From: Roseateles sp.
GTDB taxonomy: Bacteria; Pseudomonadota; Gammaproteobacteria; Burkholderiales; Burkholderiaceae_C
Assembly (NCBI GenBank): GCA_016790285.1
Contig: JAEUPJ010000054.1
Coordinates: 1-45,093 of the forward strand
Direction of reading: 5' to 3'
Length of the DNA: 45,093 bases
Shown: positions 1 through 45,093 of the stretch, in pieces
Position numbering within the stretch: position 1 is the stretch's first letter
Layout of the letters: the number at the start of each line of letters is the position of its first letter
Made by a program: the position numbers and the translations under genes
Notes under the pieces: model-generated
Seen by the model: only the letters and a program-made list of their open reading frames with translations
What the model was told of the DNA's origin: nothing
The model's database searches: none

Positions 1-8
1 CTGTCACC

Positions 9-126
9 GACCGCCATATAGGAGCCGGTCCGTGATCGGCATGTAGGAGCCAGTGACTGACCGGCATATTGGAGCCACTGCGTGATCGGCGTAATGGAGC
101 CGGCGCCGGATCGGCATATAGAAGCC
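9..126 (+). repeat. Five 18-bp terminal repeats at exact 25-bp period (IS21 left end)
   Basis: Copies of GAYCGGCATATNGGAGCC-like sequence start at 9, 34, 59, 84 and 109, exactly 25 bp apart, all in direct orientation. They are the multiple terminal transposase-binding sites known from IS21 elements. The outermost copy overlaps the terminal inverted repeat. Confidence 0.9.
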
Positions 127-225
127 AGCTGGCACGGGTGACGGGCGTCTCGAACTGAGCGACGCCATCTCTACCCTTCGGGTCATTTGCCCGGAGGGCC
201 AGGGATGGCGCGCAGGAGATTCGAG

Positions 226-1764
226 ATGCATCACTACCGACAGGCCCTGCTGCGCATGCGCCAGGGCGACTCCGACCGCGACCTTGCAGCAGCCCGTGTC
301 ATGGGCCGGCCCAAGGCGGCGCAGTGGCGCCGCTTGGCCACCGAGCGGGGCTGGCTGGACGTCTCGCTGCCTCTGCCCGATGACGAGGCCATAGCCGCCG
401 CTTTAGGCAGCCCGCGCAAGGCTCGCACCACCATCTCCACGCTGGAGGCCCATCGCGGCAGGATCGCGGCCTGGGTCGAGCAAAGCGTCTCGGGCACGGC
501 CATCCACGCGGCGCTCAAGCGCCAGCACGGCTGGGCCGGCAGTTACTCGGCCGTGCGCCGCCTGGTGGCCGACATCCGCAGCCGGCTGCCGCCCGAGACC
601 ACCTGCCGCCTCGACTTCGAGCCCGGCGACGCCGCCCAGGTCGACTTCGGCGCCGGCCCCATGCTCATCCACCCCGACGGCCAGCCCCGGCGCACCTGGG
701 CCTTCGTGATGACGCTGGCCAGCAGCCGCCACCAGTACGTCGAGTTCGTCTGGGACCAGACCGTGGCCACCTGGCTGGGCTGCCACCGCCGGGCCTTCGA
801 GTGGTTCGCCGGCGTCCCGGCGCGCGTCATCATCGACAACGCCAAGTGCGCCATCACCCGCGCCTGCGCCCAGGACCCCACCGTGCAGCGCGCCTACGCC
901 GAATGCGCGGAAGGCTACGGCTTCAAGATCGACCCCTGCCCGCCGCACGACCCGCAGAAGAAGGGCGTCGTCGAATCGGGCGTGAAGTACCTCAAGGGCA
1001 ACTTCCTGCCGCTGAGGACCTTCCGCGACCTGGCCGACCTCAACGCGCAGGCCCGGGCCTGGGTGCTGGAGGAGGCTGGCGAGCGCTGCCATGGCACCAC
1101 GCGGCGCAGCCCGCTGGCCTTGTTCGCGCTGGAAGCGCCGCTGCTGAAGGCGCTGCCCAGCCAGGCGCCCGACCTGGGCAGTTGGCACCGCGTGAACGTG
1201 CACCGCGACTGCCATGTGCAGTTCGAGCGCGTGCTGTACTCGGCGCCGTTCACGCTGGTGGGCAAGACCCTGTGGCTGCGCGCCACCGACGCGGCCGTGG
1301 CGCTGTTCGAGGACTACCGCCACGTCGCCACCCATCCCCGAGGACTCAAGCCCGGCCAGCGCGTGAGCGTGCGCGAGCACCTGCCGCCCGAGGCGCAAGC
1401 CTTCTTCGGCCGCGACCGGGCCTGGTGCGCGACCCAGGCCGAGCGCATCGGCGCGTCCTGCGCGGCCTTGATCGAGCAGCTGCTGCGCGATCAGGTCCTG
1501 GAGCGGCTGCGCGCGGCGCAGGGCGTGCTGGCCCTGCTCAAGCCCTATGGAGCCGCCCGGCTGGAGGCGGCCTGCGCCCGCGCACTGGCGCACGGCTCGC
1601 CGCACTACCGCACCGTCAAGACCATCCTGGCCACCGGCGCCGACCAGCGCGCCGACGTCCCTGCGCCCACGCCAGAGGCTTATGGCCGCACCCGCTTCAC
1701 CCGGCCGGCCACCGAGCTGTTCGCTGAACTCATCCCCCACCCGCAGCAAGACCTGCTGCATTGA
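226..1764 (+). CDS. istA: IS21 transposase IstA
   Basis: DDE transposase of IS21, acting with IstB to insert the element. The ATG at 226 is chosen because AGGAG (214-218) lies 7 bp upstream; the frame stays open to a TTG at 187 and an ATG at 205. An N-terminal helix-turn-helix region (residues about 5-45, MHHYRQ...MGRPKAAQWRRLA) is followed by the integrase core. Probable catalytic residues are D140 (in QVDFG), D204 (in VIIDNAK) and E250 (in KKGVVESGVKYLKG). The length of 512 residues is normal for IstA. istB follows after 16 bp. No disruption is visible. Confidence 0.93.
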   Translation: MHHYRQALLRMRQGDSDRDLAAARVMGRPKAAQWRRLATERGWLDVSLPLPDDEAIAAALGSPRKARTTISTLEAHRGRIAAWVEQSVSGTAIHAALKRQHGWAGSYSAVRRLVADIRSRLPPETTCRLDFEPGDAAQVDFGAGPMLIHPDGQPRRTWAFVMTLASSRHQYVEFVWDQTVATWLGCHRRAFEWFAGVPARVIIDNAKCAITRACAQDPTVQRAYAECAEGYGFKIDPCPPHDPQKKGVVESGVKYLKGNFLPLRTFRDLADLNAQARAWVLEEAGERCHGTTRRSPLALFALEAPLLKALPSQAPDLGSWHRVNVHRDCHVQFERVLYSAPFTLVGKTLWLRATDAAVALFEDYRHVATHPRGLKPGQRVSVREHLPPEAQAFFGRDRAWCATQAERIGASCAALIEQLLRDQVLERLRAAQGVLALLKPYGAARLEAACARALAHGSPHYRTVKTILATGADQRADVPAPTPEAYGRTRFTRPATELFAELIPHPQQDLLH

Positions 1765-1780
1765 CCGAAGGAGTAGACCC

Positions 1781-2572
1781 ATGAACCCCGCCCCCGAGCT
1801 GGCACCGCAGTTGAAGCAGCTGCGTCTGTCCGGCATCTTCGACTCGCTCGAAGCCCGTAACCGCCAGGCCATCGAGGCCAAGATGGCCTACACCGACTTC
1901 CTGGCCCTGCTCATCAGCGACGAGATCGCCCGACGCGAGCAGAAGAAGTTCAGCACCCGGCTGCGCCGCGCGCAGTTCCGCACCACCAAGACGCTGGAGC
2001 AGTTCGACTTCGAGCGGCTGCCCCAGCTCAACCGCGCGCTCGTGCACGATCTGGCCACCGGGCGCTACCTGCACGAGAAGGCACCGGTACTCATCGTCGG
2101 ACCCTGCGGCACTGGCAAGAGCCACCTGGCGCAGGCGCTGGGCCACTGCGCGGTGCGCCAGGGCGTGGACGTGGTCTTCACGACCTGCGCGAGCCTGACG
2201 CAGAGCCTGAACGCGGCGCGCGCCACGGGCAGCTACGAGCGCAAGCTGGCCACGCTGGCCCGGGTGCCGCTGCTCATCATTGATGACTTCGGCCTGAAGC
2301 CGCTGCGCGCGCCGGCTGACGAGGACCTGCACGACCTGATCGCCGAGCGCTACGAGCAGGCCGCCACCATCGTCACCAGCAACCTGGACTTCACCGAATG
2401 GGATCAGGCCTTCCCGGCCAACCGGCTGCTGGCCAGCGCGAGCCTGGACCGGCTGCGCCACAACGCCTACTGCCTGGTGCTGGACGGGCAGTCGTACCGG
2501 GCGCCCAAGCAGATCGCCACGGCAGCAGGGAAACCGGCACCGCAAAAGCCTTCAAAATCCACCCCAGCGTAA
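1781..2572 (+). CDS. istB: IS21 helper ATPase IstB
   Basis: AAA+ ATPase of 263 residues, related to DnaC, that partners IstA in target selection and strand transfer. Walker A is GPCGTGKSH (residues about 108-116) and Walker B is LLIIDDFG (about 165-172). The family's C-terminal arginine-containing region (NRLLASASLDRLRHNA) is present. GAAGGAG lies 7 bp upstream of the ATG, just after the istA stop, so the two genes are translated from one message. Length is typical. Confidence 0.94.
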   Translation: MNPAPELAPQLKQLRLSGIFDSLEARNRQAIEAKMAYTDFLALLISDEIARREQKKFSTRLRRAQFRTTKTLEQFDFERLPQLNRALVHDLATGRYLHEKAPVLIVGPCGTGKSHLAQALGHCAVRQGVDVVFTTCASLTQSLNAARATGSYERKLATLARVPLLIIDDFGLKPLRAPADEDLHDLIAERYEQAATIVTSNLDFTEWDQAFPANRLLASASLDRLRHNAYCLVLDGQSYRAPKQIATAAGKPAPQKPSKSTPA

Positions 2573-2606
2573 CCCCTCGGGACGCCCGTTCCACCCACCT
2601 GTTCCT

Positions 2607-2648
2607 GGCTCCATTACGGCGAACATCGGTGGCTCTATTACGGCGGTC
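2607..2648 (-). repeat. Two inverted copies of the IS21 terminal repeat (right end)
   Basis: Inverted copies of the left-end 18-bp motif lie at 2607-2624 and 2631-2648, 24 bp apart. The right end therefore has two sites against five on the left, the usual asymmetry of IS21-type ends. Confidence 0.85.
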
Positions 2649-2655
2649 GGTGACA

Positions 2656-5600
2656 ACCGGCCCCTCTTCAGCGACAACGTGCGCAACCATCGCCGTCAGT
2701 CGCTCGTCGTACGACGCATCGAAGAAGGTTTCGGGGTCGCATCCGCCCACGGCTGAAAGCGGATCGCATTCGACATACACCTTTCGCGCCTCGCCGCCGG
2801 CCTCCCTCGGCGCCTGCCGGGCGTACACCTCCTCGCCCGGCTCCACCGATTGCGCAGGAGCCTGTTCGGCCTGTTTGGTCGAACCGTGCACCTTCACTGG
2901 CGCGGACGCCACCGGCTTCGGATCACTCGGCGCCTCTGCCATGGCCTTCTCGATGGCCTCTCGCGCAGCGGCCTCCGCAGCAGCCTTCTCAGCCTCAGCA
3001 GCCCGCCTGACGCGGCTGGCTGCCAGCAGGTCATCCAATTGCTTGCAGACGCGCTCAACAACGCCCTTGGGATCGACCCACCAGTCTGTAGACCAGATTC
3101 TCAGAACCTCCCAGCCAAGGCCGCGAAGGACCTGTTCGCGAAGCATGTCGCGGTCTCGCGCTGTAGCCGACCGGTGGTAGGTGGCGCCGTCGCACTCGAT
3201 GCCGGAAAGGTAGGTGCCCGGAGCGTCGGGGTGCACGACTGCCAGGTCCACGCGGAACGCCGACGCGCCGACCTGGGTGTGTAGCTGCCACCCCTTGGCA
3301 GCGAGCGCACCTGCGACGGCCTCTTCGAAGGGGCTCTCGAAGCCTCCAAGGCTCCCAGAGGTGGCTTCAGCCAAGGCACGCGGTCCACGCTCGGCGAACT
3401 CAAGGAAATGCTTGAGGTCCCGGACGCCAATGGCCTGCGTCTTGGAAAGGTCCATCTGCTCAGCCTTCAGGGTCGAGAAAACCCTCAACTCGTGGCGGGC
3501 GCGCGTAATCGCCACGTTCAGTCGCCGCTCGCCACCGGTCCGGTTCATTGGCCCGAAGTTCATCGAGACGTTGCCAGCCAGGTCGGGGCCGAAGGTGATG
3601 GAGAAGTACATGATGTCGCGTTCGTCGCCCTGGACGCTCTCCAGGTTCTTGACGAACAGCGGCTCCAGCTCGGATTCGGCGAAGTACGGCTCCAACCCTG
3701 GGTCCTTGCGCCGCTCCTCATCGAGCAGGTCCTCGATGAGCTTCTGCTGCTCGGTATTGAATGTGACGACACCGATGGTCAGCTTCGAGGCCCGGAATCC
3801 CGGGGACTTCAGCCGCTTCACAACATCGGCGACCAGCGCTTTGGCCTCTGCCTGGTTCGTCCGGGCGCCACCCTTCGCGTAGTTACCCTGAACGTGGTGG
3901 AAGCTGACCGCCCTGTCTTCGGTGACGGGCGACGGGAAGGTGACCAGGCGTCCGCCGTAGTAGCGGTAATTCGAGAACGCTATCAGACTCTCGTTGCGGC
4001 TTCGGTAGTGCCAGTCAAGGCTGAGCGTCGGCAGGCTCGCGCCCATGCACTCATCCAAGATGGACTCCATGTCGCCTTCGACATCCTCGTCGTCTGTAGA
4101 CGACTCAGCCCGGTCGAAGAAGTTCGTCGGGGGCAGCTGCTTCGGGTCGCCAACCATGACCACCTGACGGCCGCGGGCGATGGCGCCGATGGCATCCCAA
4201 GGAGGAATCTGAGAGGCCTCGTCGAAGACCACCAGGTCGAAGGGCTCTGAATCAGCAGCCAGGTACTGCGCAATGGACAGCGGGCTCATCAACAAGACGG
4301 GCGTCAGCTTGGTGAGCGCCGTCGGGATATTGCTGATGAGCTCACGCAGTGGCTTGTGGGCCTTCTTCTTCGTGATTTCGTGGCGCAGGAAACCCCACTC
4401 CGAGTTCCGAGTCACATCGTCCTGTGCAGGAAGGCCCTTGCAGAGGTTGGCCCGAAGCCAAGCCTTCGTGAGCTCTGTAAACCGTTTGTCCAGCAATCTG
4501 AAGTCGGTGATGCGCTTCTCATGCTCGGCCGAGACGAAGGATCGAATGACGGGCTCACTGTCGACGACCGCATTCAGCCACCACCTGCAGTAGTTGGTCT
4601 CAAACGCCCGACGGACGTCGGCCGGCGCTATCGCCCCATTGGTCAGCCCGGCGACGATGGGACTCAAGCCCAGCGCCATGGCCTGCAAGCTGACCTTGCG
4701 CCACGCGCACCAAGCATTGAGCTTGTGCTCCGAGGCCATGATTCGCTCGCACCGGCGCTTCAGGTCCTGAACGTCGGTGTCGTTGTAGCGCTCCAAACTG
4801 TGCGTGTCGAACGCGCCGAGGTTTGCCAGGCGGTCGATGAACGGCTGAAGCCTCGCGAGTACGTCCAGATACTCTCTACCCGCCGACGCCACTGGACCAG
4901 TGGCATCCAGTAAGGCGTTCCCATCTGTCGCAAGCTTCTCAAGGACCTGGCAGACTTCCCCGACGCCTTCCGGCCCAGTCGCCAGATTGGCCACAGCTGC
5001 CGCAATCGACCGCTGGAAAGAAACAGCCTTGGTGAGCTCCTCGGAGCTGGTTTCTAGGCCCTTCCAGACGCCAGGACAGGACGTCCCCAGATAGTTCAGG
5101 TCGGCCAGCCTTGCTTCGACGGCTTCGCGCTCCTTCAGCAGCGCGTAGTCCTTGGCCAGCACCTTGCCGCAAGTACCTCGCGCGACGTGGTCGAAAGCGG
5201 CTGGCAATGCGCCGGACGCGCGCAGGCTCGGGAGCACTTCCGTGAACGCGATGGCGTCCGCAAGCACCGGAATGTCCGTCTGGAGGCCTGCCCAAAGAAG
5301 GCCTGTTGACTCCTGAAGAGCCCCCATCCCAGCAATCTCATCATCGAGCCGTGCCAGCTTCTCAAGTTTGCGCACCTCTGCGGTCAGTGCATCTCCCCCT
5401 TTGCCGGCCATCAGCGGTTCAAGCCCGTCCAGCGTCCAGCGGGCATTGCTGCGAGCCGCCTTCAATGTCTCCTGGAGCGTCGCGGAAGCCCTGAGCACGT
5501 CGAGCCGAGACTTCAACCCACGCCAGACACCCGCCAGTTCGTCTGCGACGTCCAGCTTCTCGATCTCCGCGCGCTTGTCTCGGATGCCCGTCAGCGTCGC

Positions 5601-8600
5601 CAGGTCATCTGCAACCCTTGGCTCGCCCTGCCCCGCTATGACGGATTCGAGAGCCTGACTGACCTTGCGCTTGCCGAGCCAGGACAATGGCCAGACGGCC
5701 TTGCTAGCCTTTGCATGATCACGGCTCAACTGGTAGACATTCAGCTGCTCCACTGCGTCGGAATAGCGAACCGACAACGACTCCTCAAGCCGCTGGATTT
5801 GCTCAAGAAGGCCAATTCCCTTGAGCAAGCCGTCCAACGCGAACGGAGTCCAAGGCGTTGCCAGGCTCTCGTGAACTTCGCGGCGCTGTTTCAGGAGCTC
5901 GACCCCTCTGGTGGCAGCCGCGGCGACTCCGGGCTCCCAACCACTTGAAAGTTGCTTCGACAGCTCAGCGTGCGTCTTCAGCAGGCCGTCGCCCTCGACG
6001 AGCCCCTCCCCAATGGCCTTCGCTGTCGGCGTGAAGGCAAACCGCCAATCCCGCCCAGCAGCATTCGGCAAGCATCTCGCCAGCGAGCCCACAGCGATCC
6101 TGACCCGTCGCGTCAGTGAGACCTCGCCGAGCTTCGTGATGGACCGGAACCGCTCATACGCCGCGAGCAGTTCGTCGCAAACCGGCAGCAGTTGGCGCGC
6201 TGCGTCTGTCAGGCTCTGCTGCCACGACGGCGACCAGTCCGCGTGACCAATTTCAGAAAGTGGGCCATTGGCCAGCGCCTGGGCACCGACAGCGGCGGCG
6301 TTGACTTCCAGGCGGTCGACGACATCTCGCAGCAGTGCCGTATCGCTTTGGGAATGAGCGGCATGCGATGCCCAAGACAGCGGCAAGGCGGCAACGTCTG
6401 CGCCTTCCACCACCGCACCAATTGCGTCGTAGATCGACCTACCGTTGCTATGCCGATGGTGGAGCCGTTCGACATATGCGTTGAGCTCGCCGCGTAGCCG
6501 CTTTAGCCGCTCGGCCTCTTGCTGCCAGACCGCGACATCCACTTCCCCTCGGGCATCCCAGGAGCTCTTGAGCTGCGCCAAGACGTCAGCCTTACGTGCC
6601 TTGCTGGAGTGAAGCTCAAGGCAGAACTCTCCCAGCCCCACTTCGCGCAGGCGCCGGTAGACGACGTCCAAAGCCGCGATCTTCTCGGAGACGAACAGGA
6701 CGCGCTTGCCCTCAGCCATCGACTGCGCGATGAGGTTCGAAATGGTTTGGCTCTTGCCAGTGCCAGGCGGGCCGATGAGAACGAAGTCCTTGCCGCGGGC
6801 AGCGGCCATCACGGCGGACAGCTGCGACGAGTCGGATGGCAGCGGACAGAACGTCTTCTCAGGCCCGTAGTCCCTGTCGAGCGCTTTGGGGTTTGGGAAC
6901 GCCGTGCCGCTTGGGTACGGATCCCGGGGCGTGTCGATGAGATGCTTGACGACGGGGTTCTGACGCAGTTGGTCCGTACGCTGGACCAAATCCACCCACA
7001 TCAGGTACTTCGCGAACGAGAAGGTGGAAAGCACAACCTCTTCAGAGACTTCCCAGCCCTTGATGTCCTTGACTGCGGCAGACACCGCTTTCCAGATCTT
7101 TGCGATGTCCAGGCCTGACTCATCACGAGGAAGTTCCCCGTCAGCAATGTTCAGGTTGAGCTGAAAGTCCTGCCGAAGCATTTCGATGAGCGTCGGGTTG
7201 AACCTCGGCTCGTCGTCGTGCAGCGTCATCGTGAAGCCTGACCGCACACTGCGCCGGTTGAGGCTGACCGGAATGAGGATCAGCGGTGCGCGGTACTTGA
7301 CGTCTTCCTTGTCAGCGCGGTTCCAGGTGAGGAAGCCCAAGGCCAAGAACAGCGTGTTGGCCCCGCCTTCCTGCAACGTCGTTCGAGCATTGCGGTAGAG
7401 CTCAACCATTCGCGCCTCTAGCTCGTCCTTCCCCAGCTCGATGAAGACTTCCCGACGATTCAACGCATCCAGCGCGAACTGGCGACGCAGGTTCTCTCGG
7501 TCACGAGATTCGTGAATAGCCTGGCTACGCGGGTCACTGCCATCCATCAAGTCGGGCCTTGGCAGAAGCTTGACCTCCTTGCCGTCGGACATCAGGTCCT
7601 CAAGCAACCCTGGATCGGGCGCATCGAGCTTGAGCGCCTTCTTGCCCGCCTTGAAATTCAAGAGGTTGTTTCGCAGCGAGAGGTCAAGCAGCTTGCGCTG
7701 CCATCGCGCCAGGCGATCCTTGGGGTCAAGAGCCGCTTCATCGGCTTCTCGGATGTCATCCTCAGGAAGGTCGGGTGCATCCTCCAGATGCACCTTGTCG
7801 TCGACGACGATGTCGGTCGGCTCCTTGTGCTGCACCAGCTCAGGGCTAGATAGCGGCTTGATCCGCTGCAAGCGGGCGCGACGAATATCGACAGCCAGCT
7901 CGAACGTGTCGTCGTTACTCTCGCCCACCTGCTCGGCGCCAACCTCGGCAGCACGACTGAAGGACACCGGAGGGCGATGCGTTACCAGGGTCGTCTCAAA
8001 GAGCACCAACTCCTTCAGCTTGAGCCGCTTGCGCAATGCCGTGACGTCATCGACGACAGTGGTCGAGAACTCCTCTGGCTTGAGCCAGACGCCCGCGAAG
8101 GCGTGTCCGCGGGTAAACACGACCAGCGGATTCATCCCCAGCTGCTCTAGCGTCGAGCAAAAGAGGAGCGCCAGGTCCATGCAGGTTGCGATGCCGGCGT
8201 CCGCAATCTGTGTAGCGGCGCGAATCTTCTGCCCCCGGTGCTCGAAGCTAGCCGGCGGCAAGGCGTAGTCGAGCTTCATCGACACGACAGCTCCCCAGAC
8301 TGCCCCGGCCAACTCCCAGGCCCGCTTGGCACCGCCTTTTTTGTAGCCGTCCAACGCTGGGTCTTTGCCGTGCTCTCGCAGAAGCTCGGCAGCCTTCTTC
8401 AGTACCCGGTCAACAGCAGGATCATTGGGCTGGACGAAGGCCGCCACCATGTCTGGGAGGTGCGAAAGGCCTCCCCACTGATTGCGTGGGAGCAGCTCTA
8501 CAGACCGGATTGCTTCGGCCAAGGAATCGCCCTCGGCTCCGGCAGGACGGACGGTGAGCGTCACCGTTGCGGTCTCAGCTTCGGTCAGGCGAGTCAGCAA

Positions 8601-8945
8601 TGGCCCGTCGAGCTGAACGTCCAGGTCCTTGATCCGATAACGCTCCCCAGCGCGAACAGCGTCCAGTCGCCAGGTCTTTGGCTTGACGAACGCTGGCGTG
8701 GAGGTCAGGGACAGTTCGAGCTGTACCGTGTCGTCCGGCAAAGTGCTGACAAGCGCTAGCTCGCGCAGCAATGGAACTGCGTTCTGGAAATCGGAGAGAC
8801 TCAGCTTGCCTGCTAGCGTCGCTTCAATGCTCAATGCCGGCGGCGGTTCAGGTGGAAGCGTCGCAGCGTCAGCATCCACTGCGGTAGCGATGCCATCTGC
8901 ATCGTGAACCTGAAAGGCCCGTTGCGACTCCATCTTCTCGGACAT
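2656..8945 (-). pseudogene. DUF4011 / SF1 helicase / Vsr-like nuclease protein, 3' end cut by IS21
   Basis: A single open frame keeps about 2096 native residues and then runs into the IS21 end, reading about 88 junk codons to a stop at 2391. Recognisable parts: an N-terminal region of the DUF4011 type (...LLDLSLRNNLLNF, about residues 410-425); helicase Walker A GPPGTGKSQ (about 725); DEAS box and VGDPKQLPPT (about 1575-1595); motif V/VI VQGDERDIMYF and RLNVAITRARHE (about 1760-1800); then a Vsr/MTES_1575-like nuclease fold with RVDLAVVHP and IECDGATYHRS followed by RDRDMLREQVLRGLGWEVLRIWS. The last native residues (MVAHVVAEEGPV) look like the start of a DUF3320 domain, so that domain is truncated. 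Proteins of this architecture are associated with phage defence (similar to the single-gene helicase-DUF4011-Vsr system often called Hhe). The missing 3' end should lie left of the window. GAGGGG precedes the ATG. Confidence 0.85.
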
Positions 8946-9350
8946 TGCTGCCCCTCATGTCGTTTTTGACTCAGGGCTATTGGGCCCTCCCGCAGGCGGC
9001 GCACCCGCCACCTGTAACCTTTGTATCTTGACACGCTAGCGGCTTGTCTACAGGGCAGAAACCCTCAAGCGCGGGGCGTGCACGGCTAATCGCCGGACCT
9101 GTGATTCGGTACTTGACCCGGCTGGCGCCGACGACCGGTCGCACGCCGCTCAGTGGCGCATGACCGAGATCAGTGCATAGCTGCTGGCTGCGCTGCGATG
9201 GCTGCTTCAGGCTGATCTCGGTCGTTTGCGCTTGGTGCGGTCAACGACCGCTCTTGCGAAAAGCAGACAGCTGCACCCATGCCGCTCGGCCATCGACTTG
9301 CTGACCAAAGCAGCCTTTTTCGCGGTGCTGGCCGGGATCCATCGGTTGCT
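8946..9350. other. Intergenic stretch with a 12-bp inverted repeat
   Basis: No convincing gene is seen here. GACCGAGATCAG (9162-9173) is perfectly repeated in inverse at 9212-9223 with a 38-bp interval, large enough for a cruciform or a protein-binding pair. A TTGACA hexamer at 9028-9033 lacks a good -10 partner at normal spacing. The right part (9230-9340) has no coding character and may be a decayed remnant of a mobile region. Confidence 0.4.
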
Positions 9351-9367
9351 GGAGGTGTATCACCTCC
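9351..9367 (+). promoter_or_regulatory. Perfect 7-bp dyad upstream of secreted-protein gene
   Basis: GGAGGTG-TAT-CACCTCC is a perfect inverted repeat ending 17 bp before the ATG at 9385. It could be an operator or an RNA hairpin in the leader. TTGCTG (9346-9351) and TAAAGT (9373-9378) flank it, but at 21 bp, longer than the 19-20 bp of MerR-type promoters. A start that close to the ATG would give an almost leaderless message. Function unknown. Confidence 0.4.
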
Positions 9368-9384
9368 ACCTGTAAAGTGATGCC

Positions 9385-9768
9385 ATGCAACGACCGTTCT
9401 CCGTGATCCTCCTCGGCACTGCGCTGGCGACACCCGTGGTGCATGCGGCCGATATCGTGCCCATCGACTGGAGCAACACCGGCAGCTTCGAGCGCGAGCT
9501 CACTGTTCCCGCTGGCAAGTTCGCCGAGGTCTGCGGCAAGCTGCCCGGACCATCGACCGTGGCATGGGCGTTCGAAACCGACGCGCCGACCGAGTTCAAC
9601 GTGCACTACCACGAGGGCAAGCAGGTGACCTACCCGGCTCGCCTGACCAGCGTGACCCAGGCGAGCGGCCTCCTGCAGGTCGATGCCACGCGCGACTACT
9701 GCTGGATGTGGACCAACAAGACCGGCAATGAAGCCCGGCTCAAGCTGACGCTGAAGCAGGCACGCTAA
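9385..9768 (+). CDS. Small secreted protein of unknown function
   Basis: 127 residues with a clear signal peptide (MQRPFSVILLGTALATPVVHA, cleavage before ADIV). The mature part is about 105 residues, with two cysteines (EVCGKL and YCWMW) that could form a disulphide. The segments FNVHYHEGK and YCWMWTNKTG suggest a small beta-sandwich resembling the GOLD fold; this is an impression from pattern only. It stands beside the copper efflux operon and converges with it, so a periplasmic metal-related role is possible but unproven. The ATG at 9385 is the only start that gives the signal peptide. Confidence 0.75.
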   Translation: MQRPFSVILLGTALATPVVHAADIVPIDWSNTGSFERELTVPAGKFAEVCGKLPGPSTVAWAFETDAPTEFNVHYHEGKQVTYPARLTSVTQASGLLQVDATRDYCWMWTNKTGNEARLKLTLKQAR

Positions 9769-9792
9769 GCCGCCCCCGTGTCAGAACGACAC

Positions 9793-9814
9793 CGCTTCAC
9801 TTCACGGTGAAGCG
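9793..9814. terminator. Hairpin between convergent genes, terminator-like
   Basis: CGCTTCAC (9793-9800) and GTGAAGCG (9807-9814) form an 8-bp stem with a 6-base loop, overlapping the stop codon of the minus-strand gene and following the stop of the plus-strand gene. There is no T-run on either side, so intrinsic termination is uncertain. Confidence 0.35.
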
Positions 9815-10168
9815 CACGCTGGCGGTCTTGCCGTCGGCCGCCTTCAGGCTGGCAACGACTTTCGCGCCGGTGCCAACCACCACGTTCGTCGCCTCCAGCT
9901 TGTTGCCACCTGCCGGCTTGAGCTCGGCCTCGCTCTTCTGTGCGCCGGCCAGCACAGTGAGCTTGCCACTCATCCGCGCCACATCCACCGGCTTGCCGTG
10001 ATCGACGACGTATAGCGCAGCACCGTTGGCTTGGGGCACCAGCTCGTAGGCCACGTCGGCCACCACCTGCACCACACCGCCATGCATGGGCTTGGCGTCG
10101 CCGTGCGCCGCGACGTTGAGCGACAGGGCCGCCAGTGCAGCGCCCAGCATCATCGACAGTTTCTTCAT
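9797..10168 (-). CDS. Small periplasmic protein at end of copper efflux operon
   Basis: 123 residues, starting at ATG 10168 with an excellent AAGGAG 6 bp upstream; an upstream in-frame ATG at 10243 overlaps the end of the RND gene and lacks the signal peptide. A signal peptide (MKKLSMMLGAALAALSLNVAA) precedes HGDAKPMHGG, a short His/Met motif of the kind that binds copper or silver. The rest alternates short hydrophobic strands (beta-rich) and ends VRFTVK. It is the last gene of the operon. A periplasmic metal-binding accessory to the pump is the reasonable guess; no exact family is recognised. Confidence 0.8.
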   Translation of the reverse strand: MKKLSMMLGAALAALSLNVAAHGDAKPMHGGVVQVVADVAYELVPQANGAALYVVDHGKPVDVARMSGKLTVLAGAQKSEAELKPAGGNKLEATNVVVGTGAKVVASLKAADGKTASVRFTVK

Positions 10169-10239
10169 CCCGTTCTCCTTCGACAGGTGCGCAACCGGGC
10201 CGCACCTCCTTGCCCTTGGCGCCGAGGCTGGCGCGGTTG

Positions 10240-13200
10240 TCATACCGCCTCTTCCATGCGCCTGCCCATGCGCTGCGAGTTCTGCGCGCCAGGCGGTTGG
10301 GCGAGCAGACGCTGCGTGGCACGACGGCCGAAGCGCAGGTACAGCACCGGCGTCACCAGCGTATCCAGCAGGGTCGAGCTGACCAGGCCGCCAAAGATGA
10401 CGACCGCCACCGGGTGCAGGATTTCCTTGCCGGGCGCGTCGGCCGCAAGCAGGAGCGGTGTCAAGGCGAACGCTGCCGTCAGGGCCGTCATCAGCACGGG
10501 GGTGAGCCGCTCCAGCGAACCGCGCACGACCATGGCCGGGCCGAACTGCTCACCCTCGAAGCGGCACAGGTTGATGTAGTGGCTGATCTTCAGGATGCCG
10601 TTGCGCGACGCGATGCCTGCGAGCGTGATGAAGCCCACCATCGACGCCACCGACAGGCTCACACCGGCGAGCGCCATCGCCGCCACGCTGCCAATCAGCG
10701 CCAGCGGGATGTTGGCCATGATGAGCGCAGCCAGGGTCGCTGACTTGTAGCGCGAGTACAGCACCAGGAACATCATCACGAGCGACAGGACCGAGAGCCC
10801 GGCGATGAGCTGGGTCGCCTGCTCCTGCGCCTGGAACTGCCCTTCCAGGCTCACATAGGTTCCCGCCGGCAGCCGCGTGGCATCGATGGTCTTGCGGATG
10901 TCGGCCACGATGCGCCCCATGTCCGAACCGTCCGTGTTGGCGTACACGACGATGCGGCGCCGGCTGTTCTCCCGGCCGATCTGGTTCGGGCCGTCGGTCT
11001 CTTCCACCGTTGCGATGGCCGAGACGGGCACGCGGCCGGCGGGCGTGTCGATGAGCGTCGCCGCGAGGTCCCGGGGGCCGCGCGCGGTGTCCGGCAGTCG
11101 CAGCACCAGGTCGTAGCGGCGCTGCCCCTCGACGATCTGCGCCGCGCGGGCGCCATCGGTCAATATTTGCAGCACCCGGATCGCCTCGCCCGGCGCCAGT
11201 CCCATCTGCGCGGCCTTGCGGTGATCCAGGCGCACGGTGACCTGTGGAATCAGCACCTGCTTCTCGACCGTCAGGTCCACCAGGCCCGGCACGGTAGCCA
11301 GGCCCTGACGCAGCTGCTCGGCCGCGCCGCGCAAGGTGTCCGTGTCGTCGCCGAACACCTTGACGGCGATCTGCGCACGCACGCCGGACAGCAGGTGGTC
11401 CAGCCGGTGCGAAATGGGCTGCCCGACGGCGACCTGCGCGGGCAGGACGCTGAGCTTCTGGCGGATGTCCGCCATCACCTGCTCGCGAGTGCGCTCGGAA
11501 GCTTTCAGGTCGACCTCGATCTCGGACGAGTGCACGCCCTCGGCATGTTCGTCCAGCTCGGCACGGCCGGTGCGGCGCCCCACCTGCGTGACCTCGGGCA
11601 CCTGCATCAGCAGCGTCTCGGCCAACGCGCCCATGCGGTTGGACTCGGCCAGCGACGTGCCCGGGTTGAACAGCATCCCGACGACAACCGACCCTTCATT
11701 GAACGGCGGCAGGAAGGCCCGCGCAAAGAACGGGATCGCCGCGACCGCCGCGACCACCAGCACCGCGGCGCTGATGACCGCCAACCGCGCATGCCGGAAC
11801 GACCAGGCCAGCACCCGCTTGTCCCACGCCTTCAGGCGGCGCACCAGCGGGCTGTCGCCATGGCCCAGCGTCTTCATTCGCGGCAGCAGGACCGACGACA
11901 GCGCAGGTGTCACCGTCATCGACACGAGCATGGACGCCAGGATGGACACGATGTAGGCGATGCCCAGCGGCGAGAACAACCGGCCCTCAATGCCCGGCAG
12001 CGCGAACAGCGGCACGAACACCAGCACGACGATGACCGTGGCATAGACGATGCCCGAACGCACCTCGACACTCGCCTGGCGCACCACCTCGAGCACCGGC
12101 AATGGCGTGTCCAGCGCCGCGTTCTGCTTGAGCCGGCGCAGGATGTTCTCGACGTCCACCACCGCGTCGTCCACCAGCTCACCGATGGCGATGGCCAGCC
12201 CGCCCAGCGTCATCACATTGATCGACTGGCCCAAGGCCGTGAACACCAGCGCCGTGACCGCCAGCGACAGCGGAATGGCCAGCAGCGAGATCAGCGTCGT
12301 GCGCGCCGACAGCAGGAAGGCGAACAGGATGATCGTCACCATGATGGCGCCGTCACGCAGCGCCTCGGTGACGTTGCCGACCGAGGCCTGGATGAACTCG
12401 GCCTGGCGGAACAGCACCTGGGGCTCGCTCAGGCCCGCAGGACGGGCCTTGGCCAGTGCTGAAAGCGCCCGCTCCACTTCGCGCGTGACGCGCACGGTGT
12501 CGGCATCGGGCTGCTTCTGGATGCTGATCACCACCGCCGGCACGCCGTTGTAGCCGGCGTCACCGCGCTTCAGGCCGGCGGCATAGGTCACGCGCGCCAC
12601 CTGCTCCAGCAGCACGGGGCGGCCGTTCTTCCAGGCCACGGCCAGACCCTGGAGGTCCTCGACCCGATGTGTCTTGCCGATGTGCCGGATCAGCACCTCG
12701 CGGTTGTTCAGGTCCACAAAGCCACCACCGGCATTGGCCGCGAAGCCCTTGAGCGCATCTTCCACCTGGGACAGCGACACGCCGACCTGCGCCATGCGTG
12801 CCGTGTCGGGCTCCACCCGCAACTGCCGCACCTCGCCGCCGATCGGGATCACCTGCGACACGCCCGGCACGGACAGCAGGCGCGGCCGCAGCACGAAGTC
12901 CGCGTATTCGCGCGCCTGCATCGGCGTGGCACCCTTGCCCGCTTCGAGCGGCAGCGCCAGCAACATGATCTCGCCCATGATCGACGAGACCGGCCCCATG
13001 GATGGATTCACCCCCTGGGGCAGCTGCTCGCGCGCCAGCGCCAGCCGCTCTGCGACGAGCTGGCGGTTGCGGTAGATGTCCGTGCCCCACGCGAACTCGG
13101 CGTAAAGCACCGAGAGGCCGACGCCTGATGTCGAGCGCACCCGCGTGACGCCGGGCATGCCGTTGAGCGCCGTCTCCAGCGGGTAGGTCACCAGCTGCTC

Positions 13201-13383
13201 GACCTCCTCGGGCGCCATGCCACCGGCTTCGGTCATCACCGTGACCACCGGCTTGTTGAGGTCCGGGAACACATCCACCGGCGTGCGGGATGCCGTGAAT
13301 GCGCCATAACCCATCAACAGCGCGGCAAACACCAGCACGAAGAGCCGGTTGTGCAGGCTGAAGCGAATGATCCAGTTGAACAT
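10240..13383 (-). CDS. Heavy-metal RND (HME) efflux pump, inner-membrane subunit
   Basis: 1047 residues, the normal length for CusA/CzcA-type pumps, with the N-terminal transmembrane helix (residues about 10-30), two large periplasmic loops and the two clusters of helices of RND proteins. The proton-relay helix reads [13 protein letters not shown] (about residues 398-410) and holds the acidic residues of the HME family. It pumps metal ions from the periplasm or cytoplasm through the partner MFP (13393-14502) and outer-membrane factor (15053-16297) by proton antiport. Cupredoxin, DUF411 and CueR-type promoters in the same operon favour copper or silver as substrate, but the helix motif differs from classical CusA (GAMVDAAIVMIEN), so ion choice is inference. 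Confidence 0.93.
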
Positions 13384-13392
13384 CGCGGACCT

Positions 13393-14502
13393 TCAGCGGA
13401 TCTGGGCGACCAGGGACGCGCCCTGCACCACCACGCGGTTGTCGGCGCCCAGCCCCTGCGTCACCAGCACCGTCTGTGCGTCCACGGGCTGCACGCGCAC
13501 GGGCTGCGGCACATAGCGCTCCGCGCTGGCCTTGATCCAGACGACCGGCTCGTTGGCCGGGCTGCGCGTGACGGCCTGCGCCGGCAGGAGGATGCCCTTC
13601 ATCGGCCGGTCCAGCGCGGCCAGGACCGTCACCGGCTGACCGAGCGCCAGCGGCAAGGCCCCTCGGGCGGTCGCGCGGAAGGTCAGCGGCAGCACGCCGT
13701 CGCGCAGGCTGCGCGCAGCGCCCAAAAATTCCAGCAGGACCTCGGGCGTACCTGCCAGCGACGCCCGCCCCAGCCGAGCGCCCAGCGTCGCATCCGCCGT
13801 GGTGGCCTCCACCAGCACCCGGGCCGGATCGACCACCTCGAAAAGCACTTCCCGGGATTCGACCACCTGCCCCGCCACCGCTGCTGCGCTGGCCACCACG
13901 CCGTTGATCGGGGCGACCAGGGCCTCGCGTGCGCCCACGCTGGCGCCCACTGCCTTCTCCTGCGCAGCCAGACTCTGCAGCTCGGCGCGCGCGGCCTCGA
14001 GGTCCTTGCGCGGCACGGTGCCTTCCAGGCTCTCCAGGCGCTGCACGCGCTGCTGCGCCAGTTGATGGTTGGCACGGATCTGCGCGAGCTGAGCGTGCTG
14101 GTTGGCGGCTTCGATCGGATTCGCGTTGAACACGACATACCCGAGCACATCGCCGCGGCGCACCGTCTGGCCTGCCACTGGCAGGCCCCGGGGACCCGGC
14201 TGCAATCGACCGCCGGAGAGCGCCTGCACGCGGCCGCCCGCGTTGGGGTCCATGACGACGCGGCCGGGCAGCTCGATGGCCGCCGTGGCTTCCGTCTCCT
14301 TCACGAGAAGGGTGCGCAAGGCCAGGCGACGCTGCGCGAGCATCGGCACCTGGACGCTGCCATCAGGCAGGCGAGCCAGCGTGTCGGCGTGGGCTGCCGC
14401 GGGCGGCGCATCCAAGTGCTCCCCATTCGGCCCGTGGGCGCCCGGCCCGGCCTGCGCCAGTGTGCCGACCAGGAGGGCGGTGGTGACGAGCAGATGCTTC
14501 AT
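13393..14502 (-). CDS. Membrane fusion protein of the first metal RND pump
   Basis: 369 residues with signal peptide (MKHLLVTTALLVGTLAQA) and a His-containing start (GAHGPNGEHLDAPPAAAHADT) that may bind metal. The centre has a lipoyl/barrel-sandwich hybrid split by an alpha-hairpin (about residues 130-190, coiled-coil rich in Q, E, A) and beta-barrel segments typical of CusB/CzcB periplasmic adaptors. Its ATG overlaps the upstream gene's stop (ATGA) and it ends 9 bp before the pump gene, so the three are translationally linked. Confidence 0.9.
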   Translation of the reverse strand: MKHLLVTTALLVGTLAQAGPGAHGPNGEHLDAPPAAAHADTLARLPDGSVQVPMLAQRRLALRTLLVKETEATAAIELPGRVVMDPNAGGRVQALSGGRLQPGPRGLPVAGQTVRRGDVLGYVVFNANPIEAANQHAQLAQIRANHQLAQQRVQRLESLEGTVPRKDLEAARAELQSLAAQEKAVGASVGAREALVAPINGVVASAAAVAGQVVESREVLFEVVDPARVLVEATTADATLGARLGRASLAGTPEVLLEFLGAARSLRDGVLPLTFRATARGALPLALGQPVTVLAALDRPMKGILLPAQAVTRSPANEPVVWIKASAERYVPQPVRVQPVDAQTVLVTQGLGADNRVVVQGASLVAQIR

Positions 14503-15056
14503 GCCTTCACCCCCACCGCCGCACGCCGTTGGCGGGTTCGCCAGACCGCCACGCCCACCACCGCAACGCCCACGCCGCCCGCCAGCAGCATCAGCGTGGT
14601 GCGCTTCAAGCCCGCAGGTGCCACGTCGACTGGTGCGGCCTGCGTCAGCGTCGCCTCCATCAGGTCAGCGTCCTGGCCCGCCGTCAGCGTGACGACGAGC
14701 GGGTGAGAACCCGGCTGGCTCAGCGCCGCGACGAACTTCGGGTCGGTCACCACGTACGCCCCGGACTGCGCCTGGAACGTGGCCAGTGCCTTGAGGTCCC
14801 CGGATTCGAGCTCGACCTTGGCCTGCAGCACAGGCTCGTTGGTCTCGAAGCGGTTGATGAAGAGCGTCAGCACGGCGTTCTGCAGGCGCCCGACCAGCTC
14901 GAAGGACTCGGTCACCGTCTCGAAGCGGGGGCTGGCTTCCACGGCAGCGTCGGCATGGGGGGCGTCGCCGTGCGGTTCATCACCGTGCGCGAACACGGCC
15001 AAGGCGGGTACGGCCAGCAGACAGGCTGCAGCCCAACGAATCAGTTTTCGAGTCAT
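14499..15056 (-). CDS. Membrane-tethered His-rich periplasmic protein
   Basis: 185 residues: signal peptide (MTRKLIRWAAACLLAVPALAVFA), a His/Asp cluster (HGDEPHGDAPHADA), a beta-rich domain (about residues 45-145) with repeated strands (NRFETNEPVLQAKVELESGD...), and a C-terminal membrane helix (about 153-173) ending in basic residues. The form suggests a periplasmic domain anchored in the inner membrane. Such proteins recur in HME-RND operons between the outer-membrane factor and the adaptor; their role is not settled. ATGA overlaps at both ends tie it to its neighbours. Confidence 0.85.
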   Translation of the reverse strand: MTRKLIRWAAACLLAVPALAVFAHGDEPHGDAPHADAAVEASPRFETVTESFELVGRLQNAVLTLFINRFETNEPVLQAKVELESGDLKALATFQAQSGAYVVTDPKFVAALSQPGSHPLVVTLTAGQDADLMEATLTQAAPVDVAPAGLKRTTLMLLAGGVGVAVVGVAVWRTRQRRAAVGVKA

Positions 15057-16297
15057 GGCATCACTCCTTGCGCCTGCAGCAGGCGCGCGTTCGCCTGGTC
15101 AAGCGCCGCGCGGGCAAGGGCCACGCTGGCCTCGGCCTGCGTCGCGGCTGTCACGGCGCGCAACATCTCGGGCAGCGGGGTCTCGCCCGCCTTGAAGGAT
15201 TTCTCGATCAGGACCGCCCGCTCGCGCAGCAGCGCCGCCCGTGCCGCCTGATGGTCTGCCTGCTGGCGGGCTGCCGACTGGGCGCTGCGTGCCGTGGCCA
15301 GGTCCGCCTCCAGCTGCTGCGCCAACTCGCGCTGCACCGCCTCGGCCACGTCGACATCGTTCAGGGCGGCGGTCATCAATGGCTCGTTGCGACCCGCGCT
15401 GCCGAAAGGCAGGCGCAGCGCCACGCCGACGCCGTTGACCGTCGGCGCGCCTGCGGTGACCTCCTGCCGCACCTTCACCAGCAGCTCGGGTGCGTCGCGG
15501 CGCGAGGCGCGCGTGACGTCCAGGCGCTGACGGGCGTGGAGCACGTCCAGGGCGGCCGCCTGCAGTGCCGGGTGCTCCCCGGCTGGTGCAGATGCGACAT
15601 CGGCGTCCGGCGCGGGGACAGCAGAAAGACCGGTCAGCGCCTGCCAGCGTCGTTGCGCTGACTGCAGCGCCTGCCGCGCCTGAGCCGCGGCGGCGGTGGC
15701 GGCCAGGCGCTCGGCGTGGGCGGCCAGCGCGTCGGCCCGTGCCAGGTCGCCCGCTGCGACGCGCCGCTCGACGTCCCGGGCCAGCGCCTCCATTTCCTGG
15801 CTGGCGGCCTCAGCGGCGGCGAGCTCGGCACGCTGCACGGCGATGTCGGACACGGCTTCACGCACCAGGCCCGCGACCTGGAGCTTCGCTGCTGCTTCGT
15901 GCGCCGCCGCTGCCGCCATGCCAGCAGCGACTTCCCCCTGGCGCGCGGCACGCTGCCCTGGCAGCCACATCGGCACGGCAACGCCCACCTCGGTCTCCCG
16001 CGTGGCGGCCATCGCCGGCTGACGGTTGCGCAGCACGCCCAATTCAAGCGCCGGCGATCCCGCCCACAGCGCGTCCGCGGCAGCACGTTCGGCCTGGGCC
16101 TTGCGCGTGAGACCAGCGGCCTGCACGGACTGGGCCGTTCGCAGCCAGGCGCTCTGCACGGCATCGGCCAGCGTCACGCCCTGCGCCCAGGCCGCATGCG
16201 GCAGCCCGGCCACGAGGGCCAGCACCGCCATCACGCCCGGGCCCGTGAGCCGGGCACCAGCTGGGGCAACGGCCGGCAGCGGGAGCAGCTTCTTCAT
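15053..16297 (-). CDS. Outer-membrane factor (TolC/CzcC family) of the first pump
   Basis: 414 residues with a long signal sequence ending AAWA-QG and two coiled-coil halves rich in Ala, Gln and Arg, the pattern of the TolC/CzcC/CusC family. Three copies should form the outer-membrane channel and periplasmic tunnel that docks on the pump and adaptor. GAGG precedes the ATG. No lipobox is seen, unlike CusC. The stop overlaps the next start. Confidence 0.88.
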   Translation of the reverse strand: MKKLLPLPAVAPAGARLTGPGVMAVLALVAGLPHAAWAQGVTLADAVQSAWLRTAQSVQAAGLTRKAQAERAAADALWAGSPALELGVLRNRQPAMAATRETEVGVAVPMWLPGQRAARQGEVAAGMAAAAAHEAAAKLQVAGLVREAVSDIAVQRAELAAAEAASQEMEALARDVERRVAAGDLARADALAAHAERLAATAAAAQARQALQSAQRRWQALTGLSAVPAPDADVASAPAGEHPALQAAALDVLHARQRLDVTRASRRDAPELLVKVRQEVTAGAPTVNGVGVALRLPFGSAGRNEPLMTAALNDVDVAEAVQRELAQQLEADLATARSAQSAARQQADHQAARAALLRERAVLIEKSFKAGETPLPEMLRAVTAATQAEASVALARAALDQANARLLQAQGVMP

Positions 16298-16308
16298 GGG
16301 GACCTCGC

Positions 16309-16767
16309 TCAGGACTTCGGGTAGTGGGCGTAGACCGAGGAGCGGCCCAGGCGATCGATGAGCAGCACGGCGTACGGGTCGCGGCGGCCTGGCACGTCCA
16401 TGCCAGGCGAGCTCGGTGGCATGCCGGGTACAGCCAGGCCGCGCATGGCCGGCCTTGCAGCCAGCAAGCGCTTGACTTCAGCCGCAGGGACGTGGCCCTC
16501 GATCACATAGCCTCCCACCGTGGCGGTGTGACAGCTGGCATAGGCTTCCGGCATGCCCAGGCGCTGGCGCGCTGTGGCTGTGTCGTTCACCTCCGTCACG
16601 TGGACGTCAAAGCCGGCCGCGCGCAGGTGGTCCACCCAGGCGCCGCAGCAGCCGCAGGTCGGGCTCTTGAAGACGTCGACGCGAGCCAAGCCGGGTGCAG
16701 CCAGCGCCGGCGCGACGCTGACACTCAGCCCCGCCGCCAGCAGCGTCATGACCTTTCGGCGATTCAT
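16309..16767 (-). CDS. DUF411 metal-binding protein
   Basis: 152 residues with an export signal containing NRRK before a hydrophobic stretch (possible Tat or Sec signal). The DUF411 signature SPTCGCCGAWVDHL is present, followed by SCHTATVGGYVIEGHVPA, which carries a further Cys-His pair. DUF411 proteins occur in copper resistance loci and are thought to bind copper in the periplasm. A proline/glycine/methionine-rich stretch (PGMPPSSPGMDVPG) near the end could add Met ligands. The start overlaps the cupredoxin stop (ATGA). Confidence 0.92.
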   Translation of the reverse strand: MNRRKVMTLLAAGLSVSVAPALAAPGLARVDVFKSPTCGCCGAWVDHLRAAGFDVHVTEVNDTATARQRLGMPEAYASCHTATVGGYVIEGHVPAAEVKRLLAARPAMRGLAVPGMPPSSPGMDVPGRRDPYAVLLIDRLGRSSVYAHYPKS

Positions 16768-17261
16768 TGCACGACCACCTTGCCGGTCATGCCCGCCTCG
16801 AAGTGGCCGGGCAGCAGGCAGGCGAACGAGAACTCGCCGGCACGGTGGAACTGCCAGACGATCTCGCCCGTGGCGCCCGCTGCCACGTGGACCATGCTGG
16901 GATCGTCATGCACCATGCCCGGGTGCTTCCTCATGGCTTCGGCGTGGGCCTTCAGCGCGTCTTCGGTGCCGAGCACCAGTTCATGCAGGAGTTGCCCTCG
17001 GTTCGTGACCTTCAAGCGGACCGTCTCGCCACGCTTGACCGTCAGCGCCGATGGCGTGAAGCGCATGTTGTCGCCCATCTGGATGGCAATGGTGCGGGTG
17101 ACCTTGCGCGGGTCGCCCTGTCGGCCGAAGGGGGTGTCGACGACCTGCGAGGCGACATAAGGGCGGGTCTTGGGCGTGTGGTCGCCGTCGCCGTGAGCGA
17201 AGGCGGCCGTCGAGGTCAGCAGGGCCAGAACGGCGAGCAGACCGGTGGTGTGGCGGTTCAT
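16764..17261 (-). CDS. Periplasmic cupredoxin (type 1 copper protein)
   Basis: 165 residues with signal peptide (MNRHTTGLLAVLALLTSTAAFA) followed by HGDGDH. The fold is a plastocyanin-like barrel: the first ligand His lies in LLHELVLG, and the C-terminal ligands in the loop FACLLPGHFEAGM give Cys, His and Met at 5-residue steps, a complete type 1 site. The insertion with MRKHPGMVHDDPSMVHV adds Met and His residues. It resembles the CopI-type cupredoxins linked to copper tolerance in Rubrivivax-like bacteria. It probably buffers or oxidises Cu(I) in the periplasm. Confidence 0.92.
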   Translation of the reverse strand: MNRHTTGLLAVLALLTSTAAFAHGDGDHTPKTRPYVASQVVDTPFGRQGDPRKVTRTIAIQMGDNMRFTPSALTVKRGETVRLKVTNRGQLLHELVLGTEDALKAHAEAMRKHPGMVHDDPSMVHVAAGATGEIVWQFHRAGEFSFACLLPGHFEAGMTGKVVVQ

Positions 17262-17331
17262 GGAAATTCTCGAAGCTGTGAGACGCGGGGCTCGCCCGCA
17301 CCAGGCCCGGCCGCAACGGTCGAGCGACTTC

Positions 17332-17352
17332 AGCGCCTCAAACCGAGGCGCT
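17332..17352 (-). other. Hairpin between first operon gene and cupredoxin
   Basis: AGCGCCTC (17332-17339) and GAGGCGCT (17345-17352) form a perfect 8-bp stem with a 5-base loop. It lies in the 99-bp gap between the small His-rich gene and the cupredoxin gene. It lacks a T-run, so partial termination or mRNA processing is more likely than full termination. Confidence 0.4.
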
Positions 17353-17360
17353 ACAAGGGG

Positions 17361-17762
17361 TCAGCAGCTTCGAGGCGGGCGCTCCTGACCCTCAGAGGCA
17401 TGGCTCGGGGGGGGCGCGAGGAGCGAGGGAAACACGACGTCGGCACTGGCGGTCGGCATCGGCAGCACCGGCATGGCGCTGACGATCGACGCCGCCGAAC
17501 ACGAGGCCGTGCAGGCGTGGCATTTGTCAGACGGGTCCGAGCGGCCGTTATGCCCTGGGCTATCCTCGTCGTGATCGTGGTGGTCGTGGTGCCCACCGGT
17601 GGCGGCATCGGATGCCGAGACGTCTGCATGGTCGTGCGCCTGGGCAACGGGCACGCCGAATCCGGGCAGTTCACCCGAGCAGCAAGCGATGTTGGCCATG
17701 GCGCCCCGCAACGGGAGCACCAGGGTCAGCAGCACCAGCAGGAGGCAGCGAGCGAATTTCAC
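17361..17762 (-). CDS. Small secreted His/Cys-rich protein (DUF2946-like)
   Basis: The GTG at 17762 is chosen because it begins a good signal peptide (KFARCLLLVLLTLVLPLRGAMA); the frame stays open to an ATG at 17840 but the extra residues are basic and unlike a protein start. The mature part has NIACC, a dense histidine stretch (GGHHDHHDHDEDSPGHN) and KCHACTASC, all suited to metal binding. Small proteins of this kind (DUF2946-like) are common beside copper genes. It is the first gene after the minus-strand CueR-type promoter. The start is uncertain and no strong ribosome site is seen. Confidence 0.65.
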   Translation of the reverse strand: MKFARCLLLVLLTLVLPLRGAMANIACCSGELPGFGVPVAQAHDHADVSASDAATGGHHDHHDHDEDSPGHNGRSDPSDKCHACTASCSAASIVSAMPVLPMPTASADVVFPSLLAPPPSHASEGQERPPRSC

Positions 17763-17906
17763 GGGCGGGGTCTTGACGTTCTTTTTCAGGTTAGCACGAG
17801 GCCCATGCCTCCGCGGTTTCCCGAAGAACTGCCTCGGCACGGACGGCGCTCCGACGCGCTGTTCCGTTGAACTCGATCAACGGTGCCCCGGGGTGATCGC
17901 GACGCG

Positions 17907-17937
17907 AGTTTGAACCTTGCCCCCGTGGGAAGGTCAA
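17907..17937 (-). promoter_or_regulatory. CueR/MerR-type promoter for the copper efflux operon
   Basis: On the minus strand, TTGACC (17932-17937) and CAAACT (17907-17912) are separated by exactly 19 bp, and the spacer with its borders holds the dyad CCTTCCC-N-GGGCAAGG. A long spacer with a central dyad is the mark of promoters activated by MerR-family regulators; the CCTTCC/GGCAAGG core matches Cu(I)-sensing CueR sites. It should drive 17361-17762 and the genes beyond it. Confidence 0.82.
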
Positions 17938-17963
17938 GCCTTCGCTTCCCCCCATCGAACCTC

Positions 17964-17994
17964 TTGACCTTCCTGCGGGGGCAAGGCTCAGACT
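17964..17994 (+). promoter_or_regulatory. CueR/MerR-type promoter for the copper chaperone
   Basis: TTGACC (17964-17969), 19-bp spacer, CAGACT (17989-17994), with the dyad CCTTCC...GGGCAAGG. It is nearly the mirror copy of the minus-strand promoter 26 bp away. It should give a start near 18002 and drive the gene at 18024. No MerR-family regulator gene lies in the window, so it must be encoded elsewhere. Confidence 0.82.
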
Positions 17995-18023
17995 GCTCTC
18001 ACCCCATCACCACGGAGCACGAC

Positions 18024-18266
18024 ATGCTGGTCTACCAAGTTGAAGACATGACCTGCGGCCATTGCGCCGCCACCATCACGCGGGCGGTACGCGGCGTGGA
18101 TGACAACGCTCGGGTGCAGGTCGACCTTGCCCAGCGCCGCGTCGCCATCGAGGCCACGGATGCCGAGGCTGAAGACTTCCTCGAAGCCATCACGCAGGCG
18201 GGCTACAGCTCCGTGCAGGTGACGGCGGCGCCTTCTGCATCGGGCCCAGAGCCCAAAGCTTCATAA
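18024..18266 (+). CDS. CopZ-like copper chaperone (HMA domain)
   Basis: 80 residues forming one heavy-metal-associated domain. MTCGHC (residues 9-14) gives the CxxC that binds Cu(I), and the rest fits the ferredoxin-like fold (AATITRAV, VQVDLAQRRVAIEA, FLEAITQAGY). It carries Cu(I) in the cytoplasm to a P-type ATPase or to the regulator. The ATG at 18024 lies about 30 bp after the -10 of the promoter above, and the HMA fold begins straight at this start. A Pro/Ser/Ala tail follows the domain. Confidence 0.93.
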   Translation: MLVYQVEDMTCGHCAATITRAVRGVDDNARVQVDLAQRRVAIEATDAEAEDFLEAITQAGYSSVQVTAAPSASGPEPKAS

Positions 18267-18395
18267 ACGTCTATTTTCTAGTACGCTGAGGAAACTTCGC
18301 GCCAGACAGGGAGGCGCACGAACACCTTGATGCGGCTCGAGCGTGACCGAGGGGACACCGGCCGACGTCGCGTCAGTTTGTGAAGAGGAGGCGGC

Positions 18396-19817
18396 ATGGC
18401 AACAGCTGATCCTGGCAGCACCTTTTGGCGCGCTGCTATGCAGACGATGTTCCTGGCGGATTCACCCGTAGGCAAGGCGGTACTGGATCGCGATCTCCGG
18501 TATGTGCTCATCAACGAGACGCTCGCTTCGTTCAATGGTCGTTCGATCGAAGACCACATCGGCCATACGGTTGAGGAGGTGCTGCCAGAGGCTTTCCCCT
18601 CCTTGAAGCCACTCCTGGACCAGGTCATCTTGGAGGGACGGCCAGCAGGCAACTTTCGGATCACCGTGGTCATGCCTGGCGAAGGCCAGACAGCCGAATG
18701 GGAGGCGACATATCTGCCGATCCGAGCACCTGGCGGCGAGGTCAGCGGCGTGTACGTGCAAGCAGTCAACCTGACCGCCAAGTTGCTTGCTGAACGGGCG
18801 CTTGCTGACAGCGAGAAGCAGCTTCGTCGTGTCCTTGACAGTCTGTTCGCTTTCGTGGGCGTGATGTCCCCTGACGGCACGCTGCTGCAAGCGAACCGCG
18901 CACCGCTGGATGCCGCGGGGATCGATGCGAACGACGTGATCGGCAAGCCGTTCTGGGATACGTATTGGTGGAGCTACTCAGAGAAGGTGCAAGACTGGCT
19001 ACGTGCCGCCTGCCAGCGAGTCGCTGCGGGCGAGATCGTTCGGGAAGATGTAGTCGTACGGATGGCGGGCGACTCACGCATGGCCTTGGACTTCATGCTG
19101 GTGCCGATGCGCGACGACGACGGTGTCATCACCCATTTGATTCCTTCTGCGATCGACATCTCTGACCGTCAGGCTGCACAACTGCGCATCGAATCGGCGC
19201 TGCGCGAACGGACCGTGCTGCTTCAAGAGGTGCACCACCGAGTCAAGAACAACCTGCAGATCATCGCGAGCCTGTTGCGCTTGCAATCTCGCGCTGCAGC
19301 ACCTGAAGTCGCGCTCGCGCTGCAGGACAGCGAAAACCGGGTCATGGCTATGGCGCTGACACACCAGCTGCTTTATGAACGGACTGACTTTTCCGCGCTC
19401 GAACTGGGGCCATACCTGAAGCGCCTTGCGGCCAGCTTGCGCGACGGGCATGGTGAGCTCATGAACCGCATCCAACTGCGCGTTGATGCGCCGGATGACG
19501 GAATGCAGATCGAGCTGACTCAAGCAGTGCCTGTAGCCCTGGTGGTCAATGAGTTGATCACCAATGCGTTGAAACATGCATTTGCACCCCATCAAGCTGG
19601 AAGCATCGAGGTCACCGCATTGCATCTGGAAGGCCAGATCACGGTATCCGTCAGGGATGACGGATGTGGCTTGCCAGCCGACAGCCCCTTGTCGAATGGC
19701 TGCAGCCTGGGCTTTAGCTTGGTGACTCTGCTTACCCAACAGATCAACGCCGCCCTGTTGTGGCCTGAGCCTGGTAGGCCAGGCGCCTTGTTTGTTCTTA
19801 AGCTTCCCAAAGGCTAA
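18396..19817 (+). CDS. PAS sensor histidine kinase (HisKA_2 family)
   Basis: 473 residues, soluble, with no membrane helix. Two PAS domains (about residues 20-135 and 145-265) are followed by a HisKA_2 phosphoacceptor region, EVHHRVKNNLQIIASLLRLQSR (about 280-302, phosphorylated His in EVHHRVKNN), and an ATPase domain with N box NELITNALKHAF and G1 box VRDDGCGLP. Kinases of this kind often sense light, redox or small molecules through PAS cofactors; the ligand cannot be read here. GAGGAGG precedes the ATG. The cyclic-di-GMP gene starts 8 bp after its stop, so it is the probable partner. Confidence 0.93.
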   Translation: MATADPGSTFWRAAMQTMFLADSPVGKAVLDRDLRYVLINETLASFNGRSIEDHIGHTVEEVLPEAFPSLKPLLDQVILEGRPAGNFRITVVMPGEGQTAEWEATYLPIRAPGGEVSGVYVQAVNLTAKLLAERALADSEKQLRRVLDSLFAFVGVMSPDGTLLQANRAPLDAAGIDANDVIGKPFWDTYWWSYSEKVQDWLRAACQRVAAGEIVREDVVVRMAGDSRMALDFMLVPMRDDDGVITHLIPSAIDISDRQAAQLRIESALRERTVLLQEVHHRVKNNLQIIASLLRLQSRAAAPEVALALQDSENRVMAMALTHQLLYERTDFSALELGPYLKRLAASLRDGHGELMNRIQLRVDAPDDGMQIELTQAVPVALVVNELITNALKHAFAPHQAGSIEVTALHLEGQITVSVRDDGCGLPADSPLSNGCSLGFSLVTLLTQQINAALLWPEPGRPGALFVLKLPKG

Positions 19818-19825
19818 GCCCATCC

Positions 19826-22237
19826 ATGACCACATCCGAAGTTCGTCCGAGCTCCCTTGAAAGCGCGTCCGTACTGATCGTCGAGGATGAACTCATCTTT
19901 GCTTTGGATCTGAAGCAGACCTTGTCAGGGTTGGGCTACCGAATCGTCGGGATGGCCAGCTCCGAGAAAGATGCGGTCCGCTTGGCGTTGACTGAGCGAC
20001 CGAAGTTGGTGCTGATGGACATCAACTTGGGATCGGGTGGCGATGGCATCGCCGCAGCAGCCGAGATCAATCGCTGCTTAGATGTCCCCATTGTGTTCTT
20101 AACGGCCTATGCGGACGGGGAGATCTTGCGGCGTGCCGGTCACGTCGCACCGTACGGCTATCTCGTCAAGCCCGTACAGCAACGTGAGCTCAATGCAGTC
20201 GTGCAGATGGCATTGGCACGATCCAATGCGTCGGCAGCGCGGCTGCAATCAGAGCGGCGACTGCGGCTGGCGCTTGATAGCGCCAAGCTGGGCCTGATGA
20301 CGTTGCCGACCGGGTCGGATCTTGTCGAGATCGACGGGTACTTTCCGCCGGTGGCCAATGAGCCGTTGCGCGGCATCGGGATGCCACTGGCCGAGTTCCT
20401 CGACCACTTGTCGCTCGAAGCGCAGAGCAAAGTTCGAGCACTGCTGGATCAAGGTGGCGACTTGCATCTGCTTGCCCGTTGGCATGGCGCAGATGGGGCG
20501 CCAGCATCGTGGCTCGAGGTTCACGCCAGCTTTGTCGCAAGTGAAAGTGCCGTGGTTGGCATTTGCCGCGACGTAACGCGACAGGTTTTGCAGCAGGACG
20601 AGTTACGGCAGGCCGCTGTGGTGTTCGAATCGGCAGCCGACGCGATCCTCATCCTGGATTCGGAGGGGCGCGTCAGCACGGCGAACGCCGCCTTCACACG
20701 ACTGACCGGGTGGCAGCGCGATGAGATCAAAGGTCGTCATCCGAACGACTTTCTGCACGCACGCAGAGGCTCTGACCGTGAGCTGCTGGAGCGCACGCCG
20801 CCTAGCGCTCAAGGGCATGCTGACGTCGTTTGCAACCGACGCGATGGGACCACGTTTCCAGGCTGGGAGCATGTGGCGCCCGTGCTGGATGAGCATGGAA
20901 ACGTGACCCAGCGCGTTCTGACGTTCACCGACATTTCGGCGTTGCGTTTGGCGGAGAGCAAGGTCCGGCACCTCGCGTTCCATGACGCGCTGACGGGGCT
21001 GGGCAACAGGTATCAGCTGCGAGAGTCCTTGTCAGAACTCCATGATGGCGAGGCGGCCTGCTTGATGTTCCTGGATCTCGATGGGTTCAACGTCATCAAC
21101 GACAGCCTCGGGCACGATGCTGGCGATGGTCTGCTCAAGGTCATTGCACATCGCCTTGTTGGCATGCTCCGCCAGGGCGATGTGGGGATCCGTCTGGGCG
21201 GGGATGAATTCGTCCTGCTGCTGCGGCACGTCGAGCCTGACCAAGTCGGAAGCGTCGCGGAGCGAGTCCTGGATGTGGTGCGAACTCCAATTGAACTCTC
21301 GCCTGGCGGCTCGATGCAAATCTCTGCAAGTGTGGGCATTGCCATGTTTCCCAGGGACGGGACAGATTCAGACAGTCTTCTGCGCTGCGCCGACATCGCC
21401 ATGTACGCCGCCAAAGGGACCGGGCGGAATCGATTCGCGCATTACCAGCCTGCAATGGCTGAGACGGCGAATGAGCGGCTGGCCATTGAACAAGGCCTGC
21501 TGCAGGCGATGTCCAACGGTGAGCTTTCGCTGCACTGGCAACCTCAAGTGGACTTGCGCACGGGCGCCATTGTTGGCGCCGAAGCTCTCCTCAGGTGGAA
21601 GTCTGTGCGGGCAGGCGATGTGCCTCCCGACAGATTCATTCCTATTGCCGAAGAGTCTGGGTTGATTCACTCCCTGGGACGCTGGGTGCTGCATCACGCC
21701 TTGGCCCTTTGGGCAAGCTGGTGGCGCGCTGGTTGTGTTGATGGGCGGGTTGCGGTCAACGTGTCTGCGCTTCAATTGCAGGACGACGCTTTCCCTAATC
21801 ATCTGACCCAAGAGCTGCAAGCTTCGGGCCTTGCTCCGCACCTGGTGGAAATCGAAGTCACCGAAACTGCCCTGCAGCGGGTGCCTGACGTGGAGGCCAG
21901 GCTCACTCGGCTTCGATCTCTCGGGGTGTGCATCGCCCTTGACGACTTTGGGACCGGGTATTCATCTCTTTCCATGCTGAAGACGCTTCCCCTGAAGCGC
22001 CTCAAGGTGGACCGCGCGTTCGTTCGCGACGTCGTGAACAGTGCCTCTGATCAGGCGATCGTGCGCGCGGTGGTCGCGATGGCGAACGCGATGAGCATGG
22101 AGCTGATTGCCGAGGGCGTCGAGCGGCCGGAGCAGCGCGACTGGCTTGTCAACGCCGGCGTACTCGAGGCGCAAGGATGGCTTTTCGGCAAAGCGATGGC
22201 GGCGGAGGACTTCTTGCAGTGGCTGGAGCAGCAATGA
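19826..22237 (+). CDS. Response regulator REC-PAS-GGDEF-EAL (cyclic-di-GMP turnover)
   Basis: 803 residues. Receiver domain (about 14-130) with acidic pair VEDE, phospho-acceptor Asp in LVLMDINLG and Lys in LVKPVQQ; PAS (about 255-372); GGDEF (about 378-535) with intact GGDEF at about 457 and an inhibitory RxxD (RQGD) five residues before it; EAL (about 550-800) with EALLRW, NVSALQL, EVTETAL, DDFGTGYSS and AEGVE all intact. Both synthase and phosphodiesterase sites look usable, so the protein may switch with phosphorylation by the adjacent kinase. The output would be attachment, motility or matrix production. Confidence 0.94.
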   Translation: MTTSEVRPSSLESASVLIVEDELIFALDLKQTLSGLGYRIVGMASSEKDAVRLALTERPKLVLMDINLGSGGDGIAAAAEINRCLDVPIVFLTAYADGEILRRAGHVAPYGYLVKPVQQRELNAVVQMALARSNASAARLQSERRLRLALDSAKLGLMTLPTGSDLVEIDGYFPPVANEPLRGIGMPLAEFLDHLSLEAQSKVRALLDQGGDLHLLARWHGADGAPASWLEVHASFVASESAVVGICRDVTRQVLQQDELRQAAVVFESAADAILILDSEGRVSTANAAFTRLTGWQRDEIKGRHPNDFLHARRGSDRELLERTPPSAQGHADVVCNRRDGTTFPGWEHVAPVLDEHGNVTQRVLTFTDISALRLAESKVRHLAFHDALTGLGNRYQLRESLSELHDGEAACLMFLDLDGFNVINDSLGHDAGDGLLKVIAHRLVGMLRQGDVGIRLGGDEFVLLLRHVEPDQVGSVAERVLDVVRTPIELSPGGSMQISASVGIAMFPRDGTDSDSLLRCADIAMYAAKGTGRNRFAHYQPAMAETANERLAIEQGLLQAMSNGELSLHWQPQVDLRTGAIVGAEALLRWKSVRAGDVPPDRFIPIAEESGLIHSLGRWVLHHALALWASWWRAGCVDGRVAVNVSALQLQDDAFPNHLTQELQASGLAPHLVEIEVTETALQRVPDVEARLTRLRSLGVCIALDDFGTGYSSLSMLKTLPLKRLKVDRAFVRDVVNSASDQAIVRAVVAMANAMSMELIAEGVERPEQRDWLVNAGVLEAQGWLFGKAMAAEDFLQWLEQQ

Positions 22238-22600
22238 CGACTGCTTGGTCAGCCGATCGCGGCTGTCTGACCTGGGAAAGGCAAGGGTCGAGATGAGATC
22301 GTCTGCGATGAGGGGGCTGACCTCGCGCGAGATTCTGTGACCGCAATAGGGTGCTTACGAGACCCTCGACAAATCGCGTCGAACATCCGAGATCGCTGCG
22401 AAGCAGCCGATCAAGATGTGGCAACGTGCACCAACGTAGGCGAATCGTTGCCTGCCACTCGTAAGCTCGCGGCACACATTTCTGTCGCGATAAGCCTGAG
22501 CCACGCTTTTGTGACGCGCTCGAACGACACAAAAGTGCGGCTTGCAGCGCAAATGTCCATTCAAAATCAATAACTTAGCATTCAGCTAGGAGGGGTGAAA
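22238..22600. other. Intergenic region with inverted repeat before the orphan gene
   Basis: This 363-bp stretch has no convincing gene. CTTTTGTG (22506-22513) and CACAAAAG (22528-22535) form a perfect 8-bp inverted repeat with a 14-bp interval, 65 bp before the next gene, a possible operator. Base composition becomes AT-richer from about 22540. AGGAGG at 22588-22593 is the ribosome site of the next gene. Confidence 0.45.
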
Positions 22601-23365
22601 TTGTGTCCGCTGACTGAGCAGCTCGTGAAGTCACTCATCAATCCTCTATCAACGATGATTTCGTCGAGCACTCGCACGAAAACCATCAGCGCAGCGAAAA
22701 CCACGCTGAATCCTTCCAACACCGGCAGAAAGGATTTCAGCCAACAGTTGAACAAAAGCTTCAGCTCCGGAAAAACATCCAATTCACCATCGCCCACCAG
22801 TCTGACGCTTTTCAAACCCAGCCCCAAGGCGCTCGTCAAAGCCAAACATTCCTTTGTCGTGCCGACAAATCAAAACAAGACAGGCATGGTGCCAGGCACC
22901 GAGACGGATACCGTGATACCCAAGGGCACGACGGTGTTCCAGGCGCAGGTCCCCGGAGCCAACGTGGGCAACTGGCTGAGCAAGAGCGCCAGTCAAAAGC
23001 CGAACGAAAGTGGCATCAGCCCTTTTGGAACGACCAAGGTGCTGAATATGACGGACGGCAAGAACACGGTCACCTTATTGCCGAACAACCAGGGCGTCAT
23101 GCATAACGAGGGCACTTCGGAAGTCATCAGCAAGAAGAGGCTCAGCACTTATGTCACAAGTCACGATTTGCCTGCAGTACAGAGCGTCGCCAAGGACATC
23201 CCCGACACCTGGTCGGCCAAAGGCCTGCAATACAACGCCACTGGCGGCGGCAGCCAGTTCCTGATCCGAGACAAGAAGTTCCTGACGCCGACCATGTCCG
23301 AAGGCGCCAAGACGATCCAACAGCTGAGGTCGGAGGCCGAGGCGAATAGCCCGAACAAGAACTAG
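22601..23365 (+). CDS. Protein of unknown function, lower GC than neighbours
   Basis: About 254 residues. TTG at 22601 is chosen as start because AGGAGG lies 7 bp upstream; a GTG at 22595 would overlap that site. GC-rich third positions show it is coding. The first 75 residues are rich in Ser, Thr, Asn and Lys and look unstructured (SSSTRTKTISAAKTTL...). The folded part includes TDTVIPKGTTVFQAQV, NVGNWLS, GTTKVLNM, and near the end GLQYNATGGGSQFLIRDKK. No signal peptide or membrane helix is seen. A disordered N-terminus, foreign composition and a GGGSQ-like core are seen in some secreted effectors and toxin domains of the ADP-ribosyl or NADase kind, but the likeness is weak. It converges with the kinase gene. 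Confidence 0.7.
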   Translation: MCPLTEQLVKSLINPLSTMISSSTRTKTISAAKTTLNPSNTGRKDFSQQLNKSFSSGKTSNSPSPTSLTLFKPSPKALVKAKHSFVVPTNQNKTGMVPGTETDTVIPKGTTVFQAQVPGANVGNWLSKSASQKPNESGISPFGTTKVLNMTDGKNTVTLLPNNQGVMHNEGTSEVISKKRLSTYVTSHDLPAVQSVAKDIPDTWSAKGLQYNATGGGSQFLIRDKKFLTPTMSEGAKTIQQLRSEAEANSPNKN

Positions 23366-23438
23366 GCAAAGCGTGCAGCACCCTGCCCTGGTCCGCTGCC
23401 GGATCCGGAGAAGGCGCTTCGTGGGCGACCAGGACAGA

Positions 23439-24818
23439 TCACTGAGGGTCTGCAGGCCCTCCGTCTGCATCTGGCGCCGAATCAGGCTCCCCTCGTCGTG
23501 CTGCTCCGGGCTTCGTCGAGAGCCAGACCTCCACCAAGAAGCCAATCTGGTCTGGCAGCGGCCTCGGCAGCACCAGGCGACCGCTGTGTGCTTGGGCCAC
23601 CATGGCTGCGAGACGCAGACCGAGACCCACTCCTGCGCCGCCGTCCGGAGCCTCCAGCGCACGGGTGACCTGCTCCCAGCGATCCGTCGTGATGCCCACG
23701 CCGTCGTCCTGTACCCGGACACAAACCGATCGGGAATCTCGACTGCCATCCACGCGCACATGAGTTGCGCCGAAGCGAACCGCGTTGTCGAGCAGATTGA
23801 CCAGCGCGATCGTCAGCAGATTCGGGTCGGCGCTGAGCTGCACGTCCTGCTCTACGGTGATCGCAAGCCCCTGGACGGGTATCTCAGCGAGCACCTCGGA
23901 CAGCCGGCAGCTTCTCAGCTCGAGCCCCCAATCCTCGCCGGCCCTGAACAGCGCCAGCAACGACTGCACCACGCGCGTCAGACGCGTGAGCGCAGCCCGG
24001 ACGCGCTCCAACCGCAGCGGCTGGCTGCCCGCGGGTTCGCGCTGAGCCAGTGCGAGTTGCGCGTCCATGCCTGCGAGCGGGGTGCGCAGGGAGTGTGCAG
24101 CGCACGCAGAAAACGCCTGCTCCACCCTCACCTTGTGCGCCAGGCTGCGCCCAAGGGACAGCACGGCCTCCGAGATGGCTGCAGTTTCGGCGCGCTCGCC
24201 ATGATCTGGCGCGGTCTCAGGCCTCAAGGGGTCGTAGGCTTTGATCTGACGAGTCAGCTGAACCAAGGGGCGCAAGCTACGGTCGACCTGCTGACGCAGA
24301 AGCAAGGCCCAGAGCAGGCTGACCGTGAGGGCCGCGAGCAGCACCGTTCCGATGGCCTCGTAGCGCGCTTCGTTTCGCTCGACGGCGACCTGTGCCACGT
24401 ACAGCATCTTTGGCTCGGCGCCAGGCATCGGAACGCCGTAACCCCGCCACTGCTGGCCCTGATCGAACCAGCCTGCCTGTGTCATGTCGCTCAGGCTCAC
24501 CCCTGGCGCCTTGTGCGAACGGCGCACCACCCTGCCCTTGCCATCGACGATCTGCCAGACGAACTTCTCATCGTGGGTTGGCGCCGGCAGAACCTGAGGC
24601 AGCGAAGCGTCGCCGTCTGCGAGCTGAGGCGCTGTGGTGAGCACCCCGTACATGACTTCTGCCGCCTCTCGAAGGGCTTCGTCGAGCAGATCGTCAACTT
24701 CATGGCGGACGGCCCAGGTCACCGTGAGCGCCAAGACGATGAGCCAGCCCAGGGCCACCCACGTCGTCAGCCTCACCAGCTCACGGCGCAGGGACGGCAG
24801 CTTGCCATGGCCCATCAC
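23439..24818 (-). CDS. Membrane sensor histidine kinase of the metal efflux operon
   Basis: 459 residues. Two membrane helices (about 20-42 and 158-178) enclose a periplasmic sensor of about 115 residues; a linker and HisKA region follow, then an ATPase domain with LLDNAVRFGA, VQDDGVGI and GAGVGLGLRL. The phosphoacceptor reads AAHSLRTPL: His is followed by Ser instead of the usual Glu/Asp, as in PhoQ-type HSLKTPL. It overlaps the response regulator stop by 4 bp and is the last gene of the operon, so it forms a QseC/PmrB-like pair with it. The ligand is probably a metal ion, judging from the operon. Confidence 0.92.
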   Translation of the reverse strand: MMGHGKLPSLRRELVRLTTWVALGWLIVLALTVTWAVRHEVDDLLDEALREAAEVMYGVLTTAPQLADGDASLPQVLPAPTHDEKFVWQIVDGKGRVVRRSHKAPGVSLSDMTQAGWFDQGQQWRGYGVPMPGAEPKMLYVAQVAVERNEARYEAIGTVLLAALTVSLLWALLLRQQVDRSLRPLVQLTRQIKAYDPLRPETAPDHGERAETAAISEAVLSLGRSLAHKVRVEQAFSACAAHSLRTPLAGMDAQLALAQREPAGSQPLRLERVRAALTRLTRVVQSLLALFRAGEDWGLELRSCRLSEVLAEIPVQGLAITVEQDVQLSADPNLLTIALVNLLDNAVRFGATHVRVDGSRDSRSVCVRVQDDGVGITTDRWEQVTRALEAPDGGAGVGLGLRLAAMVAQAHSGRLVLPRPLPDQIGFLVEVWLSTKPGAARRGEPDSAPDADGGPADPQ

Positions 24819-25471
24819 TTGGGCACCCGATAGCCCAGACCGCGGATGGTCTCGATGAAATCACGCCCCAGCTTGCGGCGCAGATTGGACACATGAACTT
24901 CAAGCACGTTGCTGGTGGCATCGCCGTCGAAGCCCTGTGACAACGACTCGAGTTCGGTACGCGTGACCACGCGCCCTGCCCGCGAGGCCAAGGCTTCGAG
25001 GAGCCCCCATTCCCGTGCGGTCAGCTCCACCGCCTGCTCGCCACGCCAGACCGCTCGTCCTGGCAGGTCGATGCTGATCCCACCGGGCAATGCCAAGCGC
25101 GGTGCACCGTGGGCAAGCTGACGCCGACGCACCGCCCGCAAACGTGCAACAAGCTCCTCTGGCGGAAACGGCTTGACCATGTAGTCGTCCGCCCCGCTGT
25201 CCAGGCCGTGAATCCTGTCCTGCAGCAGATCGCGCGCCGTCAGTACGAGGATGGGCATCGTGTGGCCCTGGGCGCGGAGTTGGCGCACCCAGTCGACGCC
25301 CGACCCGTCTGGCAGCTGCCAGTCGACCAAGAGAACGTCGAATGGTTCTCCCAGGACTGAGCGCGCGTCGCCCAGGCGCTGGAACCAGTCGACCACATGG
25401 CCCTCCAGCCGCAGGAAGCCTGCCAGGGCTTCGCCCAGCGTGGCGTCGTCTTCAAGAAGCAGCAACCTCAT
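24815..25471 (-). CDS. OmpR-family response regulator (QseB/PmrA-like)
   Basis: 218 residues. Receiver with acidic pair ED-D at 7-9, phosphorylated Asp in VLLVDWQLPDG (about residue 51), Thr in VLTARD, and Lys in VKPFPPEEL; then a winged-helix DNA-binding domain (about 125-215) with NVLEVHVSNLRRKLG and IRGLGYRV. All receiver residues are intact, in contrast to the regulator at 31994-32617. It pairs with the kinase encoded directly after it. Tandem 11-bp repeats run into its start codon. Confidence 0.95.
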   Translation of the reverse strand: MRLLLLEDDATLGEALAGFLRLEGHVVDWFQRLGDARSVLGEPFDVLLVDWQLPDGSGVDWVRQLRAQGHTMPILVLTARDLLQDRIHGLDSGADDYMVKPFPPEELVARLRAVRRRQLAHGAPRLALPGGISIDLPGRAVWRGEQAVELTAREWGLLEALASRAGRVVTRTELESLSQGFDGDATSNVLEVHVSNLRRKLGRDFIETIRGLGYRVPK

Positions 25472-25504
25472 GTCGTCCTCATCGCGTCTTCATGACGTCT
25501 TCAT
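25466..25504 (-). repeat. Four tandem 11-bp units running into a response-regulator start codon
   Basis: On the minus strand ATGAAGACGTC, ATGAAGACGCG, ATGAGGACGAC and then ATGAGG follow each other without gaps from 25504 down; the fourth ATG (25471) is the start codon of the response regulator. OmpR-type regulators bind 11-bp-spaced direct repeats, so this may be an internal operator for the regulator's own gene. It also resembles the site at 32712-32728 (shared TGAAGACG). Confidence 0.55.
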
Positions 25505-26100
25505 GGCGTCGGCGCCCCACCACCACCGGCTTTCCCCGGGCCGACACGCAGATCGACATCCGCCGTCACGCGCGCTGAAGCGGCGCGCCGACGAGCGCCC
25601 GCGGCATCGGCCGCCTCCCAGACAAAGCTGCTGTCCCGGAATTCGAGTCTGCCGACCACCTCCGCGAACTGCACGTCGCCGGCGCCGGCTTGTATTGGCA
25701 GTGCCGCCTGACGCTCACGCCACGCCACCGACAGCTCATGTGCCCCTGGCGTCAGGCGCAACCGGACCAACCCGCCGGGCACCAGCTCCGCGACGGGTCG
25801 TCCGTCGACCCGGAGCGTCAGCGCGCGCGTCGCGCCGGCGCGCTCAATCCATTGCACGAGCACTTGCGCACTGGCGGGGTCTGGTGCGAACGCCTGAACC
25901 TCGCGCGCCACTTCCGCGGCAGGCGACGGCTGCGCAGCACAGATCCGACTGGGCCGGTGGGTCTTGCGGAAGGTCACGCATGGCAAGCCGTCGACATCAC
26001 GAACGACCGGCTGTACCCCGCCACAGGCAGTGAAGCCCATCAAACAGACAAGGGCCGCCGTCAAGTTGCGGCGGCGCAGAAACGCAGCGCCATCAGTCAT
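25501..26100 (-). CDS. Putative lipoprotein of the metal efflux operon
   Basis: 199 residues from ATG 26100; an upstream in-frame start would lie deep in the preceding gene. A basic start (LRRRN) and hydrophobic stretch lead to GFTAC-GG, a plausible lipobox, so it is probably a membrane-anchored lipoprotein. The middle (ALTLRVDGRPVAELVPGGLVRL then LTPGAHELSVAW) is like the DUF2846-type beta domain of small lipoproteins. The tail is rich in Ala and Gly. Its start overlaps the stop of the outer-membrane factor by 8 bp. Confidence 0.72.
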   Translation of the reverse strand: MTDGAAFLRRRNLTAALVCLMGFTACGGVQPVVRDVDGLPCVTFRKTHRPSRICAAQPSPAAEVAREVQAFAPDPASAQVLVQWIERAGATRALTLRVDGRPVAELVPGGLVRLRLTPGAHELSVAWRERQAALPIQAGAGDVQFAEVVGRLEFRDSSFVWEAADAAGARRRAASARVTADVDLRVGPGKAGGGGAPTP

Positions 26101-27334
26101 GTTCCAAGTCCCAGATCTGGTGAGCATCGATGAGCAGCCGGGCCGCCCACCGCGAGGCCTCGACCTGTGCCTCCAGCGCGGCCAAGCTGCTCTGGCCGGA
26201 TTGGCGCCGGGCCATGAGCAAGGCTTGCAGGTCGGCCTCGCCCAGCGCATAGGCACGCTGCATGAGCCTTGCGCTATCCGCCGCCAGTGCAGCGGTCTGT
26301 CGACTCAGTCGCCATCGCTCGCGGCTGCCGGTCGCATCGGCCCAGGTTTCGCGGGCCTGCTGCTCCACTTCACGGCGCATCTGCTCCAGCGCTGATTCCG
26401 CCATGTCAGCCTCGCGAGCGAGCTGCAACGACCGCTGATCCCGATAGGTGCTGCCCAGTGGCACGGTGACGCTGAATCCCACCAGACGCTCGCGACCACG
26501 AGCTTCACTCGCCGCAAAAACGCCCACCACGGGGTCCGGCACGCGGTCGGCACGCGCACGGGCGGATGTCAATCGAACGCGTTGCCACTCGGCATGCCGT
26601 GTCTTGATCGCATCGGCTTCCTCCAGCACCCGGTTCAGCCACCCTGCTTGCGTCCAGTCGGGCTCGTTGACATCGGCGAGCTGGCTTTCGGCATTCGCCT
26701 CAGCGCCGAACCGCGTCTGCAAAGCCGCCTGGGCCTTCGCCAGCGCCGTACGCGCCATGATCAGCTCGCGCTGCGACTCGCCCACGTCCGCCTGCGCCTG
26801 CTGCTCATCCAGCACGGCCGCATCTCCTGCACGCCGACGCTTTTGCACCGCCACCAGATTGGCTTCGGCCAGCGCCACCTGCTGTCGTGCCATGGCTTCA
26901 CGCTGTCGACCGGCCAGCGCCGCCAGCCACATGTCGGCCAGGGCGCGCGCCGATTCGTGCCGTGCCTCACCCAATTGAGCGCGCGCCAGGTCAAGCTCGA
27001 CCTCACCCAATTGCCGGTCCAGCGTCGCCTTGCCATTCACTCGAACCGGCCGTTCCACGTGTGTCTGCCACTCGCGAGAGGGCGTGCCGCCATCTTGCAG
27101 CTGGCGCCGTTGAGCTTGCACCCGCAACGCCCACTCGTGACTGCCCGCGGTCAGCGCCTGCGCCGAGTGCGTCGCCGCGACGGCTCCGTGTCGGGCCGCG
27201 GCTACGCTGGCATCGTGCTCGATCCATGAACTGGCCTGTTCAGTCGCAGGCAGCCAAGCCGGCGCAGAGATGCCTTGCGCCTGAGCTGCCAAGGGCATCG
27301 CCACCACGGCGATGGCCCGCAAAACCCACCTCAT
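26093..27334 (-). CDS. Outer-membrane factor (TolC family) of the second pump
   Basis: 413 residues from ATG 27334, which begins a signal peptide (MRWVLRAIAVVAMPLAAQA); an in-frame ATG at 27370 is less likely as it overlaps the previous gene further. Long Ala/Gln/Arg/Glu-rich helices in two halves (about 50-220 and 250-405) fit TolC/CzcC-type channels. ATGA overlap with the DUF3240 gene, 8-bp overlap with the lipoprotein gene. Partner of the RND pump at 27626-30727. Confidence 0.86.
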   Translation of the reverse strand: MRWVLRAIAVVAMPLAAQAQGISAPAWLPATEQASSWIEHDASVAAARHGAVAATHSAQALTAGSHEWALRVQAQRRQLQDGGTPSREWQTHVERPVRVNGKATLDRQLGEVELDLARAQLGEARHESARALADMWLAALAGRQREAMARQQVALAEANLVAVQKRRRAGDAAVLDEQQAQADVGESQRELIMARTALAKAQAALQTRFGAEANAESQLADVNEPDWTQAGWLNRVLEEADAIKTRHAEWQRVRLTSARARADRVPDPVVGVFAASEARGRERLVGFSVTVPLGSTYRDQRSLQLAREADMAESALEQMRREVEQQARETWADATGSRERWRLSRQTAALAADSARLMQRAYALGEADLQALLMARRQSGQSSLAALEAQVEASRWAARLLIDAHQIWDLEHD

Positions 27335-27633
27335 GTCAGTTCTCCATGCTTCAGGACAGCGGTCACCCAATGGCGCACACCGCTGCCCCGCAGTTCCCGG
27401 CGCAGTTCCTCGATCAGCTCGTCCACCTCGCTCTGCGGGAGCACGAGGTGAATGAGGCTGGCCTCGCTGCGCCCGCTGACCTGCTCGGCAGCGCTGAGCC
27501 GGCCATGCGCAAAGCCGTGCGCGCGGGTCGGGGCACTCGTGAAGACACCCGCCCCGCCACGCGCGAGCAGAAGGTCAATGGCGCGCTCCTCCACGGCCAA
27601 GGGGCAAAGCAGGTGAAGGCAGCAGTCAGTCAT
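27331..27633 (-). CDS. DUF3240 small protein of metal efflux operon
   Basis: 100 residues, cytoplasmic, no signal. It starts with Cys/His-bearing MTDCCLHLLCPLA, followed by AIDLLLARGG, FTSAPTRAHG, LSAAEQVSGR and a C-terminal RHWVTAVLKHG, the layout of DUF3240 (a small ferredoxin-like, PII-like domain). DUF3240 genes are found within heavy-metal RND operons, where a sensing or pump-regulating role is suspected. It overlaps the pump gene by 8 bp and the outer-membrane factor by 4 bp. Confidence 0.87.
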   Translation of the reverse strand: MTDCCLHLLCPLAVEERAIDLLLARGGAGVFTSAPTRAHGFAHGRLSAAEQVSGRSEASLIHLVLPQSEVDELIEELRRELRGSGVRHWVTAVLKHGELT

Positions 27634-30600
27634 GGGCCATCTCCGGAGTCGCCAGACCCGCCGGTGCAGGTCGGCCGTAGCGCAGGTAGAGCACCGGCAG
27701 CAGGATCAAGGTCAGCGCGGTGGCGGTGATCAGCCCGCCGATCACGACGATGGCCAGCGGGCGCTGGATTTCCGAACCGGGCCCGGTGGCCATCAGCAAC
27801 GGGATGAGGCCGAACGCCGTGATGAAGGCCGTCATCAACACGGGTCGAAGGCGGCGATGACAGCCCTGCACCACGCACTGGATCAGCGTCAGCCCTTCGG
27901 CATGCAGTTGGTTGAAGTAGCTGACCAGCACCACACCATTGAGCACCGCGATGCCCAGCAGCGCGATGAAGCCCACCGACGCCGGCACCGACAGGTACTC
28001 GCCTGTCACCCACAGCCCGACGATGCCGCCCACCAGGGCGAAGGGGATGTTGCTCAGCACCAGCAGCGACTGGCGCACGGACCCGAAGGTCGAGAACAGG
28101 ATGACAAAGATGATGCCCAGGGCCAGCGGCACGACCAAAGCCAGCCGTGCCGCGGCGCGCTGCTGGTTCTCGAACTGCCCACCCCAGCTGAGGCGGTAGC
28201 CGGTGGGCAACTTCACGTCCTCGGCCACCTTGCGACGCGCCTCCTCCACAAAGCCCACCAGGTCGCGCCCCTGCACGTTGGCGATGACGACGCTGTAGCG
28301 GCTGCCCAGCTCGCGGTTCACCTGCACGGGGCCACCGGTGCGGGAGAGGCTCGCCACGTTGCGCAGCGGCACGCTGCGCCCCTGCGGCGTGGCGATCTGC
28401 AGGCCCTCGAACTCCGCAGGTGACAGCCGCACGGACTCAGGCCCGCGGAGCACGATGGGGGTACGCCGCACGCCCTCGATGAGCTGACCTGCGCGTTGGC
28501 CCTCCACCTGGGCACGCAAGGCATCCTGTACCTCTTCCACGCTCAGGCCGTGCTGGCCAGCTGCCAACCTGTCGATGGCGACGCGCAGGTATTGCACGCC
28601 ATCGTTGCGGACCGTGTAGACGTCCTGATTGCCCGGAACAGTCTTGAGCACCGCCTCGATACGACCCGCGAGGTCGCCAAGCACGCCCAGGTCCGGCCCG
28701 AACACCTTGACGGCCAGATCGCCCCGCACCCCCAGGATCATCTCGGACACCCGCATGTCGATGGGTTGCGTGAACGCATAGCGGATACCCGGCATACCCT
28801 CCAGCACCTCGCGGATGCGGGCGATCAGTGCATCCTTGTCGGCCAGCTGCCAGTCCTTGCGAGGTTTCAGCACCAGGAAGGTGTCGGTCTGGTTCAACCC
28901 CATCGGGTCCAGGCCGATCTCGTCGGCACCGGCGCGCGCCACCATGCCCTGGATCTCCGGGATCTGGCTCAGCAGTGCCTGTTGCACACGAAGGTCCAAC
29001 GCGGCGGACTCCTCCAGGCTGATGGACGGCAGCTTCTCGATGCCGACGATGAGGTCGCCCTCATCCATCGTGGGCATGAAGGTCTTGCCGACGCGAACAT
29101 AGACGCCTGCCGCCAGCACGAGCAGCAGGATGGCGAACGCATAGACCGCCTTCTCGCGCTTGAGCGCCAGGCGCAGCGCCGGCGCATACAGCCGTTGCAG
29201 TTGGCGCACCAGCCAAGGCTCTTCGTGCGACGGGTTGTGGATCAGGAAGCTGGCAACCACAGGGATCACCGTGAGCGAGAGCAGGAGCGAGCCGGCCAGC
29301 GCGAACACGATGGTCAATGCCACGGGCACGAAGAACTTGCCCTCCAGGTTCTGCAACGTGAGCAGCGGCAAGAACACGGTCACGATGATCAGCACGCCTG
29401 CAGCCACGGGCGACGCGACCTCCCGAACTGCGCGCAGCAGCACATGCAACCGCGGCAGCCGGCCCGTGGCGCGGTCATGTGCAAGATGCTGCACCACGTT
29501 CTCGACGACCACGACCGCCGCATCCACCAGCATGCCCAGCGCAATGGCCAGACCACCCAGGCTCATCAGATTGGCGGACATGCCCCACAGCCGCATCGCG
29601 ATGAAGGTCCAAAGCGCCGCCAGAGGCAGCACCAGCGCCACCGTCACGGCTGCGCGCAGGTTGCCCAGGAAGGCCCCCAGCAGCACGAGCACCAGCACCG
29701 TGGCCTCCAGCAGCGCCTTCGAGACGGTTCCCACCGCCTGGTCGACCAGATGAGCCCGGTTGTAGAAGGGCTTGATCGAGACGCCCTTGGGCAGCGTGCC
29801 CTGCAGTTCGATGAGCTTGCGTTCCACGCCCTCCACCACCTTGCGCGCGTTGGCCCCGGCAAGGCCCAGCACCAGGCCCTCGACAGCCTCGCCCTTACCG
29901 TCCTTGGTTACCACGCCGTAGCGTGTGAGGCTGCCCAGCCGCACGTCCGCCACGTCACCGACGCGGACCGGAACGCCACCACGGCGGAGCACGACGGTCG
30001 CGGCGATGTCATCCGCCGATCGCAGGTTGCCCTCGGCGCGCACGAGCAGCACTTCGTCGCCGTCACCCAGCCGGCCGGCGCCGTCATTGCGGTTGTTCTG
30101 CTCGATGGCAGCCTTCAGTGCCGACGTCGACAGCCCCAGGGCCGCCAGGCGTGGCAGGTCGGGCACCACTTCGAAGGCGCGCACTTTGCCGCCGAGCGCG
30201 TTCACATCGGCCACGCCAGCGACGGTGCGCAGTGCGGGCCGGATGACCCAGTCCAGCAAGGCGCGACGCTCTTCCAGCGGCATGTCGGGCGCCTCGACCG
30301 TGAACTGGAACATTTCACCCAGCGGTGTCGTGATGGGTGCCATGCCACCACTCAGCCCCGGCGGCAGTTCGCCCTGAATGCCCGACAGCCGCTCTGCGAC
30401 CTGCTGGCGAGCCCAGTAGATGTCGACGCCATCCTCGAAATCGACCGTCACATCCACGATGCCGTACTTCGAGACCGACCGCAGCATCTTCTGGCGAGGA
30501 ATGCCCAGCATCTCGACCTCGATCGGCGCGGCGATGCGGGTCTCGACCTCCTCAGGCGTCATGCCGGGCGCCTTCAGGATGACCTTGACCTGCGTGCTGG

Positions 30601-30727
30601 AGACATCGGGAAAGGCGTCGATGGGCAGTTCGCGGAACGACCACCAGCCAAAGCCGGCGAGCAGCGCCGCTCCCAGCAGCACGAAGAGACGCTGCGACAG
30701 CGCGAACTGCACGAGTCGGCTCAGCAT
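27626..30727 (-). CDS. Heavy-metal RND (HME) efflux pump of the second system
   Basis: 1033 residues (CzcA/CusA family). ATGATG gives two possible starts (30730 and 30727); the second is taken because GGAGG lies 6 bp before it. The frame is open far upstream, but that part overlaps the adaptor gene. N-terminal helix LVQFALSQRLFVLLGAALLAGF, porter loops, and the relay helix GMLVDAAVVVVEN (about residues 396-408) are present. The stretch DPMGLNQTDTFLVLKPRKDW is close to divalent-ion pumps such as CzcA rather than CusA, so Zn, Co, Cd or Ni is a guess. It works with the adaptor 30727-31830 and the channel 26093-27334. Confidence 0.93.
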   Translation of the reverse strand: MLSRLVQFALSQRLFVLLGAALLAGFGWWSFRELPIDAFPDVSSTQVKVILKAPGMTPEEVETRIAAPIEVEMLGIPRQKMLRSVSKYGIVDVTVDFEDGVDIYWARQQVAERLSGIQGELPPGLSGGMAPITTPLGEMFQFTVEAPDMPLEERRALLDWVIRPALRTVAGVADVNALGGKVRAFEVVPDLPRLAALGLSTSALKAAIEQNNRNDGAGRLGDGDEVLLVRAEGNLRSADDIAATVVLRRGGVPVRVGDVADVRLGSLTRYGVVTKDGKGEAVEGLVLGLAGANARKVVEGVERKLIELQGTLPKGVSIKPFYNRAHLVDQAVGTVSKALLEATVLVLVLLGAFLGNLRAAVTVALVLPLAALWTFIAMRLWGMSANLMSLGGLAIALGMLVDAAVVVVENVVQHLAHDRATGRLPRLHVLLRAVREVASPVAAGVLIIVTVFLPLLTLQNLEGKFFVPVALTIVFALAGSLLLSLTVIPVVASFLIHNPSHEEPWLVRQLQRLYAPALRLALKREKAVYAFAILLLVLAAGVYVRVGKTFMPTMDEGDLIVGIEKLPSISLEESAALDLRVQQALLSQIPEIQGMVARAGADEIGLDPMGLNQTDTFLVLKPRKDWQLADKDALIARIREVLEGMPGIRYAFTQPIDMRVSEMILGVRGDLAVKVFGPDLGVLGDLAGRIEAVLKTVPGNQDVYTVRNDGVQYLRVAIDRLAAGQHGLSVEEVQDALRAQVEGQRAGQLIEGVRRTPIVLRGPESVRLSPAEFEGLQIATPQGRSVPLRNVASLSRTGGPVQVNRELGSRYSVVIANVQGRDLVGFVEEARRKVAEDVKLPTGYRLSWGGQFENQQRAAARLALVVPLALGIIFVILFSTFGSVRQSLLVLSNIPFALVGGIVGLWVTGEYLSVPASVGFIALLGIAVLNGVVLVSYFNQLHAEGLTLIQCVVQGCHRRLRPVLMTAFITAFGLIPLLMATGPGSEIQRPLAIVVIGGLITATALTLILLPVLYLRYGRPAPAGLATPEMAHD

Positions 30728-31830
30728 CATTCGCCTCCGCCATGGCCAAGCCAGGCCGACTTGAGCGCGACCACCGCGCGCACGGCGACTTCCTGGCCGG
30801 ACTGCAGTTGACCCGAGACCTGCACGGCGCCGGCCGCGCCGCCGTTGACCTGGACGGGCACCGCCGCGAAGCCTCGCGCCGTGCGCACGAACACATGCGG
30901 CTGGCCCTCGTGATGCACCACGGCCGCCTGGGGCAGGACCCACCCTGCCCCGCCGGCACGCGGCACGTTGACCTGAACGACTTCGCCGGGTCGGAGACTT
31001 GTTGCACCTCGCGTAACGCGCGCCCTCAGCGTTTGCGTCTGCGCTTCACTCACGAGTGGTCCGAGCGACTGCGCCACGGCCGACACGTCGCGCCCCGCGA
31101 CGGTGATCGCCTGCCCCGGCGCCACTGAGGCCCCCACGGGCAGTTGAACCTCCAGCCAGACCTCGCGCGGGTTCGCCAGCCGAAGCAAGGCATCTGCCTC
31201 ATGAACCCGCTGGCCCGGCCGCACTTCCAGCGCCGTGACCCAGCCCGCTGAACGGGCAAAGACCGTCAGCCCGTCCTGCAAGCGCCCTCCTGCGGCCACA
31301 CGCTGGAGGGCCTCATCGCTCATGCCCGCCAGATGCAACGCTGCCTCGGCCTGACGGGTGGCTGCCTCAGCGGACCTGTGTGCGGCCTGTGCCTCCTGCA
31401 CCCGACGCTCCGGCAGGATGCCTTCGTCGAACAGGCGGCGATCGCGGTCCAGGGTCTGTCGTGCGAGCTGCAGCCGGGTCCCGGCTTCCATCAGCCGCAG
31501 CTGCATCTCACCGAGTGCCGGGCTGACAAGCCGCAGCAAGGCCTGGCCCGGCTTGACGGCGTCCTGGGGGTTCACGAACACCTGGGTCACCACGCCGTCC
31601 ACCGGTGCACTGACCAGGACGTCCAGCTCCGCTGGCAAAGTCACCTTGGCGGGCGCGCTCCCCCCGGTGGCGCTGGACGGCGCAACCAGCTTTTGCAAGC
31701 CGACGCCCAGCGCCTGGAGCTGCACGGGGGCAACGACAAAGTCTGCGGCAGGGGCGGCCGCCACGGCCAGGGTTGCCCAGGAACTGAGCACAAACGCAGG
31801 CCAGAGCCGGCGTCGATGAGATGACAGCAA
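30727..31830 (-). CDS. Membrane fusion protein of the second metal RND pump
   Basis: 367 residues from TTG 31830 with GGAG 6 bp upstream; the longer frame to 31989 adds residues without protein character and overlaps the 31928-31944 operator. A signal peptide (HRRRLWPAFVLSSWATLAVAAA) leads to the adaptor: lipoyl halves (VSAPVDGVVTQVFVNPQDAV and FARSAGWVTALEVRPGQRV), helical hairpin (about 150-190) and barrel (WLEVQLPVGASVAPGQ). Its stop overlaps the pump start. It bridges pump and outer-membrane channel. Confidence 0.88.
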   Translation of the reverse strand: MLSSHRRRLWPAFVLSSWATLAVAAAPAADFVVAPVQLQALGVGLQKLVAPSSATGGSAPAKVTLPAELDVLVSAPVDGVVTQVFVNPQDAVKPGQALLRLVSPALGEMQLRLMEAGTRLQLARQTLDRDRRLFDEGILPERRVQEAQAAHRSAEAATRQAEAALHLAGMSDEALQRVAAGGRLQDGLTVFARSAGWVTALEVRPGQRVHEADALLRLANPREVWLEVQLPVGASVAPGQAITVAGRDVSAVAQSLGPLVSEAQTQTLRARVTRGATSLRPGEVVQVNVPRAGGAGWVLPQAAVVHHEGQPHVFVRTARGFAAVPVQVNGGAAGAVQVSGQLQSGQEVAVRAVVALKSAWLGHGGGE

Positions 31831-31927
31831 GTTGCACTCCCAGAATCGTTCGGACTGCCATCTCGCAACCTGACGAGACAGGCCAGCGGCGTGCGGCAGC
31901 GACTGGCGGCGAGTCTGGTTGGCACCC

Positions 31928-31944
31928 CTTAAGCACGGCTGAAG
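31928..31944 (+). promoter_or_regulatory. OmpR-type direct repeat upstream of second efflux genes
   Basis: CTTAAG-N5-CTGAAG, an 11-bp-spaced direct repeat, lies in the 163-bp gap between the degenerate regulator and the adaptor gene. It matches the YTTAAK-N5-YTTAAK pattern of PmrA/QseB-type boxes. The response regulator 24815-25471 is the likeliest binder. Confidence 0.6.
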
Positions 31945-31993
31945 CTGGCGCGAAACACCCGTGTTTGCGGCGTGTCGATCGCTGTGCATCGTT

Positions 31994-32617
31994 TCAAGGC
32001 TGCGCGATCAGCACATATCCATAGCCACGCACCGCACGGATGCCGGCATCGGGCAGCTTGCGGCGCAGCCGATGGACATGCACATCCAGCGTGTTGCTCT
32101 CGAACTCCTGGCCCCAGACGTGCAGGGCGGCCTCGAGCCGATCCCTCGGCACCGCCTGGCCCGCTTGCGCAATCAGCACCTGGAGCACGCGGCACTCCCG
32201 CGGCGTCAGTTGCACGAGTCGGCCTCGATGCGTGACCGTGCGGGACACGGGGTCCAGCGCCAGCGGCGCCGGAGCCGTCAACCTGGACAGCGGTTCCAGC
32301 AGCAGCGACGCATCGCAGGGCCACGCGAGCACGACCTCCGCGAGGCCGCAGTCATCAACTGCCGGCTGGGCGCCCTTCCCTGCCGTAGGGATCAGGCACA
32401 GGCCCCTTGGCGGCGGTGAATCGGCCGTGGTGGCCATGGCCAGCCATACCGGCGCCATCGCGACAAGCACCTCGCCACTGCGCACGCGAGGCGGTAGCCG
32501 CCCCTCGCGCCTCACCGGCCAGCCACGCGCCGCCGCCAGCGCCATCAAGGTGTCGAGGGCATCCATCGGCATCTGGTGAACGGCCAGCAGCAGGTGGTTT
32601 CGGGGGCTCTTCGGCAT
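31994..32617 (-). CDS. OmpR-like winged-helix regulator with degenerate receiver
   Basis: About 207 residues from ATG 32617 (a GTG at 32638 is also possible; neither has a clear ribosome site). The C-terminal half (about 110-205) is a clear OmpR-type winged helix: LTPRECRVLQVLIAQAGQ, NTLDVHVHRLRRKLPDAGIRAVRGYGYV. The N-terminal half starts NHLLLAVHQMPMDALDTLMALAAARGWPV, where a receiver would have its acidic pair, and has no aspartate at the phosphorylation position (GEVLVAMAPVWLAM) and no conserved Lys. It is therefore probably not controlled by phosphorylation. It heads the efflux operon, with 11-bp-spaced repeats on both sides. Confidence 0.83.
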   Translation of the reverse strand: MPKSPRNHLLLAVHQMPMDALDTLMALAAARGWPVRREGRLPPRVRSGEVLVAMAPVWLAMATTADSPPPRGLCLIPTAGKGAQPAVDDCGLAEVVLAWPCDASLLLEPLSRLTAPAPLALDPVSRTVTHRGRLVQLTPRECRVLQVLIAQAGQAVPRDRLEAALHVWGQEFESNTLDVHVHRLRRKLPDAGIRAVRGYGYVLIAQP

Positions 32618-32642
32618 CGGGGCCGGAGCTTTGGTCACAAGG

Positions 32643-32659
32643 CTTAAGCCAAGGTGAAC
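32643..32659 (+). promoter_or_regulatory. OmpR-type direct repeat before degenerate regulator
   Basis: CTTAAG-N5-GTGAAC with the same 11-bp step as the site at 31928-31944, placed 26 bp upstream of the regulator's ATG at 32617. It would suit control of the regulator's own promoter. The second half-site is imperfect. Confidence 0.5.
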
Positions 32660-32711
32660 CCGGAGCCTGACCCTTCGCCAGCGGCAAAGGCTCAATCACC
32701 AAGCGGCCCAA

Positions 32712-32728
32712 CTTCAGCTCGTCTTCAG
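32712..32728 (-). promoter_or_regulatory. OmpR-type direct repeat in divergent region between efflux and electron-conduit operons
   Basis: On the minus strand CTGAAG-ACGAG-CTGAAG, two perfect half-sites 11 bp apart. It lies in the 205-bp region between the divergent efflux operon and the cytochrome operon, so one regulator could act on both. No clear -35/-10 pair is recognised beside it. Confidence 0.5.
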
Positions 32729-32822
32729 CCTCGAAAGACATCGTCCGCCCCATCGAAACGCCTCAGAAACATTTCATTACGAGCTTCATGTGGCCATTTT
32801 TGCCTCCTGAGAACCTTCTTCC

Positions 32823-33692
32823 ATGCCGGAACTGACCTCAACGCCCTCCACCGCACGCGCTGCTGCAACGCAGGGGCGCGACCGCTACTCGGTGGGCGAA
32901 GGGTGGGTCAGCATTGGAATCGGTACCATCGTGGCGACTGCCTGGGCTGTCGTGCAGCTCGCCGGCCTGCAGGCCACGAGTGAACTCGGCTACTGGCTGG
33001 GCATCGCCGGCGGATCGGCGATGTTGTTACTTTTTGCGTACCCCCTGCGCAAGCGCATGCGGGTGCTGCAGCAGCTGGGCCCGGCCAAGCCGTGGTTCGT
33101 CGCGCACATGGTGCTGGGCATCGCTGGCCCGGTGCTGATCCTGCTGCATTCCGGCTTTCGAGTTGGCTCCCTGAACGCGGGCGTCGCGCTGTGGAGCATG
33201 CTCATCGTCGCGGGCAGCGGTGTGGTTGGCCGCTTCCTGTACCTGCTGACTCACCGCGGCCTGGCCGGCGAACACGAGGAACTCGGCCGCCTTTTGCATC
33301 AGCTGGGCACCTCAGAGGCCCGTGGTGACTCGGTATGGGGCGATACGCCCTCGGTCACCACGCCCCTGCATCGCTTTGTGAGCGACGCCCGCCACCTGGC
33401 CTCGCGACCCGGGCATGACGTGGCGGGTCATTTCACGGCCTTCGTTCTGCTGCCCTGGCGTCGCAGCAGGGAGCTTCGAGAGGCTCGCCGGACGTCGCGT
33501 GCTATCGCACGGGCGGGTGCCCCCTCGCATGACCTCGTCGCCATCGGTGAAGCCTACGCTGGCGCCCTGCGCGTGGCGCAGTTTGGGCGCGCCACGCGCC
33601 TGTTCGAGCTGTGGCATGTGCTGCACATCCCGTTCGTGTACTTGATGGTGATCTGCGCCGTCGTGCACATCGTGGCCGTTCACGTCTATTGA
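32823..33692 (+). CDS. His-rich polytopic inner-membrane protein, probable cytochrome b-like subunit
   Basis: 289 residues. Membrane helices at about 30-50, 56-76, 92-111, 119-143 and 265-287, with a cytoplasmic-type basic region (about 215-232) in a long loop. Histidines lie in or next to helices: H95, H109, H144, H265, H268, H282 and H287, enough for one or two b-type haems as in cytochrome b561 or ferric-reductase-like proteins. No CxxCH is present. It is the first gene of the cytochrome operon and is followed after 45 bp by the 24-haem cytochrome. A role in passing electrons between quinones and the periplasmic cytochrome is inferred from position and histidines; the family is not certain. 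Confidence 0.78.
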   Translation: MPELTSTPSTARAAATQGRDRYSVGEGWVSIGIGTIVATAWAVVQLAGLQATSELGYWLGIAGGSAMLLLFAYPLRKRMRVLQQLGPAKPWFVAHMVLGIAGPVLILLHSGFRVGSLNAGVALWSMLIVAGSGVVGRFLYLLTHRGLAGEHEELGRLLHQLGTSEARGDSVWGDTPSVTTPLHRFVSDARHLASRPGHDVAGHFTAFVLLPWRRSRELREARRTSRAIARAGAPSHDLVAIGEAYAGALRVAQFGRATRLFELWHVLHIPFVYLMVICAVVHIVAVHVY

Positions 33693-33737
33693 GGCCATGA
33701 ATCGTGCGCACGCGACACGGCTCCCCGGAACGCGCTC

Positions 33738-35555
33738 ATGACGCGAGTGCTCCGGATGCTGCTTGGTCATGGGTGGGCGTTTCGGCTGGCAGCCCTGGTG
33801 CTGTTGCTCAGCGCTGCACCGAGCCAAGCTGCCGGGTCGATGGAGTCCGCCCTCTCGCCGGGCGTGCTGACCCAGGCGCACGCCAAGTGGGACGACAGCT
33901 GTCGCAGTTGCCACACGCCCTTCGACCGCAAGGACCAGGACCGGCTGTGCGCGGACTGTCACAAGGACATTGGTCGAGACATGTCAGCGCGCACCGGCCT
34001 GCACGGGCGACTGAAGGCCGCGCAGAGCTGCCGCTCCTGCCACACCGAACACAAAGGGCGTGATGTGAAGATCGCGCCGCTGGACACCAGGGCCTTCGAC
34101 CACGCGCAGACGGACTACACGCTGCGTGGCAGGCACCGCGACGCAGACTGCGCCAAGTGCCATGCGCCCGGCCGCAAGTACAGCGCGGCACCGCAGGAAT
34201 GCAACGGCTGCCATCGCAAGGACGACGTGCACAAGGCATCGCTGGGCGCCAAGTGCGACAGCTGCCACGACGAACGCGGCTGGCGCGAAACGCGGTTCGA
34301 CCACGGCACGACGCGTTTCCCGTTGCTGGGCGCCCACGACACCGTGAAATGCGAGAGCTGCCACCGCACCCGCGAGTACAAGGACGCGCCGCGAGATTGC
34401 ATCGGCTGCCATCGCAAGGACGACAAGCACAAGACGCAGTTCGGCGAGAAGTGCGAGAGCTGCCACAGCGAGAAGCGTTGGCGAGACATCAGCTTCCGTC
34501 ATGACATGGACACCCGCTACCCACTGCGGGACAGGCATCGGGATGTGAAGTGCACCGGCTGCCACACGGGGAACCCGTATCGCGACAAGCTCGAAACGAC
34601 GTGCATCAGCTGCCACCGCAAGGACGACAAGCACAAGGCCACGCTCGGCGCCGAATGCAACGGTTGCCACAGCGAACGGGGCTGGCGCGAGGTTCGGCGC
34701 TTCGACCATGACCGCACCGCGTTCGCCTTGCTGGGTCGGCATGTCAAGGTCGACTGCAAATCCTGCCACCAGAGCCTGGTATACCGCGAAGCCCCCAGCA
34801 CCTGCATCGGCTGCCACAAGAAGGACGACAAGCACCAGGGCCACCTCGGTGAGCGCTGTGCCGACTGCCACACCGAAACGGATTGGGTCGCCCGCCGTTT
34901 CGACCACGCCCAGACCACCTTCCCGCTCCGGGGTGCGCATGCTGCTGCGACCCTGAAATGCGACAGCTGCCATCGGGACGCGCGCAGCTACCGCGGCACG
35001 CCCACCGCTTGTGTGGACTGCCACCGCCAGGATGACAAGCACGACAGCCAGCTCAGCGACCGCTGCCAGAGCTGCCACGGTGAGAGCAGCTGGCGCGTGG
35101 CGCGCTATGACCACAGCCGTGCGCGGTTCGCCTTGACGGGCGCTCACCAGACTGCCGACTGCAAGTCCTGTCACGCCACGCGGCGCTTTCGCGACGCGCC
35201 TCGCACCTGCATCGGCTGCCACGCGAAGGACGACAGGCACAAGGCACGCTTCGGCACGGGCTGCGAGTCCTGCCACGGCACGCGCAGCTGGAAGACATGG
35301 CGCTTCGACCACGACCGCGAGACCCGCTATCCCCTGATCGGCCGACACCTGCGTGCCGCATGCGAAGGCTGTCACGCCCGGCCCGCCGGGGCCGGCGCGC
35401 GCGCTGCCCCCTTGGAGACCACCTGCGTCAGCTGCCACGCGCGCGACGACGTGCATGAACGCAGCTTCGGCCTGCGCTGCGACCAGTGCCACCAGCCCAG
35501 CGGCTGGCCAGACCTCGACACCCGCCGCAATCCGCGGTCTGCCGGAGCATCCTGA
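33738..35555 (+). CDS. 24-haem c-type cytochrome, periplasmic
   Basis: 605 residues with a signal peptide (...LAALVLLLSAAPSQA). I count 24 CxxCH motifs, each a covalent haem site. From residue 155 the protein is a tandem repeat of 66-72 residues with three haems each (CIGCHRKDDKHK...C..CH...W...FDH...GxH...C.SCH); unit starts fall at 34200, 34398, 34602, 34803, 35010, 35208 and 35424. Each unit also has three conserved extra histidines (KHK, FDH, GxH), so all haems could be bis-His. It is far larger than the decahaem MtrA. Position suggests a periplasmic carrier between the inner membrane and the outer-membrane barrel. Its TGA overlaps the next ATG. Confidence 0.93.
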   Translation: MTRVLRMLLGHGWAFRLAALVLLLSAAPSQAAGSMESALSPGVLTQAHAKWDDSCRSCHTPFDRKDQDRLCADCHKDIGRDMSARTGLHGRLKAAQSCRSCHTEHKGRDVKIAPLDTRAFDHAQTDYTLRGRHRDADCAKCHAPGRKYSAAPQECNGCHRKDDVHKASLGAKCDSCHDERGWRETRFDHGTTRFPLLGAHDTVKCESCHRTREYKDAPRDCIGCHRKDDKHKTQFGEKCESCHSEKRWRDISFRHDMDTRYPLRDRHRDVKCTGCHTGNPYRDKLETTCISCHRKDDKHKATLGAECNGCHSERGWREVRRFDHDRTAFALLGRHVKVDCKSCHQSLVYREAPSTCIGCHKKDDKHQGHLGERCADCHTETDWVARRFDHAQTTFPLRGAHAAATLKCDSCHRDARSYRGTPTACVDCHRQDDKHDSQLSDRCQSCHGESSWRVARYDHSRARFALTGAHQTADCKSCHATRRFRDAPRTCIGCHAKDDRHKARFGTGCESCHGTRSWKTWRFDHDRETRYPLIGRHLRAACEGCHARPAGAGARAAPLETTCVSCHARDDVHERSFGLRCDQCHQPSGWPDLDTRRNPRSAGAS

Positions 35556-38500
35556 TGGCACGACGAGCGCTGTCCGCCCGAATCCTGTGGCTGGCCCTGG
35601 TGCTGCTGGTCAGCCTGGCGGCCGTCCTTCATGCGTCCAGGCCTGCGATAGCGGCCACGGGGGCCGCCGAATTCGATCACCTGAAGACAGGCTTCGCCCT
35701 CACGGGCGCCCACCAGAACCAGCGTTGCGAGAGCTGCCACCAGGCCGGTGTTTTCAAGGGCACGCCAAGGGACTGCGAGTCCTGCCACACCGCGGGCGCG
35801 CGGCTGGCCAAGACCAACATCGTCAAGCCGGCCACCCACATCCCGACCAGTCAGAGCTGCGACAGCTGCCACGGCACACGCAGCTTCACCGGCGCCCGGA
35901 TGGAGCACAAGGGCGTGGCGGCCGGCACCTGCGCCAACTGCCACAACGGCATCCAGTCCAGCGGCAAGCCCGCCGATCACCAACCCACCACCGCCAGCTG
36001 CGACAGCTGCCACCGCACGAGCGCCTGGAAACCGGCCTCCGGCTTCAACCACGCCGGCGTCGCGCCAGGCAGCTGTGCCAGCTGCCACAACGGCGTCAAG
36101 GCAACCGGCAAGTCCGCCAACCACACGCCGTTCGCGGCCGTCGCATCACTCGCCAGCCTGGCCTGTGACAGCTGCCACAAGGCCGGCTTCTCATCGTGGA
36201 CACCCGCGAAGCTGCACGCGAGCGCCTCAGTGAGCGACAGCTGCGCCACGTGCCACACGGCCCTGAAGCCCAACACGGCCGTGCATGCAGGCCAGTCCAA
36301 CTGCGAGAGCTGCCACAAGAGCACCTCCTCCTGGGCGGGCGCGAAGGTGGACCACAGCGGCTTCACGTCTGCGACGAACTGTGCCAGCTGCCACAACGGC
36401 AGCGCCGCCACCGGAAAACCGCCAGCCCATATGCCGGTGGCCGCCACCAACTGCGTGACCTGCCATGCCACCACCGGCTGGAAACCCGCCAAATGGAACC
36501 ACACCCAGCTGCCGGTGACGGGCCAATGCGCGAGTTGCCACAACGGCGCCTACCCACCCGCTGACGGCAAGCCCGCCACGCACACGCCCTACACCGGCGT
36601 GACCGCCCTCGCCTCCCTGGGTTGCGACAGCTGCCACAAGGCGGGCTTCACCGCCTGGGCGCCCGCGAAGCTGCACGCCAGCGTCAACGTCAGCAGCAGC
36701 TGCGCCAGCTGCCACGCCAGCAGCAAGCCGAACACGGCCATTCACGCCGGCCAGACCGTCTGCGAGAACTGCCACAAGAGCACCAGCAGCTGGAACACCG
36801 CCAAGGTCGACCACAGCAGCTTCAACGCCGCCACCAACTGCGCCAGCTGCCACAACGGCAGCAGCGCCACCGGCAAGCCTGCCGCGCACATCCCCGTGGC
36901 CGCCACGAACTGCATCAGCTGCCATGCCACCTCGGGCTGGAAGCCGACCAAGTGGAACCACACGCAACTCCCGGTGACGAGCCAGTGCGCGAGCTGCCAC
37001 AGCGGCGCCTTCCCGCCGGCGGACGGCAAGCCGGCCATCCACACGCCGTATCAGCTGGTGGCGTCACTGGCCGCGTCCAACTGCGACAGCTGCCACAGGG
37101 CAGGCTTCACCGCGTGGGCGCCCGCCAAGCTGCACGCCAGCGCCACGGTCATCGACAGCTGTGCCAGCTGTCATGCCGGCAGCAAGCCCAACACCGCGAT
37201 CCACGCCGGGCAGACCGTCTGCGAGAACTGCCACAAGAGCACCAGCAGCTGGAGCTCGGCCAAGGTGGATCACAGCGGCTTCACGAGCGCCACCAACTGC
37301 GCCAGCTGCCACAACGGCAGCAGCGCGACCGGCAAGCCTGCCGCGCACATCCCCGTGGCGGCCACGAACTGCATCAGCTGTCATGCCACCACGGCCTGGA
37401 AGCCCACCAAGTGGAACCACACCCAGCTGCCCGTCGCCAACCAATGCGCGAGCTGCCACAGCGGCACTTTCCCGCCCGCCGATGGCAAGCCAGCCAATCA
37501 CACGCCCTATCAGCTGGTGGCGTCCCTGGCGACCTCGAATTGCGACAGCTGCCACAAGGCCGGCTTCACGACCTGGGCACCGACCCGGCTGCATGCCAAC
37601 GTCAGCGTCAGCAGCAGTTGTGCGACCTGCCATGCGTCCACCAAGCCCAACACGGCCATCCATGCGGGACAGACGGTCTGCGAGAACTGCCACAAGAGCA
37701 CCAGCAGCTGGAACAGCGCCAAAGTCGACCACAGCAGCTTCACCGCCGCCACCAACTGCAGCAGTTGCCACAACGGCAGCAGCGCCACGGGCAAGCCCGC
37801 CGCGCACATCCCGGTGGCTGCCACGAACTGCATCAGCTGCCACACCACCGGCGGCTGGAAGCCCACCAAGTGGAACCACACGCAGCTGCCGGTGACGAGC
37901 CAGTGCGCAAGCTGCCACAACGGCGCCTACCCGCCGGCAGACGGCAAGTCGGCCAGCCACACGCCCTACCAACTGGTGGCCACGCTCGCGAGCGCCAACT
38001 GCGACAGCTGCCACAAGGCGGGCTACAGCGCGTGGACGCCCGCCAAGCTGCACGCCAGCGTCACCGTGGTGAACAGCTGCGCGAGTTGCCATGCCGGCAG
38101 CAAGCCCAACACGGCCATCCACGCCGGCCAGACCGTCTGCGAGAACTGCCACCGCAGCACGACCACCTGGACGGGCGCCAAGGTGGACCACAGCACGTTC
38201 ACCGTGGCCACCAACTGCAGCAGCTGCCACAACGGCAGCAGCGCGACGGGCAAGCCCGCCGCGCACATCCCGGTGGCCGCCACGAACTGCATCAGCTGCC
38301 ATGCCACCACAGGCTGGAAGCCGACCAAGTGGAACCACACACAACTGCCGGTCGCCAACCAATGCGCAAGCTGCCACAACGGTGCCTACCCGCCGGCTGA
38401 CGGCAAGTCAGCCAGCCACGCGCCCTACCAGCTGGTGGCCACGCTCGCGAGCGCCAACTGCGACAGCTGCCACAAGGCGGGCTACACCTCGTGGACGCCC

Positions 38501-39337
38501 GCCAGGCTGCACACCAGCGTCACGGTGGTCAACAGCTGCTCGTCGTGCCACCTGTCGGTCCGCCCCACGAATGCTCTGCACGCCGGCCAGACCGCCTGCG
38601 AGAGCTGCCACAAGAGCACCACCACCTGGACCGGAGCCAAGATCGACCACAGCACGTTCACCGTCGCCACCAACTGCAGCAGCTGCCACAACGGCAGCGC
38701 GGCCACCGGCAAGCCCGCAGGGCATATGCCGGCCGGGACCACGAACTGCATCGCCTGCCACAGCACCACGGGCTGGAAGCCCACCAAGTGGAACCACACC
38801 CAGATGCCGGTCGCCGGGCAATGCGCGAGCTGCCACAGCGGCGCCTACCCGCCAGCTGACGGGCGGCCTGCCGGGCACATCCCGTACCAGACCCTGACCG
38901 GCGTGGTGACCAGCAATTGCGACAGCTGCCACAAGGCGGGCTACGCCTCCTGGGCAGGCGGGCGCTTCCACGCGAACGTGAGCGTCACGGGGCAGTGCAA
39001 GACCTGCCACAGCGGCAGCTACACCTCGCAGGGCGCGACCGCCAAGCCAACCAACCACATCCCCGAAGCGCAGCTGCTCAACGGCGCCGCCATGGAGTGC
39101 AACGCCTGCCACACCAGCGTGACGAGCTGGGCGCAGCGGATGAACCACAACGGCAGCCAGGGCAGTGGCGCGGGCTGGTGCAAGGCCTGCCATGCCTCCG
39201 GCACCAACTACCTCGGGTCGATGGAGCGCAAGTCGCTGACCCATCGCACCAAGACGCCAGTCCCGACGGACTGCTCCGAGTCTGGCTGTCACCGCCCCCT
39301 GGGCAACAAGGGCACGCCCTACACGAAATGGGATTGA
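35555..39337 (+). CDS. Giant multihaem c-type cytochrome, 46 CxxCH plus one CX4CH
   Basis: 1260 residues; ATG at 35555 overlaps the previous stop and has GGAG 7 bp upstream. Signal peptide (ILWLALVLLVSLAAVLHA...) without lipobox. Haems 1-2 sit in a module like those of the 24-haem protein (FALTGAHQNQRCESCH). Haems 3-6 form two looser dihaem modules. Residues 204-1121 are six copies of exactly 153 residues, each with six CxxCH and six other conserved His (LHAS, IHAG, VDHS, AHIP, WNHT, HTPY). A partial seventh copy (from 1122) holds haems 43-46 and a final CSESGCH (1240-1246). Each 153-residue unit is three dihaem modules of 46, 50 and 57 residues. It looks like a covalent haem wire for long-range electron transfer, at or beyond the outer membrane. 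Exact cell location is inferred. Confidence 0.95.
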   Translation: MARRALSARILWLALVLLVSLAAVLHASRPAIAATGAAEFDHLKTGFALTGAHQNQRCESCHQAGVFKGTPRDCESCHTAGARLAKTNIVKPATHIPTSQSCDSCHGTRSFTGARMEHKGVAAGTCANCHNGIQSSGKPADHQPTTASCDSCHRTSAWKPASGFNHAGVAPGSCASCHNGVKATGKSANHTPFAAVASLASLACDSCHKAGFSSWTPAKLHASASVSDSCATCHTALKPNTAVHAGQSNCESCHKSTSSWAGAKVDHSGFTSATNCASCHNGSAATGKPPAHMPVAATNCVTCHATTGWKPAKWNHTQLPVTGQCASCHNGAYPPADGKPATHTPYTGVTALASLGCDSCHKAGFTAWAPAKLHASVNVSSSCASCHASSKPNTAIHAGQTVCENCHKSTSSWNTAKVDHSSFNAATNCASCHNGSSATGKPAAHIPVAATNCISCHATSGWKPTKWNHTQLPVTSQCASCHSGAFPPADGKPAIHTPYQLVASLAASNCDSCHRAGFTAWAPAKLHASATVIDSCASCHAGSKPNTAIHAGQTVCENCHKSTSSWSSAKVDHSGFTSATNCASCHNGSSATGKPAAHIPVAATNCISCHATTAWKPTKWNHTQLPVANQCASCHSGTFPPADGKPANHTPYQLVASLATSNCDSCHKAGFTTWAPTRLHANVSVSSSCATCHASTKPNTAIHAGQTVCENCHKSTSSWNSAKVDHSSFTAATNCSSCHNGSSATGKPAAHIPVAATNCISCHTTGGWKPTKWNHTQLPVTSQCASCHNGAYPPADGKSASHTPYQLVATLASANCDSCHKAGYSAWTPAKLHASVTVVNSCASCHAGSKPNTAIHAGQTVCENCHRSTTTWTGAKVDHSTFTVATNCSSCHNGSSATGKPAAHIPVAATNCISCHATTGWKPTKWNHTQLPVANQCASCHNGAYPPADGKSASHAPYQLVATLASANCDSCHKAGYTSWTPARLHTSVTVVNSCSSCHLSVRPTNALHAGQTACESCHKSTTTWTGAKIDHSTFTVATNCSSCHNGSAATGKPAGHMPAGTTNCIACHSTTGWKPTKWNHTQMPVAGQCASCHSGAYPPADGRPAGHIPYQTLTGVVTSNCDSCHKAGYASWAGGRFHANVSVTGQCKTCHSGSYTSQGATAKPTNHIPEAQLLNGAAMECNACHTSVTSWAQRMNHNGSQGSGAGWCKACHASGTNYLGSMERKSLTHRTKTPVPTDCSESGCHRPLGNKGTPYTKWD
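36164..38917 (+). repeat. Six tandem 459-bp repeats inside the giant cytochrome gene
   Basis: Copies begin at 36164, 36623, 37082, 37541, 38000 and 38459, with a partial seventh from 38918; every step is exactly 459 bp with no insertion or deletion. Long runs are identical at the DNA level between copies, most visibly in copies 2-5. This points to recent duplication or continuing gene conversion, and the copy number could vary between strains. Confidence 0.95.
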
Positions 39338-39342
39338 GACCG

Positions 39343-41565
39343 ATGCACCACCATGGCCGCCGCACGAACGCCTCGTCAAGGGAGGCACTGCGCCAGCATT
39401 TGAGCGCCCTCGGGGTGGCCGCCCTGCTCTGCATGGCCGGCGTACCAGCCCACGCCCAGGTGCTGGACGACGTCGAAGCGCGTCGAGATGGGCGCGATGC
39501 CATCGTCACGGTGCGCTTCGCCGCCCCAGTGCAGCTGGTGCGCACCGTATCGGCCCGCAGCGGCGACCTGGCCCAGGTCTACTACGACGTGCTCGCCTCG
39601 GGCGATGCACTCAACCTCGTCACCAGCGAACGGCGCGTGCCGCTGGCCACGGGTGGCTTCCTGGTGCTGTTGACCGACGAGGCCGCAGGCACGGCCGAGC
39701 GCAGCCGCAAGCTGGTGCTGCGGTTCAGCACGAGCACCACCTTCACTGCGCGCCCTGGCCAGGGCAACCGCAGCATCGAGCTGGTGCTCGCGCATCGAGC
39801 GGATGCCCTCGCGCTGCCCCCGCCGGCCGTCGCAGCCACTCCTGCGCCGGCCGAGCCTGCAGCGCGCCCCTTGACCTCGGTCGAGGAAGACCGATCGCGC
39901 GCGGCGCTGGCTGCCGCAAGGCAACTCATCGAGCAGGGCGAACACGGTCAGGCCCTGGAGCGCCTGGATGAAGTGCTGGCCTTGCCGCCACATGCTGGCC
40001 GCGTGGATGCCCTCGAGTTGCGTGCCACTGCCCGCTGGCGCCAAGGCGACCCGGAAGGTGCCCGTGCGGACTACGAACGCTACCTCGCGCTCTACCCCCA
40101 AGGGCCAGGCGCCGCGCGAGCCCGGGAAGCGCTGTTGACGCTCGCACCGCCCGCGCCGTCGGTCGTTGAAGCCGCCATCCAGGCCGGGCGCAACCCGGAG
40201 CGCGCGGCGGCCACCACTTCGCTGGCCGGCTCGCTCGCGGTCATGTACTACGGCGGGCAGTCCAAGGTGCGCACGCAGGAGTTCCAGGACTCGCCGCTGG
40301 GTGGCCTGCCGCAGCTGGTCAACGACGCAACCCTGTCGGGCACCGACCAGCGGCAGCTGCTCTCGAGCGTGGACGTGAACTGGCGCCGTCGCGACGCAGA
40401 CAGCGACCTGCGCTTCGTGCTGCGTGACACCAAGACCAACGACCTGATGCGGCCCGAGAAGAGCCGCAACAAGCTGACGGCGCTCTACGTCGACTACAAG
40501 CTCACCGCCCCCGGCGCGCAGCTGCGCCTGGGCCGGCAGTCGCCGACGGGCGGTGGCGTCATGGGGCGTTTCGACGGTGTGCAGGTGGGTTACCGCTTCG
40601 CCCCGCGCTGGCGCGTCAATGCCGTGGCAGGTGCGCCGACCGACAAGCTGCTGGACGCCAGGCGCCGCTTCTGGGGCGTGTCGCTCGATGCGGACGAGGT
40701 TGCCAAAGGCTTTGGCGGCAGCCTGTACTGGATCCAGCAAACCCTGGACGGCCAGTCCGACCGCCGCGGCGCGGGTGCAGAGCTGCGCCTGCTCGCCGGC
40801 CAGTTCACGGCGCTGGGCTCGCTGGACTACGACCCTCAGCTCAAGGGCTGGAACATCGTCTCCACCCAGTCCACATGGCAGGGGGCGGACAACACCATCG
40901 TGAACGTCCTGTACGACCGCCGTGCCACGCCCATGCTGATGCTGGGCAACGCCCTGTTCTTCCAGAACCCGGTCGCCCAGGTGCAGGCGCGCACGCTGTA
41001 CGAACTGCTGATGACGCAGAGCCTGCCCGTGCTTCGACAGCAGGTCCGCGGCACCACTGCCTTCAGCACGCAAGCGATGGTCAGCGTGACGCGACCGCTG
41101 ACACCGCACTGGCAGGCCGGTGCAGACGTGCGGCTGACGAACGTCGGTGCACTTGCACCTGTGGCAGACATCCTGCCCAACGGCCAGCCGGGGACGGGGA
41201 ACGTGTGGAGCATGGGCGCCCAGCTCATCGGCACGAACCTCTATTCGGTGCGAGACACGCACGTGGTGCTCCTGACCTTGCTGCGCGGCCCGACCTACCA
41301 CGGGGAACTCCTGTCCTACAACAACGCCTCGGCGGTCGGCGAAGGCTGGCTGCTGGAACCTTCCCTGCGCCTGTATCAGCAGACCGAGGACAGCGGCCTG
41401 CGAACGCGGCGCTGGGCGCCGGGCCTGCGCGCCAGCAAGCGGTTCATGACCAAGTGGGTGGCCGAGTCGGAGCTGAGCATGGAATTCAGCAGCGCCAGGA
41501 GCGCCATGCGCAACGAGAACTCGCACCGCACGTTCTACTACGCGGGATTGCGCTATGACCTTTGA
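39343..41565 (+). CDS. Outer-membrane beta-barrel protein with N-terminal TPR region, probable conduit porin
   Basis: 740 residues from ATG 39343. A long signal sequence ends at about residue 38 (...CMAGVPAHA-Q). Then come a beta-rich, AMIN-like domain (about 40-150), a Pro/Ala linker, a TPR-like helical region (about 180-245: AALAAARQLIEQGEHGQALERLDEVL, YERYLALYPQG), and a C-terminal half of alternating strands (about 265-740: LRFVLRDTKTND, GAQLRLGRQSP, VGYRFAPRWRVNAVAG) ending FYYAGLRYDL, as expected for a large beta-barrel. In porin-cytochrome systems such a barrel holds the cytochrome across the outer membrane; here the TPR may bind one of the two cytochromes. It has no CxxCH and no clear MtrB signature. 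ccmA overlaps its end by 11 bp. Confidence 0.85.
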   Translation: MHHHGRRTNASSREALRQHLSALGVAALLCMAGVPAHAQVLDDVEARRDGRDAIVTVRFAAPVQLVRTVSARSGDLAQVYYDVLASGDALNLVTSERRVPLATGGFLVLLTDEAAGTAERSRKLVLRFSTSTTFTARPGQGNRSIELVLAHRADALALPPPAVAATPAPAEPAARPLTSVEEDRSRAALAAARQLIEQGEHGQALERLDEVLALPPHAGRVDALELRATARWRQGDPEGARADYERYLALYPQGPGAARAREALLTLAPPAPSVVEAAIQAGRNPERAAATTSLAGSLAVMYYGGQSKVRTQEFQDSPLGGLPQLVNDATLSGTDQRQLLSSVDVNWRRRDADSDLRFVLRDTKTNDLMRPEKSRNKLTALYVDYKLTAPGAQLRLGRQSPTGGGVMGRFDGVQVGYRFAPRWRVNAVAGAPTDKLLDARRRFWGVSLDADEVAKGFGGSLYWIQQTLDGQSDRRGAGAELRLLAGQFTALGSLDYDPQLKGWNIVSTQSTWQGADNTIVNVLYDRRATPMLMLGNALFFQNPVAQVQARTLYELLMTQSLPVLRQQVRGTTAFSTQAMVSVTRPLTPHWQAGADVRLTNVGALAPVADILPNGQPGTGNVWSMGAQLIGTNLYSVRDTHVVLLTLLRGPTYHGELLSYNNASAVGEGWLLEPSLRLYQQTEDSGLRTRRWAPGLRASKRFMTKWVAESELSMEFSSARSAMRNENSHRTFYYAGLRYDL

Positions 41566-42178
41566 GTCGCCCGGCCTGGTCTACGCCGAGAACCTGGGCT
41601 GCGAGCGCGGCGGGCGGCGCGTGCTGACCCTGGCGCAGCTGACACTGCAGCGCGGAACAGGCCTCTGGTTGCGTGGGCGCAATGGCTCAGGCAAGACAAC
41701 CCTGCTGCGCACGCTGGCCGGGCTGAGCGAACCCGCCACCGGTACGCTCTGGCGCGATGAAGACGCGCAGCTGCTGTACGTCGGCCACAGCCTGGCGGTG
41801 AAGGACGACCTCAGCGTGGCAGACAACCTGCAGTGCCTCGCAGACATCGCCGCCTTGGAGGTGCGCCCGCGAGCAATCCAAGGCGCGCTGATGCGCTGGC
41901 AGCTGTGGGAGCGCCGTCACCAACCAGCGCGGCGACTGTCCCAAGGGCTGCGCCGCCGGGTCAGTCTGGCCCGGCTGGATCTGGCCGCCGGCAGGCCGCT
42001 GTGGCTGCTGGATGAGCCCTTTGACGCGCTTGATGACGAGGGGCAGGGCCTGCTGGCACACGCATTGATGGGCCACCGACTGCGCCGCGGCGCCTGGGCG
42101 CTGAGCAGTCACCAGGGTCTGCCCGCCGAAGTGAATCCCGTGCGAACGCTGTGGCTGGACGAGAAGGCGCCCGCATGA
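41555..42178 (+). CDS. ccmA: Haem exporter ATPase CcmA
   Basis: 207 residues, ABC ATPase of cytochrome c maturation system I. Walker A GRNGSGKTT (about 42-50), signature LSQGLRRRVSLAR (about 128-140), Walker B LWLLDEPFDALD, and H-loop SSHQ are intact. With CcmB, CcmC and CcmD it releases haem-loaded CcmE. Its ATG lies inside the last codons of the barrel gene (11-bp overlap), so translation is coupled to the cytochrome conduit genes. Confidence 0.96.
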   Translation: MTFESPGLVYAENLGCERGGRRVLTLAQLTLQRGTGLWLRGRNGSGKTTLLRTLAGLSEPATGTLWRDEDAQLLYVGHSLAVKDDLSVADNLQCLADIAALEVRPRAIQGALMRWQLWERRHQPARRLSQGLRRRVSLARLDLAAGRPLWLLDEPFDALDDEGQGLLAHALMGHRLRRGAWALSSHQGLPAEVNPVRTLWLDEKAPA

Positions 42179-42900
42179 GCCACGTCATGTCAGAACGCAC
42201 ACCGGCTCGTACGGAGGTCGGCACGCGGATCGCGTTGCACGCCGCGCTGGCCATCTGGCGCCGCGACTGGCAGCTGGCCCAGCGCCACCGAGGCGAGGCC
42301 TTGCTGCCGCTGGGCTTCTTCCTGGTCAGCGCATCGCTGCAACCGCTCGGGCTGAGCCCGGAGCCTTCGCTGCTGCGCCAGGTCGCGCCGGGCCTGATCT
42401 GGTCGGCCGCCCTGTTGGCCGCGCTGCTGCCCCTGCCCGCACTGTTTGCGCAGGATCAAGTCGACGGCAGCCTGGACCAGATGTGCCTGGGCGCTGCTCC
42501 GCTATGGCTGGTGGCGTTGTTCAAGGTCCTGGGCCATTGGTGCTGGGCAGGGGCACCCTTGATCCTGATGTCTCCGCTGCTGGGTGTCCTGTATGGCCTG
42601 GACGCCGCCGCCATCGCGACGCTCGCGACCAGCCTGCTGCTCGGCACACCCGTGCTCAGCCTGCTCGGTGCCGTCGGGGCTGCGCTGACCGTCGGCCTGC
42701 GCCAGGCTGCCGCGCTGATCCTGCTCATCGTGCTCCCGCTGGCAGTGCCCGTCCTGGTGTTCGGAGCCAGTGCCGTGCAGGCCACCCAGGCAGGTCAAAC
42801 CCCGCTCGCTCCGCTCGGGCTGATCGCCGCGCAACTGCTGGTCATGGCCTGGGTCGCCCCCTTCTTGATCGCCAAGGCCTTGCGCCTGGCCTGTGAGTGA
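42175..42900 (+). CDS. ccmB: Haem exporter membrane subunit CcmB
   Basis: 241 residues with about six membrane helices, normal for CcmB. The ATG overlaps the ccmA stop (ATGA). Family-like segments include FAQDQVDGSLDQM near residue 90 and LSLLGAVGAALTVGLR near 165. Partner of the CcmA ATPase. Confidence 0.95.
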   Translation: MSHVMSERTPARTEVGTRIALHAALAIWRRDWQLAQRHRGEALLPLGFFLVSASLQPLGLSPEPSLLRQVAPGLIWSAALLAALLPLPALFAQDQVDGSLDQMCLGAAPLWLVALFKVLGHWCWAGAPLILMSPLLGVLYGLDAAAIATLATSLLLGTPVLSLLGAVGAALTVGLRQAAALILLIVLPLAVPVLVFGASAVQATQAGQTPLAPLGLIAAQLLVMAWVAPFLIAKALRLACE

Positions 42901-42903
42901 ACC

Positions 42904-43683
42904 ATGCCAGCTTCCAGCAGCCTTCCCCTGCCCGCCCCGCGGTGGCGCGCCTTCTCCCTGGCCTCGCCAGCGACGTTCTGCCGTGTCATGAAGCGCATCG
43001 TGCCGGCACTCTGGGCCACGAGCCTCCTGCTGGCGATCGCGGGCCTCTACGTCGGCTTCGTCGTCGCGCCCACCGACGCCACGCAGGGCGAGGCCTACCG
43101 CATCATCTACATCCACGTGCCCGCGGCCTGGCTCTCCATGCTGCTGTATGTAGCGATGGCGTTCTGGGCCGTGCTGGGTTGGGCATGGAAGGTGCGCATG
43201 GCCTCGGTGCTGGCGCAGGCCATCGCCCCCACGGGGGCGCTGTTCACGCTCCTGGCGCTCTGGACCGGCGCCTGCTGGGGCAAGCCAACCTGGGGCACCT
43301 GGTGGGTGTGGGACGCACGCCTGACCAGCGAGCTGATCCTGCTCTTCCTCTACGTGGGCTTCATGGCGCTGGCAGCCAGCTTCGAGGAACCGCGCCGGGC
43401 TGATGCTGCGTCGGCGCTGCTGGCACTGGTCGGCGTGGTCAACGTGCCCATCATCTACTTCTCGGTGAAGTGGTGGAACACGCTGCACCAGGGCGCGTCT
43501 GTCAGCTTGACCGCCGCGCCCAAGATGGCTTCGACGATGTTGACGGCCATGCTGTTGATGACCCTGGCGTGCTGGGCCTACGCCTTTGCGGCCGTATTCG
43601 CGCGTGCCATTGCCGCGGTGATCGAGCGTGATGCCGACCACCTGTGGGTGGTCGAGTTCCTGGATTCGGAGTCCCGCCGATGA
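42904..43683 (+). CDS. ccmC: Haem handling protein CcmC
   Basis: 259 residues, six helices, with the tryptophan-rich WWD signature WGTWWVWDARLTSEL (about residues 137-151) that binds haem for transfer to CcmE. Periplasmic-loop histidines lie in IIYIHVPAAW and NTLHQGAS. ATGA overlap with ccmD. Confidence 0.97.
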   Translation: MPASSSLPLPAPRWRAFSLASPATFCRVMKRIVPALWATSLLLAIAGLYVGFVVAPTDATQGEAYRIIYIHVPAAWLSMLLYVAMAFWAVLGWAWKVRMASVLAQAIAPTGALFTLLALWTGACWGKPTWGTWWVWDARLTSELILLFLYVGFMALAASFEEPRRADAASALLALVGVVNVPIIYFSVKWWNTLHQGASVSLTAAPKMASTMLTAMLLMTLACWAYAFAAVFARAIAAVIERDADHLWVVEFLDSESRR

Positions 43684-43907
43684 GTTTCTCCACGTTGAAC
43701 GACGTGCTCGCCCTGAACGGCTATGGCGTCTACGTGTGGCCAGCCTATGCCGCGATGCTCGCTGGACTGCTGTTTGAGCCCTGGCTGATCCACCGGCGGA
43801 CAGTGCGCGCCCGTGCGCTTGCCCGCGATCAATGGCATGCCACGCAACCCGGTGGTGAGGGCGCAACGGCATGGAGTTCAACCCGCCAGCCAGGAGACGG
43901 CGAATGA
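43680..43907 (+). CDS. ccmD: Haem exporter accessory protein CcmD
   Basis: 75 residues: one membrane helix ([20 protein letters not shown]) followed by a basic cytoplasmic region ([15 protein letters not shown]), the usual CcmD plan. It helps release haem-bound CcmE from CcmABC. It overlaps ccmC and ccmE by ATGA. The tail beyond residue 55 is longer than average. Confidence 0.9.
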
Positions 43908-44338
43908 AGCCGCGTCACTGGAAACTGGCCGCTGCCGCAGGCCTGCTCGTCACGCTGGGCATCGCCACCGCCCTGGTGCTGCGCGCCTTCAACAGCAACC
44001 TCGTGTTCTTCTACACGCCCACCCAGGTGGGTGCCGGCGAAGCGCCCCAGGGCCGGGTGTTCCGCGTGGGCGGCATGGTGGAGGCAGGCAGCGTGACGCG
44101 CGATGGCGTGAATGTCAGCTTCCGCGTCACCGACACGGCACGGACGATGACCGTCACCTACCAGGGCATCCTCCCTGACCTTTTCAAGGAGGGCAAAGGC
44201 GTTGTCGCGCAGGGGCGGATGGTCGACGGCAGGTTCATCGCACAGGAAGTGCTCGCCAAGCACGACGAGAACTACATGCCTCCAGAAGCCGCTGCAGCAA
44301 TGCGAGCCGCTTCCGCTGCGCGCGGAGGTCGCCCATGA
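43904..44338 (+). CDS. ccmE: Haem chaperone CcmE
   Basis: 144 residues: N-terminal membrane anchor ([20 protein letters not shown]), OB-fold beta barrel in the periplasm, and the haem-binding segment [13 protein letters not shown], in which His covalently binds haem before transfer to apocytochromes by CcmF/CcmH. Normal length. ATGA overlap with ccmF. Confidence 0.97.
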
Positions 44339-45093
44339 TGGCTGAGCTCGGTCACCTGGCACTGTGGCTGGCACTGGGCTGTTGCCTGCTGCAATCGGTC
44401 GTGCCGCTGTGGGCCTTGCACCGCCAGCGCCATCACTGGCTGGCCCTCACGCGGCCGACGGCGCACGTCACCGCGGCCCTGGTGGCGGTCGCGTTTGCCT
44501 GCTTGACCGCCGCCTTCGTGCAGGACGACTTCTCGGTGCTGTACGTGGCCGAACACAGCAACACGGCACTGCCCCTGGCGTACAAGGTAGCAGGCGTCTG
44601 GGGCGGGCATGAAGGCTCCCTGCTGCTGTGGTTGCTGATGCTGCAGGTCTGGACGGTCGCCGTGTCGCTCGCCAGCCGGCGCCTGCCCGAAGCCCTGGTG
44701 GTGCGACTGCTGACCGTGCTGGCGTGGGTCGCACTCGGCTTCCTGCTGTTCATGCTGCTCACGTCCAATCCCTTCGAGCGCCTGTGGCCCGTGCCGCTGG
44801 ACGGCCGAGACCTCAATCCCCTGCTGCAGGACCCGGGCATGGTCATTCACCCGCCCATGCTCTACATGGGCTACGTCGGGTTCTCGGTCGCGTTTGCCTT
44901 CGCCATCGCGGCATTGCTGAGCGGTGAACTGGACGCGCAGTGGGCGCGCTGGACGCGCCCCTGGACCACCGCCGCCTGGGTGTTCCTCACGCTCGGCATC
45001 GCCCTGGGCAGTGGCTGGGCCTACTACGAACTGGGCTGGGGCGGCTGGTGGTTCTGGGACCCGGTGGAGAACGCCTCCTTCATGCCCTGGCTG
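44335..45093 (+). CDS. ccmF: Cytochrome c haem lyase subunit CcmF (5' part)
   Basis: The frame runs off the window end after about 250 residues; ATGATG at 44335-44340 gives two possible starts and ATGA overlaps ccmE. Multi-helix protein with [38 protein letters not shown] and the WWD-type signature [20 protein letters not shown] at the window edge, all diagnostic for CcmF. It ligates haem to CxxCH motifs with CcmH/CcmI, expected to follow. Confidence 0.96.

Follow-up and report, generated by a model that had tools for sequence, protein, structure and literature searches.

The PCC3 porin-cytochrome system was named in 2017 by He et al. (PMC5566968), according to whom its inner-membrane protein (IMP) is recognised by two WX3HX13H motifs, an SGXXG motif and five transmembrane helices, the b-haems of the IMP being themselves inferred in that paper. 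The extracellular cytochromes of PCC3 possess a median of 34 haem-binding motifs and up to 85, with a median of 26 residues per motif, and their repeats were already noted there (PMC5566968). AlphaFold models of PCC3 were published in 2023 for Gallionellaceae (PMC10734462), and additional PCC3 clusters have been reported in Gallionellaceae (PMC10734462), Leptothrix/Sphaerotilus (PMC13386937) and Sideroxydans CL21 (PMC12442390). Several of its reported hosts oxidise Fe(II) or Mn(II) (PMC5566968, PMC10734462, PMC13386937, PMC12442390), and its role is treated as predicted or unverified in the available text of the later reports (PMC10734462, PMC13386937, PMC12442390).

The window, i.e., the whole stretch of 45,093 nucleotides of Roseateles sp. 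DNA analysed here, contains a cluster in which the genes for an IMP, a 24-haem cytochrome, a 47-motif cytochrome and an outer-membrane protein are followed by ccmA, ccmB, ccmC, ccmE and the gene of a CcmF/NrfE-type haem lyase, in this order:

32823..33692, + strand: PCC3-type IMP of 289 amino acids, with W91/H95/H109, S132-G133-xx-G136 and W264/H268/H282
33738..35555, + strand: 24-haem periplasmic cytochrome of 605 amino acids, with trihaem repeats and 24 CxxCH
35555..39337, + strand: 47-motif cytochrome of 1260 amino acids, presumed extracellular, with 46 CxxCH and one CX4CH
35660..36121, + strand: N-terminal end of the 47-motif cytochrome, motifs 1-6, of which motifs 1-3 resemble the periplasmic trihaem unit
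36122..38875, + strand: six tandem 153-residue hexahaem units, motifs 7-42
38876..39337, + strand: C-terminal end of the 47-motif cytochrome, motifs 43-47, the last motif being CX4CH
39343..41565, + strand: outer-membrane protein of 740 amino acids, porin by homology, with a TPR-like N-terminal part (TPR match)
41555..42178, + strand: CcmA, haem exporter ATPase (TIGR01189 above cut-off)
42151..42900, + strand: CcmB (TIGR01190 above cut-off)
42904..43683, + strand: CcmC (TIGR01191 above cut-off)
43871..44338, + strand: CcmE haem chaperone (NF009729 above cut-off)
44335..45093, + strand: CcmF/NrfE-type haem lyase (TIGR03145/TIGR00353 match, below cut-off because the gene is cut by the window end)

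Judged from its sequence, this is a predicted PCC3 porin-cytochrome cluster, and genes for haem attachment form part of it. The 289-residue IMP is close to the ~300 residues of PCC3 IMPs and carries both WX3HX13H motifs and SGXXG, all signature residues being invariant in 10 sequences, the window included; a hydropathy scan did not cleanly resolve the five published helices. It is probably a di-b-haem, quinone-facing protein. The adjoining periplasmic cytochrome, with 24 CxxCH, lies within the range of about 21-27 haems for PCC3, and the outer cytochrome (46 + 1 motifs) is large, rich in repeats and low in its residue-to-haem ratio, at 26 residues per motif. The cluster shares with the PCC3 of He et al. 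(PMC5566968) the four components (the porin as predicted by homology), the IMP motifs, a periplasmic cytochrome of 20-odd haems, a large, repeat-rich and presumably extracellular cytochrome and ~26 residues per haem; it differs in having an interior of 153-residue hexahaem units and in the ccm genes that follow the porin. An earlier note on this DNA had called the 47-motif gene a candidate for a little-described system, which holds for its function, unverified in the available literature, but not for the system as such, already named and modelled. Nor are 46 CxxCH a record, since PCC3 extracellular cytochromes reach 85 motifs (PMC5566968). The same note had placed the 47-motif gene beside a second large cytochrome and the haem-attachment machinery, both of which are there (24 CxxCH at 33738-35555; ccmA, B, C, E and the cut lyase gene at 41555-45093), and beside an outer-membrane barrel, for which homology and synteny are the evidence (39343-41565). 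By tblastn, the outer-membrane protein had matches at 41 of 89 loci, duplicates counted, and its homologues adjoin PCC3 cytochromes, for example in Leptothrix discophora (L089) and Sphaerotilus mobilis (L065). No match was found among plasmids by blastn with 33738-39337 as the query, and among the papers available to the search none combined all the terms for Roseateles and extracellular electron transfer.

Apart from the CcmB of the cluster, none was found in the draft genome, which is 95% complete, and a System II ResB is encoded on a different contig, so the cluster seems to bring its own System I. The ccm genes stand behind the porin at at least 15 of the 89 loci, including those of L. discophora and S. 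mobilis; at the remaining loci they are elsewhere or beyond the stretch. CcmB was found in eight of nine genomes with PCC3 and in 64 of 140 genomes without it (p = 0.015, uncorrected, the genomes being related by descent and so not independent). Of the 72 CcmB matches, two score below the family cut-off. The genome also encodes a RuBisCO large subunit; its association with PCC3 across the same genomes was not significant (6/9 vs 54/140, p = 0.16).

The gene of the 47-motif cytochrome extends from an ATG at 35555, the A of which also ends the upstream TGA, to a stop codon at 39337. Its 46 CxxCH and single CX4CH (CSESGCH at residue 1240) in 1260 residues agree with the earlier count, and a motif search found no CX3CH. 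In 2000 shuffles of the protein the mean was 0.49 CxxCH and the maximum 5, which rules out a chance cluster of 46, and the only other stop-to-stop frame of the window with two or more CxxCH is that of the 24-haem cytochrome (33738-35555). The motifs are spaced 16-28-24-23-25-30, then in six rounds of 26-20-26-24-25-32 (= 153 residues), then 26-34-27-31. The six hexahaem units are 67-88% identical to each other in pairwise protein comparisons. The proposal that a hexahaem unit is concatenated in one polypeptide is thus borne out for these six units, but the 153-residue repeats account for only 36 motifs out of 47; six motifs precede them and five follow, in distinct ends. By eye, the hexahaem unit resembles three diverged dihaem modules. 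Mis-assembly by collapse of repeats is unlikely because no exact direct repeat within the gene exceeds 55 bp.

Past the signal peptide there are 47 free histidines for the 47 motifs. Of the 46 inter-motif gaps, 45 hold one free histidine each, while the gap between motifs 1 and 2 has none and two histidines precede motif 1; across 38 complete outer frames, the window included, 1240 of 1283 gaps after motif 2 follow the same rule. Because these histidines are placed one per motif and conserved across outer frames, there is good sequence evidence that every motif, including the CX4CH, is meant to carry a bis-histidine haem. In 27 of the 38 frames the series of motifs ends with a CX4CH. No lipobox was seen by eye behind the signal peptide, and an extracellular location of the protein is predicted from homology. 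A predicted structure of a fragment of the outer cytochrome (AlphaFold) was too poor for use, with a pLDDT of 48.7 and a pTM of 0.22; that of the 24-haem inner cytochrome was weak (72.9 and 0.32), and a fold search gave no significant match.

Single-chain haem wires are also known from Geobacter, where GSU1996 has 12 and GSU2210 has 27 haems (PMC10138318), and all of these proteins concatenate several haem domains in one chain. GSU1996 is periplasmic and consists of four trihaem domains with one His-Met haem each (PMC10138318), whereas in the window protein the units are hexahaem and each motif has its own free histidine, and the cluster includes a predicted porin. Despite a match to TIGR04257 'nanowire_3heme' (102.9 bits, cut-off 40), the window protein is not built of GSU1996-type tandem trihaem c7 domains, its unit being hexahaem and 153 amino acids long. 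MtrCAB and MtoAB share with the cluster a porin and a periplasmic cytochrome, and MtrCAB an extracellular cytochrome as well, but their cytochromes are decahaem. The whole window protein scored 221.4 bits against TIGR03508 (cut-off 192.2). Within the genome, this family matched seven overlapping or adjacent stretches, all inside the 47-motif gene and none above 49.7 bits, so we take the score to be a sum over repeats; the protein, with 47 motifs rather than 10, is not an MtrA-type decahaem cytochrome.

In OmcS, separate hexahaem subunits are polymerised into a long haem chain. Both OmcS and the window protein would thus form long haem chains from a repeated hexahaem unit, the former from separate subunits and the latter as one polypeptide, a contrast that the earlier note had drawn and that agrees with the PDB search: among 177635 sequences, the matches at E <= 0.001 were only two, UndA and the Mtr chain 6r2q chain A (a weak match), neither of which is OmcS. 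Overall, it is well supported that a concatenated multihaem polypeptide is part of an envelope-spanning electron-transfer cluster.

PCC3-type IMPs are common, with 466 relatives among 485 candidate stretches (the best 80 of the 466 were kept in the contig scan), although the complex is unverified in the available literature. Their distribution is patchy: the IMP was found in nine of 149 genomes, and the 24-haem protein in two of 20 genomes of the genus, in both cases including the genome studied here. After removal of four duplicates (L011, L057, L074 and L099), 86 loci were examined, counting stop-to-stop frames with at least six CxxCH and taking the split genes of L031, L077 and L092 as found; the contigs or stretches of many relatives end inside the outer gene. 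Of the 77 complete rows for the inner cytochrome, 67 contain 24 motifs, four contain 27, two contain 21, one contains 25 and one 23, and one inner cytochrome gene is split into 9 + 15 motifs. The outer cytochrome ranges from 12 to 63 motifs (complete frames of the 86 loci, split frames aside). An inner cytochrome nearly fixed and an outer cytochrome variable in motif number are as expected if the periplasm constrains the length of the inner cytochrome alone. A tree of 61 inner cytochromes places the window among eight loci that group together (support 100/99); the 153-residue type is present or probably present in seven of these, and L033 is too short to tell. The tree covers neither three carriers of the 153-residue type with 27-haem inner proteins nor L012. 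The gene order is unusual at L085, L086, L094 and L098, where the IMP is preceded by the porin and a cut outer cytochrome; at L096, which encodes an IMP, the 20.9 kb contain no frame with at least six CxxCH.

The N-terminal end of the outer cytochrome was compared with the inner cytochrome by taking the trihaem units of the inner protein, from 67 complete sequences, as a profile and running it against the 67 outer proteins with a readable N-terminus; eight outer rows that were short, split or without that end were left out. The best match falls over motif 1 in all 67, with a median of 42.8 bits as opposed to 12.6 bits for the next stretch (41.3 and 14.5 bits, respectively, in the window protein). 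The first four spacings are 16-28-24-23 in 32 of 69 N-terminal ends, and the remainder are close variants. This N-terminal trihaem block probably docks the outer protein, either on the inner cytochrome or inside the porin, and continues the inner wire, in which case the outer cytochrome would be oriented with its N-terminus at the membrane.

Taking the observed genes, motifs, ligand count, conservation and whole-unit changes together, we propose a model for localisation, haem loading, wire geometry, docking and direction. The cluster likely encodes an envelope-spanning PCC3 conduit that ends in an extracellular 47-motif haem chain, a likelihood that does not extend to the direction of electron flow. 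In this model, the IMP would exchange electrons with quinones via two b-haems, the 24-haem cytochrome would span the periplasm, the outer-membrane protein would hold the crossing point and the 47-motif cytochrome would reach outside as one covalent, all-bis-histidine haem chain. Its periplasmic-type N-terminal trihaem block would dock the chain at the inner cytochrome or within the porin, and its interior would consist of hexahaem units in a row, variable in number. According to a 2019 review, ~27 haems correspond to a 200 Å periplasm and an 86-haem chain to ~630 Å (PMC7096707); with the resulting slope of ~7 Å per haem, 47 haems would extend over ~340 Å and one hexahaem unit over ~44 Å.

For the direction, flow inward from an extracellular donor appears likelier than flow outward, by which respiratory electrons would be delivered to Fe(III), Mn(IV), humics or an electrode. 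The RuBisCO large subunit, though not specific, would give inward electrons a use, and several reported hosts of PCC3 oxidise Fe(II) or Mn(II), as cited above; both speak against an outward direction, which we consider a tentative possibility that draws on evidence that Mto/Mtr flow is reversible (PMC10734462) and on the finding of no donor-specific gene within the window. The large cytochromes might instead store charge, buffering many electrons, a capacitor role having been raised for PCC3 (PMC10734462) and for GSU1996 (PMC10138318). The freely varying motif number of the outer protein would suit such a store; a cluster that combines a porin, an IMP and an inner protein almost always of 24 haems is more in keeping with a path, and the conserved N-terminal block fits docking, which makes storage rather improbable.

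Less probable still is a filament of the OmcS kind, for which the 47-motif protein would be released and joined end to end as a subunit far larger than that of OmcS. Its repeat architecture and its signal peptide without a lipobox (by eye) are compatible with this, but OmcS, OmcE and OmcZ are all absent from the PDB matches at E <= 0.001 and the periplasmic-type N-terminal block suggests a docked end. A largely apo protein or a decaying gene is highly improbable, given an open frame, intact motifs, conserved free histidines and adjoining ccm genes.

Within the conduit proposed here, the variation of the outer cytochrome appears, from the sequences compared, to be one in which the ends are kept and the inside is changed by whole modules. 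The window protein has six hexahaem units and that of Roseateles caseinilyticus (L020) seven, with 46 and 52 CxxCH, respectively. The nearest counterparts of window units 1, 5 and 6 are units 1, 6 and 7 of L020, the N-terminal ends are 92% and the C-terminal ends 95% identical, and units 4 and 5 of R. caseinilyticus are 97% identical to each other. Near-identical inner units, a difference of one unit and conserved ends together suggest that units turn over inside while the ends stay. In R. subflavus (L023), units 4 and 5 share 99% identity; L023 and similar relatives have exact repeats of 175 bp, so that their counts are less safe. Twenty complete outer frames contain one or more recognisable hexahaem units, and in 16 of them the motif total equals 5 modulo 6 (23, 29, 35, 41, 47 or 53), although the frames are not independent by descent; the exceptions are L012 (39), L032 (25), L053 (21) and L031 (26, a split gene). 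L025, one of the 16, has a mixed octahaem interior.

We give even chances to the broader proposal that PCC3 is a wire of fixed inner and adjustable outer length, in which two conserved ends, the first of them a trihaem dock of periplasmic type, flank whole di-, hexa-, hepta- or octahaem modules that lineages duplicate or delete in register so that the haem chain is unbroken. If true, recombination alone would let the extracellular reach evolve by a few nanometres at a time. A literature search found no description of such stepwise module change in the text available, that of PMC12977616 and PMC12307469 included. While the repeats as such have been known since 2017, the fixed-inner, modular-outer pattern and the sister-species pair one unit apart are what this analysis adds. 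This pair is a clean case of a protein whose length shifts by whole functional modules, and two congeneric species that differ by one hexahaem unit offer a natural length series for relating conductance and reach to haem number in one covalent chain. An interior of a different module is found in Thiobacillus (L048), where it consists of ~20 copies of a 47-residue dihaem module.

Among the large outer cytochromes encoded in PCC3 porin-cytochrome loci of relatives, those of L025 and L058 have module sizes other than the 153-residue hexahaem unit of the window, and that of L084 is given by its motif count:
L025, 12648-16553, outer cytochrome with octahaem modules of 205 aa
L058, 3290-9926, outer cytochrome with heptahaem modules of about 268 aa
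L084, 12634-20774, outer cytochrome with at least 72 motifs, counted up to the end of the stretch

At locus L096, a PCC3-type inner-membrane protein is encoded at 10001-10897, and no frame with six or more CxxCH motifs was found in the 20.9-kb stretch. In the inner-cytochrome tree, the PCC3 of L072 (JAPZAO010000098.1), from a contig that binning placed in Candidatus Methanoperedens, clusters beside that of Curvibacter (L032), and the PCC3 of L055 (JAIBEL010000028.1), on a contig binned as Rhizobium, clusters beside that of Thiobacillus (L048). Because both are grouped with these genera, their taxon labels probably reflect binning contamination.

Other genes in the window include:
187-8945, pair of transposase genes with an IstB_IS21 ATPase, adjoining a 2184-aa DUF4011/AAA/REase_MTES_1575 protein
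10240-17261 (-), RND efflux trio with DUF411 and cupredoxin genes
22595-24833 (+), 256-aa frame that matches Ntox46 in part, then a 486-aa frame for which Pfam gave no match
26093-32695 (-), second RND efflux trio, adjoining PCC3

The 2184-aa protein bears a family resemblance to large helicase-nuclease defence proteins. The RND trio associated with DUF411 and cupredoxin genes perhaps confers resistance to copper or another metal. Between the second trio and PCC3 lies a gene for a DNA-binding regulator (Trans_reg_C).
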